Source: Myxococcales bacterium (GTDB taxonomy: Bacteria; Myxococcota; Myxococcia; Myxococcales; Anaeromyxobacteraceae). Taken from it: a stretch of DNA of 64,000 bases. Below the pieces are notes generated by a model. That model searched no databases and had not been told where the DNA came from. It was given only the letters and a program-made list of their open reading frames with translations. A program made the position numbers and the translations under genes. The DNA is taken from positions 124,001-188,000 of the forward strand of contig JAJZQX010000002.1 of NCBI GenBank assembly GCA_021806645.1. Direction: 5' to 3'. Shown here piece after piece: positions 1 through 64,000 of this stretch; within the stretch, counting starts at the first letter, position 1, and every line of letters begins with the position of its first letter.

Positions 1-116
1 GAGAAGGTCTCGGTGGTGGCGGTGCCGGTGTGGAAGTAGTCGACGCGGAAGGTGCGTGGGGCCGGTGGCGAGGCGGTGAAGGCGAGGGCCACGGCGAGGG
101 CGGGCAGGAAGGTCAT
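1..116 (-). CDS. IgA-peptidase (M64) family protein, N-terminal fragment
   Basis: Only the first 38 codons are in the window; the gene runs off the left edge. The reverse strand reads a short hydrophobic signal-like start (MTFLPALAVALAFTAS) followed by RTFRVDYFHTGTATTETFS. From memory, this matches the start of the N-terminal domain of M64 (IgA protease-like) metallopeptidases, which are secreted. The catalytic domain lies outside the window, so activity cannot be judged. The ATG sits 8 bases after a TATGAC hexamer, supporting this start and a leaderless transcript. The family call rests on a short stretch and is moderate. Confidence 0.6.
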   Translation of the reverse strand, partial: MTFLPALAVALAFTASPPAPRTFRVDYFHTGTATTETF

Positions 117-124
117 GGGTTCCG

Positions 125-130
125 GTCATA
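125..130 (-). promoter_or_regulatory. -10 hexamer TATGAC for the M64 peptidase gene
   Basis: On the minus strand TATGAC (4 of 6 matches to TATAAT) ends 8 bases before the ATG, with no Shine-Dalgarno between. No convincing -35 element was seen. The spacing matches the other leaderless-type starts in this window. Confidence 0.35.
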
Positions 131-208
131 CCGCGCTGCGACCGACTCGGCACGGGCGAGTACCGCTTTAGGACGGGGAGCCCCTCGGGGGCGGTACAGG
201 CCATGCTG

Positions 209-238
209 TTGCGCCACACCCTGCGGGCGATCTAGCCT
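209..238 (+). promoter_or_regulatory. Promoter TTGCGC-18-TAGCCT for small membrane protein
   Basis: TTGCGC at 209-214 and TAGCCT at 233-238 are separated by 18 bases. The hexamer ends 9 bases before the ATG at 248, so a leaderless or nearly leaderless transcript is expected. Confidence 0.4.
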
Positions 239-247
239 TCTCCCACG

Positions 248-433
248 ATGCCTCCGCTTCCGCCAGATCGCCCCAGGACCCCTCGCAAGCCGCCTGAGGA
301 GTTGCTGCCGTTCAAGCCGTGGATGCTGGCGCTGGCCGTCTTCGTGGCCTGCGCCCTCGGCGTCGCCATCATGGAAGACCTGCGGTCGCCGAGCGACATG
401 TGGGCCCAGAACGGCGCCCTGCATCGTCGCTAG
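248..433 (+). CDS. Small single-pass membrane protein of unknown function
   Basis: This 61-residue protein has a proline- and arginine-rich N-terminus (about residues 1-23) and one hydrophobic segment around residues 24-42 (PWMLALAVFVACALGVAI). A short charged tail follows. No family is recognised. Reality is supported by the promoter hexamer TAGCCT 9 bases before the ATG and by its TAG stop, which interlocks with the stop of the convergent Sel1-repeat gene in one CTAG. That arrangement recurs at 40144-40147. The function is unknown. Confidence 0.5.
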   Translation: MPPLPPDRPRTPRKPPEELLPFKPWMLALAVFVACALGVAIMEDLRSPSDMWAQNGALHRR

Positions 434-1560
434 CGGGCCTGGGCTTCCTCGGGCTTCCGCAGCCCGTACCGCTCCAGATCGAGGCAGGCGCCGGCCACGT
501 CGCCGTCGCAGGCGCGGCGCAGGAGCGTGGTGGCCCGCGGCCGGTCGGCCGGGACGCCCCCGCCGGCCCAGAGCAGGATGGCGAGATCGTGGCAGGCGGT
601 GAGCCGGCCGGCGGCGCAGGCCCGCTCGTAGAAGCGCTCCGCCAGCGCCCCGTTGCCGGTCACCAGCACTCCCTCCTGATGCGTCCGCCCGGCCCGGTGG
701 CAGGCCTCGGCCTGCCCGCCCGCGCAGAGCCGCTCGAGCAGCGGCAACGGCGGGTCGCCCTCGAGCAGCGCGGCGGCGCCACCCGGAAGGTCGGCCGCGG
801 CGGCGAGGCAGGGCCCGGTGCCGAGCGCGCCGCAATGGGCGACGAGGAGGGACCGGCCACGCGCCACGTCGCGGACCACCCCCTCGCCACGCAGCAGGGC
901 GCTGGCGAGCCGGGCGCACCCCTCGCCCGAGCCGAGCGCGCAGCCACGCTGGTACCGCTCGGCGGCCCGATCCAGGTATAGGGGGTCGGCCGCCCCGGTG
1001 CGCCGGACGTTCCCGGCCTCGGTGCAGGCCGCGGCGTCGCCCAGCGCACAGCCGCGCTCCAGCAGGCCGAGCCTCTTCACGCCGCTCCCGGCGCCGGAGA
1101 GCCGCGCCAGCAGCAGGCAGCCGCCGCCGTCGCCGAGGTCGCAGGCGCGCTCCAGCAGCCCGCGCCGCGAGGCCGGCTCCTCCATCAACTCAGCCAGGTC
1201 GAGGCAGGCGCCACCCGAGCGCTCGGCGCAACCCTCGCCGAGCAGCGCGCGACGCCGGGCCGGATCGGTGCGCCGGTTCGCCAGCCGGTGACAGGCCTCA
1301 CCGTAGCCGGCCTGGCAGCCGCGGTCGAGGAGCCGGTCGGCCCTCGCCGGATCGGGCGCCACCCCGTCGCCGGCCAGCAACAGCTCGGCCAGCGCGCCGC
1401 AGGCCCGCCCCACGCTCCCGGCGCAGGCGTCGTCGAGCAGCCGCACGCAGGTGGCGTCGTCGGCCCGGTCGGGAGGAGGCCCGCCCAGCACGCTGAACCG
1501 GTCGCACGGCCCGGTCGAGGCGGCGGCCAGGAGGGCCGAGAGGAGCGAGGCAAGAAGCAC
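430..1560 (-). CDS. Secreted Sel1-repeat, cysteine-rich protein (Hcp-like)
   Basis: This 376-residue protein opens with a hydrophobic signal segment (VLLASLLSALLAAAS). Roughly eight to ten Sel1/TPR-like repeats of about 35 residues follow, each with paired cysteines, as in RGCQAGYGEACHRL and RACDLGDGGGCLLLA. The regular Cys spacing is as in Helicobacter cysteine-rich Hcp proteins, where it forms disulfides stapling helix pairs; a periplasmic or secreted binding scaffold is inferred. I chose GTG at 1560 because a TAGACT hexamer lies 10 bases upstream and the signal peptide starts there. A start at 1599 would place that promoter inside the gene. The partner is unknown. Confidence 0.75.
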   Translation of the reverse strand: MLLASLLSALLAAASTGPCDRFSVLGGPPPDRADDATCVRLLDDACAGSVGRACGALAELLLAGDGVAPDPARADRLLDRGCQAGYGEACHRLANRRTDPARRRALLGEGCAERSGGACLDLAELMEEPASRRGLLERACDLGDGGGCLLLARLSGAGSGVKRLGLLERGCALGDAAACTEAGNVRRTGAADPLYLDRAAERYQRGCALGSGEGCARLASALLRGEGVVRDVARGRSLLVAHCGALGTGPCLAAAADLPGGAAALLEGDPPLPLLERLCAGGQAEACHRAGRTHQEGVLVTGNGALAERFYERACAAGRLTACHDLAILLWAGGGVPADRPRATTLLRRACDGDVAGACLDLERYGLRKPEEAQAR

Positions 1561-1570
1561 GGAGCGGCCT

Positions 1571-1576
1571 AGTCTA
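1571..1576 (-). promoter_or_regulatory. -10 hexamer TAGACT for Sel1-repeat gene
   Basis: TAGACT on the minus strand ends 10 bases before the GTG at 1560. The same hexamer precedes pgi, the hybrid kinase, the acyl-CoA synthetase and the small partner of the nucleotidyltransferase. No clear -35 was seen. Confidence 0.4.
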
Positions 1577-1646
1577 AGCCAAGGCCGGCCCCGGGGCACC
1601 CAGGCGGCGGTTGACTCGCCACGCCCGGCGGAGTGACAACCGGGGC

Positions 1647-3320
1647 ATGCGCTCCGACACCATCAAGAAGGGGTTCGAGCGGGCCCCCCACCGAAGCCTG
1701 CTCCGCGCCGTCGGCCTGAAGGACGAGGACTTCGACAAGCCCTTCATCGGCATCGCCAACAGCCACATCGACATCATCCCCGGCCACTTCTACCTGCAGG
1801 AGTACGGCCGGATCGCCAAGGACGAGATCCGCAAGGCGGGCGGCGTCCCCTTCGAGTTCAACACCATCGGCGTGGACGACGGCATCGCCATGGGGCACGG
1901 CGGCATGAAGTACTCGCTGCCCTCGCGCGAGCTGATCGCCGACTCGGTGGAGACGGTGATGGAGGCGCACCAGCTCGACGCGCTCCTCTGCATCCCCAAC
2001 TGCGACAAGATCGTCCCGGGGATGGTGATGGGGGCGCTGCGCGTGGACGTGCCGACCGTCTTCTGCTCGGGCGGGCCCATGAAGTCCGGGACGCTGGAGG
2101 ACGGCACCTCCATCGATCTCAGCACCGCCTTCGAGGCGGTGGCGAAGCGGGCCCAGGGGAAGATGACCGACGAGGAGCTCTACGAGATCGAGTGCAAGGC
2201 CTGCCCCTCGGGCGGCTCCTGCTCCGGGATGTTCACCGCCAACTCGATGAACGTGCTCTGCGAGGCCATGGGGATCGCGCTGCCCGGCAACGGCACGGTG
2301 CTGGCGCGAACCCCCGAGCGCGAGGCGCTGGTCCGCCGCGCCGCGCGCCGCACCGTCGAGATCGCCCTCGAGCCCGGGTTCAAGCTGCGCAACATCCTGA
2401 ACCGCGACGCCGTCCAGAACGCCATCGTGGTGGACATGGCCATGGGCGGCTCCTCCAACACCATCCTCCACCTGCTGGCCATCGCCCGCGAGGCGGGCGT
2501 GAAGCTCGGCCTGGAGGACATCGAGGCGGTGGCGGCCCGGGTGGCCCACGTGGCCAAGATCGCCCCGTCGCTCTCCACCGTGCACATCGAGGACGTGCAC
2601 CTGGCCGGCGGCGTCGGCGCGGTGCTGAAGGAGATCGCCCGGCGCGGCGACGTGGTGAGGACCGGCGCCATGACCGTGACCGGCGAGACCATCGGCGAGC
2701 GGATCGCGCGGGCCGAGGTGAAGGACCGCGCCGTCATCCACGACCTCGAGCACGCCTACAGCCCGGTGGGCGGCATAGCCGTCCTCTTCGGCAACCTGGC
2801 CACCGAGGGGGCGGTGGTCAAGACCGCCGGCATCGAGCCGGGGATGCGGAAGTTCACCGGGAAGGCGGTCTGCTTCGACTCCCAGGACGACGCCATCACC
2901 GGGATCATGGGCGGCCGGGTCAAGTCGGGCGACTTCGTGGTGATCCGCTACGAGGGGCCGAAGGGCGGGCCGGGCATGCAGGAGATGCTCTCCCCCACCG
3001 CGCTCATCATGGGGATGGGGCTGGGCGACTCGGTCGGCCTGGTCACCGACGGCCGCTTCTCCGGCGCCACCCGCGGCGCTTGCGTCGGCCACGTCTCGCC
3101 CGAGGCGGCCGAGGGCGGCGCCATCGCGCTGGTCCGCGACGGCGACCCCATCACCATCGACGTGGAGGCCCGCGCCCTCACGCTGGGGGTCTCCGACGCC
3201 GAGCTGGCCAGCCGGCGCGCCGCCTGGAAGGCGCCGAAGAGGGAGATCCGCTCGAAGTGGCTGCGGCGCTACGCGGCGCAGGTCACCAACGCGTCGAACG
3301 GCGCGGTGCTGGAGCCGTAG
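1647..3320 (+). CDS. ilvD: Dihydroxy-acid dehydratase
   Basis: The enzyme dehydrates 2,3-dihydroxy-isovalerate and 2,3-dihydroxy-3-methylvalerate to the 2-keto acids in valine and isoleucine synthesis; it is cytosolic and iron-sulfur dependent. The 557-residue length is standard. Visible signatures are [12 protein letters not shown] near residue 76, CIPNCDK near 115-121, and [16 protein letters not shown] near 186-201, which includes cluster cysteines. The start [19 protein letters not shown] is the family N-terminus, so ATG 1647 is preferred over an upstream ATG at 1611. It stands alone here, without other ilv genes, and about 290 bases of non-coding DNA follow. Confidence 0.96.
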
Positions 3321-3492
3321 GCGGGACGGGGCCGAGTGGGGCGGGCGGTGCCGCGAAGCCGAGCGAAAGGCGTAGCGAGGGGTGGCGTTGGCGGGGTGGG
3401 TCAGAAGCGATTCAGTTACTGAACCACACCCGCAGTACGCGTAGTCGATTTCCTTCGTCTTTGCGCCATCTTGGGCAGCAGATGCAGCGCGT

Positions 3493-3530
3493 ACCCAGAG
3501 TCACTTCGGGTGCCCGAAGTGACCCTGGGT
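3493..3530. repeat. 38-base near-perfect palindrome
   Basis: The left arm is 3493-3510 and the right arm 3513-3530. The 18-base arms (ACCCAG-A-GTCACTTCGGG) pair with a single A/C mismatch and a 2-base TG centre. It lies in the 291-base gap between convergent ilvD and pgi, which also holds a smaller 13-base palindrome at 3411-3423 (TTCAGT-T-ACTGAA). A role as bidirectional terminator or protein-binding site is possible. No T-tract follows on either strand, and nothing else coding-like was seen in the gap. Confidence 0.7.
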
Positions 3531-3611
3531 CCGTGTATCGAGGCACCCCCACGCGGCCCGCCGCCCGCCAGCCCCGCCCGCCGCCCTGCACTCCCTTGGC
3601 AACGCCGCCCC

Positions 3612-5180
3612 TCACCTCCGCGCGAACCTGGCCGCCGGACCCACGCCCTCGGCGCGCGCCCGCCCGCTGGCGGCGAGGTGCTCGAGCAGCAGGAAGACCG
3701 CCTCGACGTCGTCGGGCGTTCCTGCCGCCGCGGCGATGGCGGGGGCGTCGCGAGGCTCGGGCGTGAGCGCCGCCAGCACCTTCCCCTGCAGGGTGAGCAG
3801 CGCCGTGGCCGCCTTCTTGCCCGCCTCGACGCCGGGCTGGTGGTAGGCGTTGACGCCGATGAGCGAGGCGTAGAGCCCGACCGCCCGCTCGAAGAGGGCG
3901 ATGAGCGCCCCCACGGTGCGGGCGTCGACCCGCGGCACGGTTAGAGTGAGAGACGCACGCCCGTTCTCGAAGAGCGCCGCGCGCGTGCCCAGCAGCAGGC
4001 CGTGCAGGTAGTCGCCGGCGGTGACGCCGGGCTCCACCTCGAGCGGCTCGCCGCCCGGCTCGAGCACCCGCACGAAGGTGGCGAAGAAGCCGGGGAGGCC
4101 GTCCCGGAGCTGCTGCACGTAGGCGTGCTGGTCGGTGGAGCCCTTGTTGCCGTAGACGGTGAGCCCCTGGTCGACCCGGTGGCCCGTGAGGTCGAGCCGC
4201 TTGCCGAGCGACTCCATGACCAGCTGCTGCAGGTAGCGGGAGAGGAGCAGCAGCGAGTCCTTGTAGGGCAGCACCACCATGGCCTTGCCGCCCACGCCGC
4301 CGGTGGCCTGGTACCAGCTGAGCGCCAGCAGCGCCGCCGGGTTGCGGAAGGCGTCGGCGATCCGCGTGGCCTCGTCCATGCCGGCGGCCCCGCCCAGCAG
4401 CCCGTCGATGTCGAGCCCTTGCAGCGCCGCGGGGAGCAGCCCGACCACCGAGAGCTCGCTGGTCCGGCCGCCGACCCAGTCCCACATGGGGAAGCGGGCC
4501 AGCCAGCCGTCGGCCTCGGCGCGACGGTCGAGCGCCGAGCCGGCCTGGGTGACGGCCACGGCGTGGCGCGCGAAGGAGAGGCCGGCGAGCCGGAAGGCCG
4601 CCGCGACCGCCAGCATGCCGTTGCGCGTCTCGGGTGTTCCGCCGCTCTTGGAGGTGATCACCACCAGCGTCTCGCCGAGCGCGGGGCCGAGCCGGGCCAG
4701 CACCCGGGCGAAGCCGTCGGGGTCGGTGTTGTCGAGGAAATGGGGAGCTAGCTGGTCGCGCCCGGGTTGGCCGAGCGCCTCGGCCACGAACATGGGGCCG
4801 AGCGCCGAGCCTCCGATGCCGACGCAGAGCAGCCGCGTGAAGCGGGCCGCCTTCTCCGGCCTCACCCGGGCGGCGTGGACGTCGCCGGCGAACTTCTTCA
4901 CCGCGGCCAGGGCCGCTTCGATGGCCGCGCGCAGCTCCGCGCCCGGCGCCAGCGCCGGTGCCCGCAGCCAGTAGTGGCCGACCATCCGCTGCTCGTCGGG
5001 GTTGGCGATGGCGCCGCCCTCCAGCGCCTTCATGGCGGCGAAGGCCCGGGCCAGGGGCGCGGCGAGCCTGGCCAGGAAGGGCTCGTCGAGCTCCATCCGG
5101 CTGGCGTCGATCGAGAACCCGAGGGCGGGCAGGTCGCAGCGGAGGCGGCGGAAGCGATCCCAGTGATCCGAGCTGGTCAT
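3612..5180 (-). CDS. pgi: Glucose-6-phosphate isomerase
   Basis: It interconverts glucose-6-phosphate and fructose-6-phosphate in glycolysis and gluconeogenesis. The 522-residue protein shows the SIS-fold signatures GIGGSALGP, the sugar-phosphate loop [10 protein letters not shown], and [12 protein letters not shown] with the catalytic histidine. The C-terminal [14 protein letters not shown] carries the conserved lysine region. ATG 5180 is preceded at 7 bases by TAGACT and has no Shine-Dalgarno. The upstream rsmB-like gene ends only 15 bases away, so it may also be read through. It converges on ilvD. Confidence 0.95.
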
Positions 5181-5187
5181 GCCGCCC

Positions 5188-5193
5188 AGTCTA
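5188..5193 (-). promoter_or_regulatory. -10 hexamer TAGACT for pgi
   Basis: TAGACT on the minus strand ends 7 bases before the pgi ATG, in the 15-base gap after the upstream stop codon. No good -35 is visible. The spacing matches leaderless starts elsewhere in the window. Confidence 0.35.
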
Positions 5194-5195
5194 GA

Positions 5196-6433
5196 CTAGG
5201 TCCGCACCCAGGCCGCCGCGAAGAACCCATCGGTCCCATGCCGGTGCGGGAAGGTCCGCAGGAAGCCGTTGGCATCCAGCACCTCGGCCGGCGCCGCCGG
5301 GGCCACGCGGAGCCAGCCCGGCTCGGCCGCCTCGAAGGCCAGCGCGACTGCCTCGTTCTCCTCGCGCCGGAAGGTGCAGGTGGCGTAGACCAGCCTGCCG
5401 CCCCGCCGCACCCCCGACGCCGCGTCGCGCAGCAGCGAGAGCTGGAGCGGCGGGAGCGCGGCGAAGCCGGCCGGGTCGATCCGCCAGCGCAGGTCAGGGC
5501 CGCGCCGCAGCGGCCCCAGCTCGGAGCATGGCGCGTCGACCAGCGCCCCGTCGAGCTGGAGCGACGGGGTCGGGCCGGGGCCGAGCCGCTCCACCATGCC
5601 GGTGGCGCCGGCGCGGGCGGCCCGCTCGGAGAGCCGCCGGAGCCGGCTCTCGTCGGCGTCGCTGGCGAAGACCCGGCCGTCCGGCCCGACCGCCCCGGCC
5701 AGCGCCAGGGTCTTGCCGCCGGCGCCGGCGCAGCGGTCGAGCACCCGGTCCCCCCGGCGGGCGCCGAGCGCCAGCGCGAGCAGCTGGCTCCCCTCGTCCT
5801 GGACCTCGCAGCGGCCGTCACGCCAGGCGGCGAGGCCGCGGACGTTGACGCGTGGTGAAGTGACCACCAGGCCGTCGGGAGCCAGCGACGACGGGCGCGT
5901 CGGCACCCCCTCGGCGGCCAGGGCCGAGGCGAGCGCGGTGCGGTCGCAGCGCAGCCGGTTGGCCCGCAGCGCCACCGGGCCGGGGAGATTGAGGGCGTCG
6001 GCCAGCGCCTCCGCCCCGGCGCCGGAGGCGCGGACCAGCTCGGCGGCCAGCCAGTCGGGCAGCGAGGCCCGGACGGCCAGCGGCTCCGGCGGCGGGAGCG
6101 GCGGCGGCAGGGCCGAGGCCGGGAGCCCGGCCAGCTCGGCGGCGTCGCCCCGGCCGGCCAGCTCGCGCAGCAACAGCGCCAGCAAGAGGCGCGGCGAACC
6201 GGGCGCCTCCCCGGCGGCGTGCCGCAGCCGGCGCCGCCAGAGCCCGACGCCGAAGATGGCCTCGGCGCAGGCCGCCCGCCCGCGGGCGTCGAGGCCGCGG
6301 TGCGCGCGCAGGAACCGATCGACGAGCGACTCGGCCGGGGCGCCGGAGAGGACCCCGGCCAGCGCCGGCTCCAGCTCGGCGGCCAGCCCGGCCAGCGCCT
6401 CGAAGGGCACCCCGCGGAGCCTGGACTCCGAGT

Positions 6434-6437
<4 letters not shown>
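5196..6437 (-). CDS. RsmB/NOL1-NOP2 family rRNA (cytosine-5) methyltransferase
   Basis: A cytosolic, SAM-dependent m5C methyltransferase of 413 residues. The first ~140 residues resemble the helical NusB-like domain of RsmB. Next come a PUA-like linker (VQDEGSQLLAL) and the Rossmann core with DRCAGAGGKTLALA. Both family cysteines are present: DAPCSELGPLRRGPDLRW and YATCTFRREENE (the latter normally the nucleophile). The likely target is 16S rRNA C967 or an equivalent position, but other NOP2-type targets cannot be excluded. Its ATG overlaps the stop of the upstream histidine kinase (ATGA), so the two are translationally coupled, an unusual pairing. Confidence 0.88.
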
Positions 6438-8149
<1,712 letters not shown>

Positions 8150-8155
8150 GGAGGG

Positions 8156-8161
8156 AGTCTA
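8156..8161 (-). promoter_or_regulatory. -10 hexamer TAGACT for hybrid histidine kinase
   Basis: TAGACT ends 6 bases before the GTG at 8149 on the minus strand, with no Shine-Dalgarno. It lies in the short divergent region shared with the DUF456 gene. Confidence 0.45.
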
Positions 8162-8211
8162 GCAGGTGACCACGGCCCGGATGTGACAGTGCCGGGTCAC
8201 GGTCCGCGAGG

Positions 8212-8217
8212 TACCAT
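8212..8217 (+). promoter_or_regulatory. -10 hexamer TACCAT for DUF456 gene
   Basis: TACCAT (TANNNT pattern) ends 6 bases before the GTG at 8224. The same hexamer, with a -35, precedes fadH. No -35 was identified here. Confidence 0.35.
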
Positions 8218-8223
8218 GCCGGG

Positions 8224-8706
8224 GTGACCATCCTGCTCTACGTGCTCGGCGTGCTGGCCCTGCTGGCCGGGCTGGCCGGCGTGGTGGTCCCGGTGCTGCC
8301 GGGGGCCGTGGCGCTCTGGGGCGGCGTCTGGCTGGTGGCGTGGGCCGGCGGCTTCCAGCTCGTCGGCGCGCCGACGCTCACCGTCACCGGGGTGCTGGCG
8401 CTGCTCATCCTGGCCGCCGACTGGGTGGCCTCGGCGCTCGGGGCCAAGGCCTTCGGCGCCTCCCGCTGGGCGGTGATCGGGGCCACGCTCGGGTTGCTGG
8501 TCGGCCTGTTCCTCGGACCGGTCGGGATCGTGCTCGGGCCGGTGGTCGGCGCGGTGGCGCTGGAGCTCTGGAAGGACCCCAACCTGGCCAAGGCCCTCAA
8601 GGCCGGAGTGGGGACGCTGGTCGGCTTCCTGGTGGGGAGCGTGGTGAAGGTGATCCTGGCCTTCCTGCTCGTGGGCGCGCTCCTGGTCGGCCTCATGGTC
8701 CCGTAG
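8224..8706 (+). CDS. DUF456 family membrane protein
   Basis: This 160-residue, very hydrophobic and glycine-rich protein has about four to five TM segments. They include YVLGVLALLAGLAGVVVPVL near the N-terminus and VGTLVGFLVGSVVKVILAFLL at the C-terminus. The PxLPG motif in the first hairpin and the ALGAKAFGAS loop are typical of DUF456; the biochemical function is not known. GTG 8224 is chosen because TACCAT lies 6 bases upstream and the reading starts directly with the first TM helix. It is divergent from the histidine kinase and precedes the spermidine-synthase-like gene by 53 bases. Confidence 0.85.
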   Translation: MTILLYVLGVLALLAGLAGVVVPVLPGAVALWGGVWLVAWAGGFQLVGAPTLTVTGVLALLILAADWVASALGAKAFGASRWAVIGATLGLLVGLFLGPVGIVLGPVVGAVALELWKDPNLAKALKAGVGTLVGFLVGSVVKVILAFLLVGALLVGLMVP

Positions 8707-8759
8707 GGCGCTTCCGGGCTTGCGCCGGGCCGAGCGACCGGGCAGAAGCTCGGACAACC

Positions 8760-9494
8760 ATGAAGCCCTGGGAGACGGTAGAGAAGGCGCGGGCGCCGGA
8801 CGGCACCGAGCTGGTGCTGGCCCACCGTGACGGCGAGTGGGTGGTCCGCTATGGCGGCAAGGTGCTGATGTCGAGCCGGCAGCACGGCTCGGAGGACGCG
8901 CTGGCCGAGCTGGCGCTCAAGAAGGCCCGTCACCGGCGCGCGGTCCTGGTGGGCGGCATGGGGCTCGGGTTCACGGCGCGCGCCGCGCTGGAGCGGATAC
9001 CCACCGACGCCAAGGTGGTGATCGCCGAGCTGACCCCGGCGCTGGTTGACTGGAACCGGCGGCTGGTCGGCAAGCTGGCGGGGCGGCCGCTCGACGACCG
9101 GCGCTGCAAGGTCCACGTCGGCGACGTGATGGACCGGATCGCCGAGGCGCGCGGGGCCTACGACGCCATCCTGCTCGACGTGGACAACGGCCCGGGCTCG
9201 ATGGTCCACGAGGACAACCACCGGCTCTACGGCCACCACGGCATCGCCGCCTGCCGGGTGGCGCTGGCCGAGGGGGGCGTGCTGGCGGTCTGGAGCGCCC
9301 ACCAGGACGAGGCCTACCTGCGCCGGCTGCAGCGCGGCGGCTTCGAGGCGACCGCGCGCGTGGTGCCGGCGCGCGGCGCGGCGGGCGGGCTTAAGCACGT
9401 CCTCTTCGTCGCCGTGAAGGACGCGCCGGCGCGGCGCGGCTCCGGCGGCCGGACCCGCGCCGGCCGGGGCCAGGGAGTTGATCGGCGGCGCTGA
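8760..9494 (+). CDS. Spermidine-synthase-like Rossmann protein
   Basis: This 244-residue protein has the spermidine/spermine synthase fold. There is an N-terminal beta region (VRYGGKVLMSSRQHGSED), a nucleotide-binding glycine loop (GGMGLGFTARAAL), an acidic residue at the end of the next strand (VIAELTPALV), and ILLDVDNGPGSMVH. The canonical SpeE catalytic signature is not clear, so a true aminopropyltransferase is doubtful; many such proteins are annotated only as spermidine-synthase-like. The last ~25 residues are a basic Arg/Gly tail. ATG 8760 is the only sensible start after the DUF456 gene. The substrate is unknown. Confidence 0.8.
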   Translation: MKPWETVEKARAPDGTELVLAHRDGEWVVRYGGKVLMSSRQHGSEDALAELALKKARHRRAVLVGGMGLGFTARAALERIPTDAKVVIAELTPALVDWNRRLVGKLAGRPLDDRRCKVHVGDVMDRIAEARGAYDAILLDVDNGPGSMVHEDNHRLYGHHGIAACRVALAEGGVLAVWSAHQDEAYLRRLQRGGFEATARVVPARGAAGGLKHVLFVAVKDAPARRGSGGRTRAGRGQGVDRRR

Positions 9495-9505
9495 TCGGAT
9501 AGGGT
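9478..9505 (+). promoter_or_regulatory. Promoter TTGATC-16-TAGGGT for YkuD-fold gene
   Basis: TTGATC (9478-9483) and TAGGGT (9500-9505) are separated by 16 bases. The hexamer ends 7 bases before the ATG at 9513. The -35 overlaps the end of the upstream gene. TTGATC also forms the -35 of the malonate-region promoter. Confidence 0.5.
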
Positions 9506-9512
9506 TGGCGGG

Positions 9513-10265
9513 ATGCGCCAGCGCCGAACCCGCCTCGTCGCCCTCGCCGCGGCCGTCCTCCCGTGGCTGGCCGCCGCGGCCGAGCCCGCCTCGGCCGTTC
9601 CCAACGACTCGCTGCAGCTGGTGGTGATCGTCACCAGCGGCTGGGACGCCACCGCCGCCACGCTGCTGCGCTTCGAGCGGGCCGCCCCCGGGGGCGACTG
9701 GCTGCCGGTGGGGATCGCCAAGCGCGGGGTGGTGGGGCGCACCGGCATGGCCTGGGGGCGGGGCCTCCAGCGCGAGGGGATGGAGGGGGCGGAGAAGTAC
9801 GAGGGGGACGGGTCCACGCCGGCGGGCGTCTTCCGCATCAGCTCGGCCTTCGGGACCGCGGCCCGAAAGGCCGACGTCGCCTTCACCGTGGCCCGGCCCG
9901 GGCTGGTCTGCGTCACCGACAAGACCAGCCCGCACTACAACGAGGTGGTGGACCTGGCCAAGTTGCCGATGAGCTGGGACACCGACGAGCCGCTGCTCGG
10001 CGTGGACGACAGCTACCAGCTGGCGGTGGTGATCGACCAGAACCCACCGCCGATCGTGGCGGGCCGCGGGGCCTGCATCTTCATCCACTCCTGGAAGGGG
10101 CTCGGCAAGCCCACCACCGGCGGGGTGGCCACCACCAGCGACGCCGTCGAGAGCCTGGTGGACTGGCTGGACGCCCAGGCCAGGCCGGTGGCGGTGGTGC
10201 TGCCGTGGGACGAGTACCGCAAGCGCCAGAAGCCCTGGTCGCTCCCGCTCCTCCAGAGGCCCTAG
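9513..10265 (+). CDS. Secreted YkuD (L,D-transpeptidase)-fold protein lacking the catalytic cysteine
   Basis: A 250-residue exported protein; the signal peptide (about residues 1-28) ends near ASA. The body carries the YkuD-type landmarks GDGSTPAGVF (about 108-117) and the His motif IFIHSWKGLGKPTTGG. In active relatives the His motif is followed by a TAGCVA-type stretch whose cysteine attacks peptidoglycan stem peptides. Here the codons read Thr-Thr-Gly-Gly-Val-Ala, so glycine replaces the cysteine. The protein is therefore probably not an L,D-transpeptidase; a binding or structural role in the periplasm is inferred. Alignment could show another nucleophile. TAGGGT lies 7 bases before the ATG. 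Confidence 0.78.
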   Translation: MRQRRTRLVALAAAVLPWLAAAAEPASAVPNDSLQLVVIVTSGWDATAATLLRFERAAPGGDWLPVGIAKRGVVGRTGMAWGRGLQREGMEGAEKYEGDGSTPAGVFRISSAFGTAARKADVAFTVARPGLVCVTDKTSPHYNEVVDLAKLPMSWDTDEPLLGVDDSYQLAVVIDQNPPPIVAGRGACIFIHSWKGLGKPTTGGVATTSDAVESLVDWLDAQARPVAVVLPWDEYRKRQKPWSLPLLQRP

Positions 10266-10290
10266 CCCCGGGGCCCCGGCGCGGCCCGGG

Positions 10291-10321
10291 CCGGCGCCGC
10301 GGCTTGACCCGGCGGCGCCGG
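10291..10321. terminator. 10-bp perfect GC hairpin between YkuD-fold and ABC-F genes
   Basis: CCGGCGCCGC (10291-10300) pairs perfectly with GCGGCGCCGG (10312-10321) around an 11-base loop. It starts 26 bases after the upstream stop. No T-tract follows. The loop contains TTGACC, a good -35 match, so the element could terminate one gene and regulate the next. Confidence 0.45.
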
Positions 10322-10341
10322 GCGTGCGAGATCGCGCCCCC

Positions 10342-11979
10342 TTGATCCGCTTCGATTCCATCTCCATGCAGCACGGCCAGCAGGTCCTCTTCCTGGAGGC
10401 CTCGGCCGTGGTCCACCGCGGCGAGAAGGTCGGGCTGGTCGGCCCCAACGGCGCCGGCAAGTCCACGCTCTTCCGCCTGGTGATGCGGGAGGAGGAGCCG
10501 GACGAGGGGCAGGTCTCCATCGACCGCGGCGTCACCGTCGGCCACTTCTCCCAGGACGTCGGCGAGATGAGCGGCCGCTCGGCGGTGGCCGAGACCATGG
10601 ACGGCGCCGGCCCGGTCTCCGCGGTGGCGGCCGAGCTGCACGAGCTGGAGCACGCCCTGGCGGACCCGGCCCGGGCCGGCGAGCTGGAGGCGCTGGTGGA
10701 GCGGTTCGGCCACGTGCAGGCCCGCTTCGACGAGCTGGGCGGTTACGCCCTCGAGTCGCGGGCCCGGGAGATCCTGGACGGCCTCGGCTTCACGCCCGGG
10801 ATGATGGACGGCGACGTGGGCGCGCTCTCGGGCGGGTGGAAGATGCGGGTGGCGCTGGCGCGCATCCTGCTCATGCGCCCCGACGCCATGCTGCTCGACG
10901 AGCCCTCCAACCATCTCGACCTCGAGTCGATCATCTGGCTGGAGGAGTTCCTGCGCTCCTACCAGGGGGCGATCCTCATGACCTCCCACGACAAGGAGTT
11001 CATGAACCGGGTGGTGGGGAAGATCATCGAGATCGACGGCGGCGAGCTGACCAGCTACGCCGGCGACTACGACTTCTACGAGCGCGAGCGCCTGATCGCC
11101 GACCAGCACCAGCAGGCCCAGTTCGACCGGCAGCAGGCCATGCTCAGGAAGGAGCTGGCCTTCATCGCCCGCTTCAAGGCCCGCGCCAGCCACGCCGCCC
11201 AGGTGCAGAGCCGGGTGAAGATGATCGGCAAGATCGAGAAGGTCGAGCCGCCCAAGGTCCGCAAGACCGTGGACTTCGAGTTCCGTGGCGCCCCGCGCTC
11301 CGGCGAGGACGTGGCCCGTTGCGCCGGCGTCGAGAAGGGCTACGGCGCCCGCCGCGTCTACGACGGCTTCGACTTCCTGGTCCGGCGCGGCGAGCGCTGG
11401 GCGGTGATGGGCGCCAACGGGGCCGGCAAGTCGACGCTGCTCAAGCTGATCGCCGGCGAGGGGCGGCCCGACGCCGGCAGCGTGGTGGTCGGCAACAGCG
11501 TCAAGCTCGGCTACTTCGCCCAGCACGCCATGGAGCTGCTCGACGGCGGGCTGACGGTCTGGCAGACGCTGGAGCGGGCCTTCCCCAGGGCCAGCGTCGG
11601 GGCGCTGCGCACCCTGGCCGGCTGCTTCGGCTTCTCCGGCGACGAGATCGAGAAGAGGTGCCGCGTCCTCTCCGGCGGCGAGAAGGCCCGGCTGGTGCTG
11701 GCCCTGATGCTATACGACCCGCCCAACTTCCTGGTGCTCGACGAGCCGACCAACCACCTCGACGTCGGCACAAAGGAGATGCTGGTGCGGGCGCTGGCCG
11801 GCTACGAGGGGACCCTGATCTTCGTCTCCCACGACCGGCGCTTCCTCGGGGCTCTCTCCAACCGCGTGCTGGAGCTGGGGCCGGAGGGGCCGGTCCAGTA
11901 CGGCGGCGGCTACACCGAGTACGTGGCCCGCACCGGCCGCGAGGCCCCCGGCATCCGTCACCCGCAGGGACGTTCCTAG
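10342..11979 (+). CDS. ABC-F family ATPase (YbiT/EttA type)
   Basis: A soluble protein of 545 residues with two ABC domains and no membrane domain, typical of ribosome-associated translation factors. Domain 1 has Walker A GPNGAGKST, signature LSGGW and Walker B MLLDEPSNHLD; domain 2 has GANGAGKST, LSGGE and LVLDEPTNHLD. The charged inter-domain linker that probes the ribosomal E/P site lies around residues 235-310. Substrate range cannot be told from sequence. TTG 10342 gives the usual MIRFDSISMQHG start; a GTG at 10324 is possible but overlaps a putative promoter. A 69-base gap separates it from the convergent acyl-CoA synthetase. Confidence 0.93.
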   Translation: MIRFDSISMQHGQQVLFLEASAVVHRGEKVGLVGPNGAGKSTLFRLVMREEEPDEGQVSIDRGVTVGHFSQDVGEMSGRSAVAETMDGAGPVSAVAAELHELEHALADPARAGELEALVERFGHVQARFDELGGYALESRAREILDGLGFTPGMMDGDVGALSGGWKMRVALARILLMRPDAMLLDEPSNHLDLESIIWLEEFLRSYQGAILMTSHDKEFMNRVVGKIIEIDGGELTSYAGDYDFYERERLIADQHQQAQFDRQQAMLRKELAFIARFKARASHAAQVQSRVKMIGKIEKVEPPKVRKTVDFEFRGAPRSGEDVARCAGVEKGYGARRVYDGFDFLVRRGERWAVMGANGAGKSTLLKLIAGEGRPDAGSVVVGNSVKLGYFAQHAMELLDGGLTVWQTLERAFPRASVGALRTLAGCFGFSGDEIEKRCRVLSGGEKARLVLALMLYDPPNFLVLDEPTNHLDVGTKEMLVRALAGYEGTLIFVSHDRRFLGALSNRVLELGPEGPVQYGGGYTEYVARTGREAPGIRHPQGRS

Positions 11980-12033
11980 TACGACCCGATCACGGCCGCT
12001 CGATCCCCGCCAAGGCCAAGGACCAGGTCGTAC
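11979..12033. terminator. Inverted repeat between convergent genes
   Basis: GTACGACC (11979-11986) and GGTCGTAC (12026-12033) form 8-base arms separated by 39 bases. They fill the gap between the ABC-F gene and the convergent acyl-CoA synthetase. A bidirectional terminator is plausible. No T-tract is seen. Confidence 0.3.
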
Positions 12034-12048
12034 GAGTCGACCGCCTCG

Positions 12049-13494
12049 TCAGGCCATTTCGCCCAGCTGCTTCTTCATCACCTTCCCCATGGCGTTGCGT
12101 GGCAGCGCCTCGACGATGCGCACGGCCCGCGGCCGCTTGTAGGGCGCCAGCGCGCCGGCCACGTGGTCGATGAGGGCCTGCGGCGCCGGCGCCGCGCCGG
12201 GGTAGGGGACCACGAACGCGACGATGCGCTCGCCGAGGTCTTCGTCGGGGACGCCGATGACCGCCGCCTCGCGCACCTCCGGGTGCTCGAGCAGCGCCGC
12301 CTCGACCTCGCCTGCGCCCACCTTGTAGCCGGCGGTCTTGATGAGGTCGGTCGCCTTGCGCCCCACGATGCGGAGCTCGCCGGTCGCGGTCAGCGAGGCG
12401 ATGTCGCCTGTGTGGAAGAAGCCGCCGGCGTCGATGGCCTGGGCGGTGGCGTCGGGCCGGTTCAGGTAGCCGGAGAAGACGGTGGGGCCACGGACGATCA
12501 CCTCGCCGAGCAGCTCCGGGTCCCGCGCCAGGCGGCGCCCCTGCTCGTCGACGAGGCGCAGGTCGAGCCCGGGGAGCGGCGGCCCGACCGTGCCTGGCGT
12601 GCGCGGCCCGTCATGGCGCGCCGCGGTGATGATGAGCGCCTCGGTGAGGCCGTAGCGCTCCACCACGCGCTGGCCGAAGAGCTTGAAGAGCCGGTCGTTC
12701 TCCCGCACCGGCAGCGCCGCCGAGCCGGAGACCAGCAGCCTCGCCCGTCCCAGGGCGCGGGCGTCGGCCGGGCTGGCCTCGGCGTGCTCGGCGAGCCGGT
12801 GGTACATGGTCGGCACGGCGAAGAGCAGCGTGCCGCGGCGCGCGAAGGCGTCGCAGACCGCCTCGGGCGTGAAGCGCGGCAGCAGCTCCAAGCTGCCGCC
12901 GACGCGCAGCGAGCCGAGCACGCCCAGGATGAGCCCGTGGACGTGGAAGAGCGGCAGGGCGTGGACCAGCACGTCGGCGGCGGTCCAGCCCCAGGCTCCG
13001 GCCAGGGCGTCGAGGTCGAAAGCGGCGTTGCCGTGCGTGATCACCGCCCCCTTGGGCGGGCCGGTGGTGCCCGAGGTGTAGAGCACCAGGACCGGATCCT
13101 CCGGGGCGGGCGCGGCCGGGGCGGCCGGTGGGCCGTCGAAGGAGATGCCGCGCACCTGCGGGGTGCGCTCGCGGAAGGCGGCCGGGTCGGCGGCCAGCAC
13201 CAGGCGCGGCGCGGCGTCGGCCAGGACGTGCGGGAGCTCCTTGGCGCCGATGGCCGGGTTGAGCGGGACGGTGGCGACGCCGGCCAGGACCTGCCCGACG
13301 ATGGCGGCCACGGTGGCGGCGTCGGGGGTGGCCCAGATGGCGACCCGATCGCCGGGGCGGAGACCGTCGGCGGCGAGCCGGCCGGCGTGGGCCAGAGCGG
13401 CCCGCTCCAGCTCAGGGAAGCCGAGGGTGGCGGTCGGCGTGACCAGGGCCGGGTGGCCGGCCGCCTGGCCGAGGTGCGGCAGGAGGGGGTGCAT
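12049..13494 (-). CDS. AMP-forming acyl-CoA synthetase, malonyl-CoA synthetase (MatB)-like
   Basis: A 481-residue adenylating enzyme that activates a carboxylic acid with ATP and CoA. The P-loop is LYTSGTTGPPKGAVITHGN (about residues 136-154). ALPLFHVHGLILGVLGSLR resembles MatB-type enzymes. The hinge region is near GYLNRPDATAQAI and the catalytic lysine lies in RNAMGKVMKKQL at the C-terminus. Malonate is the inferred substrate, because it diverges from a transporter-mdc operon and is short like MatB; another short-chain acid is possible. TAGACT ends 7 bases before ATG 13494 with no Shine-Dalgarno. Only 213 bases separate it from the transporter gene, so shared regulation is likely. Confidence 0.82.
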   Translation of the reverse strand: MHPLLPHLGQAAGHPALVTPTATLGFPELERAALAHAGRLAADGLRPGDRVAIWATPDAATVAAIVGQVLAGVATVPLNPAIGAKELPHVLADAAPRLVLAADPAAFRERTPQVRGISFDGPPAAPAAPAPEDPVLVLYTSGTTGPPKGAVITHGNAAFDLDALAGAWGWTAADVLVHALPLFHVHGLILGVLGSLRVGGSLELLPRFTPEAVCDAFARRGTLLFAVPTMYHRLAEHAEASPADARALGRARLLVSGSAALPVRENDRLFKLFGQRVVERYGLTEALIITAARHDGPRTPGTVGPPLPGLDLRLVDEQGRRLARDPELLGEVIVRGPTVFSGYLNRPDATAQAIDAGGFFHTGDIASLTATGELRIVGRKATDLIKTAGYKVGAGEVEAALLEHPEVREAAVIGVPDEDLGERIVAFVVPYPGAAPAPQALIDHVAGALAPYKRPRAVRIVEALPRNAMGKVMKKQLGEMA

Positions 13495-13501
13495 GGCGTG
13501 C

Positions 13502-13507
13502 AGTCTA
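13502..13507 (-). promoter_or_regulatory. -10 hexamer TAGACT for MatB-like gene
   Basis: TAGACT ends 7 bases before the ATG at 13494 on the minus strand. No Shine-Dalgarno is present; a leaderless mRNA is expected. The -35 region is poor. Confidence 0.45.
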
Positions 13508-13626
13508 GTACCGCGCCCCTGCCCCGACGACCCCCGGAGACGTCAGCGCGCCGGCGCATCCGCCGAAAACGGCCGCTTCGTGGCGCACCGCGCCGTGACG
13601 ATCACCGTCGGTGACAGGAACGCCAC

Positions 13627-13655
13627 TTGATCTCCACGGGCCGGTTGGCTAGCCT
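13627..13655 (+). promoter_or_regulatory. Promoter TTGATC-17-TAGCCT for the transporter-mdc operon
   Basis: TTGATC (13627-13632) and TAGCCT (13650-13655) have ideal 17-base spacing. Initiation would fall near 13662, giving a ~46-base leader with the Shine-Dalgarno CCGGAGG before ATG 13708. A second possibility is TTGGCT (13645-13650) with CATAAT (13669-13674), spacer 18. Both cores touch the inverted repeat at 13661-13679. Confidence 0.55.
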
Positions 13656-13660
13656 CCTTC

Positions 13661-13679
13661 CCGTAACTCATAATTACGG
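13661..13679. promoter_or_regulatory. Operator-like inverted repeat CCGTAA-N7-TTACGG
   Basis: Perfect 6-base arms CCGTAA and TTACGG flank CTCATAA. The site lies at the expected transcription start of the transporter-mdc promoter, where a repressor would block initiation. The GntR/FCD regulator encoded at 18298 in the same operon is the obvious candidate to bind it. This pairing is inference; the repeat is seen directly. Confidence 0.5.
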
Positions 13680-13707
13680 ATTCAACTCCCATTCGCCGGA
13701 GGCTCAC

Positions 13708-14973
13708 ATGCGGTCACGCTCCACCCCCACCCCGTGCCGTTCCGCGCTCCTCGCCACGCTGCTCCTCTCCCTGGTCGCCGCCGCGCCACGCGCCGCCGGA
13801 GCCGCCGCCCCCACCAAGGTCTCGCTGGGCGCCACCCTCCCGCTGACCGGCGCCGAGGCCCGCATCGGCGGGTTCTTCAAGGAGGGCTACGAGCTGGCGG
13901 TCGAGGAGGCCAACCAGAAGGGCGGCCTGACCGTGGGAGGCAAGAAGCTCCCGGTCACGCTCTCGATCCTCGACGACACCACCACCCAGGCCACCGCGGT
14001 GAGCCTGGCCGACCGGCTGGTCAACAGCGACGGGGTCGACTTCCTGCTCGGCACCTACTCCAGCCACCTGGTCGAGGCCCAGAGCACCATCGGCGAGCAG
14101 AACCGCATCCCGTACGTGAACGGCGGCGGCGGGGCGACCAAGATCTACAAGCGCGGCTTCAAGTACCTCTTCGGCACCATCGCGCCGGTCGAGCTGCTGG
14201 GCACCACCTTGATGTCCTGGATCGACGTCCAGCAGAAGGCCGGCAAGCTGCCCAGGCCGGCCAAGATCGCCCTGCTCTGGGAGAACACCGCCCACGGCAA
14301 GGACTTCCGCAAGGGCGTCTCCGACTTCGCCGCCAAGAGCGGCGGGGCCTACCAGATCTCCGTCGACGAGTCCTTCCCCCTCGACGGCAAGGACTTCAGC
14401 GCGCTGCTCGGCAAGGTGAAGGCCGCCAACGTCGACCTGTTCCTCGCCGACGCCCACCTCCCCGACTACATCACCATGCACCGCCAGTACGTGGCAGCCG
14501 GGCTCTGCCACAAGGTGGTGAGCTACGGCGCGCGCGGCAGCGAGAAGGGAGCCGTCGACGCCCTCGGCCAGGAGAACGTGAACTACGTGGTCTCGGGCGT
14601 CTGGTGGAGCGCCGAGCTCGGCAAGAAGCCTGGCCTGGCCAAGGCCTTCGTCGAGCTCTTCACCTCCAAGCACCAGGGGCGCAAGCCCGAGTGGTTCCAG
14701 GCGCTGGCCTACGAGTCGGCGCGGGCGCTCTTCACCGCCATCGAGCAGGCCGGTTCGCTCGATCGCGAGGCGGTGCGGGCCAAGCTGGCCGCGCTCAAGA
14801 TCCCCTCGATGCTGCCGGGCGGGACGCTGGAGTTCCCGGCCAGCATGGGCCAGCAGGCGCAGAACCCCTTCGTCCTGCAGCAGAACCTGCCCGACCGGAC
14901 CTCGCCCATCATCTTCCCACCCGACGCCGCCACCGGCACCGGCATCGCCGTCAATCCGCGCTGCCCGAAGTAG
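13708..14973 (+). CDS. ABC transporter substrate-binding protein, Liv/peripla_BP_6 family
   Basis: A periplasmic solute receptor of 421 residues. The Sec signal peptide covers about residues 1-32 (SALLATLLLSLVAAAPRAAGA). The mature part starts KVSLGATLPLTGAEARIGG, as in branched-chain amino acid receptors. DDTTTQATAVSLADRLVN and GTYSSHLVEA form the first-lobe ligand region. Family members bind amino acids, amides, urea or aromatic and small organic acids. Here the downstream mdc genes point to malonate, which is inference. ATG 13708 has the Shine-Dalgarno CCGGAGG 6 bases upstream. It is the first gene of a long operon; livH-type permease follows after 8 bases. Confidence 0.9.
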   Translation: MRSRSTPTPCRSALLATLLLSLVAAAPRAAGAAAPTKVSLGATLPLTGAEARIGGFFKEGYELAVEEANQKGGLTVGGKKLPVTLSILDDTTTQATAVSLADRLVNSDGVDFLLGTYSSHLVEAQSTIGEQNRIPYVNGGGGATKIYKRGFKYLFGTIAPVELLGTTLMSWIDVQQKAGKLPRPAKIALLWENTAHGKDFRKGVSDFAAKSGGAYQISVDESFPLDGKDFSALLGKVKAANVDLFLADAHLPDYITMHRQYVAAGLCHKVVSYGARGSEKGAVDALGQENVNYVVSGVWWSAELGKKPGLAKAFVELFTSKHQGRKPEWFQALAYESARALFTAIEQAGSLDREAVRAKLAALKIPSMLPGGTLEFPASMGQQAQNPFVLQQNLPDRTSPIIFPPDAATGTGIAVNPRCPK

Positions 14974-14981
14974 CCGGCTTC

Positions 14982-15857
14982 ATGGAACGGTTCATCGATC
15001 TCAGCCTGTCGGCGATCATGCTGGCCGGGCTCTACGCCACCATGGCGTACGGGCTCGGCCTCATCTACGGCGTCCTGCGCGTCGTCAACCTGGCCCATGG
15101 CGGCGTCATCATGGCCGGCGCCTACCTGGGCTGGGTGCTCTTCGAGCGGTGGGGGATAGACCCGTACCTGGCGCTCCCGCTGGTGATCGTGGCCAGCTTC
15201 GGGCTGGGGATCCTCATGTACCGGCTGCTGGTCCGCCACCTGCCGCGCGGGCCGGCCGGCGGCCCGGCCTCGCTGCTGCTGCTCTTCGGCACCTGGCTGG
15301 TGCTGCGCAACGTCGCCTACCTGCTCTTCACCGGCAACGATCAGTCCATCCGCACCAGCTACTCCACCGCTTCGGTCCCCTTCCTCGGCACCTACGTCTC
15401 GGTCAACCGCCTGGCCGTGCTGGGCGTCGCCGTGATCCTGCCCATCCTGCTCCAGCTGCTGCTGAAGAAGACCTACACCGGGCGGGCCATCCGCGCGGTG
15501 GCGCAGAACGCCGACAGCTGCACGCTGGTGGGCGTCGACGTGGAGCGGATCTACGCGCTCACCTTCGGGATCGGCACGGCCCTGGCCGGGGTGGCCGGGC
15601 TGCTCTCGGCCACCATCTTCTCCTTCAACCCGGGCTTCGGCTCCGGCGAGCTGCTCAAGTCCTTCGTGGTGGTGGTGCTGGGCGGGTTGGGGAGCATCCT
15701 CGGCGTCGGCCTGGCCGCCTTCATCCTGGCGGTGGTCGAGGTCTTCGCCATCCTGGTGCTGCCCTCCTACCTGACCTCGGCGGTGGGGTTCGTGATGCTG
15801 GTCCTGGTCCTGGTGCTCAGGCCGGGCGGGCTCTTCGGCCATCGGGTGCTGGGATGA
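14982..15857 (+). CDS. Liv-type ABC transporter permease (LivH family)
   Basis: A 291-residue inner-membrane permease with about eight TM helices. Family signatures include LGLIYGVLRVVNLAHGGVIMAGAY near the N-terminus, RAIRAVAQNADSCTLVGVDV in the cytoplasmic coupling region, and FVVVVLGGLGSILGV near the C-terminus. It pairs with the LivM-type protein encoded next, whose ATG overlaps its stop (ATGA at 15854-15857). The substrate should be that of the neighbouring binding protein, with malonate or a related carboxylate favoured by context. Confidence 0.92.
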   Translation: MERFIDLSLSAIMLAGLYATMAYGLGLIYGVLRVVNLAHGGVIMAGAYLGWVLFERWGIDPYLALPLVIVASFGLGILMYRLLVRHLPRGPAGGPASLLLLFGTWLVLRNVAYLLFTGNDQSIRTSYSTASVPFLGTYVSVNRLAVLGVAVILPILLQLLLKKTYTGRAIRAVAQNADSCTLVGVDVERIYALTFGIGTALAGVAGLLSATIFSFNPGFGSGELLKSFVVVVLGGLGSILGVGLAAFILAVVEVFAILVLPSYLTSAVGFVMLVLVLVLRPGGLFGHRVLG

Positions 15858-16834
15858 GCGCTGCCACGCCCGCGCTGGTCCCGCTCCGCGTCGCCGCCGG
15901 CTTCGTCGTCGGCGTGGCCCTGCTGGCCGTGGCGCCCTGGATCCTCGACTTCACCCCCTACAGCCACAACCTGGTCACCCTGGCGTTCCTGCTCATCTCC
16001 GGCGCGGTGGCCTGGAACTGGATGGGCGGCTTCCTCGGCCAGGTGAGCTTCGGCCACGCCGCGCTCTTCGGCATGGGGGGCTTCGTCTCGGCCCGGCTCC
16101 TGCTCTCCGGCCCGGTGCCCGCGCCACTGGCCTGGCTGGTCGGCGGGCTGGTGGCCGGCGTCTTCTCCCTGGGCGCCCACCCGGCCCTGCGGCTCCGCGG
16201 CCCCTACTTCTCCATCGCCACCATCGGCCTGGGCGAGTCGGTCCGGCTCATCTTCACCTACTGGGAGGACTTCACCGGCGGCTCCTCCGGCCTCTCGCTC
16301 CCCATCGACCCCGACATGAAGCACCAGCTCTACTGGTGGGGCCTGGGGCTGGCGGCCATCGTGGTGGGGATGAGCTGGCTGATGCGCCACTCCACCTTCG
16401 GGCTGCAGCTGCTCGCCATCAAGGCCGACGTGGACGCGGCCGGCGACGTCGGGGTCTCGGCCACCTTCTACCAGGACCTGGTCTTCGTCCTCTCCGGCGC
16501 GGTGGTCGGCGTCTCGGGCGGGCTCTACGCCTCCTACTTCAGCTTCATCGAACCCAACGACATGTTCGGCTTCGATCGCTCCATCGCTTTCGTCCTCATG
16601 ACGGTCATCGGCGGGGTCGGGACCATCCTCGGCCCGGTGCTGGGGGCCATCGTCTTCGTGCTGCTCCGCCAGTACCTGCTCGCCTCCTACCCGGACCTCT
16701 ACCTGGGCCTCTACGGCACCCTGCTGATCTTCATCATCCTCTTCGAGCCGCTCGGCCTGGCCGGCCTGCTGGGCCGGCTGGCGCGCCTGGCGCGGAGCTG
16801 GCGAGCCCCGGCGGCCGAGGGAGGGACGCCGTGA
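15854..16834 (+). CDS. Liv-type ABC transporter permease (LivM family)
   Basis: A 326-residue membrane permease with roughly nine hydrophobic segments. Recognisable LivM motifs are WNWMGGFLGQVSFGHAALFG, the ISIATIGLGE-like FSIATIGLGESVRLI, and MTVIGGVGTILGPVLGA with the following TM helix. The start overlaps the LivH-type gene by 4 bases. The stop overlaps the ATPase start (GTGA). This forms the second half of the translocation pore, and the tight coupling suggests balanced stoichiometry with its partners. Confidence 0.92.
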   Translation: MSAATPALVPLRVAAGFVVGVALLAVAPWILDFTPYSHNLVTLAFLLISGAVAWNWMGGFLGQVSFGHAALFGMGGFVSARLLLSGPVPAPLAWLVGGLVAGVFSLGAHPALRLRGPYFSIATIGLGESVRLIFTYWEDFTGGSSGLSLPIDPDMKHQLYWWGLGLAAIVVGMSWLMRHSTFGLQLLAIKADVDAAGDVGVSATFYQDLVFVLSGAVVGVSGGLYASYFSFIEPNDMFGFDRSIAFVLMTVIGGVGTILGPVLGAIVFVLLRQYLLASYPDLYLGLYGTLLIFIILFEPLGLAGLLGRLARLARSWRAPAAEGGTP

Positions 16835-17574
16835 CGGCGCCGCTGCTCTCGGTCCGCGCCCTCTCCAAGAGCTTCGGTGGCCTGCGGGCCCTCGACGCCG
16901 TCGACCTCGAGCTCGCCGCCGGCGAGATCCTCGGCGTCATCGGCCCGAACGGCGCCGGCAAGACCACGCTCTTCAGCCTGATCGCCGGCTCGCTGCAGCC
17001 CACCAGCGGCCAGGTCCACTTCGAGGGCCGGCCGGTGACCGGGCGGGCCGCCCACCGGCTGGTCCGCGGCGGTATCGTCCGCACCCACCAGATCGTCCGT
17101 CCCTTCGCCAACCTGACCGTCCTCGAGAACGTCACCGTGGCCGCGCTCCACGGCAACCGGCGCGCCGACGTCCCGGCGAGGTACCGCGCCCCCCGGGTGC
17201 TCGACTTCGTCGGGCTGGCCGACCGCGCCGGCCAGTTCCCCGGCCTGCTCACCCTGGCCGGCCGCAAGCGGCTCGAGCTGGCCCGGGCGCTCGCCACCAT
17301 CCCTCGCGTCCTCCTGCTCGACGAGGTCATCGCCGGGGTGAACCCTACCGAGGCGGTGGCGCTGGCGGCGCTGGTGCGCCGCATCCGCGACGAGCTCGGC
17401 ACCTCCATCATCATGATCGAGCACGTCATGCCGGCGGTCATGAGCCTCTCCGATCGCGTCCTGGTCCTCGATCACGGCAGGAAGATCGCCCAGGGCACCC
17501 CCGCCGAGGTGGTGCGCGACCCCGGTGTCATCGAGGCCTACCTCGGGACCTCCACGGAGGCGACCGCGCCATGA
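16831..17574 (+). CDS. Liv-type ABC transporter ATPase (LivG family)
   Basis: A 247-residue cytoplasmic ATPase powering the transporter. Walker A is GPNGAGKTT (about residues 37-45), Walker B is VLLLDEVIAGVNPTE, and the switch histidine lies in IIMIEHVM. The ABC signature is degenerate: LTLAGRKRLELARAL replaces a canonical LSGGQ, as is common in LivG proteins. The C-terminal EAYLG motif is characteristic of the family. GTG 16831 overlaps the preceding stop. Its own stop overlaps the next ATPase start. Confidence 0.92.
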   Translation: MTAPLLSVRALSKSFGGLRALDAVDLELAAGEILGVIGPNGAGKTTLFSLIAGSLQPTSGQVHFEGRPVTGRAAHRLVRGGIVRTHQIVRPFANLTVLENVTVAALHGNRRADVPARYRAPRVLDFVGLADRAGQFPGLLTLAGRKRLELARALATIPRVLLLDEVIAGVNPTEAVALAALVRRIRDELGTSIIMIEHVMPAVMSLSDRVLVLDHGRKIAQGTPAEVVRDPGVIEAYLGTSTEATAP

Positions 17575-18287
17575 GCGAGCCCCTGCTCCAGCTCGACGCC
17601 ATCGACGTGAGCTACGGCGATGTCCAGGTCCTCTTCGGGCTCTCCCTCGAGGTCCGCGAGGGCGAGGTGGTGACGCTGCTCGGCTCCAACGGCGCCGGCA
17701 AGACCACCACGCTGCGGGCCATCTCGGGTCTGCGGCCGCCACGGGCCGGCGAGATCCGCTACCGGGGGCGCTCCCTGGCCACCATCCCGGCCGCGGCCCG
17801 AGCCGATCTCGGCATCTCGCTGGTCCCCGAGGGGCGGGAGCTCTGGCCGCAGCTCACGGTGCGCGAGAACCTCGACCTGGGGGCCTACGGCGCGCGGGCC
17901 CGGCCCCACGCCGCCCGCAACCTGGAGCGGGTCTTCGCCATGTTCCCGCGGCTGGCGGAGCGGAGCGGGCAGCTGGCCGGCAGCCTCTCCGGAGGAGAGC
18001 AGCAGATGTGCGCCATCGGCCGCGCGCTGATGAGCGAGCCGACCCTGCTCATGCTCGACGAGCCAAGCCTGGGGCTCTCGCCCCTGCTGGTCGACCAGGT
18101 GATGAACACCATCAGCGAGCTCCACGCCGGCGGCATGACCATCCTGCTGGTGGAGCAGAACCTCAGGAAGGCCCTGCAGGTGGCGCAGCGGGGCACGGTC
18201 ATCGAGACCGGCCGGGTGCGCCTGGAGGGCACCAGCGCCGAGCTGGCCGCCAACCCGGAGATCCGCGCAGCCTACCTGGGTATCTGA
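17571..18287 (+). CDS. Liv-type ABC transporter ATPase (LivF family)
   Basis: A 238-residue second ATPase, completing the five-component transporter. It shows Walker A GSNGAGKTTT, the signature LSGGEQQM, Walker B LLMLDEPSLGLSPLL and the H-loop region ILLVEQNL. The LivF-specific LVPEGRELWPQLTVRENL is clear. The start overlaps the LivG-type stop by 4 bases, and 10 bases separate it from the GntR regulator. It probably forms a heterodimer with the LivG-type subunit. Confidence 0.93.
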   Translation: MSEPLLQLDAIDVSYGDVQVLFGLSLEVREGEVVTLLGSNGAGKTTTLRAISGLRPPRAGEIRYRGRSLATIPAAARADLGISLVPEGRELWPQLTVRENLDLGAYGARARPHAARNLERVFAMFPRLAERSGQLAGSLSGGEQQMCAIGRALMSEPTLLMLDEPSLGLSPLLVDQVMNTISELHAGGMTILLVEQNLRKALQVAQRGTVIETGRVRLEGTSAELAANPEIRAAYLGI

Positions 18288-18297
18288 CGGCCCCGCC

Positions 18298-19017
18298 ATG
18301 AAGCGCCCCATCACCCACCGCGCGCTGTACCAGGACGTGGCCGATCGGCTCCGCCGCCTCATCTACGACGGCGAGCTCGCCCTCGGCTCCCGGATCGACG
18401 AGCTGACGCTGGCCGATCAGTTCGGCATCAGCCGCACGCCGCTGCGCGAGGCGCTCAAGGTGCTCCACGCCGAGGGGCTGGTCCGGCTCACCCCGCGGCG
18501 CGGCTGCTTCGTCGCCGGGCAGCTCGGGCCGGTCGATCTCGACGAGCTCTTCCCGGTCATGGCGCTGCTCGAGGGACGCTGCGCCTTCGAGGCGGTCAAG
18601 AAGGCCACGCCCGGCGACCTGCGGCGGCTCGAGGGGATTCACGCGCGGCTCGAGAAGCTGGCCGCCAGGCGCGACGTGGCCGGCTACTACGAGAACAACT
18701 ACGCCTTCCACGAGGCCATCCAGGAGCTGGCCGCCAACCCCTGGCTCTCCCGCATCGTCTCGGAGCTGCGCCGCTTCCTCAAGCTGCTGCGCGGCCGCCA
18801 GCTGCGCGTGCCGGGGCGGCTCGAGGCCTCGCTGGCGGAGCACGAGAAGATCATGCGCGCCGTCCGGAGCCGCGACGCCGCGGCCGCCGAGCGGATCATG
18901 CGTTCTCACCTCCTGGCGCAGCGCGCCGCGCTGGCGGTGCAGGAGCGCCAGCAAGCGCGGGAGAGCGCCGGGCCGGAGGTCCGAGCCGCGGGACGGAGGC
19001 GGGGAGGGGGAAAGTGA
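18298..19017 (+). CDS. GntR family transcriptional regulator, FadR/FCD subgroup
   Basis: This 239-residue DNA-binding protein has a winged helix at about residues 8-75 (LADQFGISRTPLREALKVLHAEGLV) and an all-helical FCD effector domain at about 85-215. FCD metal/ligand histidines are visible around FHEAIQEL and MRSHLLAQ. GntR regulators such as MdcY and MatR control malonate genes elsewhere, responding to malonate or malonyl-CoA. Its place between transporter and mdcA suggests the same job, with the repeat at 13661-13679 as a possible operator. The stop overlaps mdcA (GTGA). Confidence 0.9.
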   Translation: MKRPITHRALYQDVADRLRRLIYDGELALGSRIDELTLADQFGISRTPLREALKVLHAEGLVRLTPRRGCFVAGQLGPVDLDELFPVMALLEGRCAFEAVKKATPGDLRRLEGIHARLEKLAARRDVAGYYENNYAFHEAIQELAANPWLSRIVSELRRFLKLLRGRQLRVPGRLEASLAEHEKIMRAVRSRDAAAAERIMRSHLLAQRAALAVQERQQARESAGPEVRAAGRRRGGGK

Positions 19018-20654
19018 CGCGCACCTGGGACACCGTCCGTCGCAACCGCGCCGCGCGCCTGGAGCGCGCCCGCGCCGTGGGGCACGGGCGCTGGGTCGAG
19101 GCCGACCGGATGCCGGCGCTGCTCGAGGCGCTGCTGGAACCCGGCGACCGGGTCTGCCTGGAGGGGAACAACCAGAAGCAGGCCGACTTCCTGGCCCGGG
19201 CGCTGGCCCGGGTCGACCCGGCCCGGGTCCACGACCTGCACCTGGTCCAGTCGGTGGTGGCGCTTCCCGAGCACCTCACGCTCTTCGAGCGCGGGATCGG
19301 GCGGCGCCTCGACTTCTCCTTCTCGGGGCCCCAGGCGGTGCGGCTGGCGCAGCTGGCGGGCGGCGGCAAGCTCGAGATCGGCGCCATCCACACCTACCTG
19401 GAGCTCTACGCCCGCTACTTCATCGACCTGACGCCGCGGGTGGCGCTGGTGGCGGCCCAGGCCGCCGATCGCGAGGGCAACCTCTACACCGGCCCCAACA
19501 CCGAGGACACCCCGGCCATCGTGGAGGCCACCGCCTTCAAGGACGGGCTGGTGGTGGTCCAGGTCAACGAGCGGGTCGATCGGCTGCCGCGCGTGGACAT
19601 CCCGGCCGGCTGGGTGGACTTCATCACGGTGGCCCCCACCGCCAGCACCATCGAGCCGCTCTTCACCCGCGACCCGGCCCACATCGGCGAGGTGCAGGTG
19701 CTGATGGCCATGATGGTCATCAGGGGCATCTACGAAGAGTACGGCGTGCAGCGGCTCAACCACGGCATCGGCTTCGACACCGCCGCCATCGAGCTGCTGC
19801 TCCCGACCTACGCCGAGGGGCTCGGGCTCAAGGGGAAGATCTGCAGCCACTGGGCGCTCAACCCGCACCCCACCCTGATCCCGGCGGTGGAGAGCGGCTT
19901 CGTCGAGTCGGTCCACAGCTTCGGCTCCGAGCTGGGCATGGAGGCCTACGTGGCGGCGCGCCCCGACGTCTTCTTCACCGGCCACGACGGGAGCCTGCGC
20001 TCCAACCGGGCCTTCTCGCAGGTGGCCGGCCACTACGCCTGCGACCTCTTCATCGGCTCCACGCTGCAGATGGACCTGGCGGGGAACAGCTCGACCGCCA
20101 CCAAGAGCCGCATCACCGGCTTCGGCGGGGCGCCCAACATGGGCTGCGACGCCCGTGGTCGCCGCCACGCCACGCCAGCCTGGCTCAAGGCCGGCCGGGA
20201 GGGCTCGACCGCGGCCATGCCGAGGGGGCGCAAGCTGGTGGTGCAGCTCCTCGAGACCTTCCGCGAGCACATGGAGCCGGCCTTCGTGGAGCGGCTCGAC
20301 GCCTGGGACCTCGCCGAGGCCATGCGCATGGAGCTGCCGCCGGTGATGATCCACGGCGACGACGTGACCCACGTGGTGACCGAGGAGGGGATCGCCAACC
20401 TCCTGCTCTGCCGCAGCCCCGAGGAGCGGGCCGACGCCATCCGCGGCGTGGCCGGCTACACGCCGGTGGGGCGGTCCCGATCCCGGTCGGCCGTCGAGGC
20501 GCTGCGGGGCCGCGGCATCGTCCGCCGCCCCGAGGACCTTGGGATCGCCGTCGGGGAAGCGACGCGCGACCTGCTGGCCGCCCGGTCGGTGAAGGAGCTG
20601 GTCCGGTGGTCGGGCGGGCTCTACGACCCGCCGGCCCGGTTTCGCAGCTGGTGA
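19014..20654 (+). CDS. mdcA: Malonate decarboxylase alpha subunit (acetyl-S-ACP:malonate ACP transferase)
   Basis: The alpha subunit moves the acyl-carrier protein from acetyl-ACP to malonate, forming malonyl-ACP and acetate in the cytosolic decarboxylase complex. The length (546 residues) and the signatures LEGNNQKQADFLARAL, AADREGNLYTGPNTEDTP, NHGIGFDTAAIELLLPTYAE and GFGGAPNMGCDARGRRH are those of MdcA. GTG 19014 overlaps the regulator stop by 4 bases, so they are coupled. It heads the catalytic gene set, followed after 11 bases by the carrier protein gene. Confidence 0.95.
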   Translation: MTRTWDTVRRNRAARLERARAVGHGRWVEADRMPALLEALLEPGDRVCLEGNNQKQADFLARALARVDPARVHDLHLVQSVVALPEHLTLFERGIGRRLDFSFSGPQAVRLAQLAGGGKLEIGAIHTYLELYARYFIDLTPRVALVAAQAADREGNLYTGPNTEDTPAIVEATAFKDGLVVVQVNERVDRLPRVDIPAGWVDFITVAPTASTIEPLFTRDPAHIGEVQVLMAMMVIRGIYEEYGVQRLNHGIGFDTAAIELLLPTYAEGLGLKGKICSHWALNPHPTLIPAVESGFVESVHSFGSELGMEAYVAARPDVFFTGHDGSLRSNRAFSQVAGHYACDLFIGSTLQMDLAGNSSTATKSRITGFGGAPNMGCDARGRRHATPAWLKAGREGSTAAMPRGRKLVVQLLETFREHMEPAFVERLDAWDLAEAMRMELPPVMIHGDDVTHVVTEEGIANLLLCRSPEERADAIRGVAGYTPVGRSRSRSAVEALRGRGIVRRPEDLGIAVGEATRDLLAARSVKELVRWSGGLYDPPARFRSW

Positions 20655-20665
20655 AGGAGCGGCCC

Positions 20666-20983
20666 ATGGAACACCTGGTCTTCGAGCTGGAGAGGACACC
20701 CGGACCGGCCCCGCGCCGGGCCGCGGTGGTGGTCGGCGTGGTCGCCTCGGGCAACCTCGAGGTGCTGGTCGAGGCCGGCCCGTTCCCGGACCGGTGCCGC
20801 GCCGAGATCCAGACCTCCGCCACCGGCTTCGGCGACATCTGGGGCGCGGTGCTCGCCGACTTCGCGGCGCGCCACCCCGTGGCCGGGCTCAGCCTGGCGG
20901 TCAACGACGGCGGCGCGACGCCGGCGGTGGTGGCGCTCCGGCTCGGGCAGGCCTTCGAGGAGTACACGGGGCGGAACCCATGA
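20666..20983 (+). CDS. mdcC: Malonate decarboxylase acyl-carrier protein (delta subunit)
   Basis: A 105-residue carrier that bears 2'-(5''-triphosphoribosyl)-3'-dephospho-CoA and shuttles acetyl/malonyl groups between MdcA and MdcDE. The expected attachment serine is Ser28 in the VVASGNLEVLVE motif, equivalent to the modified serine of Klebsiella MdcC. The conserved C-terminal NDGGATPAVVALRLGQAFEE is present. ATG 20666 has GAAGGAG upstream. The stop overlaps mdcD (ATGA). Its two dedicated modification enzymes (mdcB, mdcG) are in the same operon, supporting the assignment. Confidence 0.92.
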   Translation: MEHLVFELERTPGPAPRRAAVVVGVVASGNLEVLVEAGPFPDRCRAEIQTSATGFGDIWGAVLADFAARHPVAGLSLAVNDGGATPAVVALRLGQAFEEYTGRNP

Positions 20984-21885
20984 CCGGGCCGCGGCGCGCC
21001 GGTCCCAGCTACCGCGAGGCGAGCGCTCGCCGCCGGCTGGCCGCCATCCTCGACGAGGGCAGCTTTGGCGAGCTGCTCGGCCCGACCGAGCGGGTGACCA
21101 GTCCCCACCTCGCCGCGCTGGATCTCCCGGTGGCCTTCGACGACGGCGTGGTGGTCGGCACCGGGCTCCTCGGCGGCCAGCCGGTGCTGGGGGCCAGCCA
21201 GGAGGGGCGTTTCCTGGGCGGCGCCGTGGGTGAGGTGCATGGCGCCAAGCTCACCGGGCTGCTCCGGCGGGCGCTCGCCGAGCGGCCGGCCGCGGTGCTG
21301 CTGCTCCTCGACACCGGCGGGGTGCGCCTGCAGGAGGCCAACGCCGGGATCGTCGCCGTCTCGGAGGTGATGCGGGCGGTGCTGGCGGTGCGGGCCGCCG
21401 GCATCCCGGTGCTGGCCCTGGTCGGCGGCGCCTGGGGCTGCTTCGGCGGAATGGGGATCGTGGCCCGGTGCTGCGACGGCGTGCTGATGAGCGAGGAGGC
21501 GCGGATGGGGATCTCCGGGCCGGACGTCATCGAGGCGACCCGGGGCGTGGAGGAGCTCGACGCCTCCGACCGCGCCATGGTCTGGCGCACCTGGGGCGGC
21601 AAGCACCGTGTCCTGCTCGGCGAGGCCGATCGGCTGCTGGAGGACTCGCTTCCCGCCTTCAGGGAGGCGGCCAGGCAGCTGGTGGGGCGCGCGCGGCCGT
21701 TGACGCTGGCCGCGCTGGAGGCGGAGCAGGCCTGGCTGGCGCGCCGCCTCGCCGACCTGGGTGGCAGCGCCGACGCGCTCGATGCGTGGCGGTCCGCGGG
21801 GGTGGACGAGCCGGAGCGGCTCCCGCTCCTCGAGCCACCCGCCTGGAGCGCGGCGGTGGCCGGCGCGCGGAGGGTCCGGCCATGA
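20980..21885 (+). CDS. mdcD: Malonate decarboxylase beta subunit (malonyl-S-ACP decarboxylase)
   Basis: A 301-residue member of the carboxyltransferase (crotonase-like) superfamily that, with MdcE, decarboxylates malonyl-ACP to acetyl-ACP and CO2. Visible family stretches are FDDGVVVGTGLLGGQPVLGA, LLLDTGGVRLQEANAG, GGAWGCFGGMGIVARCCD (oxyanion-hole region) and MGISGPDVIEATRG. The start overlaps mdcC and the stop overlaps mdcE, so the two catalytic subunits are made in step. No MadB, biotin-carrier or other sodium-pump gene is nearby, so this is the biotin-independent type. Confidence 0.95.
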   Translation: MTGPRRAGPSYREASARRRLAAILDEGSFGELLGPTERVTSPHLAALDLPVAFDDGVVVGTGLLGGQPVLGASQEGRFLGGAVGEVHGAKLTGLLRRALAERPAAVLLLLDTGGVRLQEANAGIVAVSEVMRAVLAVRAAGIPVLALVGGAWGCFGGMGIVARCCDGVLMSEEARMGISGPDVIEATRGVEELDASDRAMVWRTWGGKHRVLLGEADRLLEDSLPAFREAARQLVGRARPLTLAALEAEQAWLARRLADLGGSADALDAWRSAGVDEPERLPLLEPPAWSAAVAGARRVRP

Positions 21886-22595
21886 GCGTGGATGAACTGC
21901 TTCGCCAGCTCTTCCCGGGCGGCCACGCTGTCCGTCGCGAGGGTGACCTGCTGGTCGGCACCGGCCGCTCGCCGGCCGGCGAGATCGCGGTGCTCGGTCT
22001 CTGCGACGGCGTCGACGTCGGCGTCGAGCTGGCGCTCCGGCTGGCGACCGAGGTGCTGCGCGTGGTGCGGGACCACCCGGGGCGCCCCATCCTCACGCTG
22101 GTGGACACCCGCGGGCAGCGCATGAGCAAGCGGGACGAGGTCCTCGGGCTCAACGGCTACCTCGGGCACCTGGCCGCCTGTGTAGAGCTGGCGCGGCAGG
22201 CCGGTCACAAGATCGTGGCGCTGGTCCACGGCCAGGCGGCCAGCGGGAGCTTCCTGGCGCTGGGCATGATGGCCGACGAGATCCACGCCGTGGACGGGGC
22301 GTCACTATCGGTGATGAACCTGCCGGCCATGTCGAAGGTGACCAAGATCCCGCTGGAGCGGCTGGAGCGGCTCTCGCGTGGCAGCCCGGTGCTGGCTCCC
22401 GGGCTGGCCAATTACGTGGCCCTCGGCTGTGTCCGGTCGATCTGGAGCGCCCCCCTGGCCGCCGGGCTGGAGGCGGCCCTGGCCCGGCCCGTCGAGCCGG
22501 ACCGTCGAGCCCGGCGGGGGCTGGAGCGCGGTGGACGCACGCTGGCGGAGCCGGTGGCCCGGAGGGTGAGCGTGACAACGACCCATGGTGAATAG
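21882..22595 (+). CDS. mdcE: Malonate decarboxylase gamma subunit
   Basis: A 237-residue carboxyltransferase-fold partner of MdcD. Matching segments include LTLVDTRGQRMSKRDEVLGL, HKIVALVHGQAASGSFLALG and MNLPAMSKVTKIPLERLERL. It is somewhat shorter than family members I recall (about 260 residues), mainly at the C-terminus, where an Arg-rich tail occurs instead. The start overlaps mdcD by 4 bases, and the end overlaps mdcG by 11 bases in another frame. The core needed for the catalytic interface appears intact. Confidence 0.93.
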   Translation: MSVDELLRQLFPGGHAVRREGDLLVGTGRSPAGEIAVLGLCDGVDVGVELALRLATEVLRVVRDHPGRPILTLVDTRGQRMSKRDEVLGLNGYLGHLAACVELARQAGHKIVALVHGQAASGSFLALGMMADEIHAVDGASLSVMNLPAMSKVTKIPLERLERLSRGSPVLAPGLANYVALGCVRSIWSAPLAAGLEAALARPVEPDRRARRGLERGGRTLAEPVARRVSVTTTHGE

Positions 22596-23244
22596 CCCGG
22601 TTCGCCACGATCTGGTCTGGCTCGATCCCGCCCAGGCCGGCGCGCTGGAGGTCGAGGCCGCCTTCCGCCCCGCCGTGGTGCGCTGGCTGGCCAGCGGCTG
22701 GCCGGCGGTGGCGGCGCGGCGAGTAGACGGCACCCGCGCCGGGATGACCTGTCTCGGCATCCCGCTCCCCCCGTCCCGTGGCCGGGCCCGGATCGCGTTC
22801 AGTGCGCCGGCCCGGGCGATGTCCCGCCGGCGGCCGCCGCTCCGCCTGGCGGAGGTGATCGCGAGCGCCCCGGCCGAGCGGAGGGTGGCGCTGGAGGCGC
22901 TGCACGCCGAGGCCCACGGGCTCGGGATCGTGCTCCGGGTCCACGGCTCGTTCGCCTGGCAGCACCTGACCGGCGAGCCCTACGTGACGGCGAACTCCGA
23001 CCTGGACCTGCTGCTCGAGGCCGGGAGCCGGTGGCAGCTCGGCGCGGCCCTGCGGATGCTCCAGCTCTGGGAGCTGCGCACCGGCCTGGTCGCCGACGCC
23101 GAGTTCCAGCTCCCGGCCGGTGGCGTGGCCTGGAGGGAGCTGGTCTCCGGCGCCGAGCAGGTGCTGGTGAAGCAGGAGGCGGGGGTGACGCTGCTGGCCC
23201 GGGGCGAGCTGATGGCGACGCTCCCCGCCGGAGGGGCGCCATGA
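22585..23244 (+). CDS. mdcG: Phosphoribosyl-dephospho-CoA transferase (holo-ACP synthase for MdcC)
   Basis: A 219-residue nucleotidyltransferase-fold enzyme that attaches the prosthetic group to the MdcC serine. The active-site pattern is visible as RVHGSFAWQHLTGEPYVT followed by ANSDLDLLL, whose two aspartates should bind metal. The N-terminal HDLVWLDP is typical of MdcG. ATG 22585 lies inside the mdcE 3' end, and the stop overlaps mdcB (ATGA). MdcG in other species also shields the apo-protein from misloading; nothing here contradicts that. Confidence 0.92.
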   Translation: MVNSPVRHDLVWLDPAQAGALEVEAAFRPAVVRWLASGWPAVAARRVDGTRAGMTCLGIPLPPSRGRARIAFSAPARAMSRRRPPLRLAEVIASAPAERRVALEALHAEAHGLGIVLRVHGSFAWQHLTGEPYVTANSDLDLLLEAGSRWQLGAALRMLQLWELRTGLVADAEFQLPAGGVAWRELVSGAEQVLVKQEAGVTLLARGELMATLPAGGAP

Positions 23245-24155
23245 CCGGTCGAGCCGCCGCGGGGGCCAGGGCCGGTTCGCCGCCGGTGCGAAGGCCAGCG
23301 CCGGCGGCGGCACGCCAGCCCGCGCTCGGCCCCGAGGCCATCGGCCGGGCGGCGCTGGCCGCGCTCCACGAGGAGCTCGAGCTCCACCCCAAGCCCGGGC
23401 TGGTGAGCCCCGCCGACCGCGGCGCTCACCTGGACATGGACGCCGGGACCTTCCGCCGGAGCATCGGCGCGCTCGACGGCTTCTTCGCCGAGGCCGCGTG
23501 GGCAGGGGCCAGTGGGGCCCCGTTCGGCTCGCTCCAGGCGCTCGGCATGGCGGCCGAGGAGCTGATGCTGGCCGCCACCGGCGGGATCAACACCCACCGC
23601 GGCGCCATCTTCGGGCTGGGGTTGATCTCGGCGGCGGCGGGCCGGCTCTGGTCGGAGGGGCGCTCACTGGCCGGGCGCGCGGTGGGGCTGGAGGTCTCGG
23701 CCCGGTGGGGCGTGGCGCTGCTGCAGGAGCTTCCTGCCGACCCGGCCAGCCACGGGAGCACGGTGGCCCGGCGGCATGGGGTCCGCGGAGCGCGGGAGGA
23801 GGCTGCCAGCGGGTTCGCCCACCTCTTCGACGTGGCGCTCCCGGCGCTGGAGGCGGGCCTGCGAGCCGGCGCCGGGCGGAGGGGCGCCGCCGCCCAGTGC
23901 CTGCTCTCGCTCATCGCCACGCTCCCCGACACCAACCTGCTCTGGCGCGGGGGGACCGGAGGGCTGGCCTTCGCCCAGCGCTCGGCGCGCCGTTGGCTCG
24001 ACCGGGGTGGCGTCGAGCGGAGCGGGTGGGAGGAGGAGCTGGCGAAGCTTCACGACCAGTTCACGGTCCGCAAGCTCTCGCCCGGTGGGAGCGCCGACCT
24101 GCTCGCGGCGGCGCTGCTGGTTCACGACCTGCGCAGCGGGGCGGGCGGGCGGTGA
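23241..24155 (+). CDS. mdcB: Triphosphoribosyl-dephospho-CoA synthase
   Basis: A 304-residue CitG/MdcB-family enzyme that joins dephospho-CoA and ATP to make the MdcC prosthetic-group precursor. Key stretches are ELELHPKPGLVSPADRGAH, GGINTHRGAIFGLG and SLIATLPDTNLLWRGG. An Arg/Ala/Pro-rich N-terminal extension (about 30 residues) precedes the conserved part, so the true start could be internal. ATG 23241 is chosen for its 4-base overlap with mdcG. The stop overlaps mdcH. Confidence 0.92.
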   Translation: MTGRAAAGARAGSPPVRRPAPAAARQPALGPEAIGRAALAALHEELELHPKPGLVSPADRGAHLDMDAGTFRRSIGALDGFFAEAAWAGASGAPFGSLQALGMAAEELMLAATGGINTHRGAIFGLGLISAAAGRLWSEGRSLAGRAVGLEVSARWGVALLQELPADPASHGSTVARRHGVRGAREEAASGFAHLFDVALPALEAGLRAGAGRRGAAAQCLLSLIATLPDTNLLWRGGTGGLAFAQRSARRWLDRGGVERSGWEEELAKLHDQFTVRKLSPGGSADLLAAALLVHDLRSGAGGR

Positions 24156-25078
24156 GCGGCCTGGCGCTGCTCTTCCCCGGACAGGGGGGCCAGGAGCCGG
24201 GCATGCTGGCCCTGGCGGCCGGGCACCCGGCCGGCGCGGCGGTGCTTCGCGCGGCCGCCGAGGTGATGGGCGAGCCGCCCGAGGCGCTGCTCCAGCGCGG
24301 CGGCGAGGAGCCTTACCGCAACGCCCTGGCCCAGCCGCTGGTCTGCGCCACCGAGCTGGCCACCTGGGCCGCGCTGCGGGAGCAGCTCCCGGCGCCGGCG
24401 CTCCTGCTCGGCTACAGCGTCGGCGAGCTGGCGGCGCACGGGGCGGCCGGCACCTTCGAGCCCCACACCACCATCGCGCTGGCCGTGCGGCGGGCGGCGC
24501 TCATGGACCAGGCCAGCCCGTCGCCCGGGGGACTCCTCGGCCTGCGCGGGCTTCCGTTGGCGCGGGTGGAGGGGCTGGCGGCCGAATCCGGGTGCGAGGT
24601 GGCGATCGTCAACGGCCACGAGCACGTGGTGCTGGGGGGCGCGAGCTCCGCCATCGAGGCAGCCGCGGCGCTGGCGAGGGCCGCCGGTGCGGCCACCATC
24701 CAGCGGCTGCGCATCACGGTGGCGGCGCACACCCGGCAGCTCGCCAGCGCGGTTCGGCCCTTCGCCACCGCCCTGGCCAGCGCCGCGCCGCGCCCGGCCT
24801 CGATCCCGGTGCTGGCCGGCGTCTCGGGGGTGCCGGTCTGGGGTGGCGCCGAGGCGGTCGCCGTCCTCTCGCGCCAGCTCGCGGAGCGGCTGGAATGGGG
24901 GCGATGCCTCGCCATCGCCGGTGAGATGGGCTGCACGGTGTTTCTCGACCTCGGCCCGGGCTCGGCGCTGGCCAGGATGGCGAGCGAGGCGCTGCCGGGC
25001 CTGCCGGTGCGCGCGGTGAGCGACTTCCGGACGCTCGAAGGGGTGGGACGCTGGGTCACCGAGCGCCTGGCCCGCTGA
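24152..25078 (+). CDS. mdcH: Malonate decarboxylase-associated malonyl-CoA:ACP transacylase
   Basis: A 308-residue FabD-like acyltransferase that primes MdcC with a malonyl group from malonyl-CoA, starting the decarboxylase cycle. It opens with LALLFPGQGGQEPGM, has the nucleophile elbow GYSVGELAAHG, and a catalytic histidine probably in VAAHTRQLAS. A malonyl-CoA source is supplied in principle by the divergent MatB-like enzyme. GTG 24152 overlaps mdcB. It is the last gene of the operon; the convergent M48 protease gene ends 12 bases away, with no room for a separate terminator. Confidence 0.93.
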   Translation: MSGLALLFPGQGGQEPGMLALAAGHPAGAAVLRAAAEVMGEPPEALLQRGGEEPYRNALAQPLVCATELATWAALREQLPAPALLLGYSVGELAAHGAAGTFEPHTTIALAVRRAALMDQASPSPGGLLGLRGLPLARVEGLAAESGCEVAIVNGHEHVVLGGASSAIEAAAALARAAGAATIQRLRITVAAHTRQLASAVRPFATALASAAPRPASIPVLAGVSGVPVWGGAEAVAVLSRQLAERLEWGRCLAIAGEMGCTVFLDLGPGSALARMASEALPGLPVRAVSDFRTLEGVGRWVTERLAR

Positions 25079-25090
25079 CCGCCGCGGCCG

Positions 25091-26983
25091 TCACCCGGCC
25101 GGCGGCGGCGGACGGGCCACCGCCAGCGCGTCGGCCACCGCGCGCAGCACCTCCGTCTCACCCGCGGTGATGGCGCCGTCGGCGGCGGCGCAGGCCTGGC
25201 AGGCCCGCAGCACCCGGGCGCGCAGCTTGAACGGCGTCGCCTCCAGCGTGGACAGCACCTGGTCGAGCCGGTCGAACCCGAGCTCGGCCGTCGCCGGCAG
25301 CTTCCAGCGTCCGGTCAGCCCCAGCGCGGCCACGCCCGCGTCGAGCGCGGCCTGGGCGGCCGCCTCGTCGGAGGCGCCCACCCGGGCCAGCAGCCCGAGC
25401 AGCTCGCGGCACTCCACCACCACCTGGTCCACGGTGAAGGCGAGCGTGCGGGCCGGGCGTCCGGCGGTGCCGAGCCGGTCGAGGCGCCGGGCGATGACGC
25501 GCAGGTAGACCCACTCGGTGAGCGAGAGCCGGCCGTCGGCCTCGGCGAGGCGGCGCAGGTCGCCCTGCAGCCGCTCGCGCTGCGGCGCCGACAGGGCCCC
25601 GAGCGCCGGAAGGGCCAGGTCGAGCAGCGCCAGCCGGTGGGTCCGCTCCACCGCCGCCAGCGGCCCGGCCAGCCGGACCACCTCGCTCCCCTCCGGCCCC
25701 GGGCCGAGCAGCGCCAGCTGCCGGGCGCGCACCTCGGCGCGGGCGTCGAGCAGCACGGCGCAGAGGAGGGCGCGGGCGCCGAAGGGCTCGCGGGCGGCGG
25801 CGGCCAGCTCGGGCGGCAGGGCGTCGATCAGGGTCGCGGCCGCTGCGAGACGAGGCGGAGCGGCCGGCGGTGGCGGCGACAGGGCGGCGGCGCCGGCCAG
25901 CGAGGCCAGCAGCGGTGGCGGCGCGGCGGCGGTGGGCGCCGGGGTGGTGGCGGCCCGGGCCTGGGTCCGGACCAGCGCGGGCAGCGGCGCCGTCTCGCCG
26001 AGCGCCAGCAGCCGCCGGATGCGCGACTCGGGCGGCGGGTGGTCGTCGAGCCAGCTCGACGGTCGGCCGCCGGCGAAGAGCAGGTGGCTCGCCTCCGGGG
26101 CCATGGGGCTCGAGACCACCGAGCCGACCGAGGCGATCTTGGCGAGCGCGCCGGCCAGCGCCGCCGGGTTGCGCGTGAACTGGGCGGAGGCGGCGTCGGC
26201 CAGGTACTCGCGCTGCCGGGCCACCGCGGCCCGGATGAGGTCGGCGAAGAAGGCGCCGATGATCCCCACGACCAGCAACGCCAGCCCGAAGAGGGCCAGC
26301 TGCCATCCACCGCCCTTGTCGCGTTTCCGGTCGTTGGAGGAGCCGGCCTGCAGCAGCACCCGGCCGACCAGCGCCAGCGCCGAGAGGCCGCCGGCCAGGG
26401 CCAGCAGGCGCAGGTTGAGCCGCATGTCGCCGTTCTGCACGTGCGACAGCTCGTGGCCGATCACCCCCTGCAGCTCGTCGCGGGTGAGCTGGGTGAGGCA
26501 GCCCCCGGTCACCGCCACCACCGCCCGGTCGGGCGCGAAGCCGGCCGCGAAGGCGTTGATGCCGGTCTCGCCGCGCAGCACGTAGAGCGTCGGCACCGGC
26601 AGGCCGGAGGCGATGGCCATCTCCTCCACCACGTTGCGCAGCCGCTGGTCCTCCTCGGTGACCGGCTGGAGCGGGATCGGCTCGCCGCCCAGCGAGCGGG
26701 CCAGCCCTTCGCCGCCGCCGCTGGCGAGCGACCAGAGGTGGTAGAGCGTGCCGATCCCGACCACGATGCCGGTGAAGGCCAGCGATCCGGCGAAGAGGTC
26801 CGGCGACCAGACGGGGAGCCCGACGGGCCCGTCGCCCGACAGGTCGATCGCCAGCCAGAGGAGCAGATGGACGAGCACCGCCACGCCGGGGATGGCCAGC
26901 AGGTAGTAGAGGAGCAGCAGCGCGGTGCGCCGGCGGGCGCTGCGCTGCGCCTCGAAGAAGTCGAAGGTGGCCCGGGCGGCCAT
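25091..26983 (-). CDS. M48 family membrane metalloprotease with C-terminal TerB-like region
   Basis: A 630-residue membrane protein. TM segments lie near residues 20-45 and 62-83, with further hydrophobic stretches at about 190-212 and 228-250. The M48 zinc site is HELSH (His177, Glu178, His181) with the third ligand in REYLADAASA (Glu259), as in HtpX. After a Pro/Ala-rich linker (~330-390), the C-terminal half is alpha-helical, with EADGRLSLTEW and AADGAITAGETEVLRAV, which resemble TerB-type acidic repeats. LemA is encoded 18 bases upstream on the same strand, a widespread pairing. A role in membrane protein quality control is inferred. Confidence 0.88.
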   Translation of the reverse strand: MAARATFDFFEAQRSARRRTALLLLYYLLAIPGVAVLVHLLLWLAIDLSGDGPVGLPVWSPDLFAGSLAFTGIVVGIGTLYHLWSLASGGGEGLARSLGGEPIPLQPVTEEDQRLRNVVEEMAIASGLPVPTLYVLRGETGINAFAAGFAPDRAVVAVTGGCLTQLTRDELQGVIGHELSHVQNGDMRLNLRLLALAGGLSALALVGRVLLQAGSSNDRKRDKGGGWQLALFGLALLVVGIIGAFFADLIRAAVARQREYLADAASAQFTRNPAALAGALAKIASVGSVVSSPMAPEASHLLFAGGRPSSWLDDHPPPESRIRRLLALGETAPLPALVRTQARAATTPAPTAAAPPPLLASLAGAAALSPPPPAAPPRLAAAATLIDALPPELAAAAREPFGARALLCAVLLDARAEVRARQLALLGPGPEGSEVVRLAGPLAAVERTHRLALLDLALPALGALSAPQRERLQGDLRRLAEADGRLSLTEWVYLRVIARRLDRLGTAGRPARTLAFTVDQVVVECRELLGLLARVGASDEAAAQAALDAGVAALGLTGRWKLPATAELGFDRLDQVLSTLEATPFKLRARVLRACQACAAADGAITAGETEVLRAVADALAVARPPPPAG

Positions 26984-27001
26984 GGGCGCCGGCGCGGACT
27001 G

Positions 27002-27583
27002 CTAGAACGCGACCTTGACCGCTTCGCGCTCGGCGCCGTCGGTGATCTCGAACGGCGCGGCGGCCGCGAAGGAGCCGGCCAGCAGCATGCCGGGGAAGGT
27101 CTCGCGGGCGGTGTTGTAGGCCATGACGGCGTCGTTGAAGGCCTGGCGCGAGAAGGCGATCCGGTTCTCGGTGGAGGAGAGCTCCTCCATGAGCCGGGTC
27201 ATGGTCTGGTCGGCCTTGAGCGCCGGGTAGCTCTCCGCCACCGCCAGCAGGCGGGAGAGCGAGGCGCCCAGCGCCCCCTCGGCCCCGGCCAGCCCCTTCA
27301 TGGCGGCCGGATTCCCCGGCGCGGCGGCTGCGGCAGCGGTGGCGGTGACGGCCAGGTTGCGGGCGCGCACCACCGCCTCCAGCGTCTCCCGCTCGTGCTT
27401 CAGGTAGCCCTTGGCCGTCTCCACCAGGTTGGGGATGAGGTCGTGGCGCCGCTTGAGCTGGACGTCGATCTGGCTGAAGGCGTTCTTGCTGGCGTTCCGC
27501 AGCCGGACCAGGCCGTTGTAGAGGCCGACCACGAAGACGACCACGGCGGCGAGCAGGGCCACGACGACGAGAAAGCCGATCAC
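27002..27583 (-). CDS. lemA: LemA family protein
   Basis: A 193-residue protein with one N-terminal TM helix (about residues 3-22) followed by a helical bundle. The LemA signature NAFSQIDVQLKRRHDLIPNLVETAKGY is complete (split here: NAFSQIDVQLKRR, HDLIPNLVETAKGY). The molecular role of LemA is unsettled; the gene is commonly next to an M48 protease, as here. GTG 27583 is preceded by a strong AGGAGG, so this pair uses a leadered mRNA. It is probably the first gene of a two-gene operon with the protease. Confidence 0.93.
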   Translation of the reverse strand: MIGFLVVVALLAAVVVFVVGLYNGLVRLRNASKNAFSQIDVQLKRRHDLIPNLVETAKGYLKHERETLEAVVRARNLAVTATAAAAAAPGNPAAMKGLAGAEGALGASLSRLLAVAESYPALKADQTMTRLMEELSSTENRIAFSRQAFNDAVMAYNTARETFPGMLLAGSFAAAAPFEITDGAEREAVKVAF

Positions 27584-27712
27584 GTTGGACCTCCTGGTGC
27601 GGGGCGCCTCCGGCGCCCGAACCGGGCGAGGATGGCACGATTCAGCGGTAGCCGGTCAGCTTGCGGCGCGGCGCGAGGAGGAGCTTCCGGTGGCGGGCGG
27701 CGGCGGCCGGCG

Positions 27713-28399
27713 TCACGGAAGGCCGAGGGCGGCGGGCAACTCGGCCAGGGTGGTGAGCTCGACGTCGGGCGGCTCGCCGAGCCGCTCGCGCGGCAGGCCG
27801 GAGCGGTTGCACCAGGCCACGCGCAGGCCGGCGGCCTTGGCGCCCCAGGCGTCCCAGCCGTTGGCGGAGACGAAGCCCATCTCCACCGGCCAGACGCCCA
27901 GCCGGTCCACCGCCAGCTTGTAGACCGAGGGGTGGGGCTTGTAGATGCCGACCGTCTCGACCGAGAGGGTCTCGGCGAGGAGGTCGTCGAGCCCGGCGCT
28001 ACGGACCGCCGCGGCCAGCATGCGCGGCGAGCCGTTGGAGAGGATGGCGATCTTGATCCCGGCGGCCTTGAGCCGCTTGAGGGCGTCGCGGGCGTCGGCG
28101 CAGGGGCCGATCCGCTCGTAGGCCTCCATGAGCCGCCGGCGCAGGTCCGGGGTGGCGATCCGCAGCGAGTCGAGCGCGTAGTCGAGCGAGTCGCCGGTCA
28201 CCTGCCAGAAGTCGGCGTGGCGCCCCATGAGCGAGCGCAGCCAGGTGTACTGGAGCTGCTTCTGGCGCCAGAGCTCGGTCAGCGGCCCGGCCCGATCGCC
28301 CAGCAGGTCGCGGCTCCGCTCCGCGGCGCTGGCGAAGTCGAGCAGCGTGCCGTAGGCGTCGAAGACGACGGCGCGAACGCCAGCCAGCGGTGCCGCCAT
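27713..28399 (-). CDS. (S)-2-haloacid dehalogenase, HAD type II
   Basis: A 228-residue HAD hydrolase. The residues known from L-2-haloacid dehalogenase appear in order: nucleophile Asp in VFDAYGTLLD, Arg in ELWRQKQLQYTW, Ser in ILSNGSPRML, Lys and Tyr in YKPHPSVYKLA, and Ser/Asn/Asp in VSANGWDAWGAKAAGL. It should hydrolyse short 2-halocarboxylates to 2-hydroxy acids with inversion. The full residue set makes this firmer than a generic HAD call, though the physiological substrate is unproven. ATG 28399 has GGGAGGCG upstream and a TAGACT 30 bases away. Confidence 0.88.
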   Translation of the reverse strand: MAAPLAGVRAVVFDAYGTLLDFASAAERSRDLLGDRAGPLTELWRQKQLQYTWLRSLMGRHADFWQVTGDSLDYALDSLRIATPDLRRRLMEAYERIGPCADARDALKRLKAAGIKIAILSNGSPRMLAAAVRSAGLDDLLAETLSVETVGIYKPHPSVYKLAVDRLGVWPVEMGFVSANGWDAWGAKAAGLRVAWCNRSGLPRERLGEPPDVELTTLAELPAALGLP

Positions 28400-28429
28400 G
28401 ATTCGCCTCCCGTGCGACGATGGGGCCGC

Positions 28430-28435
28430 AGTCTA
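28430..28435 (-). promoter_or_regulatory. -10 hexamer TAGACT for haloacid dehalogenase gene
   Basis: TAGACT on the minus strand ends 30 bases before the ATG. This leader contains a GGGAGG Shine-Dalgarno, so the mRNA is leadered. The rest of the 28436-28784 gap holds the orphan plus-strand unit described separately. Confidence 0.4.
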
Positions 28436-28567
28436 CCGCGTTCGAGCGCGGCCAGGAGCGCCACGGCAAGCGGGAGCCGGAGCGGAACGCCTCGCTCGAT
28501 GCAGGCCGGATCCTCCAGTGATCGCGGCCGGTTCCCCGCCCCGGCGAATCGGGTGGCCTCGTGGATC

Positions 28568-28596
28568 TTTTCATCCGCGGACGAAGGGCGTACCGT
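28568..28596 (+). promoter_or_regulatory. Promoter TTTTCA-17-TACCGT of an orphan plus-strand unit
   Basis: TTTTCA (28568-28573) and TACCGT (28591-28596) have 17-base spacing. Transcription would start near 28603. No plus-strand gene lies downstream before the 12-bp hairpin at 28722, so the transcript would be about 150 bases. Confidence 0.4.
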
Positions 28597-28627
28597 TTTT
28601 CGTAGTCGAAGGAACCAACCAGGAGGC

Positions 28628-28723
28628 GTGAGATACCGGAACCGACGCGATCGTCCACATCTGCGTGATCTCCAACGGCGAGAGCCGGCCCCGCGTCCGA
28701 CCATGGACGCTCAGCGTAGTTGA
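28628..28723 (+). CDS. Candidate 31-residue basic peptide or small RNA region
   Basis: A GTG-started frame of 31 residues, rich in Arg and Pro (RYRNRRDRPHLRDL, EPAPRP), ends with TGA exactly at the base of a 12-bp hairpin. A perfect AGGAGG (28621-28626) lies just upstream, but only one base separates it from the GTG, which is too close. The better-spaced codon is an ATA opening an 11-codon frame. A non-coding RNA is therefore as likely as a peptide. No homology is recognised. Flanking genes run on the opposite strand. Confidence 0.25.
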   Translation: MRYRNRRDRPHLRDLQRREPAPRPTMDAQRS

Positions 28724-28751
28724 GAAGAGGCCCCGACCAGGGCCTCTTCTC
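28722..28751. terminator. 12-bp perfect hairpin, likely terminator
   Basis: GAGAAGAGGCCC (28722-28733) pairs perfectly with GGGCCTCTTCTC (28740-28751) around the loop CGACCA. It can end the orphan plus-strand transcript and, from the other side, the fadH mRNA, whose stop is 34 bases away. No long T-run follows on either strand. Confidence 0.65.
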
Positions 28752-28784
28752 ATGTCGGGGCGGCCTGGCCACCCGGGTGGACCG

Positions 28785-30956
<2,172 letters not shown>

Positions 30957-31092
30957 TCATGATCGGGCCCCCTGCTCCACGATGTCGAGGAACGATGCGG
31001 TGTCGTGGCGGCCCACTTCAAGTCGTGGCCGACCTGGACGGGCGCCCGGAAGTTCGCCTGCCCCCGCCCGACTTGTGGTCTGCTCCCCGACC

Positions 31093-32190
31093 GTGCGGAA
31101 CCAGGAGATCAGGACGCAGCGCGAGCGCCACGGCCGCCAGGCGGTGGCGGTGCTGCCCATCCACTATCCGAAGGAGCTCCTCACCGCGCTCGACCTGCTG
31201 GCGGTGGAGCTCTGGGGCCCGCCCGGCCCGCCGCGCGGCGACGACGCCGGCCGGGTCCAGAGCTACGTCTGCAGCGTGGTCCGCAACGCGCTCGCCTTCC
31301 TGGCCGGCGGCCACGCCGATTCGGTGGACGGCGTCCTCTTCCCGCACACCTGCGACTCGATCCAGCAGCTGGCCACGCTGGCCACCGATCTCGGCGGCTG
31401 GACCAAGCCGGCCTTCACCTTCCTCCACCCTCGCGGCGCCGACCGGCCCAGCGCCCGCCGCTTCGTCGAGGCCGAGCTGCGCCGGCTGGCGGGCACGCTG
31501 GAGGCCTTCTCCGGCCACGCCCTCACCGAGGAGCGGCTGGCGGCGGCGCTCGCCCTGCACCGCGAGGTGGACGCGGCCCGCGGCGCCCTGCTCGACGCCC
31601 GGGCGCGGCTGCCGCTCGACGACACCCAGCTCTACGCGCTGCTCCGGCGGGGCGAGTGGCGCTGGCCGGCCGACCACCTCGTCGAGCTGGAGGCCGCGCT
31701 GGCCACGCTGGCTCCGGAGCCGGTGCAGCGCGGCGTCCCGGTGCTGGTGACCGGGTACGTGCCCGAGCCGGCGGCGCTGCTCGCCACGCTCAACGGCGCC
31801 GGCGGCTACGTCGCGGCCGACGACTACGCGGCGGTGGGGCGGCGGGTGGTGCGCGCGACGCCCACGCCGGCGGCCGACCCGTGGCGCGCGCTGGTGGATC
31901 GGTACTTCGCCGCGCCCCCCTGCCCGACGCGCGGCGCCGACACCGGCGTCCGCATGGCGCACCTGGCCGCGCTGGCGGAGCGGAGCGGCGCGCGGGGCGT
32001 GCTGGTCCACGTCCTCAAGTTCTGCGAGCCGGAGCTGTTCGACGTGCCGGCAGTCAAGCAGGCCTTCGCCTCCCGCGGCCTGCCGGTGCTGGTGCTCGAG
32101 GGCGAGCTGGAAGGCGCGCTCTCCGGCCAGGCGGTGACGCGGCTGGAGGCCTTCGGCGAGCTGCTCCAGGGCGCGCCAGGGGCCGCGTGA
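31093..32190 (+). CDS. 2-hydroxyacyl-CoA dehydratase / benzoyl-CoA reductase-type subunit A
   Basis: A 365-residue subunit of the HgdAB/BcrBC superfamily of radical 2-hydroxyacyl-CoA dehydratases. It starts in the family core (VAVLPIHYPKELLTALDLL). Likely 4Fe-4S ligands are the cysteines in SYVCSVVRN, FPHTCDSIQQ and LKFCEPELFD. The partner subunit and the ATP-driven activator follow with overlapping ends, so the three make one functional unit. The substrate cannot be read from sequence; candidates are 2-hydroxyacyl-CoAs from amino acid or acid catabolism. GTG 31093 is the chosen start, but no strong Shine-Dalgarno supports it. Confidence 0.85.
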   Translation: MRNQEIRTQRERHGRQAVAVLPIHYPKELLTALDLLAVELWGPPGPPRGDDAGRVQSYVCSVVRNALAFLAGGHADSVDGVLFPHTCDSIQQLATLATDLGGWTKPAFTFLHPRGADRPSARRFVEAELRRLAGTLEAFSGHALTEERLAAALALHREVDAARGALLDARARLPLDDTQLYALLRRGEWRWPADHLVELEAALATLAPEPVQRGVPVLVTGYVPEPAALLATLNGAGGYVAADDYAAVGRRVVRATPTPAADPWRALVDRYFAAPPCPTRGADTGVRMAHLAALAERSGARGVLVHVLKFCEPELFDVPAVKQAFASRGLPVLVLEGELEGALSGQAVTRLEAFGELLQGAPGAA

Positions 32191-33503
32191 TGCTGCGACG
32201 CGCGCGGTACGAGCTGGCCGGCCGGGCCGCCTTCCCCATCCTCACCGCGCTGGAGGCCTGGCAGCATCGGCTCAAGCGCTCGCGCAAGCAGCCGGGTGGC
32301 GGGCCGTTCGGCCCCCCGCTGGAGTCGGTGCGCCGCTTGAAGGAGCTGATGGCCCACCACTACTTCCAGGGGCGCTACGCCGACGGCGCGGTGCCGGTGG
32401 CCTGGGTGACCAGCGGCTTCCCGGTGGAGGTGCTGCGGGCGCTCGGCTTCCACACCGTCTACCCGGAGAACCACGCCGCGCTCTGCGGCGTGCAGCGGCT
32501 CACGCCGGAGTACTCCGACGTGGCAGAGGCGGCCGGGTACTCGCGCGACCTCTGCAGCTACGTGAGGACCGACCTCGGCAGCGTGCTCTCCTCGAAGACC
32601 CCGGTGGGGCGGCTGCCGCGGCCGCAGTTGCTGGCCTGCTGCACCAACATCTGCCAGACGGTCCTCTACTGGTACCGGGAGCTCTCCCGCCACCTCGGCG
32701 TGCCGCTGGTGCTCGTGGACACGCCCTTCGTCCACGGCACCGCCTCGGCCCACCAGCTCGCCTACGTGAAGGAGCAGCTGGAGGAGCTCTGCCTGGTGGC
32801 CGGGCGGGTGAGCGGGAAGCCGCTCGACGCCGAGCGGCTGGTTGAGGTGACCCGTACGGCGCGGGAAGGCTCGCGCCTCTGGGGCGAGTGCCTGGCCGCC
32901 AGCCGGGCCAGGCCGGCCCCGTGGACCGGCATCGACGGCTTCTTCCACATCGCCCCCATCGTCGCGCTGCGCGGGACCGAGGCCTGCAACGGCTACTACC
33001 GGCTGCTGCGGGACGAGCTGGAGGACCGGGTGGCGCGCGGCGTCGGCGGCCTGAAGGAGGAGAAGCACCGGCTGCTCTGGGACAACCTGCCGGTCTGGTT
33101 CGCGGTGCGCCGCTTCTCCACGCTGCTGGCCGAGCGCGGCTTCAACTTCGTCTCCACCAGCTACACCGACGCCTGGGCCGAGGCCGGCGTGGGGATCGAT
33201 CCGGACGATCCCATCGGCTCCGCGGCCCGGACCTACACCCACGTCATCCTCAACCAGGACCTCCCCAACCGGCTCGACATCCTGCGGCGGTTGTCGCGCG
33301 ACTACGCGGTGGACGGCGCCATCCTCCACAGCGACCGCTCCTGCAAGCCCTACTCGATCGGGCAGGTGGACCTGCGCGAGCGGCTGGCCGCCGAGCTCGG
33401 CATCCGCGTGCTGCTGCTGGAGGCCGACCACAACGACCCCCGCTCGTGGGCGGCCGAGCCGGGCGAGAACCGGCTGGCGGCCTTCATGGAGGGGTTCGAG
33501 TGA
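32190..33503 (+). CDS. 2-hydroxyacyl-CoA dehydratase-type subunit B
   Basis: A 437-residue second subunit of the same superfamily. Conserved parts are PVAWVTSGFPVEVLRALGFH, AGYSRDLCSYVRTDLGS, LLACCTNICQTVLYWY and LHSDRSCKPYSIGQ, giving three or more cysteines suited to an iron-sulfur cluster. The N-terminal ~60 residues form a basic helical extension. ATG 32190 shares a base with the preceding stop (TGATG). A GTG at 32187 is equally placed. The stop overlaps the activator gene (GTG at 33500). It probably forms a heterodimer with the 365-residue subunit. Confidence 0.88.
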   Translation: MLRRARYELAGRAAFPILTALEAWQHRLKRSRKQPGGGPFGPPLESVRRLKELMAHHYFQGRYADGAVPVAWVTSGFPVEVLRALGFHTVYPENHAALCGVQRLTPEYSDVAEAAGYSRDLCSYVRTDLGSVLSSKTPVGRLPRPQLLACCTNICQTVLYWYRELSRHLGVPLVLVDTPFVHGTASAHQLAYVKEQLEELCLVAGRVSGKPLDAERLVEVTRTAREGSRLWGECLAASRARPAPWTGIDGFFHIAPIVALRGTEACNGYYRLLRDELEDRVARGVGGLKEEKHRLLWDNLPVWFAVRRFSTLLAERGFNFVSTSYTDAWAEAGVGIDPDDPIGSAARTYTHVILNQDLPNRLDILRRLSRDYAVDGAILHSDRSCKPYSIGQVDLRERLAAELGIRVLLLEADHNDPRSWAAEPGENRLAAFMEGFE

Positions 33504-34291
33504 AGGCGCCAGCCAGGGGCGCCGTGACCGGCGTGGCCATCGGCGTGGACGTGGGGAGCACCAGCTGCAAGGCGGTGCTGGTGGACGGCGCCGGCCGGAT
33601 CGTGGGGCGGCGGCTCGAGCCGGCCCACCCCCGCGTCGAGGAGCAGACCGGGCGGCTGGTGGCGGCGCTCGTCGCCGAGGCCGGCGTGGAGGTCCCGGTC
33701 GGCGCCACCGGGTACGGCCGCAAGCGGGTGGCGGCGGCGCGGGTCCTCACCGAGATCACCTGCCACGCCCGCGGCGCCCACGCGCTCCACGGCGGCGGTG
33801 GCCTGCTGGTGGACATGGGCGGCCAGGACACCAAGGTGATCGCCATCGGCCCGGCCGGCGACGTCACCGACTTCGCCATGAACGACAAGTGCGCCGCCGG
33901 GACCGGCCGCTTCCTCGAGGTGATCCTGGCGCGGCTCCAGGTGCCGCTGGACGAGGTGGCGGGCTACGCTGCGCGGGCCGGGGCGCCGGTGACCGTCTCC
34001 AGCACCTGCACCGTCTTCGCCGAGAGCGAGGTGATCTCGCTGGTGGCCGAAGGCCGGCCGGCGGAGGGGATCGTGCGCGGCCTGCACCTCGCGCTCGCGT
34101 CAAGGGTCGCGGCGCTGGCGCGCGGCAGGCCCGGGACCGGGCCGGTGCTGCTGAGCGGCGGCGTGGCGCTCAACGCGGCCATGGTGACCGCGCTGGCCGA
34201 GGCGCTGGGGCGGCCGGTCCGGGTGCTGCCGGAGCCGCAGCTGGTCGGGGCGCTGGGCGCGGCGCTCTCGGTGCTGGAGCGCATCCCGTAG
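33500..34291 (+). CDS. Acyl-CoA dehydratase activator ATPase (HgdC/BadF family)
   Basis: A 263-residue ASKHA-fold ATPase that injects one electron into the dehydratase at the cost of ATP. Signatures are GVDVGSTSCKAVLVD, VDMGGQDTKVIAI, NDKCAAGTGRFLEVI and VSSTCTVFAESEVISL. The last two carry the cysteines which, in the homodimer, hold the bridging 4Fe-4S cluster. VLLSGGVALNAAMV completes the nucleotide site. GTG 33500 overlaps the preceding stop. A single activator serving a two-subunit dehydratase is the HgdABC arrangement. Confidence 0.93.
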   Translation: MKAPARGAVTGVAIGVDVGSTSCKAVLVDGAGRIVGRRLEPAHPRVEEQTGRLVAALVAEAGVEVPVGATGYGRKRVAAARVLTEITCHARGAHALHGGGGLLVDMGGQDTKVIAIGPAGDVTDFAMNDKCAAGTGRFLEVILARLQVPLDEVAGYAARAGAPVTVSSTCTVFAESEVISLVAEGRPAEGIVRGLHLALASRVAALARGRPGTGPVLLSGGVALNAAMVTALAEALGRPVRVLPEPQLVGALGAALSVLERIP

Positions 34292-34330
34292 CCCCCCCTC
34301 CGCGCCTGCTGATTGCAGAATCAATCCAGC

Positions 34331-34359
34331 TTGCCGCGTCGCGTCTAAGCGGCTAGCGT
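34331..34359 (+). promoter_or_regulatory. Promoter TTGCCG-17-TAGCGT for acyl-CoA dehydrogenase
   Basis: TTGCCG (34331-34336) and TAGCGT (34354-34359) are 17 bases apart. Initiation near 34366 gives a ~22-base leader containing CCGGAGG before GTG 34388. Confidence 0.5.
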
Positions 34360-34387
34360 CTCGCCTTCACCTTCGCCGGAGGCCACC

Positions 34388-36145
34388 GTGATCGACAAGA
34401 AGGCCGACAGCTTCGTCCAGTCGCTCTGCATGGGGCGCATCGAGGAGGAGATCCTCTTCCCGTACCCGACCATGAAGGCCAGCGAGCGCGAGACGGTCGC
34501 GCAGGTGACCGCCAGCATCGACCAGGTGCTCGGCGGGCACGCCAAGGACTTCCGCGCCTGGGACGTGAAGGGCGAGCAGCCGCCCGAGTTCATCGAGGAG
34601 CTCAGGTCCTTCGGCCTCTTCGGCCTGATCGTCCCCGAGGCGCACGGCGGGCTCGGCTTCGGCTCGGCCGCCTACTCGCGGGTGCTGCAGCAGGTGGCCA
34701 TGCACGACGGCTCGGTGGCGCTCACCATCGGCGCCCACAGCTCCATCGGCATGCGCGGCCTGCTCCTCTTCGGCACCGAAGCGCAGCGGGCCAGGTGGTT
34801 GCCGAGGCTGGCCACCGGCGAGCTGATCGCCGCCTTCTGCCTCACCGAGCCGGGCGCCGGCTCGGACGCCGCCTCGATCCGGACCAACGCCAGGCGGGAA
34901 GCGGACCACTGGATCCTCAACGGCGAGAAGCTCTGGATCACCAACGGCGGCATCGCCGGTTTCTACACCGTCTTCGCCAAGACCCCGTCCGGCAACGGCG
35001 ACGGCAAGGCCCACATGACGGCCTTCATCGTCCCGCGCGACCTGCCCGGCATCTCGACCGGCCCGCACGAGGACAAGATGGGGATCCGGGCCTCCAACAC
35101 CACCACCGTCCACTTCGAGGACGTCAAGCTGACCGACGAGCACGTGCTCGGCGAGGTGGGGCAGGGCTTCAAGGCGGCCATGAAGATCCTCAACGCCGGC
35201 CGTTCCGGCCTGGGCGGCGGCTGCGTGGGCGGGATGCGCAAGCTCATCTCGCTGGCCACCCGGCAGGCCAAGGAGCGGCGCCAGTTCGGCCGCCCCATCG
35301 CCGAGTTCGGGCTGGTGAAGCAGAAGCTGGGCGAGATGGTGGTGGACGCCTACGCCACCGAGAGCGTGGTGGGCGTGGTGGCCGGCCTCTCCGACCAGGG
35401 CTACGAGGACTACGCCGTCGAGGCGGCCATCTCCAAGGTCTTCGCCAGCGAGGCGCTCTGGAGGAGCGCCGACGAGGCGCTGCAGGTGGCCGGCGGCAAC
35501 GGCTACATGCGCGAGTTCCCCTACGAGCGGGTCCTGCGCGACGTGCGCATCAACCGGATCTTCGAGGGGACCAACGAGATCCTGCGGCTCTTCATCGCCC
35601 TCACCGCCCTGAACCGCGTCGGCACGCAGCTGAAGGAGCTGGCCGACGGGCTGAAGGGGGCCATGAACGATCCCATCAAGGGGTTCGGCGTCCTCTCCGA
35701 CTACGCCATGAAGCACGCCTCGATCCGGACCGGCCTGGTGGGCGAGAAGCGGAGCTTCAGCAAGCTCCACCCGGCGCTGGCCGAGGTCGGCGACCACTAC
35801 GAGGGGCTGGTTCGCGAGGTGGCCTGGGTGGCCGACCGCGAGCTGCGCCGCCACGGCAAGGAGATCGTCGGCAAGCAGCTCGTCTCCAAGCGGATCGCCG
35901 ACGTGCTCATCGACCTCTTCGTCACCGCCTGCGTCTTCTCCCGCGTCACGGCGGCGCTGGAGAAGGAGGGCGAGAAGGGGGCGGTGCACGAACTCGAGAT
36001 CGCGCGCGTCTTCTCGCGCGCGGCGCGCAGCCGGATCCGCGGCAACCTGCACCGCGTGGACTCCAACGACGACGAGCTGGTCACCGCCCTGGCCGACGAC
36101 GCGCTGGAGCGCGAGGCGTACGGCTGGGACCTGCTGACCGCGTAG
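34388..36145 (+). CDS. Acyl-CoA dehydrogenase, VLCAD/ACAD9-like
   Basis: A 585-residue FAD enzyme for alpha,beta-dehydrogenation of acyl-CoA. It contains LTEPGAGSDAASIRTNA and WITNGGIAGFYTVF (FAD/substrate loops), RRQFGRPIAEF, QVAGGNGYMREFPYERVLRD, and RIFEGTNEILRLF, whose Glu is the probable catalytic base. It is ~200 residues longer than short-chain dehydrogenases; the extra C-terminal helical domain (about 400-585) is like VLCAD/ACAD9, so long-chain substrates are plausible. GTG 34388 is supported by CCGGAGG and a good promoter. Together with fadH and the 3-hydroxyacyl-CoA dehydrogenase it suggests fatty-acid oxidation. Confidence 0.93.
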   Translation: MIDKKADSFVQSLCMGRIEEEILFPYPTMKASERETVAQVTASIDQVLGGHAKDFRAWDVKGEQPPEFIEELRSFGLFGLIVPEAHGGLGFGSAAYSRVLQQVAMHDGSVALTIGAHSSIGMRGLLLFGTEAQRARWLPRLATGELIAAFCLTEPGAGSDAASIRTNARREADHWILNGEKLWITNGGIAGFYTVFAKTPSGNGDGKAHMTAFIVPRDLPGISTGPHEDKMGIRASNTTTVHFEDVKLTDEHVLGEVGQGFKAAMKILNAGRSGLGGGCVGGMRKLISLATRQAKERRQFGRPIAEFGLVKQKLGEMVVDAYATESVVGVVAGLSDQGYEDYAVEAAISKVFASEALWRSADEALQVAGGNGYMREFPYERVLRDVRINRIFEGTNEILRLFIALTALNRVGTQLKELADGLKGAMNDPIKGFGVLSDYAMKHASIRTGLVGEKRSFSKLHPALAEVGDHYEGLVREVAWVADRELRRHGKEIVGKQLVSKRIADVLIDLFVTACVFSRVTAALEKEGEKGAVHELEIARVFSRAARSRIRGNLHRVDSNDDELVTALADDALEREAYGWDLLTA

Positions 36146-36179
36146 CGCGGGCCGGCCCGAAGCGGGAGCCCTGGCGGCG

Positions 36180-36314
36180 GTGAACGCGGCGCTGGAGCGG
36201 GTCACGTCAAGTGACTGGGCAGCCCCGGCACCACGGCTCACCGGTCGGGACGGCGGGCGTCAGGGAGGCGACGCCCCGGCCGTGGCCGGCTACGTCGCCG
36301 GGCTGAAGAAGTAG
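36180..36314 (+). CDS. Possible 44-residue ORF or gene remnant
   Basis: A GTG-started open frame fills most of the 192-base gap between the acyl-CoA dehydrogenase and the convergent dehydrogenase. It reads NAALERVTSSDW at the start and APAVAGYVAGLKK at the stop. The ending looks like the last helix of a longer protein, so a decayed 3' end is possible. There is no good Shine-Dalgarno and no recognised family. Confidence 0.2.
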   Translation: MNAALERVTSSDWAAPAPRLTGRDGGRQGGDAPAVAGYVAGLKK

Positions 36315-36337
36315 CAGGCCGGCTACGGGCCTCTTCC

Positions 36338-37270
36338 TCACCGGCGCTTCAGCTTCTCCAGCCGGACCAGGAAGCGGTCCCGCGCGCGGCTCCTCTCCGC
36401 CAGCGTGCTGGCGGCGTGGTCGAAGAGGCCGCGTCCCGTCTTCGCGCCCAGCTCCCCGCGGGCGACGCGCTCGCGTATGGCCGCCGGCGCACGCTCGGCG
36501 CGCGAGAGCTCCGGCGCGAGGTTGTCCAGCACCCGCTGCCAGGTGTCGAGCCCTCCCAGGTCAGCCGCCTCGACGGGGCCGACGAAGGACCAGCGGAAGC
36601 CGGGCCCCTCGGTCATCACCGTGTCGATGTCCTCCAGGCTGGCCACGCCCTGCTCGACGAGGTGGAAGGCCTCGCGCACCACGGCCGCCTGGAGCCGGTT
36701 GGCGACGAAGCCCGGCACCTCCTTGCGCAGCCGCACCGGACGCTTGCCGATCCGCCGCAGCGCCTCCAGCACCCGCTCCACCGCCGCCGGCGGCATGCGC
36801 GGGTGCGGCACCACCTCGACGAGCGGGACCAGCTGCGCCGGGTTGAAGAAGTGGACGATGACCATCCGCTCCGGCCGCCGGGCCCGCTGGGCCAGGAGGC
36901 TGATCGGGATCGTCGAGGTGTTGGAGCCGACGATGGCGTCCTCGCCCACCACCTGCTCGATCCGGTCGAACAGCTCCAGCTTCGACGCCAGCAGCTCGGG
37001 GATGGCCTCGACCACGAAGCCGGCGCCGGCCAGCGCCTCGTCCAGGCTGGTGGTGGGCCGCACCCGGGCCCGGGCCGCGGCCGCCGCCTGGGGCGTGAGC
37101 ACCGCCTCCTCGACCAGCAGCGCCAGGGACTCCTCCATGGCGGACAGGCCGCTCGCCAGCTGCCGCTCGGCGGCGTCGTGCAGCCTCACCGCCGAACCAG
37201 CCTGGGCGAAGAGCTGCGCGATCCCGTGACCCATCACGCCAGCGCCGATCACCGCCACCGCGTTCTCCAT
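36338..37270 (-). CDS. 3-hydroxyacyl-CoA dehydrogenase
   Basis: A 310-residue NAD-dependent enzyme oxidising (S)-3-hydroxyacyl-CoA. The N-terminal Rossmann loop is VIGAGVMGHGIAQLFAQAG. SNTSTIPISLLA and the catalytic-His segment MVIVHFFNPAQLVPLVEVV follow, then a C-terminal helical domain with PGFVANRL and LGAKTGRGLF. It is the stand-alone HbdA/PaaH type, without an enoyl-CoA hydratase domain. A lambda-crystallin-like relative is possible. It converges on the acyl-CoA dehydrogenase and is divergent from the kinase gene. Confidence 0.92.
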   Translation of the reverse strand: MENAVAVIGAGVMGHGIAQLFAQAGSAVRLHDAAERQLASGLSAMEESLALLVEEAVLTPQAAAAARARVRPTTSLDEALAGAGFVVEAIPELLASKLELFDRIEQVVGEDAIVGSNTSTIPISLLAQRARRPERMVIVHFFNPAQLVPLVEVVPHPRMPPAAVERVLEALRRIGKRPVRLRKEVPGFVANRLQAAVVREAFHLVEQGVASLEDIDTVMTEGPGFRWSFVGPVEAADLGGLDTWQRVLDNLAPELSRAERAPAAIRERVARGELGAKTGRGLFDHAASTLAERSRARDRFLVRLEKLKRR

Positions 37271-37376
37271 GGCCGGCCCCTTTCCAGCTGGAGCCTACCG
37301 CAGCGTCGGCCGCTTCGAGACGGTCGCCTCGCCGGTTCTGCTTGCGCCCACGCCCCGGGCGGCGGAACCTCTCGGC

Positions 37377-38528
37377 ATGGCCGTGCGCAAGGTTGGGACG
37401 AGCCGCATCGTCCGCGAGATCGGCCGCGGTGGGATGGCCGTGGTCTACGAGGCCTTCCAGGAGGCGCTCGACCGGCGGGTCGCCGTCAAGGTGCTCGACG
37501 CCGGGCAGGCCCGATCCAAGGAGGCCACCGAGCGGTTCCTCCGCGAGGGGCGCGCCTATGCCCACCTCCACCACGCCTCGGTGCTGGCGGTCTACGACCT
37601 GATCGAGAAGGACGACGCCCTCTACCTCGTCACCGAGTTCGTGGACGGGGCCGACCTCCACCAGGTGGTCCAGGCCGGCGGCGCGCTCCCGCCCGACGGC
37701 GTGGCGGCGGTGGGCGCCCAGGTGGCCGACGCCCTGGAGTTCATCCACGCCCGTGCCCTGTTCCACCGCGACGTGAAGCCGGCCAACGTCATGATCTCGC
37801 GGGAGGGCGACGTCAAGGTGATGGACTTCGGCATCGCCCGCGACCCGCTGGCGGCCCAGCTCACCTCGACCGGCGTGGTGGTGGGCACCCCCGCCTACGT
37901 CGCGCCGGAGGTGCTCTGCGGCGACGAGGCCGACGAGCGGAGCGAGGTCTGGTCGCTCGGCATCTCGCTCTACGAGCTCGCCACCGGCGTGCTGCCGTTC
38001 CAGGCCAAGGACTTCAACGCCCTCTTCGCCCAGGTGCGCAAGGCGCGCCCCAGGCGCGTGCGTGACCTCTCGCCCAGGGTCCCGCGCCGGCTGGCCAAGG
38101 CCATCGAGCGCTGCATCGAGAAGAACCCGGAGGCGCGCTGGCAGACCGCCGGCGCGCTGGCCCGGGAGCTGAGGGCCTGCGCCTCCGCCCTGCTCGGCGA
38201 CGTCCTGCCGCACGAGCGGCTCGCGGCGCTCCTCGTCGAGCGCGGGCTGGGGGGGAAGGAGCCGGTCGGTCCCACCGAGACTGTCGACCTGGTCGAGACG
38301 ACCGGCAGCGCGGCGCCATCCACCGGGGCGACGCGCGAGCCGGTGCCCGCCACCAGTGAGGTGGTGGCCGCGGGCATCCCCGAGCGCCGGCGGGGGCGCT
38401 GGATCCTGGTCCTGCTGCTGCTGGCGGCCGCCGGCGTGGCGGCCTGGAACTTCGGGCGCTGGAGCGAGCTGCTGCTGGCGCCTCTCGAGCAGGTTCGGCG
38501 CGCCGGCCAGGGGCCGGCGGCGAGGTGA
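37377..38528 (+). CDS. Membrane-anchored Ser/Thr protein kinase
   Basis: A 383-residue Hanks-type kinase. It has the glycine loop EIGRGGMAVVYEA, lysine in VAVKVLDAGQ, catalytic loop FHRDVKPANVMI, DFG in VMDFGIARD, and the activation segment GTPAYVAPEVL. The kinase domain covers about residues 8-265. One TM helix near 335-355 (GRWILVLLLLAAAGVAAW) is followed by a short extracytoplasmic tail without a sensor domain. ATG 37377 is chosen because the kinase domain starts immediately; an upstream ATG at 37269 would overlap the divergent gene. The target is unknown. Confidence 0.9.
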   Translation: MAVRKVGTSRIVREIGRGGMAVVYEAFQEALDRRVAVKVLDAGQARSKEATERFLREGRAYAHLHHASVLAVYDLIEKDDALYLVTEFVDGADLHQVVQAGGALPPDGVAAVGAQVADALEFIHARALFHRDVKPANVMISREGDVKVMDFGIARDPLAAQLTSTGVVVGTPAYVAPEVLCGDEADERSEVWSLGISLYELATGVLPFQAKDFNALFAQVRKARPRRVRDLSPRVPRRLAKAIERCIEKNPEARWQTAGALARELRACASALLGDVLPHERLAALLVERGLGGKEPVGPTETVDLVETTGSAAPSTGATREPVPATSEVVAAGIPERRRGRWILVLLLLAAAGVAAWNFGRWSELLLAPLEQVRRAGQGPAAR

Positions 38529-38536
38529 ACGCCGCC

Positions 38537-38566
38537 GACCGTTCACCTCGGTCGATGTGAACGGTC
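38537..38566. terminator. 10-bp perfect hairpin after the kinase gene
   Basis: GACCGTTCAC (38537-38546) pairs with GTGAACGGTC (38557-38566) around a 10-base loop, starting 9 bases after the kinase stop. A terminator is likely. No T-tract is present. Confidence 0.55.
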
Positions 38567-38691
38567 TGGCCCGTCATGCTGATTGAGTTCGGCCGGCCGT
38601 CCTGCCTGGGTGCTCGCCAACCCGCCGGACTTCCTGGGGTGCGATCGGTGGCCCATGCCATGCAAGGTGGGTGAGGCCAGGGGGCCACCGA

Positions 38692-38826
38692 ATGTCGAAC
38701 CTGGAAATCGTCGCAGCCAGCTCAGGAGTAAGCGCCGCCGTGCTCGGAAGACTGCAAGAGAGGTTCCGCCGGGCCGACCCGCGCCTGGGCTCGGTTCGTC
38801 ACCGCGACGGAGGGCTCACCCGATGA
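38692..38826 (+). CDS. Candidate 44-residue small protein coupled to the next gene
   Basis: ATG 38692 opens a 44-residue frame (starts MSNLEIVAASSGVSAAVLG, then a basic helix RLQERFRRADPRL). Its TGA overlaps the ATG of the downstream membrane protein as ATGA. This is the coupling used by proven pairs in this window and is the main evidence that it is real. A purine-rich AGGGGG lies about 10 bases upstream. No family is recognised. Confidence 0.35.
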   Translation: MSNLEIVAASSGVSAAVLGRLQERFRRADPRLGSVRHRDGGLTR

Positions 38827-39179
38827 AGGACCTGAGCCCGCTCGCCTTTCCGCCGCTGCACGGCGTGGCCGGCCACCGGCTGCCCACCGCCAGGAACCGC
38901 TCCCTGGTCGGCACCAGCCTCGGCGCGCTGGTCCTCCTCGCGGTGGCCCTCTCCTCCCAGCTGCTCTTCGGTGGGGTCACCGGGGCGCAGCTGGCCGACG
39001 GGGTGCTGTGGATCGCCGACGCTCCCAGCTTCGGCGCCACCGCCTTCGTGCTCCTCTGCGTCGTGTTCGCCGTCTCCCCGGTCGCCTCCTTCTTCGCGGT
39101 CGGCGGCGCGGACGAGGGCGCCTCCATCGGCGCCCAGGTCGAGCCGGTGAAGCTCGCCCCCAGGACGCCGCTGCGCTGA
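38823..39179 (+). CDS. Small membrane protein of unknown function
   Basis: A 118-residue protein with two hydrophobic segments, about residues 24-45 (LVGTSLGALVLLAVALSSQL) and 66-90 (TAFVLLCVVFAVSPVASFF), and a short acidic-to-polar C-terminus. A GGAGGG Shine-Dalgarno lies 8 bases before ATG 38823. The start overlaps the stop of a candidate 44-residue frame. No recognisable domain; membrane location is the only safe statement. Confidence 0.55.
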   Translation: MKDLSPLAFPPLHGVAGHRLPTARNRSLVGTSLGALVLLAVALSSQLLFGGVTGAQLADGVLWIADAPSFGATAFVLLCVVFAVSPVASFFAVGGADEGASIGAQVEPVKLAPRTPLR

Positions 39180-39316
39180 CCTACAACCCCACCAGCTTGG
39201 CCATGGAGGTCTCCTCTCACGACCCGTGAAGCGCCCAGTCGCTTGCAGGCCCGGCCGCCATGGAGTCTGCTGCGCCCAGGGCTCGGCGCCATGCCCGGAG
39301 GGCCGCGGAGGCGACC

Positions 39317-40147
39317 ATGAACGCGATCGAGTGGCGGTGGAAGAGCGACGACGGGCTCGGCATGCAGGCGCTCGAGTGGGTGCCGGCGGGCGCCAGGCGC
39401 GCCTTGGTGGTGCTGGTCCACGGCTTCGACGATCACGGCGCCCGCTACGCGCACGTCGGCGAGGCGCTCTCCGCCGCCGGCTTCGTCCTCTGCAGCTACG
39501 ACGCCCGCGGCCACGGCCGGTCGGGCGGCAAGCGGGCCTGGGTGGCCCGCTACGAGCAGCTGCTCGACGACCTCGCCACCTTCCTCGACCTGGCCGCGGC
39601 CCGCCACCCGGGGCTGCCGCGCTTCCTCTACGGGCACTCGATGGGCGGCAACGAGGTGCTCAACTTCCTGCTGCGCCGCAGGCCGAAGCTGGCCGGCGCC
39701 GTCGTGACCAGCCCCTGGCTGGAGCTGGCGGTCACGCCGCCGGGCTGGAAGCGGGCGGTGGCTCGCCTGGCGGCGGCGCTGGTCGGCGGGCTGGCGCTCC
39801 CGACCGGGATGGAGAGCGCCGCCATCTCGCGCGACCCGGAGGTGGTGAAGGCCTACGAGGCCGACCCGTACGTGCGCGGGCGGATCACGCCGCGGCTGCT
39901 CGTCAACGTGCTCGACGCCGGCCAGTGGGCGCTGGCCCACGCCGGCGAGCTCCCGGTGCCGCTGCTCCTCCTGCACGGCGACGCCGACCGGATCACCTCG
40001 GCCGGCGCCAGCCGCCGTTTCGCGACGGCGGCGGGTCCGCTGGCCACCTTCCAGAGCTGGCACGGCGGCTTCCACGAGCTGCACAACGAGCCGGAGAAGG
40101 CCGAGGTCCTGAAGGCGATCACCGACTGGCTAGGCGGGAAGCTCTAG
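39317..40147 (+). CDS. Alpha/beta hydrolase, monoacylglycerol lipase-like
   Basis: A 276-residue serine hydrolase. VLVHGFDDHGARY and SYDARGHGRSGG form the oxyanion and strand regions. The nucleophile elbow is YGHSMGG (Ser about 114). The acid is in LLHGDADRIT and the histidine in GGFHELHNEPEK. The HG-GD-H arrangement resembles bacterial monoacylglycerol lipases and lysophospholipases. No signal peptide is visible, so it is probably cytosolic. ATG 39317 has GGAGG 6 bases upstream. Its stop interlocks with that of the convergent sigma-factor gene (CTAG). Confidence 0.88.
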   Translation: MNAIEWRWKSDDGLGMQALEWVPAGARRALVVLVHGFDDHGARYAHVGEALSAAGFVLCSYDARGHGRSGGKRAWVARYEQLLDDLATFLDLAAARHPGLPRFLYGHSMGGNEVLNFLLRRRPKLAGAVVTSPWLELAVTPPGWKRAVARLAAALVGGLALPTGMESAAISRDPEVVKAYEADPYVRGRITPRLLVNVLDAGQWALAHAGELPVPLLLLHGDADRITSAGASRRFATAAGPLATFQSWHGGFHELHNEPEKAEVLKAITDWLGGKL

Positions 40148-40962
40148 CCGACGCGGAGGAACTGCTCCAGCGCCGCCCGGACCGAGCGCTCCACCGCCGG
40201 CGGCACCGGCGCCTCGCCGGCCCGCTTGCAGAGCGCCAGCGTCGAGCGCAGCGAGTCGCAGCGCCCCCGGCAGACCGGACAGCCCCGCAGGTGCTCCTCC
40301 AGCTCCGCGCAGGAGGCGCCGTCGATCTCGCCCTCCATCCGGCGCGAGAAGAGTTCCACCACGTCGCGGCAGCTGGGCGCGGGGGTGCCGTCGGCGCCGA
40401 GGCCGAGCACCGGCGCCACCTGCTCGCGCACCGCCATGCGGGCCCGGTGCAGCCGGCTCTTGACCGCCTCGACGGTGAGCCCGAGCGCCTCGGCCACGTC
40501 GGCGGCGGGCAGCCCCTCCACGTCGCGCAGCACCAGCACCTCGCGGTACATGGGTTCGAGCGCCCCGATGGCGGCGTCGAGCGCGGACTGCAGCTGCCGG
40601 CCCGAGGCCAACTCCTCCGGGGAGCGGCCCGGGTCGGCCACGGCGCCGCCCCGCTCGGACTCCTGGTCGAGCGACTCGATGGCGGCCGGCGCGAACTTGC
40701 TGGTGCGCCGCTTCTTGATGCAGAAGCTCCGGGCGATGGTGTAGAGCCAGGTGGAGACCGACGAGGCCTCGCGGAACTCGGGGAGCGTCCGGGCCGCGGC
40801 CAGCAGCGTCTCCTGCAGCACGTCGGCGGCATCCTCCTCGTCGCCGCACATCTTCTTCCCGAAGCGGTAGACGCGCCCCTGGTGACGCTCCAGCAGCGCT
40901 CCGAGCGCCTTGCGGTCGCCGGCCTTGGCGGCCGCGACGAGGTCGGTATCGGGCGTGGACAT
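40144..40962 (-). CDS. ECF-type RNA polymerase sigma factor with C-terminal zinc-finger domain
   Basis: A 272-residue sigma factor. Region 2 (about 10-85) includes VYRFGKKMCGDEEDAADVLQ and VSTWLYTIARSFC. Region 4 (about 130-180) has VLRDVEGLPAADVAEALGLT and VKSRLHRAR. About 80 further residues carry HLRGCPVCRGRC, an HxxxCxxC motif as in zf-HC2 anti-sigma domains, preceded by a SCRDVVELF helix. A sigma factor with its own anti-sigma-like module suggests self-contained control. TACTCA ends 8 bases before ATG 40962 with TTGTGC 17 bases further, so the transcript is leaderless. Confidence 0.9.
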   Translation of the reverse strand: MSTPDTDLVAAAKAGDRKALGALLERHQGRVYRFGKKMCGDEEDAADVLQETLLAAARTLPEFREASSVSTWLYTIARSFCIKKRRTSKFAPAAIESLDQESERGGAVADPGRSPEELASGRQLQSALDAAIGALEPMYREVLVLRDVEGLPAADVAEALGLTVEAVKSRLHRARMAVREQVAPVLGLGADGTPAPSCRDVVELFSRRMEGEIDGASCAELEEHLRGCPVCRGRCDSLRSTLALCKRAGEAPVPPAVERSVRAALEQFLRVG

Positions 40963-40970
40963 GACGGGGA

Positions 40971-40999
40971 TGAGTAGCCGAGGTGGGTCCGGAGCACAA
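40971..40999 (-). promoter_or_regulatory. Promoter TTGTGC-17-TACTCA for ECF sigma gene
   Basis: On the minus strand TTGTGC (40994-40999) and TACTCA (40971-40976) have 17-base spacing. The -10 ends 8 bases before the ATG at 40962. Confidence 0.45.
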
Positions 41000-41062
41000 T
41001 GGAGGGTCGCCGACCCCCCCGGGTACCGCGCCTGGCGGTGCGTCGCCGTCGAGGCGCGCGGA

Positions 41063-41677
41063 TCAGGCGGCGCGGGCGACGGCCAGGAAGACGCCGTAGC
41101 GGCGGGTGGTGTCACCGGTCGTGCGCTCGATCTCGGTGACGGTGCTGAACGCCGGCGCGGCGAACCCGGCGGCGCGCAGCCGGTCGGCCAGCGCGTCGCG
41201 GGAGAAGCCGTGGTGGACGTCGGCGCCGTGGCCGTGGAACGACCCGTCCTCGGCGTCGAGGTCGGCCACGCAGAGCGTGCCGCCCTCGGTGAGCGCGGCG
41301 CGCAGCTGGCGCAGCACCTGGTCGAGGTCGTGGACGTGGTGCAGCGTCAGGAGCGAGCAGACCAGGTCGTAGCGGCCAGCGGGGAGGGGATCCCGCTCGA
41401 GGTCGAGCCGCAGCGCCACGGCGTTGGGGGCCGCGCCGCTGGCCAGCTTGCGCCGCACCACCTCCAGCATCCCCTCGGAGGAATCGGCCAGCGTGATGCG
41501 GGCGACGTGCGGGGCCAGCGCCAGGCCGAGCAGGCCGGTGCCGCAGCCGTACTCCAGCACGGCCGCCTCCGGCGTCACCGGAACCGTGGCGCGGATGGCC
41601 TCGGCCACCTCCCGGGCGCGGAGCAGCTTGGCGGGGTCGTCGTCCCAGGTGGCGGCGCTGGCGTCGAAGTCGGTCAT
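41063..41677 (-). CDS. Class I SAM-dependent methyltransferase
   Basis: A 204-residue cytosolic methyltransferase. Motif I is VLEYGCGTGLLGLALAP (about 40-56). LADSSEGMLEVV is the acidic post-I region and LVCSLLTLHHVHDLDQVL is motif IV with double histidines. The C-terminal half (ADLDAEDGSFHG, HHGFSRDALADRLRAAGF) resembles small-molecule methyltransferases of the UbiE/Tam type. The substrate is unknown. ATG 41677 lies 7 bases after TACGTG. The cold-shock terminator hairpin is just upstream. Confidence 0.82.
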   Translation of the reverse strand: MTDFDASAATWDDDPAKLLRAREVAEAIRATVPVTPEAAVLEYGCGTGLLGLALAPHVARITLADSSEGMLEVVRRKLASGAAPNAVALRLDLERDPLPAGRYDLVCSLLTLHHVHDLDQVLRQLRAALTEGGTLCVADLDAEDGSFHGHGADVHHGFSRDALADRLRAAGFAAPAFSTVTEIERTTGDTTRRYGVFLAVARAA

Positions 41678-41700
41678 GTGAGGTCACGTACTCCAATTGA

Positions 41701-41732
41701 GAAAGCCCGACCTCGAAAGAGGCCGGGCTTTC
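41701..41732. terminator. Hairpin terminator downstream of cold-shock gene
   Basis: GAAAGCCCG-A-CCTC (41701-41714) pairs with GAGG-C-CGGGCTTTC (41719-41732) around a GAAA tetraloop, with one mismatch. It starts 30 bases after the cold-shock stop on the minus strand and is followed there by TCAATTGG. A GNRA-type loop and long stem make this a convincing terminator. Confidence 0.7.
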
Positions 41733-41762
41733 AATGCCGCGAAGGATTCGCGACGGACGCGA

Positions 41763-41969
41763 CTAGGCGACGGGGCGAACGTTCGCCGCCTGCAGGCCCT
41801 TCGGGCCCTTGGTCACGTCGAACTCCACCTTCTGGCCCTCGGCCAGCGAGCGGAACCCGTCGGCCTGGATGGCCGTGTGGTGGCAGAAGACATCCTCGCC
41901 ACCGCTGTCCTGCGTGATGAAGCCAAAGCCCTTCGCGTCGTTGAACCACTTCACGGTACCGGTAGCCAT
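41763..41969 (-). CDS. Cold-shock protein, CspA family
   Basis: A 68-residue single cold-shock domain protein that binds single-stranded nucleic acid and acts as an RNA chaperone. Both RNP motifs are present: KGFGFI (RNP1) and DVFCHHTAI (RNP2, with Cys-His in place of the more usual VHxSAI pattern). The start [15 protein letters not shown] is canonical. The 5' leader on the minus strand has an AT-richer, structured stretch with a strong hairpin at 42000-42020, as often seen in cold-regulated csp mRNAs. Confidence 0.95.
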
Positions 41970-41999
41970 GTGCTGTCGTGCTCTTTTCTGTCTTGTGTA

Positions 42000-42020
42000 C
42001 GCGCGGCTGCGTGCCGCGCG
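42000..42020 (-). promoter_or_regulatory. Leader hairpin of cold-shock mRNA
   Basis: CGCGCGGC (42000-42007) pairs with GCCGCGCG (42013-42020) around a 5-base loop, about 30 bases before the cspA-type ATG. A perfect-looking GGGAGGAG lies further upstream of the hairpin, far from the ATG. Structure-dependent translation is possible. The remaining gap to 42275 shows only a 9-base G run and a TAGGAT hexamer 12 bases before the mutase gene. Confidence 0.35.
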
Positions 42021-42275
42021 GGACGGCTCTCCTCCCTGACAGGAAGGAAGACGGTTGTGTAGTCCAATCCGCCAAGGAAGTACAGGAGGAGCCCCAAACA
42101 GGCCTGGGCCGAGCACCTGAGCCTCCCCGAGGAATCGCAGCGCGTCAGCGGTCGCGATTGGGGGGGGGCTGGCGCCGCGACGATCCGACCGCCATGGAGA
42201 GCCGAGTTGTCCCCGTGAAAGGCCCTGATCCAGTCGCTCCGACGCTCCAGCGCCTGTTAGGATGCCCACCCTGTC

Positions 42276-42725
42276 ATGCGAGGAATCCGAGGCGCCACCC
42301 AGGCCGCTGCCAACACCCGAGAGGCCATCGAGGAGGCCGTGGTCGAGCTCTGCCAGGAGTTGACCGCGCGCAACCGGCTCGCCCCCGAGGAGATCACCTG
42401 GGCCATCTTCACCGTGACACATGACCTCGACGCCGACTTCCCGGCGCGAGGCGCCCGGGTGCAGGGCTGGCACCAGGTGCCGATGATCTGCTCGCAGGAG
42501 ATCCCGGTCCCCGGCTCCATGCCGCGCGTGATCCGGGTGCTGCTCCACGTCGAGACGCGGGGCACGCCGCACCACGTCTACCTGCGCGGCGCCCAGGCGC
42601 TCCGCCCCGACCTCCACCACGGCGTGCCGTTCAAGAGCGCGCCGCCGCCGAAGAAGCCGAAGCGGCGCGCCGCCAAGCGCCCGGCCAGGCGAGCCGGGAA
42701 GCCGCCGCGCCGGAGCGGCAGGTGA
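42276..42725 (+). CDS. aroH: Chorismate mutase, AroH type, with basic C-terminal tail
   Basis: A monofunctional mutase converting chorismate to prephenate. The first ~115 residues match the Bacillus AroH fold: [20 protein letters not shown] with the active-site Arg, [16 protein letters not shown], and [13 protein letters not shown] carrying the second catalytic Arg. Residues ~118-149 form a Lys/Arg/Pro tail ([16 protein letters not shown]), absent from the Bacillus enzyme as I know it. It starts an aromatic amino acid cluster: tyrA overlaps its end by 4 bases. AroH-type mutases are much rarer than AroQ types in proteobacteria. Confidence 0.9.
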
Positions 42726-43567
42726 CCGGGCTCCCGCTCCGGCTCGGCCTGGTCGGGCTCGGCCTCATGGGGGGGTCGCTGGCCCGGGCCGCGCGCGCGG
42801 TCAGCCCGGGGCTGGCCGTCGTCGCGGTCGAGCCGCGCGCCGACTACCGGGCCCAGGCGCTCTCGGACCGGCTGGTGGACGAGGCGGCCGCCGAGCCGGG
42901 GCCGCTCCTCTCCGCCTGCGACCTGGTCGTGCTCTGCACGCCGGTGGCCTCCATCGAGGCGCTGCTCGGTCCGGTCTCGCGCCTGCTCCCCGACGGCGCG
43001 GTGCTCACCGACGTGGGTGGGGCCAAGGAGGCGCTGGTTCGCGCCGCCGCCGTCGAGGTCCGCCGGGGCGTGGCCTTCGTCGGCGCCCACCCGATGTTCG
43101 GCGGCCACGGCGGCTACGCCGGCGCGGCCGCGGCGGCCGAGCGGTGGCGCGGCGGCACCGTGGCGGTCTGCACCGACGGCGACGCCGGCGCGGTGGCCAA
43201 GGTGGTGGCCTTCCACGAGGCGCTGGGGGCGCGCGCCATCCGCTGCACCGCCGCCGAGCACGACGCCGCCGTGGCCACGGTCTCGCACCTGCCCTACCTG
43301 GTCGCCAGCGCGCTGGCCGCCACCGCCGCGCAGGCCGGCCCGCTGGCCCGGGCGCTGGCCGGCCCGGGGCTCAAGGACACCACGCGGCTGGCCGAGTTCC
43401 CGTTCGACATCCAGGGCGAGGTGGCGCGCCGCAACGCCTACCTGCCGGCCGCGGGCGCCAGGCTGCAGGCGCAGCTGGCCGCCATCCTGGCCGCCGTCAC
43501 CGCCTCGCCAGAGGCGGCGCGGGCGGCCCTCGAGCAGGCGCGCGCCGCGCGCGAGGAGCTGTTCTGA
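42722..43567 (+). CDS. tyrA: Prephenate dehydrogenase
   Basis: A 281-residue NAD(P)-dependent enzyme converting prephenate to 4-hydroxyphenylpyruvate for tyrosine. The Rossmann loop is [17 protein letters not shown] (about 7-23). [11 protein letters not shown] and [17 protein letters not shown] hold conserved substrate residues including the catalytic His, and [13 protein letters not shown] is in the dimerisation domain. No ACT domain follows, so tyrosine feedback through ACT is not expected. GTG 42722 overlaps the mutase gene. An arogenate dehydrogenase specificity cannot be excluded. Confidence 0.92.
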
Positions 43568-43575
43568 AGAGTCCC

Positions 43576-44853
43576 GTGACCTGCAACCGCCGCGGGCCGC
43601 TGCGCGGCGCCATCGAGGTGCCGGGGGACAAGTCGATCTCCCACCGCGCCATCCTCTTCGGCGCGCTGGCCACCGGGGAGACCCGCGTCACCGGCCTGCT
43701 CGACGCCGAGGACGTCCACGCCACGCGCCGGGCGGTGGCCCGGCTCGGCGCCACGGTCAGCCAGGAGGGGCGCGAGGTGGTGGTGACGCCGGCCGAGACG
43801 CTGCGCGAACCCGACGACGTGATCGACTGCGGCAACTCCGGCACCTCGCTCCGGCTCCTGGCCGGCGTGCTGGCCGGCCTGCCCGGGCTCTCGGTGCTCA
43901 CCGGCGACGCCTCGCTGCGCCGCCGCCCGGTCCGCCGGGTCATCGAGCCGCTCCGCCGCATGGGGGCCGAGCTCATCGCCCGCGACGGCGACCGGGTGCC
44001 GCCGCTGGTGATCCGCGGCAAGCCGCTCACCGGCGTGAAGCACGAGCTCCAGGTGGCCAGCGCCCAGGTGAAGAGCGCCATCCTGCTGGCCGGCCTGCGC
44101 GCCAGCGGCGAGACCAGCGTGCGGGAGCCGGAGCGGTCGCGCGACCACACCGAGCGGATGCTGCGCGGCATGGGGGTGCCGGTCCGGGTGGACGGGCTCA
44201 CCGTGTCGGTGACGCCGTCGCGGCCGACGGGGACCCGCGTCGACGTGCCGGGCGACATCTCCTCGGCGGCCTTCTTCCTTTGCGCCGCCGCCGGCCTGCC
44301 CGGCTCCGAGGTGACGGTCCGCAACATGGGCGTCAACCCGACCCGCACCGGCCTGCTCGACGTGCTCCGCGCCATGGGGGCCGAGGTCACGGTGGCCGGC
44401 GAGCGCGAGGTGGCGGGCGAGCCGCGCGCCGACGTGACGGTCAGGGCCAGCCGGCTCGAGGCCACCGAGATCCGCGGCGAGATCATCCCGCGGCTCATCG
44501 ACGAGCTGCCGGTGCTGATGGTGCTGGCCACGCAGGCGCGCGGCCGGACCGTGATCCGCGACGCCAGGGAGCTGCGCGTCAAGGAGTCGGACCGGCTGGC
44601 CGCCATGGGCGAGACCCTGGCGGCGGCGGGCGCCAGGCTGGAGCTCTTCGACGACGGCTGCGCCATCGAGGGGCCGGCGCGGCTCGGCGAGGTCTCGGTG
44701 ACGACGCGGCTCGACCACCGCATCGCCATGTCGATGGCGGTGGCGCAGCTCTTCGCCGGGGAGCCGGTCCACCTCGACGACGTCTCCTGCATCGCCACCA
44801 GCTTCCCGTCCTTCTTCCCGCTGCTCGACGCGCTCTGCCCGAGGGCGACGTGA
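43576..44853 (+). CDS. aroA: 3-phosphoshikimate 1-carboxyvinyltransferase (EPSP synthase)
   Basis: The sixth shikimate step, joining PEP and shikimate-3-phosphate. A 425-residue protein with all hallmark motifs: [73 protein letters not shown] and [16 protein letters not shown] 43576 is chosen; the region upstream to the tyrA stop offers only a CTG overlapping that stop. The motif preceding Ser (NSGTSLRLL, Gly-Thr) is standard. The stop overlaps aroE (GTGA). Confidence 0.95.
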
Positions 44854-45698
44854 TCGGCGGGCGCACGGCGCTCTACGGCATCGTCGGCTGGCCGGTCGGC
44901 CACAGCCTCTCGCCGGCCATCCAGAACGCCGCCTTCGCCTTGCACCAGCTCGACGCCGCCTACGTGGCGCTGCCGGTGGAGCCGGCGGCGCTGGAGGCGG
45001 CGCTGCGCGGCGCCCACGCGCTCGGCTTCCAGGGGCTCAACGTCACCATCCCGCACAAGCAGGCGGCCGCGGCCGCCTGCGAGTCGCTCGATCCGGTGGC
45101 CACCGCCTGCGGCGCCGCCAACACGCTGCGGCGCACGCAGGCCGGCTGGGAAGGCTTCAACACCGACGCCACCGCGCTCGCGCAGCTCCTCGACGGCGCC
45201 GGGGTGCGGGCCGGCGCGGCGGCGCTGCTCATCGGCGCCGGCGGCGCGGCGCGAGCCGGTGGCTGGGCGGCGCTGAAGGTGGGGGCCAGCCTGCGGGTCA
45301 CGGCCCGCCGGCCGGAGCAGGCCGAGGCGCTCTGCGCGGCGCTGGCCCCGGCGGTGGGACCGGGCGGCCCCAGGCCCGAGGTGCTGGCGTGGGAGTCGCT
45401 GGCGGTGGCGAGCCGGGCCGCCGACGTGGTGGTGAACGGGACCAGCGTCGGGATGTCGGGCCAGCCGGCGGCGTTCGGGGAGCTCGGCTTCCGCCCCGGT
45501 CAGGTGGCGCTCGACATGGTCTACGGCGACACCGCCTTCACCCGCGACGCGACGGCGGCCGGCGCCAAGGTGGTGCGCGGCGAGGAGCTGCTGGTGCGCC
45601 AGGGGGCGCTGGCGTTCAGTCTCTGGACCGGCCGGCCCGCCCCGGAGGCGGTCATGGTCGCGGCGATGCACGCCGCACGGGAGGCGAGCCAACGATGA
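44850..45698 (+). CDS. aroE: Shikimate dehydrogenase
   Basis: An NADPH-dependent enzyme reducing 3-dehydroshikimate. The 282-residue protein has [17 protein letters not shown] (substrate loop), [13 protein letters not shown] with the catalytic Lys, [12 protein letters not shown] with the catalytic Asp, and the cofactor loop [17 protein letters not shown]. The NADP loop reads TARRPEQAE, where an arginine pair after the strand fits NADPH. GTG 44850 overlaps aroA and the stop overlaps aroC (ATGA), so translation is coupled. Confidence 0.94.
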
Positions 45699-46840
45699 CG
45701 CTCCGTTATCTAACCGCGGGTGAATCGCACGGGCCGGGCCTGTGCGCCATCGCCGAGGGCTTCCCGGCCGGCGTCACAGTGGACTTCGAGCGGGTGGACG
45801 CCGACCTGGCCCGCCGGCAGAAGGGCTACGGCCGCGGCGGCCGGATGAAGATCGAGCGCGACACCGCCCAGTTCGTCGCCGGGCTGCGCGGCGGCCTCAC
45901 CACCGGCGCCCCCATCGCCCTGGTCATCTGGAACAGGGACCACGAGAACTGGAAGGAGCTGGTCAGCCCGTACGCGAGGGGCGGCAAGAAGTTCACGCAG
46001 GTGCGCCCCGGCCACGCCGACCTGGCCGGCTCGCTAAAGTACGGCTTCGACGACGCCCGCGACGTGCTGGAGCGGGCCAGCGCCCGGAACACCGCCACGC
46101 TGGTGGCGCTCGGCGCGCTGGCCAGGGCGCTCCTCTCCGCGGTCGGCGTCACCGTCAGCTCGCGGGTGGTGGCCATCGGTCACGCCCGCCACGAGGTGGG
46201 CGCGCCGCCGACGCCGGCGCAGCGCGAGGCCATCGAGGCCTCCGAGTTCCACGTCGAGTCGCCCGAGGCGGAGGCGGCCATGAAGGCGGTCATCGACCGC
46301 GAGCGCGAGCGGGGCGGCTCGGTGGGGGGCCTGGTGGAGGCCTGGGCCGAGGGGCTGCCCATCGGGCTCGGCAGCCACGTCCACCCGGACCGCCGGCTCG
46401 ACGCGCGGCTCGGCCAGGCCGTGCTGGGCGTGCAGGCCATCAAGGCGGTGGAGATCGGAGACGGCACGCGGGTGGAATGGCCGGGCGACCAGGTCCACGA
46501 CGCGCTCCACCACTCGAAGGAGCGCGGCTTCTGGAGGGAGACCAACCGGGCCGGCGGACTCGAGGGGGGCATGACCAACGGCAGCCCGCTCCGGGTGCGC
46601 GCCTACATGAAGCCCATCCCGACCATGCTGACGCCGCTGCCGTCGGTGGACCTGGCCACCCGCCAGCCGGTGCAGGCGCGCTACGAGCGGAGCGACGTCT
46701 GCGCCGTGCCGGCCGCCGCCGTGGTGGTGGAGGCGGTGGTGGCCTGGGAGCTGGCCTCGGCGCTGCTGGAGAAGTTCGGCGGCGACACGCTGGGCGACCT
46801 GAAGGCGGCGCTGGAGGCCTATGGCGCTCGGATCCGGTGA
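45695..46840 (+). CDS. aroC: Chorismate synthase
   Basis: The last common step, converting EPSP to chorismate with reduced FMN. The 381-residue length and the family signatures are standard: [53 protein letters not shown] with ERASARNTA, and [21 protein letters not shown] second glycine-rich loop, [15 protein letters not shown], holds the FMN site. The 3' end overlaps aroK by 20 bases, and the 5' end overlaps aroE. Confidence 0.96.
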
Positions 46841-47309
46841 GCTGCTGGCGCTGACCGGCATGATGGGGGCCGGCAAGTCCACGGTGGCCAGGGTGCTGGC
46901 CGCCCGCCTTGGCCGGCAGGTCATCTCCACCGACACCATGCTGGAGTCCCGCTTCGGCAAGGCCATCACGCGCATATTCGCCGAGGACGGCGAGCCGGCC
47001 TTCCGCGCCGCGGAGCGGGCCATCATCGAGCGGCTCGACGGCGGGCTGGTGGTCGATCTCGGCGGCGGCGCCTTCTGCGACCCCTCCAGCGCGGCGCGGC
47101 TACTCACCGCCGGGCGGGTGGTCTTCCTCGACGTCTCGGCCGCCGAGGCGGCGAGGCGGATGGCCGGTGGCCGGGCAAGGCCCCTGGCCGCCGACTGGGA
47201 GACGCTCCAGGCCGAGCGGCTCGAGAAGTACCGGCGCGCCCACCTCACCGTCGCCGTCGACGGCCTCTCCGCCGGCGAGGTGGCGACGCGCATCCTGGAG
47301 GCCCTGTGA
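46821..47309 (+). CDS. aroK: Shikimate kinase
   Basis: A 162-residue P-loop kinase phosphorylating shikimate. Walker A is [15 protein letters not shown]. Shikimate-binding residues are in [11 protein letters not shown] (Asp), [15 protein letters not shown] (Arg) and VVDLGGGAF (Gly triplet). The lid/adenine region contains [21 protein letters not shown]. The 20-base overlap with aroC and 4-base overlap with aroB place it within the operon. Confidence 0.92.
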
Positions 47310-48391
47310 GAGCGCAGCCGACCGTGGTCCTCCCGGCCCGCCAGGGCGAGCACCGCTACGAGATCCACGTCGGTGCCGGCGCGCTGCGGCCGCTGGCCGG
47401 GCTGGCCCGGGCCCACGATCGCGTCGCCGTGGTCACCTGCGCGCGGGTGGCCCGGACGCCGGTGGCGCGCCGCGCCCTGGCCGCGCTGCGCAAGACCGGG
47501 CGCGTCGCCGTGCTGGTCATGCTCCCCGACGGCGAGAAGGGGAAGACGCTGGCGCAGCTGGAGCGGGCGGCCGGGAAGTTGCTGGCTGAGGGGCTGACCC
47601 GGCGCAGCCTGGTGGTCTCGATCGGCGGTGGCGCCGTCTCGGACGCGGCCGGGTTCCTGGCCGCCACCTTCATGCGCGGCCTCCCCTGGGTGGCGGTTCC
47701 GACCACGCTGCTGGCCATGGTGGACGCCGCGCTGGGCGGCAAGACCGCCGTCAACCTGCCGCGCGCCAAGAACGCGGTCGGCGCCTTCCACCCGCCCTCG
47801 GCGGTGCTGGCCGATCCGCGCGCGCTCGACACGCTGCCGGAGCGCGAGCTGCGCTCGGGGCTGGGCGAGGTGGTGAAGTACGCCCTGCTGGAGCCGGCGC
47901 TGCTCGGCCGCGTCTCCGCCTCCGGGGCCGGACGCCCCAGCGACGAGCTGGTGGCCGCCTGCATGGCCGCCAAGCTGCGCGTGGTCGAGGCCGATCCGAC
48001 CGAGCGCGGCCAGCGGGCGCTGCTCAACCTCGGCCACACCTTCGGCCACGGGGTCGAGGCCGCCGGCCGGTTCTCCCGCTACACGCATGGTGAATCGGTG
48101 GCGCTCGGGCTGGTCTTCGCCTTCCGGCTGGCGGCGCAGCTGGGGCGGGTGGGCCCGCTGGCGGTGGCCGAGGCCGAGGCCGCGGTGGCGGGAGCCGGGC
48201 TGCCGACGCGCCTCCCGCCGGCGCAGGCGCGGCGCGCCGCGGCGCTCATGGTCCACGACAAGAAGCGGACCGCCTCCGGCCTGCGCTGGGTGCTGCCGCG
48301 CCAGGTGGACGGCGCGGGCTGGACGGTGGAGTGGGGCGTCGAGGCCGGCCCGCTCGCGGTGGCGGCCGCGGTGGCGGAGCTGGGGAGCTGA
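47306..48391 (+). CDS. aroB: 3-dehydroquinate synthase
   Basis: It cyclises DAHP to 3-dehydroquinate; NAD- and Zn-dependent. The 361-residue protein shows DGEKGKTLAQLERA, SIGGGAVSDAAGFLAATFMRG, VPTTLLAMVDAALGGKTAVN, RSGLGEVVKYALL and the zinc ligands in LNLGHTFGHGVEAA and YTHGESVALG. GTG 47306 overlaps aroK. It is the last gene of this aro block; a TusA-like gene converges 30 bases downstream. Missing from the cluster are DAHP synthase and, until 51754, the dehydratase. Confidence 0.95.
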   Translation: MRAQPTVVLPARQGEHRYEIHVGAGALRPLAGLARAHDRVAVVTCARVARTPVARRALAALRKTGRVAVLVMLPDGEKGKTLAQLERAAGKLLAEGLTRRSLVVSIGGGAVSDAAGFLAATFMRGLPWVAVPTTLLAMVDAALGGKTAVNLPRAKNAVGAFHPPSAVLADPRALDTLPERELRSGLGEVVKYALLEPALLGRVSASGAGRPSDELVAACMAAKLRVVEADPTERGQRALLNLGHTFGHGVEAAGRFSRYTHGESVALGLVFAFRLAAQLGRVGPLAVAEAEAAVAGAGLPTRLPPAQARRAAALMVHDKKRTASGLRWVLPRQVDGAGWTVEWGVEAGPLAVAAAVAELGS

Positions 48392-48421
48392 GGCCGGGCG
48401 GCGCTCCGGGCGCCGCGCCGA

Positions 48422-48649
48422 TCAGCAGCGCAGCTGGATGGTGGTGCGGCCCGACTCGGCGCGGATGGAGAGGATGGTCCGCCGGCGGCGCTCGCAGAAG
48501 GTCCGGACGTCCTTCTCGAAGGTGGGACAATCCCCAACGATCTCGACGATGGTGCCGGGTGGCGTCTCGGCCGACTCGACCGCCAGACGAAGGACCGGTT
48601 GAGGGCAGCGCATGCCGACACAATCCAAGCGCACCAGGTTCCGCTCCAT
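48422..48649 (-). CDS. TusA/SirA-family sulfur-carrier-like protein
   Basis: A 75-residue protein with the TusA fold. The N-terminal CxP motif is intact (VGMRCPQPVLRLAVE), whose cysteine relays persulfide sulfur in TusA. A second cysteine lies in VGDCPTFEKDV. It may serve tRNA thiolation, molybdenum cofactor synthesis or other sulfur relay; no tus or sulfur-metabolism genes flank it. ATG 48649 is chosen to fit family length. It is divergent from the M16 protease gene. Confidence 0.85.
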   Translation of the reverse strand: MERNLVRLDCVGMRCPQPVLRLAVESAETPPGTIVEIVGDCPTFEKDVRTFCERRRRTILSIRAESGRTTIQLRC

Positions 48650-48684
48650 GCCGCCCCCGCCTCTCTCGAAACGGCCTGAGAAGA

Positions 48685-48696
48685 GGCAAGCTTGCC
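48685..48696. promoter_or_regulatory. 12-bp palindrome in the TusA/M16 divergent region
   Basis: GGCAAGCTTGCC is a perfect palindrome located 36 bases upstream of the TusA-like ATG, beside TTGGCA on the minus strand. A regulator site is possible. A single copy was noticed. Confidence 0.25.
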
Positions 48697-48763
48697 AAAT
48701 TGCGGGCGCTCGCGAACCCCGCCGGCGGGTGCGACCCATGGCCGCAATACGGCGCCCTGGCCG

Positions 48764-48792
48764 TTGCCCTGCCGGGTCGACTGGCTTACAGA
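48764..48792 (+). promoter_or_regulatory. Promoter TTGCCC-17-TACAGA for the M16 operon
   Basis: TTGCCC (48764-48769) and TACAGA (48787-48792) have 17-base spacing. The ~25-base leader contains CTGGAGG before GTG 48823. Confidence 0.4.
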
Positions 48793-48822
48793 AGTGATCC
48801 GTCGTCCAGCCCTGGAGGTCTC

Positions 48823-50163
48823 GTGTCGAAGCTCGGCCGCCTCACCATCGCCCTCGGCGCCATCGCCCTCGCCTTCTCCGCGCGCGCCGCCGACCCGACC
48901 ATCCTCTTCGAGAAGTACCAGCTCCCCAACGGGCTCACCGTCATCCTGAGCCAGGACCACCGGCTGCCGCAGGTGGCGGTCAACGTCTGGTACCACGTCG
49001 GCGCCGCCAACCAGGCGCCCGGCCGCTCCGGCTTCGCCCACCTCTTCGAGCACATGATGTTCTCCGGCTCGAAGCACGTGCAGCCGTCTCCCTTCAAGGT
49101 GCTGGAGACCATCGGCGGCTTCGCCAACGGTTCCACCAGCTTCGACCGGACCAACTACTACGAGGTGGTCCCGTCCAACGAGCTGGCCACCGCGCTCTGG
49201 CTGGAGAGCGACCGGCTCGGCTTCCTGCTCGACACGCTCGACGCCAGGAAGCTGCAGGTGCAGCGCGACGTGGTGTCGAACGAGCGGCGGCAGAGCTACG
49301 AGAACCGCCCCTACGGCCTCACCTTCATCAGGACCTGCGACCTGCTCTACCCGTCGCCGCATCCGTACTATCAGTGCGTCATCGGCTCCATCCCCGAGAT
49401 CCAGGCGGCCGGCGTGGAGCAAGTCCAGGCCTTCTTCCGCGAGTTCTACGGCCCGCAGAACGCCTCGCTGGCCATCGTCGGCGACTTCGACCCGGCCAAG
49501 GCCAGGGCCCTGGTCGAGCAGTACTTCGGCCCCATCCCGGCCGGGCCGCCGGTGCAGCGGCCGGCGGTGCAGCAGCCGATGCTGGCGGCGGTGGTGAAGG
49601 AGACGCTGGAGGATCCGGTCGCCGAGGTGCCGCGGCTCGACCTGATCTGGAACGGGACGGTCATGAACGCCGACGACGAGCCCGCCGGCGACGTGCTGGC
49701 CGAGGTGCTCGGTGGCTCCGACGCCTCCCGCCTGGCCCGATCGATGGTCCACGCCAGCCGCGTGGCCGCCGAGGTCTCGGCCTGGAGCAACGCCATCGGC
49801 CTGGGCGGCTGGTTCCAGGTGACGGCGGTGGCCAACGCCGGCAAGGGGGCGGGCGAGCTGCTGGCGCCGGTCCAGGCGGCCATCGACGCGCTGAAGAAGA
49901 ACGGGCCGACCTCCGAGGAGGTGGAGCGGGCCAAGCGTCAGTTCATCGCCTCGCGGGTGCGCGGCGTCGAGCGGATCGGCAGCCGCGCCGACCTGCTCAA
50001 CAGGTACCAGACCTTCCTCGGCGATCCCGGCTGGCTCGGCAAGGACCTGGCCCGCTACCGCGCCGTCACGCCGGCGGCGGTGCAGGCCTTCGCGCTGAAG
50101 TACCTCCCCGACGACCGCCGCATCGAGCTGACCACCCTGCCGAAGGCCAAGGTGACCAAGTGA
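48823..50163 (+). CDS. M16 family zinc peptidase, catalytic subunit
   Basis: A 446-residue secreted insulinase-type protease. The signal peptide covers about residues 1-22 (LTIALGAIALAFSARA). The inverted zinc motif HxxEH is present as FAHLFEHMMFSGSKH (about 70-74), with a downstream glutamate in the VVSNERRQSYENRP region as third ligand. The second M16 domain follows after about residue 230. It forms a half-size protease that normally pairs with a partner; the next gene encodes such a partner. GTG 48823 has CTGGAGG upstream. Family members degrade peptides or act in envelope processing. Confidence 0.92.
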   Translation: MSKLGRLTIALGAIALAFSARAADPTILFEKYQLPNGLTVILSQDHRLPQVAVNVWYHVGAANQAPGRSGFAHLFEHMMFSGSKHVQPSPFKVLETIGGFANGSTSFDRTNYYEVVPSNELATALWLESDRLGFLLDTLDARKLQVQRDVVSNERRQSYENRPYGLTFIRTCDLLYPSPHPYYQCVIGSIPEIQAAGVEQVQAFFREFYGPQNASLAIVGDFDPAKARALVEQYFGPIPAGPPVQRPAVQQPMLAAVVKETLEDPVAEVPRLDLIWNGTVMNADDEPAGDVLAEVLGGSDASRLARSMVHASRVAAEVSAWSNAIGLGGWFQVTAVANAGKGAGELLAPVQAAIDALKKNGPTSEEVERAKRQFIASRVRGVERIGSRADLLNRYQTFLGDPGWLGKDLARYRAVTPAAVQAFALKYLPDDRRIELTTLPKAKVTK

Positions 50164-51689
50164 GCGCCACGTCGCTGAACCGGACCCTCGCCCTGGCCGT
50201 GGGCCTGCTCGCCTCGGCGGCCTGCGCGTCACGGCCCGTGAAGCCCGCGGAGCCGGCCGCGGCCGCCGCCCCGGTGAAGACCCCCGCGCCCGCCCCGTCG
50301 CCGACCGCCGCGCCCGTCGCCGACCCGACCACGCCCGACGCGCCGTTCCGGGCCAGCAAGCCGGCCCCGGCGCCCGGCGAGCCGAGGTTCCAGGCGCCGG
50401 TGCCGAAGGTGGCCACCCTGGCCAACGGCGCCAGGCTGCTGGTGGTGGAGAACCGGGCGGTGCCGCTGGTCGCGATCGAGATCGTGGTCCGCGCCGGCGT
50501 CGACCAGGAGCCGGAAGGGAAGGGCGGGCTGGCCGGCTTCACCGCCGACATGCTCACCGAGGGGACCGCCCGGCACCAGGCGCTCGAGTTCGCCGCCCGC
50601 GTCGAGGATCTGGCCGCGCACCTCTCCGCCGGCGCCGGCCTGGAGTCGGCGCGGCTCCGGCTCAACGGCCTGGTCGAGACCCTCCCCGAGGCGCTGGACC
50701 TCCTGGCCGAGGCGCTGCTGACCCCGGCCTTCCGGCCTGAGGACGTGGAGCGGGTTCGCGGCATCCGGCTCACCGGGCTGGAGCAGAAGAAGGCGACGCC
50801 CCAGGCCCTGGCCGCCGACGAGGCGGCCCGGATCGTCTACGGCGAGCGCCACCCGCGCGGCCGGCCAGCGGGCGGCACGCCGGAGAGCATCAAGGCCATC
50901 ACCATCGCCGACCTGAAGCGCTTCCACGCCGCCTACTACGACCCGAAGAGCGCCATCGTCTCGGTGTCGGGCGACGTGAGCGCCGCCGAGGTGAAGAAGC
51001 TGCTCGACCAGAAGCTGGCCGGCTGGACGGGGCGCCGCGGGGCCGAGCCGAGGCGACCGGCCTTCCCCACCGTGGCGGCGAGGAGCGTTACCCTGGTGGA
51101 CAAGCCGGGGGCGTCGCAGTCGCAGGTCTGGGTGGTGGGGGAGCTGTTCCCGGCCGGCCACGCCGACCGGGTGCCCATGGCGGTGCTCAACAACGTCCTG
51201 GGCGGCCTCTTCAGCAGCCGGCTCAACCAGAACCTGCGCGAGACCAAGGGGTACAGCTACGGCGTCCGCTCCTCGCTCCAGCTCGACAGCGACCGCGGCT
51301 GGCTGGTGGCGGCCGGCGGGCTCCAGTCCAGGTTCACCGCGGAGTCGGTGACCGAGTTCGAGAAGGAGCTGGCCGCCCTGGCCACCGGCGAGCTCCGGGA
51401 TGGCGAGCTGGCGCAGGCCAAGGAGGCGCTCATCCGCGGCCTGCCGGTGGCGCTCGAGACCAACGACGCGGTGGCCGGCTCGCTGGCCACGGTGGCGGCG
51501 CTCAAGCTGCCGCTCGACTGGTACGCCCAGCTGCCGGGGCGAATCGCCAGGGTGCAGGCCGCCGACGTGGCCCGGGTCGCCAGGGCCTGGATCCGGCCGG
51601 GGCGGATGCCGGTCATCGTGGTCGGTCCGCGCGCCGAGACCGAGGAGAAGCTCGAGGCGCTCCAGCTGGGGCCGTTCACGGTGAGGTGA
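50160..51689 (+). CDS. M16 family partner subunit without zinc motif, lipoprotein-like
   Basis: A 509-residue exported protein. The N-terminus ([15 protein letters not shown]) looks like a lipoprotein signal with Cys about residue 22, though the lipobox is imperfect. A Pro/Ala linker (about 25-75) precedes the M16 domains. Where the catalytic subunit has HLFEH, this one reads [14 protein letters not shown], so zinc cannot bind. It keeps the [10 protein letters not shown] arginine/tyrosine loop typical of the C-terminal substrate-clamping domain. It is coupled to the catalytic subunit by a 4-base overlap. A heterodimer like mitochondrial processing peptidase is inferred. Confidence 0.9.
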
Positions 51690-51717
51690 GCGGTGGGGCC
51701 TTACCCCGCAAGGCCAC

Positions 51718-51746
51718 TCGACGCCCCACCGCCGAGCGGCTAGGGT
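51718..51746 (+). promoter_or_regulatory. Promoter TCGACG-17-TAGGGT for aroQ
   Basis: TCGACG (4 of 6 to TTGACA, 51718-51723) and TAGGGT (51741-51746) are 17 bases apart. The -10 ends 7 bases before ATG 51754, so the mRNA is probably leaderless. Confidence 0.45.
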
Positions 51747-51753
51747 TCGCCAC

Positions 51754-52197
51754 ATGATCCTCCTCGTCCACGGCCCCAACCTGAACCTGCTCGGCGAGCG
51801 GGAGCCGGAGATCTACGGCTCCACCACGCTGGCCGAGATCGAGCAGATGCTCCGCAACGCCTGCGACGCCTGGGGCGTGCCGGTGAAGGCGGGGCAGTCG
51901 AACCACGAGGGCGGGCTGATCGACTTCATCCAGCAGCACCGCAGCGAGGCGCGCGGCATCATCATCAACCCGGGCGCCTACACGCACACCAGCATCGCCC
52001 TCTACGACTGCCTCAAGACCGTGGCCGCGCCGGTGGTCGAGGTGCACATCTCCAACATCCACGCCCGCGAGGAGTTCCGCCGCAAGAGCGTCGTGGCCGG
52101 CGCCTGCCGCGGGCAGATCACCGGCCTCGGCGTGCGCGGCTACATCCTGGCCGCCGAGTGGCTCTGCGCGGAGATCGGCGCCCGCCCGAAGTCGTAG
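51754..52197 (+). CDS. aroQ: 3-dehydroquinate dehydratase, type II
   Basis: A 147-residue dodecameric-type enzyme dehydrating 3-dehydroquinate. [17 protein letters not shown] carries the catalytic Tyr at its end and the Arg of the lid loop. [27 protein letters not shown] and [17 protein letters not shown] (catalytic His) complete the site. It supplies the shikimate step missing from the aro block upstream but has its own leaderless-type promoter (TAGGGT, 7 bases before ATG). The two M16 genes separate it from that block. Confidence 0.95.
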
Positions 52198-52199
52198 GC

Positions 52200-52219
52200 G
52201 GCGCCCACCAGCGGGCGCC
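52200..52219. terminator. 7-bp hairpin between aroQ and glycosyltransferase
   Basis: GGCGCCC (52200-52206) pairs with GGGCGCC (52213-52219) around ACCAGC. It begins 3 bases after the aroQ stop and ends 6 bases before the next ATG, so it could reduce read-through or mask the next start. Confidence 0.35.
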
Positions 52220-52225
52220 CGAAGG

Positions 52226-53230
52226 ATGCCCAGGGTCGCCGTCCTCCTGCCGGTCCGCAACGCCGCCGCCACCGCGCGCGCGGCGATCGTCTCCATCCTG
52301 CGCGGCGGCTACCGCGACCTCGAGCTGATCGCCGTGGACGACGGCTCGACCGACGGCACCGGCGCGGTGCTGGAACGGCTGGCCGCCCGCGATCCCCGGC
52401 TGCGCGTGCTGCGTGGCCCGGGCGAGGGGATCGCGCTCGCCCTCGACCGGGCGCTGACCGCCAGCGACTCCGAGCTGGTGGCCCGCATGGACGGCGACGA
52501 CGTCTCCTGGCCCGGCCGGCTGGCCGAGCAGGTGGCGGCGCTCGACGCCGACCCGGCGCTCACCGTGGTCGGGGCCCGCGTCCGGCTCTTCCCGCGCCGG
52601 CAGGTGCGCGACGGCATGCGCCGCTACGTGGGCTGGCTCAACTCGCTCACCACGCCCGAGCTGGTGGCGCGCGACCTCTTCGTCGAGGCGCCGCTGGTCC
52701 ACCCGGCCTCGCTGCTGCGCCGCTCGGCGCTGGCGGCGGTGGGCGGCTGGCGCGCCGGCGACTTCCCCGAGGATTACGACCTCTGGCTGCGGCTGGCCGC
52801 CAACCGCGCCCGCATGTCCAACCTGCCGAGGACGCTGCTCGACTGGCGCGAGGGCGCGGCCCGGCTCACCCGGACCGATCCCCGCTACGCCCTCGACCGG
52901 CACGTCTCGCTCAAGTGCGCCGCGCTGGCCAGCGGCCCGCTGCGCGGCCGGATCGAGGTGGCGCTCTGGGGGGCCGGCGAGACCGGGCGGGCCTTCGCCG
53001 ACGGCCTGCTGCGCTCGGGGATCCGGGTGGTGGCCTTCGTCGAGGTGGATCGCAAGAAGGTGGGCCGGACCATCCGCGGCGCGCCGGTCCACTCCTTCGA
53101 GGAGGTGGAGCGGCTGCGCGGCCTGCCGCTGCTGGTGGCGGTCGGGGCGCCGGGCGCCCGCGAGCTGATCCGGGCCGAGCTCACCACGCGTGGCTTCGAG
53201 GAGCTGCGCGACTACCGCTGCGTCGCCTGA
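52226..53230 (+). CDS. Family 2 glycosyltransferase with C-terminal Rossmann-like domain
   Basis: A 334-residue protein. The GT-A domain (about 1-215) has VAVLLPVRNAAATARAAI, IAVDDGSTDGT, the DxD-type ARMDGDDVSWPGRL and the acceptor-side FPEDYDLWLRLA. The final ~90 residues begin VALWGAGETGRAFADGLLR, a nucleotide- or sugar-binding Rossmann loop as in PglD-N or CoA-binding-like domains. The donor and acceptor are unknown. No polysaccharide cluster surrounds it. GAAGG lies before ATG 52226. Confidence 0.85.
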   Translation: MPRVAVLLPVRNAAATARAAIVSILRGGYRDLELIAVDDGSTDGTGAVLERLAARDPRLRVLRGPGEGIALALDRALTASDSELVARMDGDDVSWPGRLAEQVAALDADPALTVVGARVRLFPRRQVRDGMRRYVGWLNSLTTPELVARDLFVEAPLVHPASLLRRSALAAVGGWRAGDFPEDYDLWLRLAANRARMSNLPRTLLDWREGAARLTRTDPRYALDRHVSLKCAALASGPLRGRIEVALWGAGETGRAFADGLLRSGIRVVAFVEVDRKKVGRTIRGAPVHSFEEVERLRGLPLLVAVGAPGARELIRAELTTRGFEELRDYRCVA

Positions 53231-53253
53231 GCGTGCCCGGCCCGGGGCGCCGC

Positions 53254-55554
53254 CTAGGCCGCGCCCCGCCAATCCAGGGCGTCGTCGTGGGCCTCGAGCG
53301 CCGCACGGTCCATCGTCCCGCTCTCCACGCGCCGGACGACCTCCTCCCGGGGAAGGTCGAAGATGGCCTCGAGGAGCTGCGCGTGAAGGCCTGGCTTCGC
53401 CTGCCCGACGGCGAAGAGCACGCGGGCGCTGTGCTGGACGTAGCGGGGCGACAGCAGCTGCCGCTTGAGCAGCTCCATGATCACCGGCGCCTTGGCGCGG
53501 TCGAAGCGGCCCGGCGCGCCGCTCCGGTCCTGCTCGGCGAAGAAGGCCGTCGTCCACTCGTCGTGGTAGGCGAAGACCTTCTCGAAGAGGGCGCGGTCGA
53601 AGCGGGAGCCGGCCTTCACCGGCTCGGCCTTCCTTCCCAGCACCACGCCGTCCTCGGTGAGCGCCTGCCGGAGCAGGTGGCCGTCCCTGGTGATGGGGGC
53701 CTGGTGGTGGGCCAGGGACCAGAGCCAGGAGACGTTGATGCGGTAGGTGGCGAGGTCGTTCATGAAGCGCAGCTTCAGCTCGTAGTCGTCGATGGCGGCC
53801 GCGAAGTTGCCGTTGAGGATCTGGAAGCCGTAGTTGGCCGCCATGTAGAAGGAGTGCTGGACGTGCTCGATGGTGACCTGGCCCGAGGGCGGCCGGTAGA
53901 TGGCCTCCCACAGCGCCGGCGTGAGCAGCTTCTCGGGCGCGTCGAGCGACTCCCGGGTGACCTGGACCGGCGTGATCCGGCCCATGGCGTCGAGCACCCC
54001 GCGCGACTGGAGCAGCTCGCGCTCGGCCGGGGAGAGCCCGCTGGCCGGGGTCGGCACCGCCTTCCCGTTCGCGGCCACCGTCTCGAGCGGCCTGTCGATG
54101 AGCGCCTGCAGGTCCTCCAGCCTGGCCCGCAACGGACCGTTGCCCGCGGCCACGTACTCGACCTCGGGGCTGGCCACCCAGCTCTGCCGGTAGCAGTCGT
54201 ACAGCTTGCCCTTGGCGCCGCCGGAGAGGATGTCGCCGAGCGTCCGCGGCCCCGCCGCCGCCGAGTCCGGCACGAACACCAGCCCCAGGAGCCGCTCGCG
54301 GAGCTTGTCCACCACCATGGCGCGCAGCGCCAGCGGGTTGTACCTGGAGCGGCCGTAGGGGTCGCCCTTCTGGTAGATCATCACCGCCGCCATGCCGCCG
54401 ATGGGCGAGGCGTTGGTGAGCTCGCCCCCCTTCATGCCGGCCATGAGCATGAGCAGCGCGTTGTAGCGCTGGTAGGCGATCATGTTGGGCGTGGCCATGC
54501 CGACCGACTGGGGATCGGGGAAGACGCCGGCCGGATCGTCCTTCCACATCTCGATGAGGCTGCCCAGGTAGTCCCAGCGGCCGACGTTGGTGCCCAGCAG
54601 GCGGCGCCGGAGGGTCCAGGCGATGGCGGTGAGGTACCGGCCGCCGTTGCCCTCCTCGTAGAGCATCTTCACCTTGACGGTGCCGGCCGGGACGCCGATC
54701 AGCTCCTCGAGCCGGGAGAGCAGCCGCTCCACGATGAGCGCCTCGCCGGGCGTCTGCAGCTTGGGGATGTAGAAGTAGACGCCGCTGCCGGCGGCCCGCA
54801 GGGCGTCGAAGTTGCCGAGCGTCCAGAGCACGGTGACGACCACCAGGCCGGGGGCGGGGCGGCCGTCGACCGTGACGTGGTCGTACCGGAGGTGGATGCC
54901 GGGCGGCCGGGCCAGGCGGGTGGGCCACCGCGCCGCCGGCTTGTCGATCTGGTAGCTGCGCGTCTTGCCCTTCTTCACCACCTGGTAGGGCTTGCCGGTC
55001 CAGGTCCCCGCCATGATCTCCTTGGCGTTCTGCAGGGCCGCGAAGATCCCCACCGGCTCGCCGGCCGGCGCGCCGTCCGGGCGGAAGTGGGGCGGCGCGG
55101 CGTCCTCGAAGTCCGGCATGTTCATGGGCGCCGGGCTGTTGAGCGCGTTGAAGGCCATGTCGAGCGGGGCCCACGGACCGGTCAGCTCCAGGCCCGGGTT
55201 CCGCGACGGATGGACGTGCTCCGGGATGGCCACCTCGTCGTTGAGCCTCCAGCGCCACCGGCTGTCGCGCCCCTGGAAGTTGTCGACGAGCCCCTGCACG
55301 ATCTGGCGGAAGGCCCAGCTCTTCCCGGAGATGGGGTCCTCGAAGGACTCGTCCCACCTCGGCCAGGCGTACTTCTCGCCCACCGGCGCCGGCGACTGGA
55401 GGATGGCCCGCCGGGCGGAGAGCGCCTCGGCGATGGCCGGCTCCAGCTCCCGGGAGAGCCGCGTGATGGTGTCGTCCACGTCGAGATCGCGCCCGTTCAC
55501 GCGCTGGTGGCCGAAGAGGTCGGGGAACGCCTTCAGGATGTCTGGACGGATCAT
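53254..55554 (-). CDS. Divergent malate synthase-like protein
   Basis: A 766-residue protein with the AceB family pattern. ITGP-like LELTGPWAPLDMAFNALNSP, MPDFEDAAPPHF, RPPGIHLRYDHVTVDG (substrate Arg), FYIPKLQTPGEALI, NVGRWDYLGSLIEMW (metal-binding Asp region) and SPIGGMAAVMI follow the malate synthase order. The C-terminal FMNDLATYRINVSWLWSLAHH aligns with the usual MEDAAT segment, keeping the presumed catalytic Asp. It is longer than malate synthase A (~530) and lacks the G-type layout. No isocitrate lyase is adjacent, so glyoxylate condensation is likely but not certain. The start ATG 55554 is preceded by AAGGGA. Confidence 0.75.
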   Translation of the reverse strand: MIRPDILKAFPDLFGHQRVNGRDLDVDDTITRLSRELEPAIAEALSARRAILQSPAPVGEKYAWPRWDESFEDPISGKSWAFRQIVQGLVDNFQGRDSRWRWRLNDEVAIPEHVHPSRNPGLELTGPWAPLDMAFNALNSPAPMNMPDFEDAAPPHFRPDGAPAGEPVGIFAALQNAKEIMAGTWTGKPYQVVKKGKTRSYQIDKPAARWPTRLARPPGIHLRYDHVTVDGRPAPGLVVVTVLWTLGNFDALRAAGSGVYFYIPKLQTPGEALIVERLLSRLEELIGVPAGTVKVKMLYEEGNGGRYLTAIAWTLRRRLLGTNVGRWDYLGSLIEMWKDDPAGVFPDPQSVGMATPNMIAYQRYNALLMLMAGMKGGELTNASPIGGMAAVMIYQKGDPYGRSRYNPLALRAMVVDKLRERLLGLVFVPDSAAAGPRTLGDILSGGAKGKLYDCYRQSWVASPEVEYVAAGNGPLRARLEDLQALIDRPLETVAANGKAVPTPASGLSPAERELLQSRGVLDAMGRITPVQVTRESLDAPEKLLTPALWEAIYRPPSGQVTIEHVQHSFYMAANYGFQILNGNFAAAIDDYELKLRFMNDLATYRINVSWLWSLAHHQAPITRDGHLLRQALTEDGVVLGRKAEPVKAGSRFDRALFEKVFAYHDEWTTAFFAEQDRSGAPGRFDRAKAPVIMELLKRQLLSPRYVQHSARVLFAVGQAKPGLHAQLLEAIFDLPREEVVRRVESGTMDRAALEAHDDALDWRGAA

Positions 55555-55593
55555 GATGGTGGGTCCCTTCGTTCACGTCCTGCCCGGATCGAT

Positions 55594-55623
55594 CTTGTAG
55601 CGGTCCGCGAGGAAGAACCGCAA
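55594..55623 (-). promoter_or_regulatory. Promoter TTGCGG-18-TACAAG for malate synthase-like gene
   Basis: On the minus strand TTGCGG (55618-55623) and TACAAG (55594-55599) are 18 bases apart. The -35 lies within the first hairpin described for the rluA-type gene. Leader about 33 bases. Confidence 0.4.
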
Positions 55624-55669
55624 GAGGATCATGAGCCGCCTCTTGCGGAGCTCGGGACGGCCCGAACTC
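55618..55669 (-). terminator. Tandem hairpins after the RluA-type gene
   Basis: On the minus strand a GAG-TTCGGG hairpin comes first (55648-55669, arms with one mismatch, 4-base loop). A perfect 10-bp hairpin follows (CCGCAAGAGG 55618-55627 with CCTCTTGCGG 55639-55648, 11-base loop). They sit 13-65 bases after the RluA stop and overlap the next promoter. Confidence 0.55.
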
Positions 55670-55682
55670 GGCCAGGTGCCGC

Positions 55683-56597
55683 TCAAGGGCCGGCTAGCGC
55701 CGGGAGCGGGCACTCGAGCGCGGCGGCCAGCTCGGCGAGGTCGGCCGGGATCGGCGCCTCGAAGCGGAGCGGCGCGCCGGTGACCGGGTGCGGCAGCTCC
55801 AGCCGGGCGGCGTGGAGCATGACCCGCGGGACGCTCACGGCCCCGACCATGCGCGGCCCGCCGTACTTCGGATCGCCGAGCAGCGGCGCCCCGAGGTGGG
55901 CGAGGTGGACGCGGATCTGGTGGGTGCGGCCGGTCTCGGGTTTCGCCTCGACCAGCGCGGCGTGGCCGATGCAGAGTGTCCGGTAGCGCGTCGCCGCGGC
56001 GTCGCCGCCCGGTGAGACCCGCCGCAAGCCGGCGCGGCGGGGATCCTTGCCGATGGCGGCGTCGATCCGGCCCGCCGGCGGCGAGGGGGGGCGCGAACAG
56101 AGCGCGAGATACGTCTTCTCCGGCACGCCGGTGCGGAAGGCCTCGGCCAGCGCGTAGGTCGCCTCGGGCGAGCAGGCCAGCACGGTGACACCGGAGGTCT
56201 CGCGGTCGAGCCGGTGGACCAGCGTCACCGGCCGCCCGAGCAGGTCGGCCGCCAGCTCGGGGAGCGTGCCGCGGTCCGAGGTGAGCGTGGCCTGCGCCGG
56301 GACCCCGGCCGGCTTGTCGATGGCGACGAGGTGCTCGTCGGCGAAGAGGAGCCGTTCGGGCGCGAGGGGGACGCTGGCGGCCGGGGCGTGGCCCCCCTCC
56401 TCGAGGTTGACGGTGACGGTGTAGCCGGGGCGGATCGGCTTGCCGGCCACCTTGCAGCGCCGGCCGTCGAGGAAGACACCACCCTCGTCGATGGCGCGCC
56501 TGGCCGCTCCGCGCGAGATGCCGCCGCGCGCGGCGATGAACCGGTCGAGCCGCTCACCCTCGTCACCGGGCAACGCGACGAGGTCGAGCCGCTTCAT
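55683..56597 (-). CDS. RluA family pseudouridine synthase
   Basis: A 304-residue RNA-modifying enzyme. The N-terminal S4-like domain (about 1-75) includes ERLDRFIAARGGISRGAARR. The catalytic motif is VHRLDRETSGVTVLA with the nucleophilic Asp. KPETGRTHQIRVHLAHLG and GDPKYGG complete the fold. It belongs to the RluC/RluD group; the exact 23S rRNA or tRNA site is unknown. ATG 56597 is preferred; only 16 bases separate it from the upstream FmdB-type gene, so the two are co-transcribed. Confidence 0.9.
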   Translation of the reverse strand: MKRLDLVALPGDEGERLDRFIAARGGISRGAARRAIDEGGVFLDGRRCKVAGKPIRPGYTVTVNLEEGGHAPAASVPLAPERLLFADEHLVAIDKPAGVPAQATLTSDRGTLPELAADLLGRPVTLVHRLDRETSGVTVLACSPEATYALAEAFRTGVPEKTYLALCSRPPSPPAGRIDAAIGKDPRRAGLRRVSPGGDAAATRYRTLCIGHAALVEAKPETGRTHQIRVHLAHLGAPLLGDPKYGGPRMVGAVSVPRVMLHAARLELPHPVTGAPLRFEAPIPADLAELAAALECPLPALAGP

Positions 56598-56613
56598 GCC
56601 GGCCTCACGGCCG

Positions 56614-56856
56614 TCACGCCTTGGCCGACGGGCAAGAGGCGCAGGCCGGCGACGATGGCGAGGCCTTCTCGCAAGCCGGGGCCGACCTGTAGTCGGTCTT
56701 GTAGAAGCCCGAGCCCTTGAAGGCGAAGGAGCCGGCGCTGACCGCCTTCTTAACCGGGGAGCCACAGGCGTCGTGGGTCTTCAAGGGACGCGACGACATC
56801 TTCTGGATGACGTCGAAGCGGCCACACTTGGGACAGTCGTATTCGTAGATGGGCAT
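56614..56856 (-). CDS. FmdB-type zinc-ribbon protein
   Basis: An 80-residue protein starting MPIYEYDCPKCGRFDVIQKM, the CxxC knuckle and signature of the FmdB/putative regulatory family. The second pair is modified: DACGSPVKK keeps only one Cys where CxxC is usual. Two more Cys are in the C-terminal tail (ACEKASPSSPACASCPSAKA), which may complete the site. The function of the family is unclear. It is divergent from the 458-residue unknown gene, sharing a 44-base gap. Confidence 0.8.
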   Translation of the reverse strand: MPIYEYDCPKCGRFDVIQKMSSRPLKTHDACGSPVKKAVSAGSFAFKGSGFYKTDYRSAPACEKASPSSPACASCPSAKA

Positions 56857-56900
56857 GTGAGGTGTTAGAACCGCAGGCTCTCGAAAAGGTGCCTTCTAGC

Positions 56901-58277
56901 ATGGACCGCGATTCGCGCGACACCCTGGCCCGGGTCATCGACCACCTGGCGCTGGCGCTGGAAGAGGAACGATACCGCCACGTCGCGGGGGTCGAATCGG
57001 CTCCGGCGCTGGCGCGCCTGTTCGCCGAGCACGACGAGGCGACGCACCCCGAGACCCTGGCGCGGCTGCGTGAAGCGGGGGAGGGGTCGCTCTTTCGGGT
57101 GGTCGCGGCGCTCCGTGCCGAGCGCGCCGCGGCGGCACACGAGGAGGCCTGGCGTGCCGCCGAGGCGGGCGCGGAGGTGGAGGGGCCGGACGGGCTGGTG
57201 CCGCTGGCGGCGGCCGAGGCGGCGCTGGCTCACGAACCTGATCCGCTTCGCCGGCGCGCCCTGGCCACGGCGGCGGCGGCGGCGCTGGAGCCGGCGGCGC
57301 GCCACCGCGAGCAGGCGGCCGAGGTCCGGATCGTCGCCAGCGCCGGGAACGGCCTCGTCCCCGACTGGCCGCGGGTGGTCGAGTGCGACCAGCTGCTCGA
57401 CGCGACCGAGGACGCCTGGCGCGAGCTGCTCGCCCACGCGGCGCGCCGCGACCTCGGCCTCGCCCCGCAGCCGCGCGGCGACCTGACCCGGGCCGACCTG
57501 CTCCGGCTCCTCGCCTTCCCGGCCTACGACGGGCTCTTCCAGAGATCGGGGCTGGCCGGGCTGCTGCGGGCCGCCTGCGGCGCGGTCGGGCTCGAGGCCG
57601 GCGGCCTGCGCATCGCCGAGACCACGCGGGTGGCGGCCTGGCCCGGTGCGCACGCCATCGGCGGCCGGATCTCGTTCCGGCCGCGCGGCGGCCTGCCCGA
57701 CTGGCCGGAGCTCCTCGACGCGGCGGGGCGCTCGGCCATCGCGCTGCGCCAGCCGCCTCACCAGCGCGACGCTATCTTCGCCGCGGCCTTCGGCTGGCTC
57801 CAGTCCGCGCTGCTGCTCGAGCCCGGCTTCCTCTCGGCGCGCCTCGACCTCTCCAAGCGGGAGCGGGCCGAGGTGCTGAGGGCGCTGGCGCTCCGTGCCC
57901 TCTTCCGGCTTCGGGCCTCGGCCGCGGCGGCGCGGGTGGCCACCGAGGTGGAGCGCGGCATGTCCGGCGCACGCTGGCGGGAGGCCCACCGCGAGGCGCT
58001 CACCGCGGCCTGTCACGCCGCCTGGGACGGGGTGCGGGCGGCCCGCGACGCCGAGAGCGGGCCGCTGCTGGCGCGGGTGGCCGGCTTCGCGGCGGGCGAG
58101 CGGCTACGGGGCGAGCTGCGCGAGCGGTTCGACGAGGACTGGTGGCGCAACCCGCGGGCGCCGGAGCACCTGGCCGGGCTGCTGGCCGCGGGCCGGCTCG
58201 CGGAGACGGAAGGGCCCTCGGCACCGGCGGCGGCGCGTGGGCTGGTGGACCTGCTGGAGAACGGCGGGGCGGGGTAG
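56901..58277 (+). CDS. Uncharacterised 458-residue helical protein
   Basis: No family is recognised. The protein is Ala/Arg/Glu/Leu-rich and almost entirely alpha-helical by composition, without signal peptide or TM segments. Notable stretches are a conserved-looking FPAYDGLFQRSGLAGLLRAA in the middle, GGRISFRPRGGLPDWPELLD, and a C-terminal DEDWWRNPRAPEHLAGLLA. The last resembles the end of helical peptidases of the M2/M3 type, but no HExxH motif is present, so peptidase activity is unsupported. ATG 56901 starts just after a CTAG-containing gap. Confidence 0.6.
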   Translation: MDRDSRDTLARVIDHLALALEEERYRHVAGVESAPALARLFAEHDEATHPETLARLREAGEGSLFRVVAALRAERAAAAHEEAWRAAEAGAEVEGPDGLVPLAAAEAALAHEPDPLRRRALATAAAAALEPAARHREQAAEVRIVASAGNGLVPDWPRVVECDQLLDATEDAWRELLAHAARRDLGLAPQPRGDLTRADLLRLLAFPAYDGLFQRSGLAGLLRAACGAVGLEAGGLRIAETTRVAAWPGAHAIGGRISFRPRGGLPDWPELLDAAGRSAIALRQPPHQRDAIFAAAFGWLQSALLLEPGFLSARLDLSKRERAEVLRALALRALFRLRASAAAARVATEVERGMSGARWREAHREALTAACHAAWDGVRAARDAESGPLLARVAGFAAGERLRGELRERFDEDWWRNPRAPEHLAGLLAAGRLAETEGPSAPAAARGLVDLLENGGAG

Positions 58278-58293
58278 CGCGCCGGCAACGCCG

Positions 58294-58683
58294 CTACGGC
58301 TTGCGCCGCAGCGCCCTGATGATCTTCTCCTTGGTGCGCGACGGGCGCGAGGCCGGCGGCCGGGCCGGAGCCGGAGCCGGGGCGGTGCGGGCGGCGAGGC
58401 GGGCGGCGGGGCGCGGGGTGCGCTGCGCGGCGAGGTGGGCCTTCCACTTCATCCAGGCCTCGATCTGCATGGCCTGCAGCTCGATCTGCAGGTCCTCGGA
58501 GAGCTCCTCCTCGGTCCACTCGAGCGTCGAGGTGGCGGATGGCGACGCGCCCAGGCGCAGCCTCATCACCTTCTCCTCCTCGGGCGTCAGCTCGCGAGCC
58601 TGGCCCCGGCGCAGCGCGGCCTGTGCCGCGCCCTCTGTCACCACGGTGCCGCCGGACCTGGTCCGCTTCCGCTTCTCGTCCAT
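58294..58683 (-). CDS. Small basic protein of unknown function
   Basis: A 129-residue soluble protein: a basic N-terminus (DEKRKRTRSGG), an acidic amphipathic helix (EWTEEELSEDLQIELQAM) and a Pro/Ala/Arg-rich C-terminal half ending KEKIIRALRRKP. No domain is recognised. ATG 58683 is chosen for its GAGGTGGAG Shine-Dalgarno; a GTG at 58692 is possible. A TACGAT hexamer lies about 50 bases upstream. It converges on the 458-residue unknown gene. Confidence 0.55.
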   Translation of the reverse strand: MDEKRKRTRSGGTVVTEGAAQAALRRGQARELTPEEEKVMRLRLGASPSATSTLEWTEEELSEDLQIELQAMQIEAWMKWKAHLAAQRTPRPAARLAARTAPAPAPARPPASRPSRTKEKIIRALRRKP

Positions 58684-58851
58684 CTTCTCCACCTCGGGCG
58701 GCCGTCGACCTGGTGCAGGGGCGGCCTGAAGTCATCGTAGGCGGCGAGCCGGCGCCGTCCAGTTTTCGGGTCCGCCCGCCACGGGGCGCCCCGTGAGAAT
58801 CCTTGCGCCGGCCCCGCGACCTCGCCAGAAGAGGTGAGGAGGAGATCTCGA

Positions 58852-59292
58852 ATGGCCGACTGGAAGGAGAACCTGCTGGAGGACGACGCCCGGATCGGAG
58901 CCCTGGTGAGGAGCGCCAGGCGGGTCGCGGTGCTGGGGATCAAGACCGAGGAGAAGGCCGACCAGGCGGCCTACTACGTGGCGAAGTTCGTGGCCGACCA
59001 CGGCGGCGAGGTGATCCCGGTGCCGGTCTTCTACCCGGACGTCACCGAGATCCTGGGCAAGAAGGTCTACCGGAAGGTGGCCGACGTACCGGGCGCGGTC
59101 GACATCGTCGACGTCTTCCGCAAGCCGTCGGACATCGACGCCCACGTGGACGACATCATCGCCAAGAGGCCGCGCGCCGCCTGGTTCCAGCTCGGCATCC
59201 GCAACGACGCGGCGGCCGAGCTCCTCGCCCGCGCCGGCATCCTGGTGGTGCAGGACCGGTGCCTCAAGGTGGAGTGGGGGCGGTTCAGGTAG
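58852..59292 (+). CDS. CoA-binding domain protein (YccU-like)
   Basis: A 146-residue Rossmann-fold protein. VAVLGIKTEEKADQAAYYVA starts the nucleotide-binding fold. EVIPVPVFYPDVTEILGKKV, IVDVFRKPSDIDAHVDDI and AWFQLGIRNDAAAELLARAG match small CoA-binding proteins. The ligand and role are unknown for this group. A strong GAGGAGGAG precedes ATG 58852 by about 7 bases. Confidence 0.85.
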   Translation: MADWKENLLEDDARIGALVRSARRVAVLGIKTEEKADQAAYYVAKFVADHGGEVIPVPVFYPDVTEILGKKVYRKVADVPGAVDIVDVFRKPSDIDAHVDDIIAKRPRAAWFQLGIRNDAAAELLARAGILVVQDRCLKVEWGRFR

Positions 59293-59307
59293 GCCGGGCG
59301 CCGCCGC

Positions 59308-59922
59308 TCAGCGCCCGCGCGTCGCCTCGCGCCGCTCGAAGAGCTGCTCGCGGTAGCTGGTCGCGATCTCCCGCGCACGCTCCCGCTGCGCGGCACGCAG
59401 TACCTGCTCGGCCTTCAGGAAGGCGGTGGTGTCGGCGTCGTCCAGCCGGGCCTCGAGCGCCTCCTGCGCCCTGGCCGGATCCCGGCGCGGTGGGCCGGCG
59501 CGTGGACCGCCGCCGTGTGGCCCCTCACCGGGCGCTCCACCGCCCATGCCGCCGGCGTTGGGCGCCATCTGGAAGCCGCCAGGACCCATGTTCATGCCGA
59601 GGCCGCCGCCCGGCTGGCCGCCCCACGGCACACCCGAGGGCGGCTCGCCACCGCCGCCCGGACCCGCTCCCGCGCCGCCCTGCGGGGGGAGGCCACCCTC
59701 GGCCCGCAGCCGGATCAGCCTCACCTGCAGCTCTGCGTCGGCCTGCTCCAGCGCCGCCACCTGCTCGTCGGCCAGGTCGAGGTCGCTGCGATGGGCCAGC
59801 ACCGCCACGATGGAGGAGCGCGGCAGGGGCGGCTGGTCGGGCGGCGGCTCCCTGGAGATCGGCTTCCCTCCGGCGCAACCGGCCGCGGCGAGGAGGATGA
59901 GCAGGATGGTTCGATTGGTCAC
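59308..59922 (-). CDS. Lipoprotein with Gly/Met/Pro-rich centre
   Basis: A 204-residue exported lipoprotein: TILLILLAAAGCAGG gives a lipobox with Cys16. Residues ~35-75 form a helix (ADEQVAALEQADAELQVRL). A long Gly/Pro/Met low-complexity stretch (about 78-140) follows, then a second charged helix (RAAQRERAREIATSYREQLF). Helix-linker-helix periplasmic proteins of the Spy/LTXXQ type look similar, but I cannot confirm that family. GTG 59922 lies 6 bases after TAGGCT with no Shine-Dalgarno. Confidence 0.65.
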   Translation of the reverse strand: MTNRTILLILLAAAGCAGGKPISREPPPDQPPLPRSSIVAVLAHRSDLDLADEQVAALEQADAELQVRLIRLRAEGGLPPQGGAGAGPGGGGEPPSGVPWGGQPGGGLGMNMGPGGFQMAPNAGGMGGGAPGEGPHGGGPRAGPPRRDPARAQEALEARLDDADTTAFLKAEQVLRAAQRERAREIATSYREQLFERREATRGR

Positions 59923-59928
59923 GCTCCC

Positions 59929-59934
59929 AGCCTA
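59929..59934 (-). promoter_or_regulatory. -10 hexamer TAGGCT for the lipoprotein gene
   Basis: TAGGCT on the minus strand ends 6 bases before the GTG at 59922, in the 17-base gap after the nucleotidyltransferase gene. No Shine-Dalgarno or convincing -35. Confidence 0.35.
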
Positions 59935-59939
59935 TCCCG

Positions 59940-60434
59940 TCACCGGCCGTCGCGCTTCCGTAGCGTCTCTTCGAGGATGGCGAGGACCAGGCGCCCCTTG
60001 GCGTCCTTCGCGCCACGCTTGAGCGCGGCGAGCGCCTCGAGTCGGACCACGCGGACCGGCTGGTCTTCCACGGTGACCGTGACCGACTCGGGGAGGAGGC
60101 TGGCGTAGTCCATCCCGCCCTCGATGGCGCCCAGGACGTCGAGCGGACCGAGGCTGGTCTGGAGCAGCTGGTGGCCGTCGCCGAGCAGCGCGTCCCGGCT
60201 CGGGCGAAGCACCTGTCCAGCGGGACGCCCCCGGTAACGGGCGTCGACCGTCTCCAGGAACGCCAGCAGCCTCGCCACGTTGTCTGGTTCCCTGCGGTGG
60301 ACCACGTCGACGTCGATGGTCGTCAGCGGGGCGCCCTGCGCCACCGCCGCGAGTCCGCCGACGAGCAGGAATTCAGTCCCGCTCGCCGCCAGCCTGGCGA
60401 GCAGCGTGGTCAGGCTCTGCGGCGGCGAAGCCAT
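59940..60434 (-). CDS. MNT-like nucleotidyltransferase
   Basis: A 164-residue small nucleotidyltransferase. VGGLAAVAQGAPLTTIDVDVV is the GG...D-x-D active-site pattern; the Arg/Thr-Asp-Asp spacing suggests a functional metal site. The C-terminal half (VRLEALAALKRGAKDAKGRL) is typical of proteins that sit beside toxin-antitoxin partners (AbiEii/MNT). The start lies inside an upstream 71-residue gene with a 62-base overlap, so the two are co-translated. Action on tRNA or protein (adenylylation) is only inference. Confidence 0.8.
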   Translation of the reverse strand: MASPPQSLTTLLARLAASGTEFLLVGGLAAVAQGAPLTTIDVDVVHRREPDNVARLLAFLETVDARYRGRPAGQVLRPSRDALLGDGHQLLQTSLGPLDVLGAIEGGMDYASLLPESVTVTVEDQPVRVVRLEALAALKRGAKDAKGRLVLAILEETLRKRDGR

Positions 60435-60588
60435 GGCGGAGCTCCTGGATCGTCACAACCATCCGGTCATTGAGGCGGAGGCGCTCCTCCGGTGACAACG
60501 CCAGCAGCGTGTCGAGGAGCGTCTCGTCGACGACGCCGGAACGTGCCGGCGGGCTGGATGGCTCTGGCTGGCGGACCGGAGAGGACAT
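60373..60588 (-). CDS. Small partner of the nucleotidyltransferase
   Basis: A 71-residue protein with a Pro/Ser-rich N-terminus and a helical core TLLALSPEERLRLNDRMVVTIQELRHGF. Its 3' end overlaps the nucleotidyltransferase by 62 bases in another frame. TAGACT ends 8 bases before ATG 60588, making it the first, leaderless gene of the pair. The gene order and size recall toxin-antitoxin modules, where the small partner would be the antitoxin. No named family is recognised. Confidence 0.65.
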   Translation of the reverse strand: MSSPVRQPEPSSPPARSGVVDETLLDTLLALSPEERLRLNDRMVVTIQELRHGFAAAEPDHAARQAGGERD

Positions 60589-60596
60589 CGGGAAGC

Positions 60597-60602
60597 AGTC
60601 TA
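60597..60602 (-). promoter_or_regulatory. -10 hexamer TAGACT for the small partner/nucleotidyltransferase pair
   Basis: TAGACT ends 8 bases before the ATG at 60588 on the minus strand, with no Shine-Dalgarno between. It follows the terminator hairpin at 60612-60633. Confidence 0.45.
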
Positions 60603-60611
60603 GCAGGATGC

Positions 60612-60633
60612 GGCGCGGCCTGAAGGCCGCGCC
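60612..60633. terminator. 9-bp perfect hairpin after the lipoprotein gene at 60635
   Basis: GGCGCGGCC (60612-60620) and GGCCGCGCC (60625-60633) pair around TGAA, directly beside the stop codon of the upstream minus-strand gene. It separates that transcript from the TAGACT promoter just beyond. No T-tract. Confidence 0.55.
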
Positions 60634-60634
60634 A

Positions 60635-61612
60635 TCAGGGCTCGTCGGCCGGCTCGGCCGCCGCCGCCTTGTCGCGCGACTTGAAGCCGGCCCGCTCCAG
60701 CGCCAGCGCCACGCCCGGCGGCTTTCGCGAGTCCTTGAGCGCGTTCTTCGGCGCCACCACCGCGGCCACCTTCGGGCCCAGCTCCTTCACCTCGCCCGCC
60801 ACCTCCACCTGGACGCGCACTCGCGGGTCGTCCTTGACCGAGAAGGCGCCGGAGATCCGCTCCCGGAGCGGCACGCCGGTGCGGTCGTCGAAGAGCACCT
60901 CGCCGCTCGCCGCCACCGGGACCCGCCCGTCGAGGAAGGCGAGGTGGCGCCTGGTCTCCTCGTCCGCTCCACCGGTCGCGAACCGGCGCGTGTCGGTCTC
61001 CGCCGCGGCGGCCGGGGCCTCGCGCGCCAGTGACACCGTGAAGCGGCGCGCGGTGCGGCCGAGGAGCGACACCTGGCCGGCCGGGGCCAGGGCCAGCGCC
61101 GGGCCGAGGAGCCGGGCCAGGTCGCCGGCCAGGGTGAAGCTCTCGTCGCGGAACCGGCGGGCGTCGCGGCCGTGGTCGGTGGGGCGCTCGCGCCACGGCG
61201 CGAACTGGCCGTGGGCATAGGTGAGGCCGCCGCTGAAGACCACGTGCTTGCCCGCCTCGCCGCCGGGGCCGCGCCCCTCGTCGATCTCGGCGTCTGCCTC
61301 GAACTCGCCGCTGGCCGCCTGCCGCACCCGGTGGCGCTCGGCGACGTGGACCCGGCTGCCGCCGTCGGCCTGGGTGGTGACGGTGAAGCTGGCGGTCCCG
61401 GCCCACTCCAGGGAGCCGAGCCGCCTCGCCGCCTCGCCGGCGTCCATGGCGAGGAGGGCCGCCGGGTGCTCCCAGTCAGGCTCGGCGGGGAGGCCGCCAC
61501 CCGGCTCGGCGGCCCACGTCGCCGGGCCCTCCGCGGGTTCGGGAGCACCCCGCGAGCAGGCGGCCTGCGCCGCCAGGCCGATCGCGAGGGCGATGTAGGC
61601 GCGTCGCGGCAT
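60635..61612 (-). CDS. Lipoprotein of unknown function downstream of OPT transporter
   Basis: A 325-residue exported protein. The N-terminus (IALAIGLAAQAACSRG) is a lipoprotein-type signal with Cys about residue 19. The rest is soluble and probably beta-rich, with repeated strand-like segments such as GTASFTVTTQADGGSRVHVAE and SGEVLFDDRTGVPLRE. The C-terminus is Lys/Ala-rich. No family is recognised. Its ATG shares bases with the stop of the OPT transporter (TGATG), so the two are translationally coupled and may act together at the envelope. Confidence 0.65.
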   Translation of the reverse strand: MPRRAYIALAIGLAAQAACSRGAPEPAEGPATWAAEPGGGLPAEPDWEHPAALLAMDAGEAARRLGSLEWAGTASFTVTTQADGGSRVHVAERHRVRQAASGEFEADAEIDEGRGPGGEAGKHVVFSGGLTYAHGQFAPWRERPTDHGRDARRFRDESFTLAGDLARLLGPALALAPAGQVSLLGRTARRFTVSLAREAPAAAAETDTRRFATGGADEETRRHLAFLDGRVPVAASGEVLFDDRTGVPLRERISGAFSVKDDPRVRVQVEVAGEVKELGPKVAAVVAPKNALKDSRKPPGVALALERAGFKSRDKAAAAEPADEP

Positions 61613-63675
61613 CAGACGACGGGCGCCGGCTTCCGGGAGGCGCGGTAGAGCAGGACGCCGAGCCCGACGAAGAAGGCCACGCCCAGCAGCGTGAAGCCGC
61701 CGTGGCCGATGACCCCGGCGATGGCCGGCCCGAGGTCGAGCTTCTCCAGCCACCTGGAGATGTCGTCGTTGACGTTGAGCAGGGCCACCACCACGCCGGT
61801 GAGGGCGCCGCCGGCGACCAGCCCCGTGGCCATGAGCGAGCCGCCGCCCAGCTCGGAGTCCTCCGCCGGTCCGCCCTTCTTCCTGGCCACCACGTCCACC
61901 AGCCCCTTCACCACGCCGCCGGCGAAGATTGGGAGGGTGGTGGAGAGCGGCAGGTAGAGGCCGACCGCGAAGGAGAGGGACTTCACGCCGCACAGCTCCA
62001 TGGTGACCGAGAAGAAGACGCCCACCAGCACGTAGACCCAGTCGAGGTTGAGCGAGAGCAGCCCCTTGATGAGCGTCGCCATCAGGGTGCCCTGCGGGGC
62101 CGGGAACTTCTCGGTGCCGATGATGTGGGTGATGCCGGCCGCCAGCTGCTCGGCGGACGGCTTGTCGAGCAGGTTCACCGTCCAGCCGATCACCGCCGCC
62201 GAGGCGATGGCGCCCACGAAGAGCGCGATCTGCTGCGCCCGCGGCGTGGCGCCGACCAGGTAGCCGGTCTTCAGGTCCTGCGAGGTGGCGCCGGCGTTGG
62301 CGGCGGCGATGCAGACCATGCCGCCCACCACCAGCGCCATCGGCTCGTAGGCCGAGCCGGTCCAGCCCACGCCCACGAAGACCATGGCGGTGGCCATCAG
62401 CGTGGCGATGGTCATCCCGGAGATGGGGTTGGAGGAGGAGCCGATCAGGCCGACGATGCGCGAGGAGACGGTGACGAAGATGAAGCCGAAGACGATGACC
62501 AGCACCGCCACCAGCAGCCGGTTGAGGACCGAGTTGCCGGGCATGAAGGGGAGCGCCACCAGCACCGCCACCAGCGCCAGGCTGCCGGCGATCACGATGA
62601 CGAAGGAGAGGTCGCGGTCGGTCCGCCTGGTGCCGGCGGCGGCGGCCTTGTCGGAGAGCGACCGGATCGAGTCGCGCAGCGAGGAGTAGATGGTTGGGAG
62701 GGTCTTCAGCAGCGTGATGAAGCCGCCGGCCGCCACCGCCCCGGCGCCGATCTGCCTTACGAAGGCGAAGTAGACGGCCAGCGCCGGCTCCGCGAAGGCC
62801 TGGGTCGCCGGATCCCATCCGCCCTTGCCGGCGGTCCCCACCTTCACCAGCTGCGCGTGGATGACGTCGGGCGGGACCAGGAAGGAGAGGAGCGGGATGA
62901 GGCCGAGCCAGGCGAGGACGCCACCGGCCACCAGCACACCGCCGATCTTCGGCCCGATGATGTAGCCGACGCCCATGTACTCCGGCGTGATCTCGCCGTT
63001 GACGGTGGCGTTGGGCAGGAACTTGTTGGCCCGGGACGAGACCCAGGCCGGAACCTCGGCGATGACGTGGAAGACCTTCTGCAGGATGGCGTAGGCCATG
63101 GCGATGCCGACGCCCTGGAAGGCGGTCCTGGCGAAGTCGCCCCCCTTCTCGCCGGCGATCAACACCGAGGCGCAGGCGGCACCCTCCGGGTACTTCAGCT
63201 CCTCGTGCTCCTTCACGATGAGGGCGCGGCGCAGCGGGATCATCATGAGCACGCCGAGGATTCCGCCGATGACCGCCAGCGTGAAGAGGGTGAGCGGGGC
63301 GAAGTAGCCGGCGCCGACCGAGACGCCGGTGGTGGCGTCATTGGAGAGGAAGAGGAAGCCGGGGAGCGTGAAGACCACGCCGGCTGCGATCGACTCGCCC
63401 GCCGAGCCGGTCGTCTGGATGATGTTGTTCTCCAGGATGGTGGTCTTGAGGAACTTGCGCCCCAGCGAGATGGCGATGACCGCGATGGGTATGGAGGCCG
63501 AGACGGTCAGGCCGGCCTTCAAGGCCAGGTAGACGGTCGAGGCGCCGAAGATGATGCCGAAGATGGCCCCGGTGATGACCGCCTTCGGGGTCAGCTCGGC
63601 CATCATGGTCTCTGCGGCGACGTACGGCTTGAACTCCTTCACCGGTGCGGACGGGGAGGAGGCGGGGGCGCTCAT
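61612..63675 (-). CDS. OPT family oligopeptide transporter
   Basis: A 687-residue inner-membrane protein with about 14-16 TM segments, typical OPT size. Diagnostic pieces are YVAAETMMAELTPKAVITGA near the start, NIIQTTGSAGESIAAGVVFT, LKYPEGAACASVLIAG and SSNPISGMTIATLMATAM. Bacterial OPT proteins carry small peptides or siderophore-like compounds by proton symport; the substrate here is unknown. ATG 63675 lies 28 bases after the hflX stop. A lipoprotein gene is coupled downstream. Confidence 0.93.
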   Translation of the reverse strand: MSAPASSPSAPVKEFKPYVAAETMMAELTPKAVITGAIFGIIFGASTVYLALKAGLTVSASIPIAVIAISLGRKFLKTTILENNIIQTTGSAGESIAAGVVFTLPGFLFLSNDATTGVSVGAGYFAPLTLFTLAVIGGILGVLMMIPLRRALIVKEHEELKYPEGAACASVLIAGEKGGDFARTAFQGVGIAMAYAILQKVFHVIAEVPAWVSSRANKFLPNATVNGEITPEYMGVGYIIGPKIGGVLVAGGVLAWLGLIPLLSFLVPPDVIHAQLVKVGTAGKGGWDPATQAFAEPALAVYFAFVRQIGAGAVAAGGFITLLKTLPTIYSSLRDSIRSLSDKAAAAGTRRTDRDLSFVIVIAGSLALVAVLVALPFMPGNSVLNRLLVAVLVIVFGFIFVTVSSRIVGLIGSSSNPISGMTIATLMATAMVFVGVGWTGSAYEPMALVVGGMVCIAAANAGATSQDLKTGYLVGATPRAQQIALFVGAIASAAVIGWTVNLLDKPSAEQLAAGITHIIGTEKFPAPQGTLMATLIKGLLSLNLDWVYVLVGVFFSVTMELCGVKSLSFAVGLYLPLSTTLPIFAGGVVKGLVDVVARKKGGPAEDSELGGGSLMATGLVAGGALTGVVVALLNVNDDISRWLEKLDLGPAIAGVIGHGGFTLLGVAFFVGLGVLLYRASRKPAPVV

Positions 63676-63703
63676 GGTGGCTCCGTACGGCTGCTCAAGG
63701 GGG

Positions 63704-64000
63704 TCAGCGGTTGCCGGAATCTAGCCCGGGGCCACGGGGGGTTCCAGAAGAAGGTGGCGGGGCCCCGGCCTCCACGTCGGCGAAGGGGACCCGGCCGTCG
63801 TCCCAGAGCAGCCGGTCGCAGCGGTGGAGCAGGTCGCCCAGGCCGGCGCGCGCCGCCGCCGAGACCGCCACGCCGCCGGACTGGTGGGCCAGCGCCGTCC
63901 CCTCGCCCGGGGGGAGCCGGTCGATCTTGTTGTAGACCAGCACCCGCTTCTTCCCGAGCAGGTCGAGCTCGCCCAGGATCTTCTCGACCGAGCGCACCTG
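63704..64000 (-). CDS. hflX: GTPase HflX, C-terminal fragment
   Basis: The last 98 codons of a GTPase; the rest lies beyond the right edge. VRSVEKILGELDLLGKKRVLVYNKIDRLP contains the G4 motif NKID and the preceding HflX-type ELDLLGKK region (split: VEKILGELDLLGKK, VLVYNKIDRLP). GVAVSAAARAGLGDLL is the G5-like SA motif. HflX splits stressed ribosomes. G1-G3 are not in the window. The OPT transporter gene follows on the same strand after 28 bases. Confidence 0.85.
   Translation of the reverse strand, partial: QVRSVEKILGELDLLGKKRVLVYNKIDRLPPGEGTALAHQSGGVAVSAAARAGLGDLLHRCDRLLWDDGRVPFADVEAGAPPPSSGTPRGPGLDSGNR

Follow-up and report, generated by a model that had tools for sequence, protein, structure and literature searches.

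A candidate (R)-2-hydroxyacyl-CoA dehydratase cassette with a single ATP-dependent activator in a Myxococcales bacterium

In the 64,000-nucleotide stretch of a Myxococcales genome analysed here (the window), a self-contained trio of genes encodes two dehydratase-type subunits, A and B, and one activating ATPase (Table 1). Judged from sequence and predicted structure, this cassette is probably (we would say about two chances in three) a HAD-type (R)-2-hydroxyacyl-CoA dehydratase, an oxygen-sensitive radical enzyme primed by ATP. This reading follows from the HadB-like residues of subunit B, the fit of the predicted folds, a subunit A that lacks two double-cubane cysteines, and the single activator. 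The cassette most likely belongs to a known enzyme family as a not yet characterised member, on its own branch outside the reference groups that were placed, and the HgdABC-like dehydratase with unassigned substrate proposed in the initial annotation is supported.

Most 2-hydroxyacyl-CoA dehydratases characterised to date are from organisms that ferment amino acids, and in the open-licence literature no paper was found on a 2-hydroxyacyl-CoA dehydratase in Myxococc- taxa or on 2-hydroxyglutaryl-CoA dehydratase in Anaeromyxobacter. The trio carries everything that such an enzyme needs except ferredoxin, which makes it a convenient entry to a less explored part of the family.

Table 1. Features of the cassette and its surroundings, in window coordinates (Pfam cut-offs: HGD-D, 28.4 bits; BcrAD_BadFG, 31.5 bits)
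Feature	Position	Strand	Size and evidence
Haloacid dehalogenase type II	27713-28399	-	TIGR01428 208.9 bits, cut-off 125.4
FadH/OYE family protein	28785-30818	-	Pfam/NCBIfam
Segment without counterpart in same-genus genome G035	30874-34299	+	blastn
Subunit A, HadC/HgdB-like HGD-D protein	31093-32190	+	365 aa; Pfam HGD-D 185 bits
Subunit B, HadB/HgdA-like catalytic HGD-D protein	32190-33503	+	437 aa; Pfam HGD-D 218 bits
Activator, HgdC-type ASKHA ATPase	33500-34291	+	263 aa; BcrAD_BadFG 183 bits
Acyl-CoA dehydrogenase	34388-36145	+	Pfam/NCBIfam
3-Hydroxyacyl-CoA dehydrogenase	36338-37270	-	Pfam/NCBIfam

Organisation of the cassette

The genes stand in the order A-B-activator, all on the forward strand, and both dehydratase subunits are assigned by Pfam to HGD-D and encoded by overlapping genes (1 base shared by A and B, 4 bases by B and the activator). 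Subunit A starts at GTG 31093, which was matched by eye to the N-terminal pattern 'MR.xYI.RQR..HGRKAVAV' conserved among 19 orthologues; the last base of its stop codon is 32190, where the ATG of B begins in a TGATG junction, and the activator starts at GTG 33500, in a GTGA junction that overlaps the B stop. The three end-to-end overlapping genes, with the coordinates first assigned to them, are thus borne out by Pfam, NCBIfam and the orthologue N-termini. The A-B-activator order is kept by orthologues of 53-77% identity in other genera, which argues that the cassette is not a chance arrangement. An internal GTG at 33524 is a possible alternative start of the activator. Selenocysteine in subunit A was considered for one internal TGA suspected in five subunit-A matches and was rejected; there was no sign of recoding, the TGA being A's ordinary stop codon, close to the gene's end, in the two alignments that extend to it and absent in the other three.

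Metal-cluster and catalytic residues

In subunit B, C122, C155 and C385 match C84, C117 and C346 of HadB and are predicted to form a [4Fe-4S] site, accompanied by the catalytic-type residues S75 and E93, the equivalents of HadB S37 and E55. C122, Y124, C155 and C385 are retained in 27/27 rows of the cassette clade; the alignment of B comprised the window and 34 of 53 loci, with incomplete rows, three rows that contain in-frame stops as cut (L056, L061 and L071) and some others omitted. At every discriminating position read, B is HadB-like (S75 for S37, E93-N94 within 'PEN', and R-S-C-K), and at the reductase positions of BzdO it carries F77 (W46), V158 (His131) and L300 (Gln274), the roles of these BzdO residues, as described in PMC11971306, serving here as discriminators between dehydratase and reductase. 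A phmmer search matched B to HadB at 5e-62, NCBIfam ranked HadB (245 bits) ahead of BcrB (157) and BzdO (114), and the best PDB fold for its predicted structure was HadB (3o3m_A, TMt 0.93, rmsd 1.9), ahead of MbdO and BzdO. Two features set B apart from HadB: an additional helical extension at the N-terminus (about the first 45 residues) and, in the vicinity of the active site, W-D-N-L-P in place of the E-G-I-P of HadB and HgdA (M-E-G-I-P in HadB).

Subunit A carries C60, C87, C311 and C277 (numbered from 31093), invariant in 35/35 aligned rows and predicted to make up a [4Fe-4S] or [4Fe-5S] site; its alignment comprised the window and 35 of 53 loci, with rows incomplete at the ends, rows with in-frame stops and some others omitted. 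The best PDB fold for its predicted structure is HadC (3o3n_B, TM 0.92/0.90), ahead of BzdN, and in NCBIfam BzdN scores slightly above HadC (85.5 and 80.9 bits). On our own alignment reading of which BzdN cysteines are [8Fe-9S] ligands (six for a double cubane), subunit A keeps four of these positions and lacks the N-terminal cysteine and the second cysteine of CxxC.

The activator scores 221.9 bits against TIGR00241 (cut-off 125.4), and phmmer matches it to MbdQ (4e-55), HadI (8e-46) and HgdC (3e-45). It carries C131 and C170, in the contexts NDKCAAGTGRF and SSTCTVFAESEV, the presumed ligands of the [4Fe-4S] cluster that bridges the dimer. With three cluster cysteines in each dehydratase subunit and both in the activator, the loss of cluster ligands that would have spoken against the original proposal is not seen.

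Family placement and the reductase alternative

Neither subunit reaches the cut-offs of the HadBC equivalogs NF052455/NF052456 (750/700; 245 and 81 bits) or those of the class I benzoyl-CoA reductase equivalogs TIGR02260/02263 and TIGR03190/03191 (157, 81, 85.5 and 114 bits). In trees, the cassette falls outside the reference groups HadBC, Hgd (assigned by synteny), BzdNO, MbdNO and BcrBC. The phylogenetic placement suggested in the initial annotation was obtained in part, for these five groups, and a position inside a characterised group, which would have counted against the proposal, was not seen among them. The best tree of B (75 rows) does not group it with HadB/HgdA, although a forced Had/Hgd grouping, in a topology-test set from which 13 long, partial or duplicate rows had been removed, is not rejected (p-AU 0.353). 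Its sister there is the L007 paralogue set, weakly supported (SH-aLRT 93), and the member of that set in this genome has two ATPases.

This sister pair is one of several points that would suit a reductase resembling benzoyl-CoA reductase, in which ATP-driven electrons, instead of being recycled for dehydration, are consumed in reducing an aryl-, dienoyl- or enoyl-CoA; others are that MbdQ, a reductase subunit, is the closest solved chain to the activator, that A scores BzdN marginally first, and that an OYE/FadH-type reductase adjoins the cassette. We consider such an enzyme unlikely, however, as B has no equivalents of BzdO His131, Gln274 and Trp46 and lacks the K-S-C of BcrB/MbdO, A lacks two double-cubane cysteines, and FadH is unlinked in other carriers. 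Class I benzoyl-CoA reductases are recognised by two different ATPase subunits, whereas the window cassette has one activator; one was also found in 21/25 and 8/9 related loci, and none in the remainder. In addition, the genome already holds a complete and genuine BcrCBAD elsewhere, which passes all four TIGR cut-offs, has two ATPases and is accompanied by Had and Oah. Identity as a benzoyl-CoA reductase was rejected on residues, cut-offs and ATPase number. Stoichiometric ATP per electron is rarely affordable for strict anaerobes, and a dehydratase spends ATP only on priming.

Comparison with known systems

The closest resemblance is to the (R)-2-hydroxyisocaproyl-CoA dehydratase HadBC with its activator HadI (PDB 3o3m, 3o3n, 4eht), which likewise consists of two HGD-D subunits and one ATPase and gives the best fold match for both A and B; the cassette keeps equivalents of all its cluster cysteines and of S37, E55 and Y86. 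Identity in the fold alignments is nevertheless about 31% (B) and 21% (A), with the NCBIfam cut-offs unmet, and no linked CoA-transferase or 2-hydroxyacid dehydrogenase was found for the cassette. A Fusobacterium locus (L085), taken as the 2-hydroxyglutaryl-CoA dehydratase HgdABC because GctAB and a decarboxylase were recognised by eye among the neighbouring ORFs, also clusters activator, HgdA-like and HgdB-like genes and shares the W-x-S, PEN and R-S-C-K-P motifs of the catalytic subunit, but its gene order is different, identity in B is about 27%, and its HgdB lacks the three cluster cysteines kept in window A. Class I benzoyl-CoA reductases (BcrCBAD, BzdNOPQ, MbdONPQ) share the fold family, the cluster cysteines of the catalytic subunit and equivalents of E93 and Y124, and differ in the reductase-specific residues, double-cubane cysteines and second ATPase discussed above. 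The double-cubane cluster protein DCCP (6eno, 7yyl), homodimeric according to PMC11971306, shares the superfamily fold and a partner ATPase, but NF040772 has a cut-off of 350 bits, and the window proteins reach 74.6 and 49.7.

A dehydrating or reductive enzyme acting on a non-CoA substrate, for example one that works like plasmalogen synthase PlsA/PlsR, appears improbable. Myxobacteria do produce ether lipids, and the N-terminal helical extension of B could suit such a substrate. In PMC12838417, PlsA-PlsR is placed in the 2-hydroxyacyl-CoA dehydratase family and unites modules for activation and for reduction/dehydration, but the PlsA-like proteins described there are large fused activase-reductase chains with two Act and two Red domains. 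The cassette has no such fused architecture, A and B matching HGD-D only and the activator matching BcrAD_BadFG first, and is built like HadBC/HadI. Candidates for the fused build are three other genes of the genome, the DUF2229 giant activases on contigs C1, C3 and C8, DUF2229 being a mark that we take to denote PlsA/PlsR-type giant activases. Plasmalogen synthase is accordingly disfavoured.

Genomic neighbourhood

The neighbours initially named (FadH, acyl-CoA dehydrogenase, 3-hydroxyacyl-CoA dehydrogenase and haloacid dehalogenase) are all present by Pfam/NCBIfam, and the reported absence of an adjoining CoA-transferase or 2-hydroxyacid dehydrogenase holds for the adjacent genes run through Pfam or NCBIfam; elsewhere, the genome has two CoA_transf_3 genes and at least three strong 2-Hacid_dh_C genes. 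The functional context read from these neighbours, an acyl-CoA oxidation setting, does not hold up. When window positions 26001-40000 were compared by blastn with locus L117 of the same-genus genome G035, homology stopped at 30873 and restarted at 34300, and the slot between FadH and acyl-CoA dehydrogenase there holds a CMAS-family methyltransferase instead of the cassette, the flank proteins being 91% identical. Furthermore, the acyl-CoA dehydrogenase is unlinked to the cassette in 8/8 other carriers in the family, lying on a separate contig or, in the complete A. oryzae genome, 2.1 Mb away, and FadH is likewise unlinked. Given the G035 slot and the other carriers, a functional tie to any of the four neighbours is unsupported; the beta-oxidation reading depends on the insertion site of one genome, an example of how flanking genes can mislead.

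The same comparison leaves hardly any room for the proposal that the dehalogenase makes 2-hydroxy acids that the trio dehydrates for the flanking acyl-CoA and 3-hydroxyacyl-CoA dehydrogenases. A type II dehalogenase is indeed nearby and above its cut-off, but dehalogenase, FadH and acyl-CoA dehydrogenase all stand in the cassette-free G035, and eight other carriers are unlinked; with the dehalogenase at the same position in G035, nothing indicates that its product reaches the cassette enzyme, and the possible link drawn in the initial annotation is disfavoured.

No other neighbour was repeated in at least 3 of 25 named loci, neighbour counts being lower bounds, since simple gene calling found B in 24, A in 20 and the activator in 20 of 26 sequences, and 8/28 loci of a second survey had no called B. 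The lack of a conserved metabolic neighbour in Myxococcota would fit a device that supplies low-potential electrons for the reductive activation of some other metalloenzyme or cofactor and has no small-molecule substrate of its own, and HgdC-like ATPases are used as such activators elsewhere (corrinoid activators, methanogenesis marker proteins). This is very improbable, as the substrate-binding cluster site with S75, E93 and Y124 is fully retained and some distant relatives lie in acyl-CoA ligase/beta-oxidation gene sets.

The two sides of the slot share no exact 8-20 base repeat of the kind that might mark the edges of a mobile element. Horizontal transfer inside the family is not supported, B being 75-77% identical to its counterparts in genus g6, 71% in g2 and 68-73% in g5, values that roughly track those of the acyl-CoA dehydrogenase (70-72%, 62-63% and 67-68%, respectively).

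Proposed mechanism

If the homologous HadBC/HadI and HgdABC systems are a guide, the activator dimer of the putative dehydratase would hold one [4Fe-4S] cluster and take electrons from a low-potential ferredoxin, and ATP hydrolysis by the activator would inject one electron into the A-B dimer, where the [4Fe-5S]-type site of A may act as electron relay or store. The [4Fe-4S] cluster of B, with an open coordination site beside S75 and E93, would bind the substrate and lead to a ketyl radical, from which the 2-hydroxyl would be expelled to give a 2-enoyl-CoA, with the electron recycled. The product would most likely enter general beta-oxidation encoded elsewhere, and the 2-hydroxyacyl-CoA may be supplied by unlinked CoA-transferases or ligases. 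It is by comparison with these systems that we infer cluster occupancy, the reaction and any acyl substrate.

Distribution and distant relatives

Among the 195 genomes of the phylum that were sampled, 20 carry subunit A, one of them being that of the isolate Anaeromyxobacter oryzae Red232, a culturable host in which the substrate could be found through deletion and metabolomics. A more tentative, and on balance doubtful, suggestion is that the cassette represents a further lineage of ATP-primed radical dehydratases with a new substrate class, marked by W-D-N-L-P and the N-terminal extension of B, which would be found not in amino-acid fermenters but in Myxococcota (Anaeromyxobacter and others), where the trio stands by itself, with a distant form in sulfate reducers within acyl-CoA ligase/beta-oxidation sets. 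Many hosts of the distant relatives (37-45% identity) are labelled Desulfobacterales or Syntrophaceae, and some of these relatives have genes for acyl-CoA ligase, FadJ, thiolase and crotonase as neighbours, which supports a CoA-thioester substrate.

Gene organisation and proposed function

The three genes of the cassette, whose two HGD-D subunits are termed A and B here, are all encoded on the plus strand and overlap successively at their ends (see table), and the start of A set in the initial annotation coincides with the conserved N-terminus of 19 orthologues in an alignment read by eye. None of the window's cassette proteins reaches the cut-off of the NCBIfam equivalogs for defined dehydratases or benzoyl-CoA reductase (BCR). 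The cassette falls within a known enzyme kind as a so far uncharacterised member, and its product is most probably a HAD-type dehydratase, like the (R)-2-hydroxyisocaproyl-CoA dehydratase formed by HadB, HadC and the activator HadI. In the reaction that we infer, the activator would prime the enzyme, A would act as the relay and B would eliminate water from the inferred substrate, a putative 2-hydroxyacyl-CoA, via a ketyl radical.

Cassette genes and related systems of the same genome
Feature	Location	Strand	Assignment
A	window, 31093-32190	+	HGD-D, 185 bits (cut-off 28.4)
B	window, 32190-33503	+	HGD-D, 218 bits (cut-off 28.4)
Activator	window, 33500-34291	+	BcrAD_BadFG ATPase; above TIGR00241 activase cut-off
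BcrCBAD, complete	contig C33, ~80020-84724 (locus L008, 4020-8723)		All four subunits above NCBIfam TIGR cut-offs
Odd second pair (locus L007)	contig C33, 58000-76000; 10736-13024, with 8651-9928, 7869-8654 and 9937-10710	- (10736-13024)	

Residues, predicted structures and phylogeny

The cluster cysteines, on which the initial annotation had made its dehydratase assignment depend, are present in B and A by alignment and in the activator. HadB C84, C117 and C346 are kept in B as C122, C155 and C385, and S37 and E55 as S75 and E93, with Y124 also kept; the three cysteines and Y124 are found in 27/27 cassette-clade rows of B, and S75 and E93 in all 26 with data there. The BzdNO study PMC11971306 gives His131, Gln274 and Trp46 of BzdO, from a class I BCR, as sites telling reductase from dehydratase chemistry, whereas B has V158, L300 and F77 at these positions. 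B also shares P-E-N and R-S-C-K with HadB and Fusobacterium HgdA, while the BCR subunits BcrB and MbdO differ there, and W-D-N-L-P forms a distinct active-site motif of the cassette enzyme. In A, C60, C87, C277 and C311 are invariant (35/35 aligned rows) and HadC has cysteines at all four positions, whereas two of BzdN's cysteines, apparently among those serving its double cubane, are missing in A; the BzdN ligands are our own reading of the alignment, as the available text of PMC11971306 gives their number only. The activator keeps two cysteines, in the contexts NDKCAAGTGRF and SSTCTVFAESEV, which align with the same two in HadI.

The AlphaFold models (mean pLDDT 89.0 for B and 91.0 for A) match HadB best for B (TMt 0.93, rmsd 1.9), followed by MbdO and BzdO, and HadC best for A (TM 0.92/0.90), with BzdN a near second; the B model has a helical N-terminal extension of ~45 residues. 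The B tree places the cassette's 27 rows in a single branch (SH-aLRT 99; 97 in a reduced tree), and the AU test does not reject a constraint joining B to Had/Hgd (p-AU 0.353). In the A tree, a branch with support of 100 sets the cassette apart from HadC, Hgd, BcrC, MbdN, BzdN and all distant relatives.

Distribution

One genome scan yielded 53 named loci. Of these, L032-L056 (53-77% identity) come mostly from Myxococcota, Anaeromyxobacter oryzae Red232 among them, while a more distant set (37-45%) represents Desulfobacterales, Syntrophaceae, Spirochaetes and other groups. Within the phylum, 20/195 sampled genomes have subunit A, as do 13/149 of those of good quality. Within L032-L056, 24/25 loci have A upstream of B, the remaining contig starting within B, and the activator lies immediately 3' of B in 21/25; in three of the other four the contig stops within 48 bases, and L054 has no activator in the 797 bases available. 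Nine more loci in the phylum have A-B in 9/9 and the activator in 8/9.

At L056 (JAOSJX010000002.1, 8909-11310) frame shifts break both A and B, reflecting either a decaying copy or an assembly error. The cassette contigs of L032, L053 and L084, labelled Thermoplasmata archaeon or Holophagaceae, nest within the Myxococcota branch at 68-72% GC and are probably misbinned.

Genomic neighbourhood

While the residues and best folds support the HgdABC-like dehydratase type proposed initially, the acyl-CoA oxidation neighbourhood does not hold as its context. Across the 25 loci and the window, clusters present in at least three sequences comprise the cassette's three genes and no other neighbour. G035, a genome of the same genus lacking the cassette, has LemA, the dehalogenase and FadH on the left side and also the acyl-CoA dehydrogenase, with a minus-strand, 307-residue CMAS-family methyltransferase between FadH and the dehydrogenase, and DNA homology with the window ends at 30873 and restarts at 34300. 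In the eight other carriers in the family (G015, G026-G032) the acyl-CoA dehydrogenase lies on a separate contig, by itself weak evidence as most are draft genomes, or 2.1 Mb away in the complete A. oryzae genome; FadH, located in four of the eight, is likewise away from the cassette. The lack of linkage follows from the retrieved cassette flanks together with the complete A. oryzae genome. The acyl-CoA setting therefore reflects a single insertion site, and nothing indicates that the cassette belongs with the adjacent acyl-CoA genes.

Linkage to acyl-CoA metabolism recurs partly among 27 distant loci, with the order FadJ-thiolase-A-B in L060, L067, L069 and L078, acyl-CoA ligase genes at six loci and crotonase at four, and thus favours a CoA thioester as the substrate and a product that beta-oxidation could degrade, from evidence ~40% identity away. 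Elsewhere in the genome there are two genes of the CoA_transf_3 type along with at least three strong domains of 2-hydroxyacid dehydrogenases, so that supply of the putative 2-hydroxyacyl-CoA by unlinked genes is possible.

Separately, window positions 12049-22595 hold a malonate decarboxylase set of the biotin-independent type, in which MdcA scores 942 bits and the beta subunit passes its cut-off, and an acyl-CoA synthetase that exceeds the cut-off of the PRK07787 subfamily, adjoined by genes resembling, by eye, those of branched-chain-type ABC transporters.

Other systems in the same genome

The complete BcrCBAD is accompanied by further benzoyl-CoA pathway genes, namely Had and Oah. The minus-strand gene of L007 encodes a 762-residue protein in which ketopantoate reductase (ApbA/ApbA_C) is fused to an HGD-D domain that scores HadB-like, yet has S, G and A in place of HadB's three cluster cysteines. 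Its neighbours are an HGD-D protein of HadB-like type and a pair of activase ATPases, and the locus also carries 3-hydroxyacyl-CoA dehydrogenase/crotonase, thiolase, acyl-CoA ligase and molybdenum hydroxylase genes. In the B tree the paralogue set of L007 comes out as sister to the cassette with weak support (93). Similar B-like copies occur in further Myxococcota genomes (among L021-L031), and L007 may be a more unusual system than the cassette of the window. Three giant DUF2229 activases on contigs C1, C3 and C8 (L088-L090), with open frames of ~1500-1800 codons, presumably have the build of PlsA-like plasmalogen synthases.
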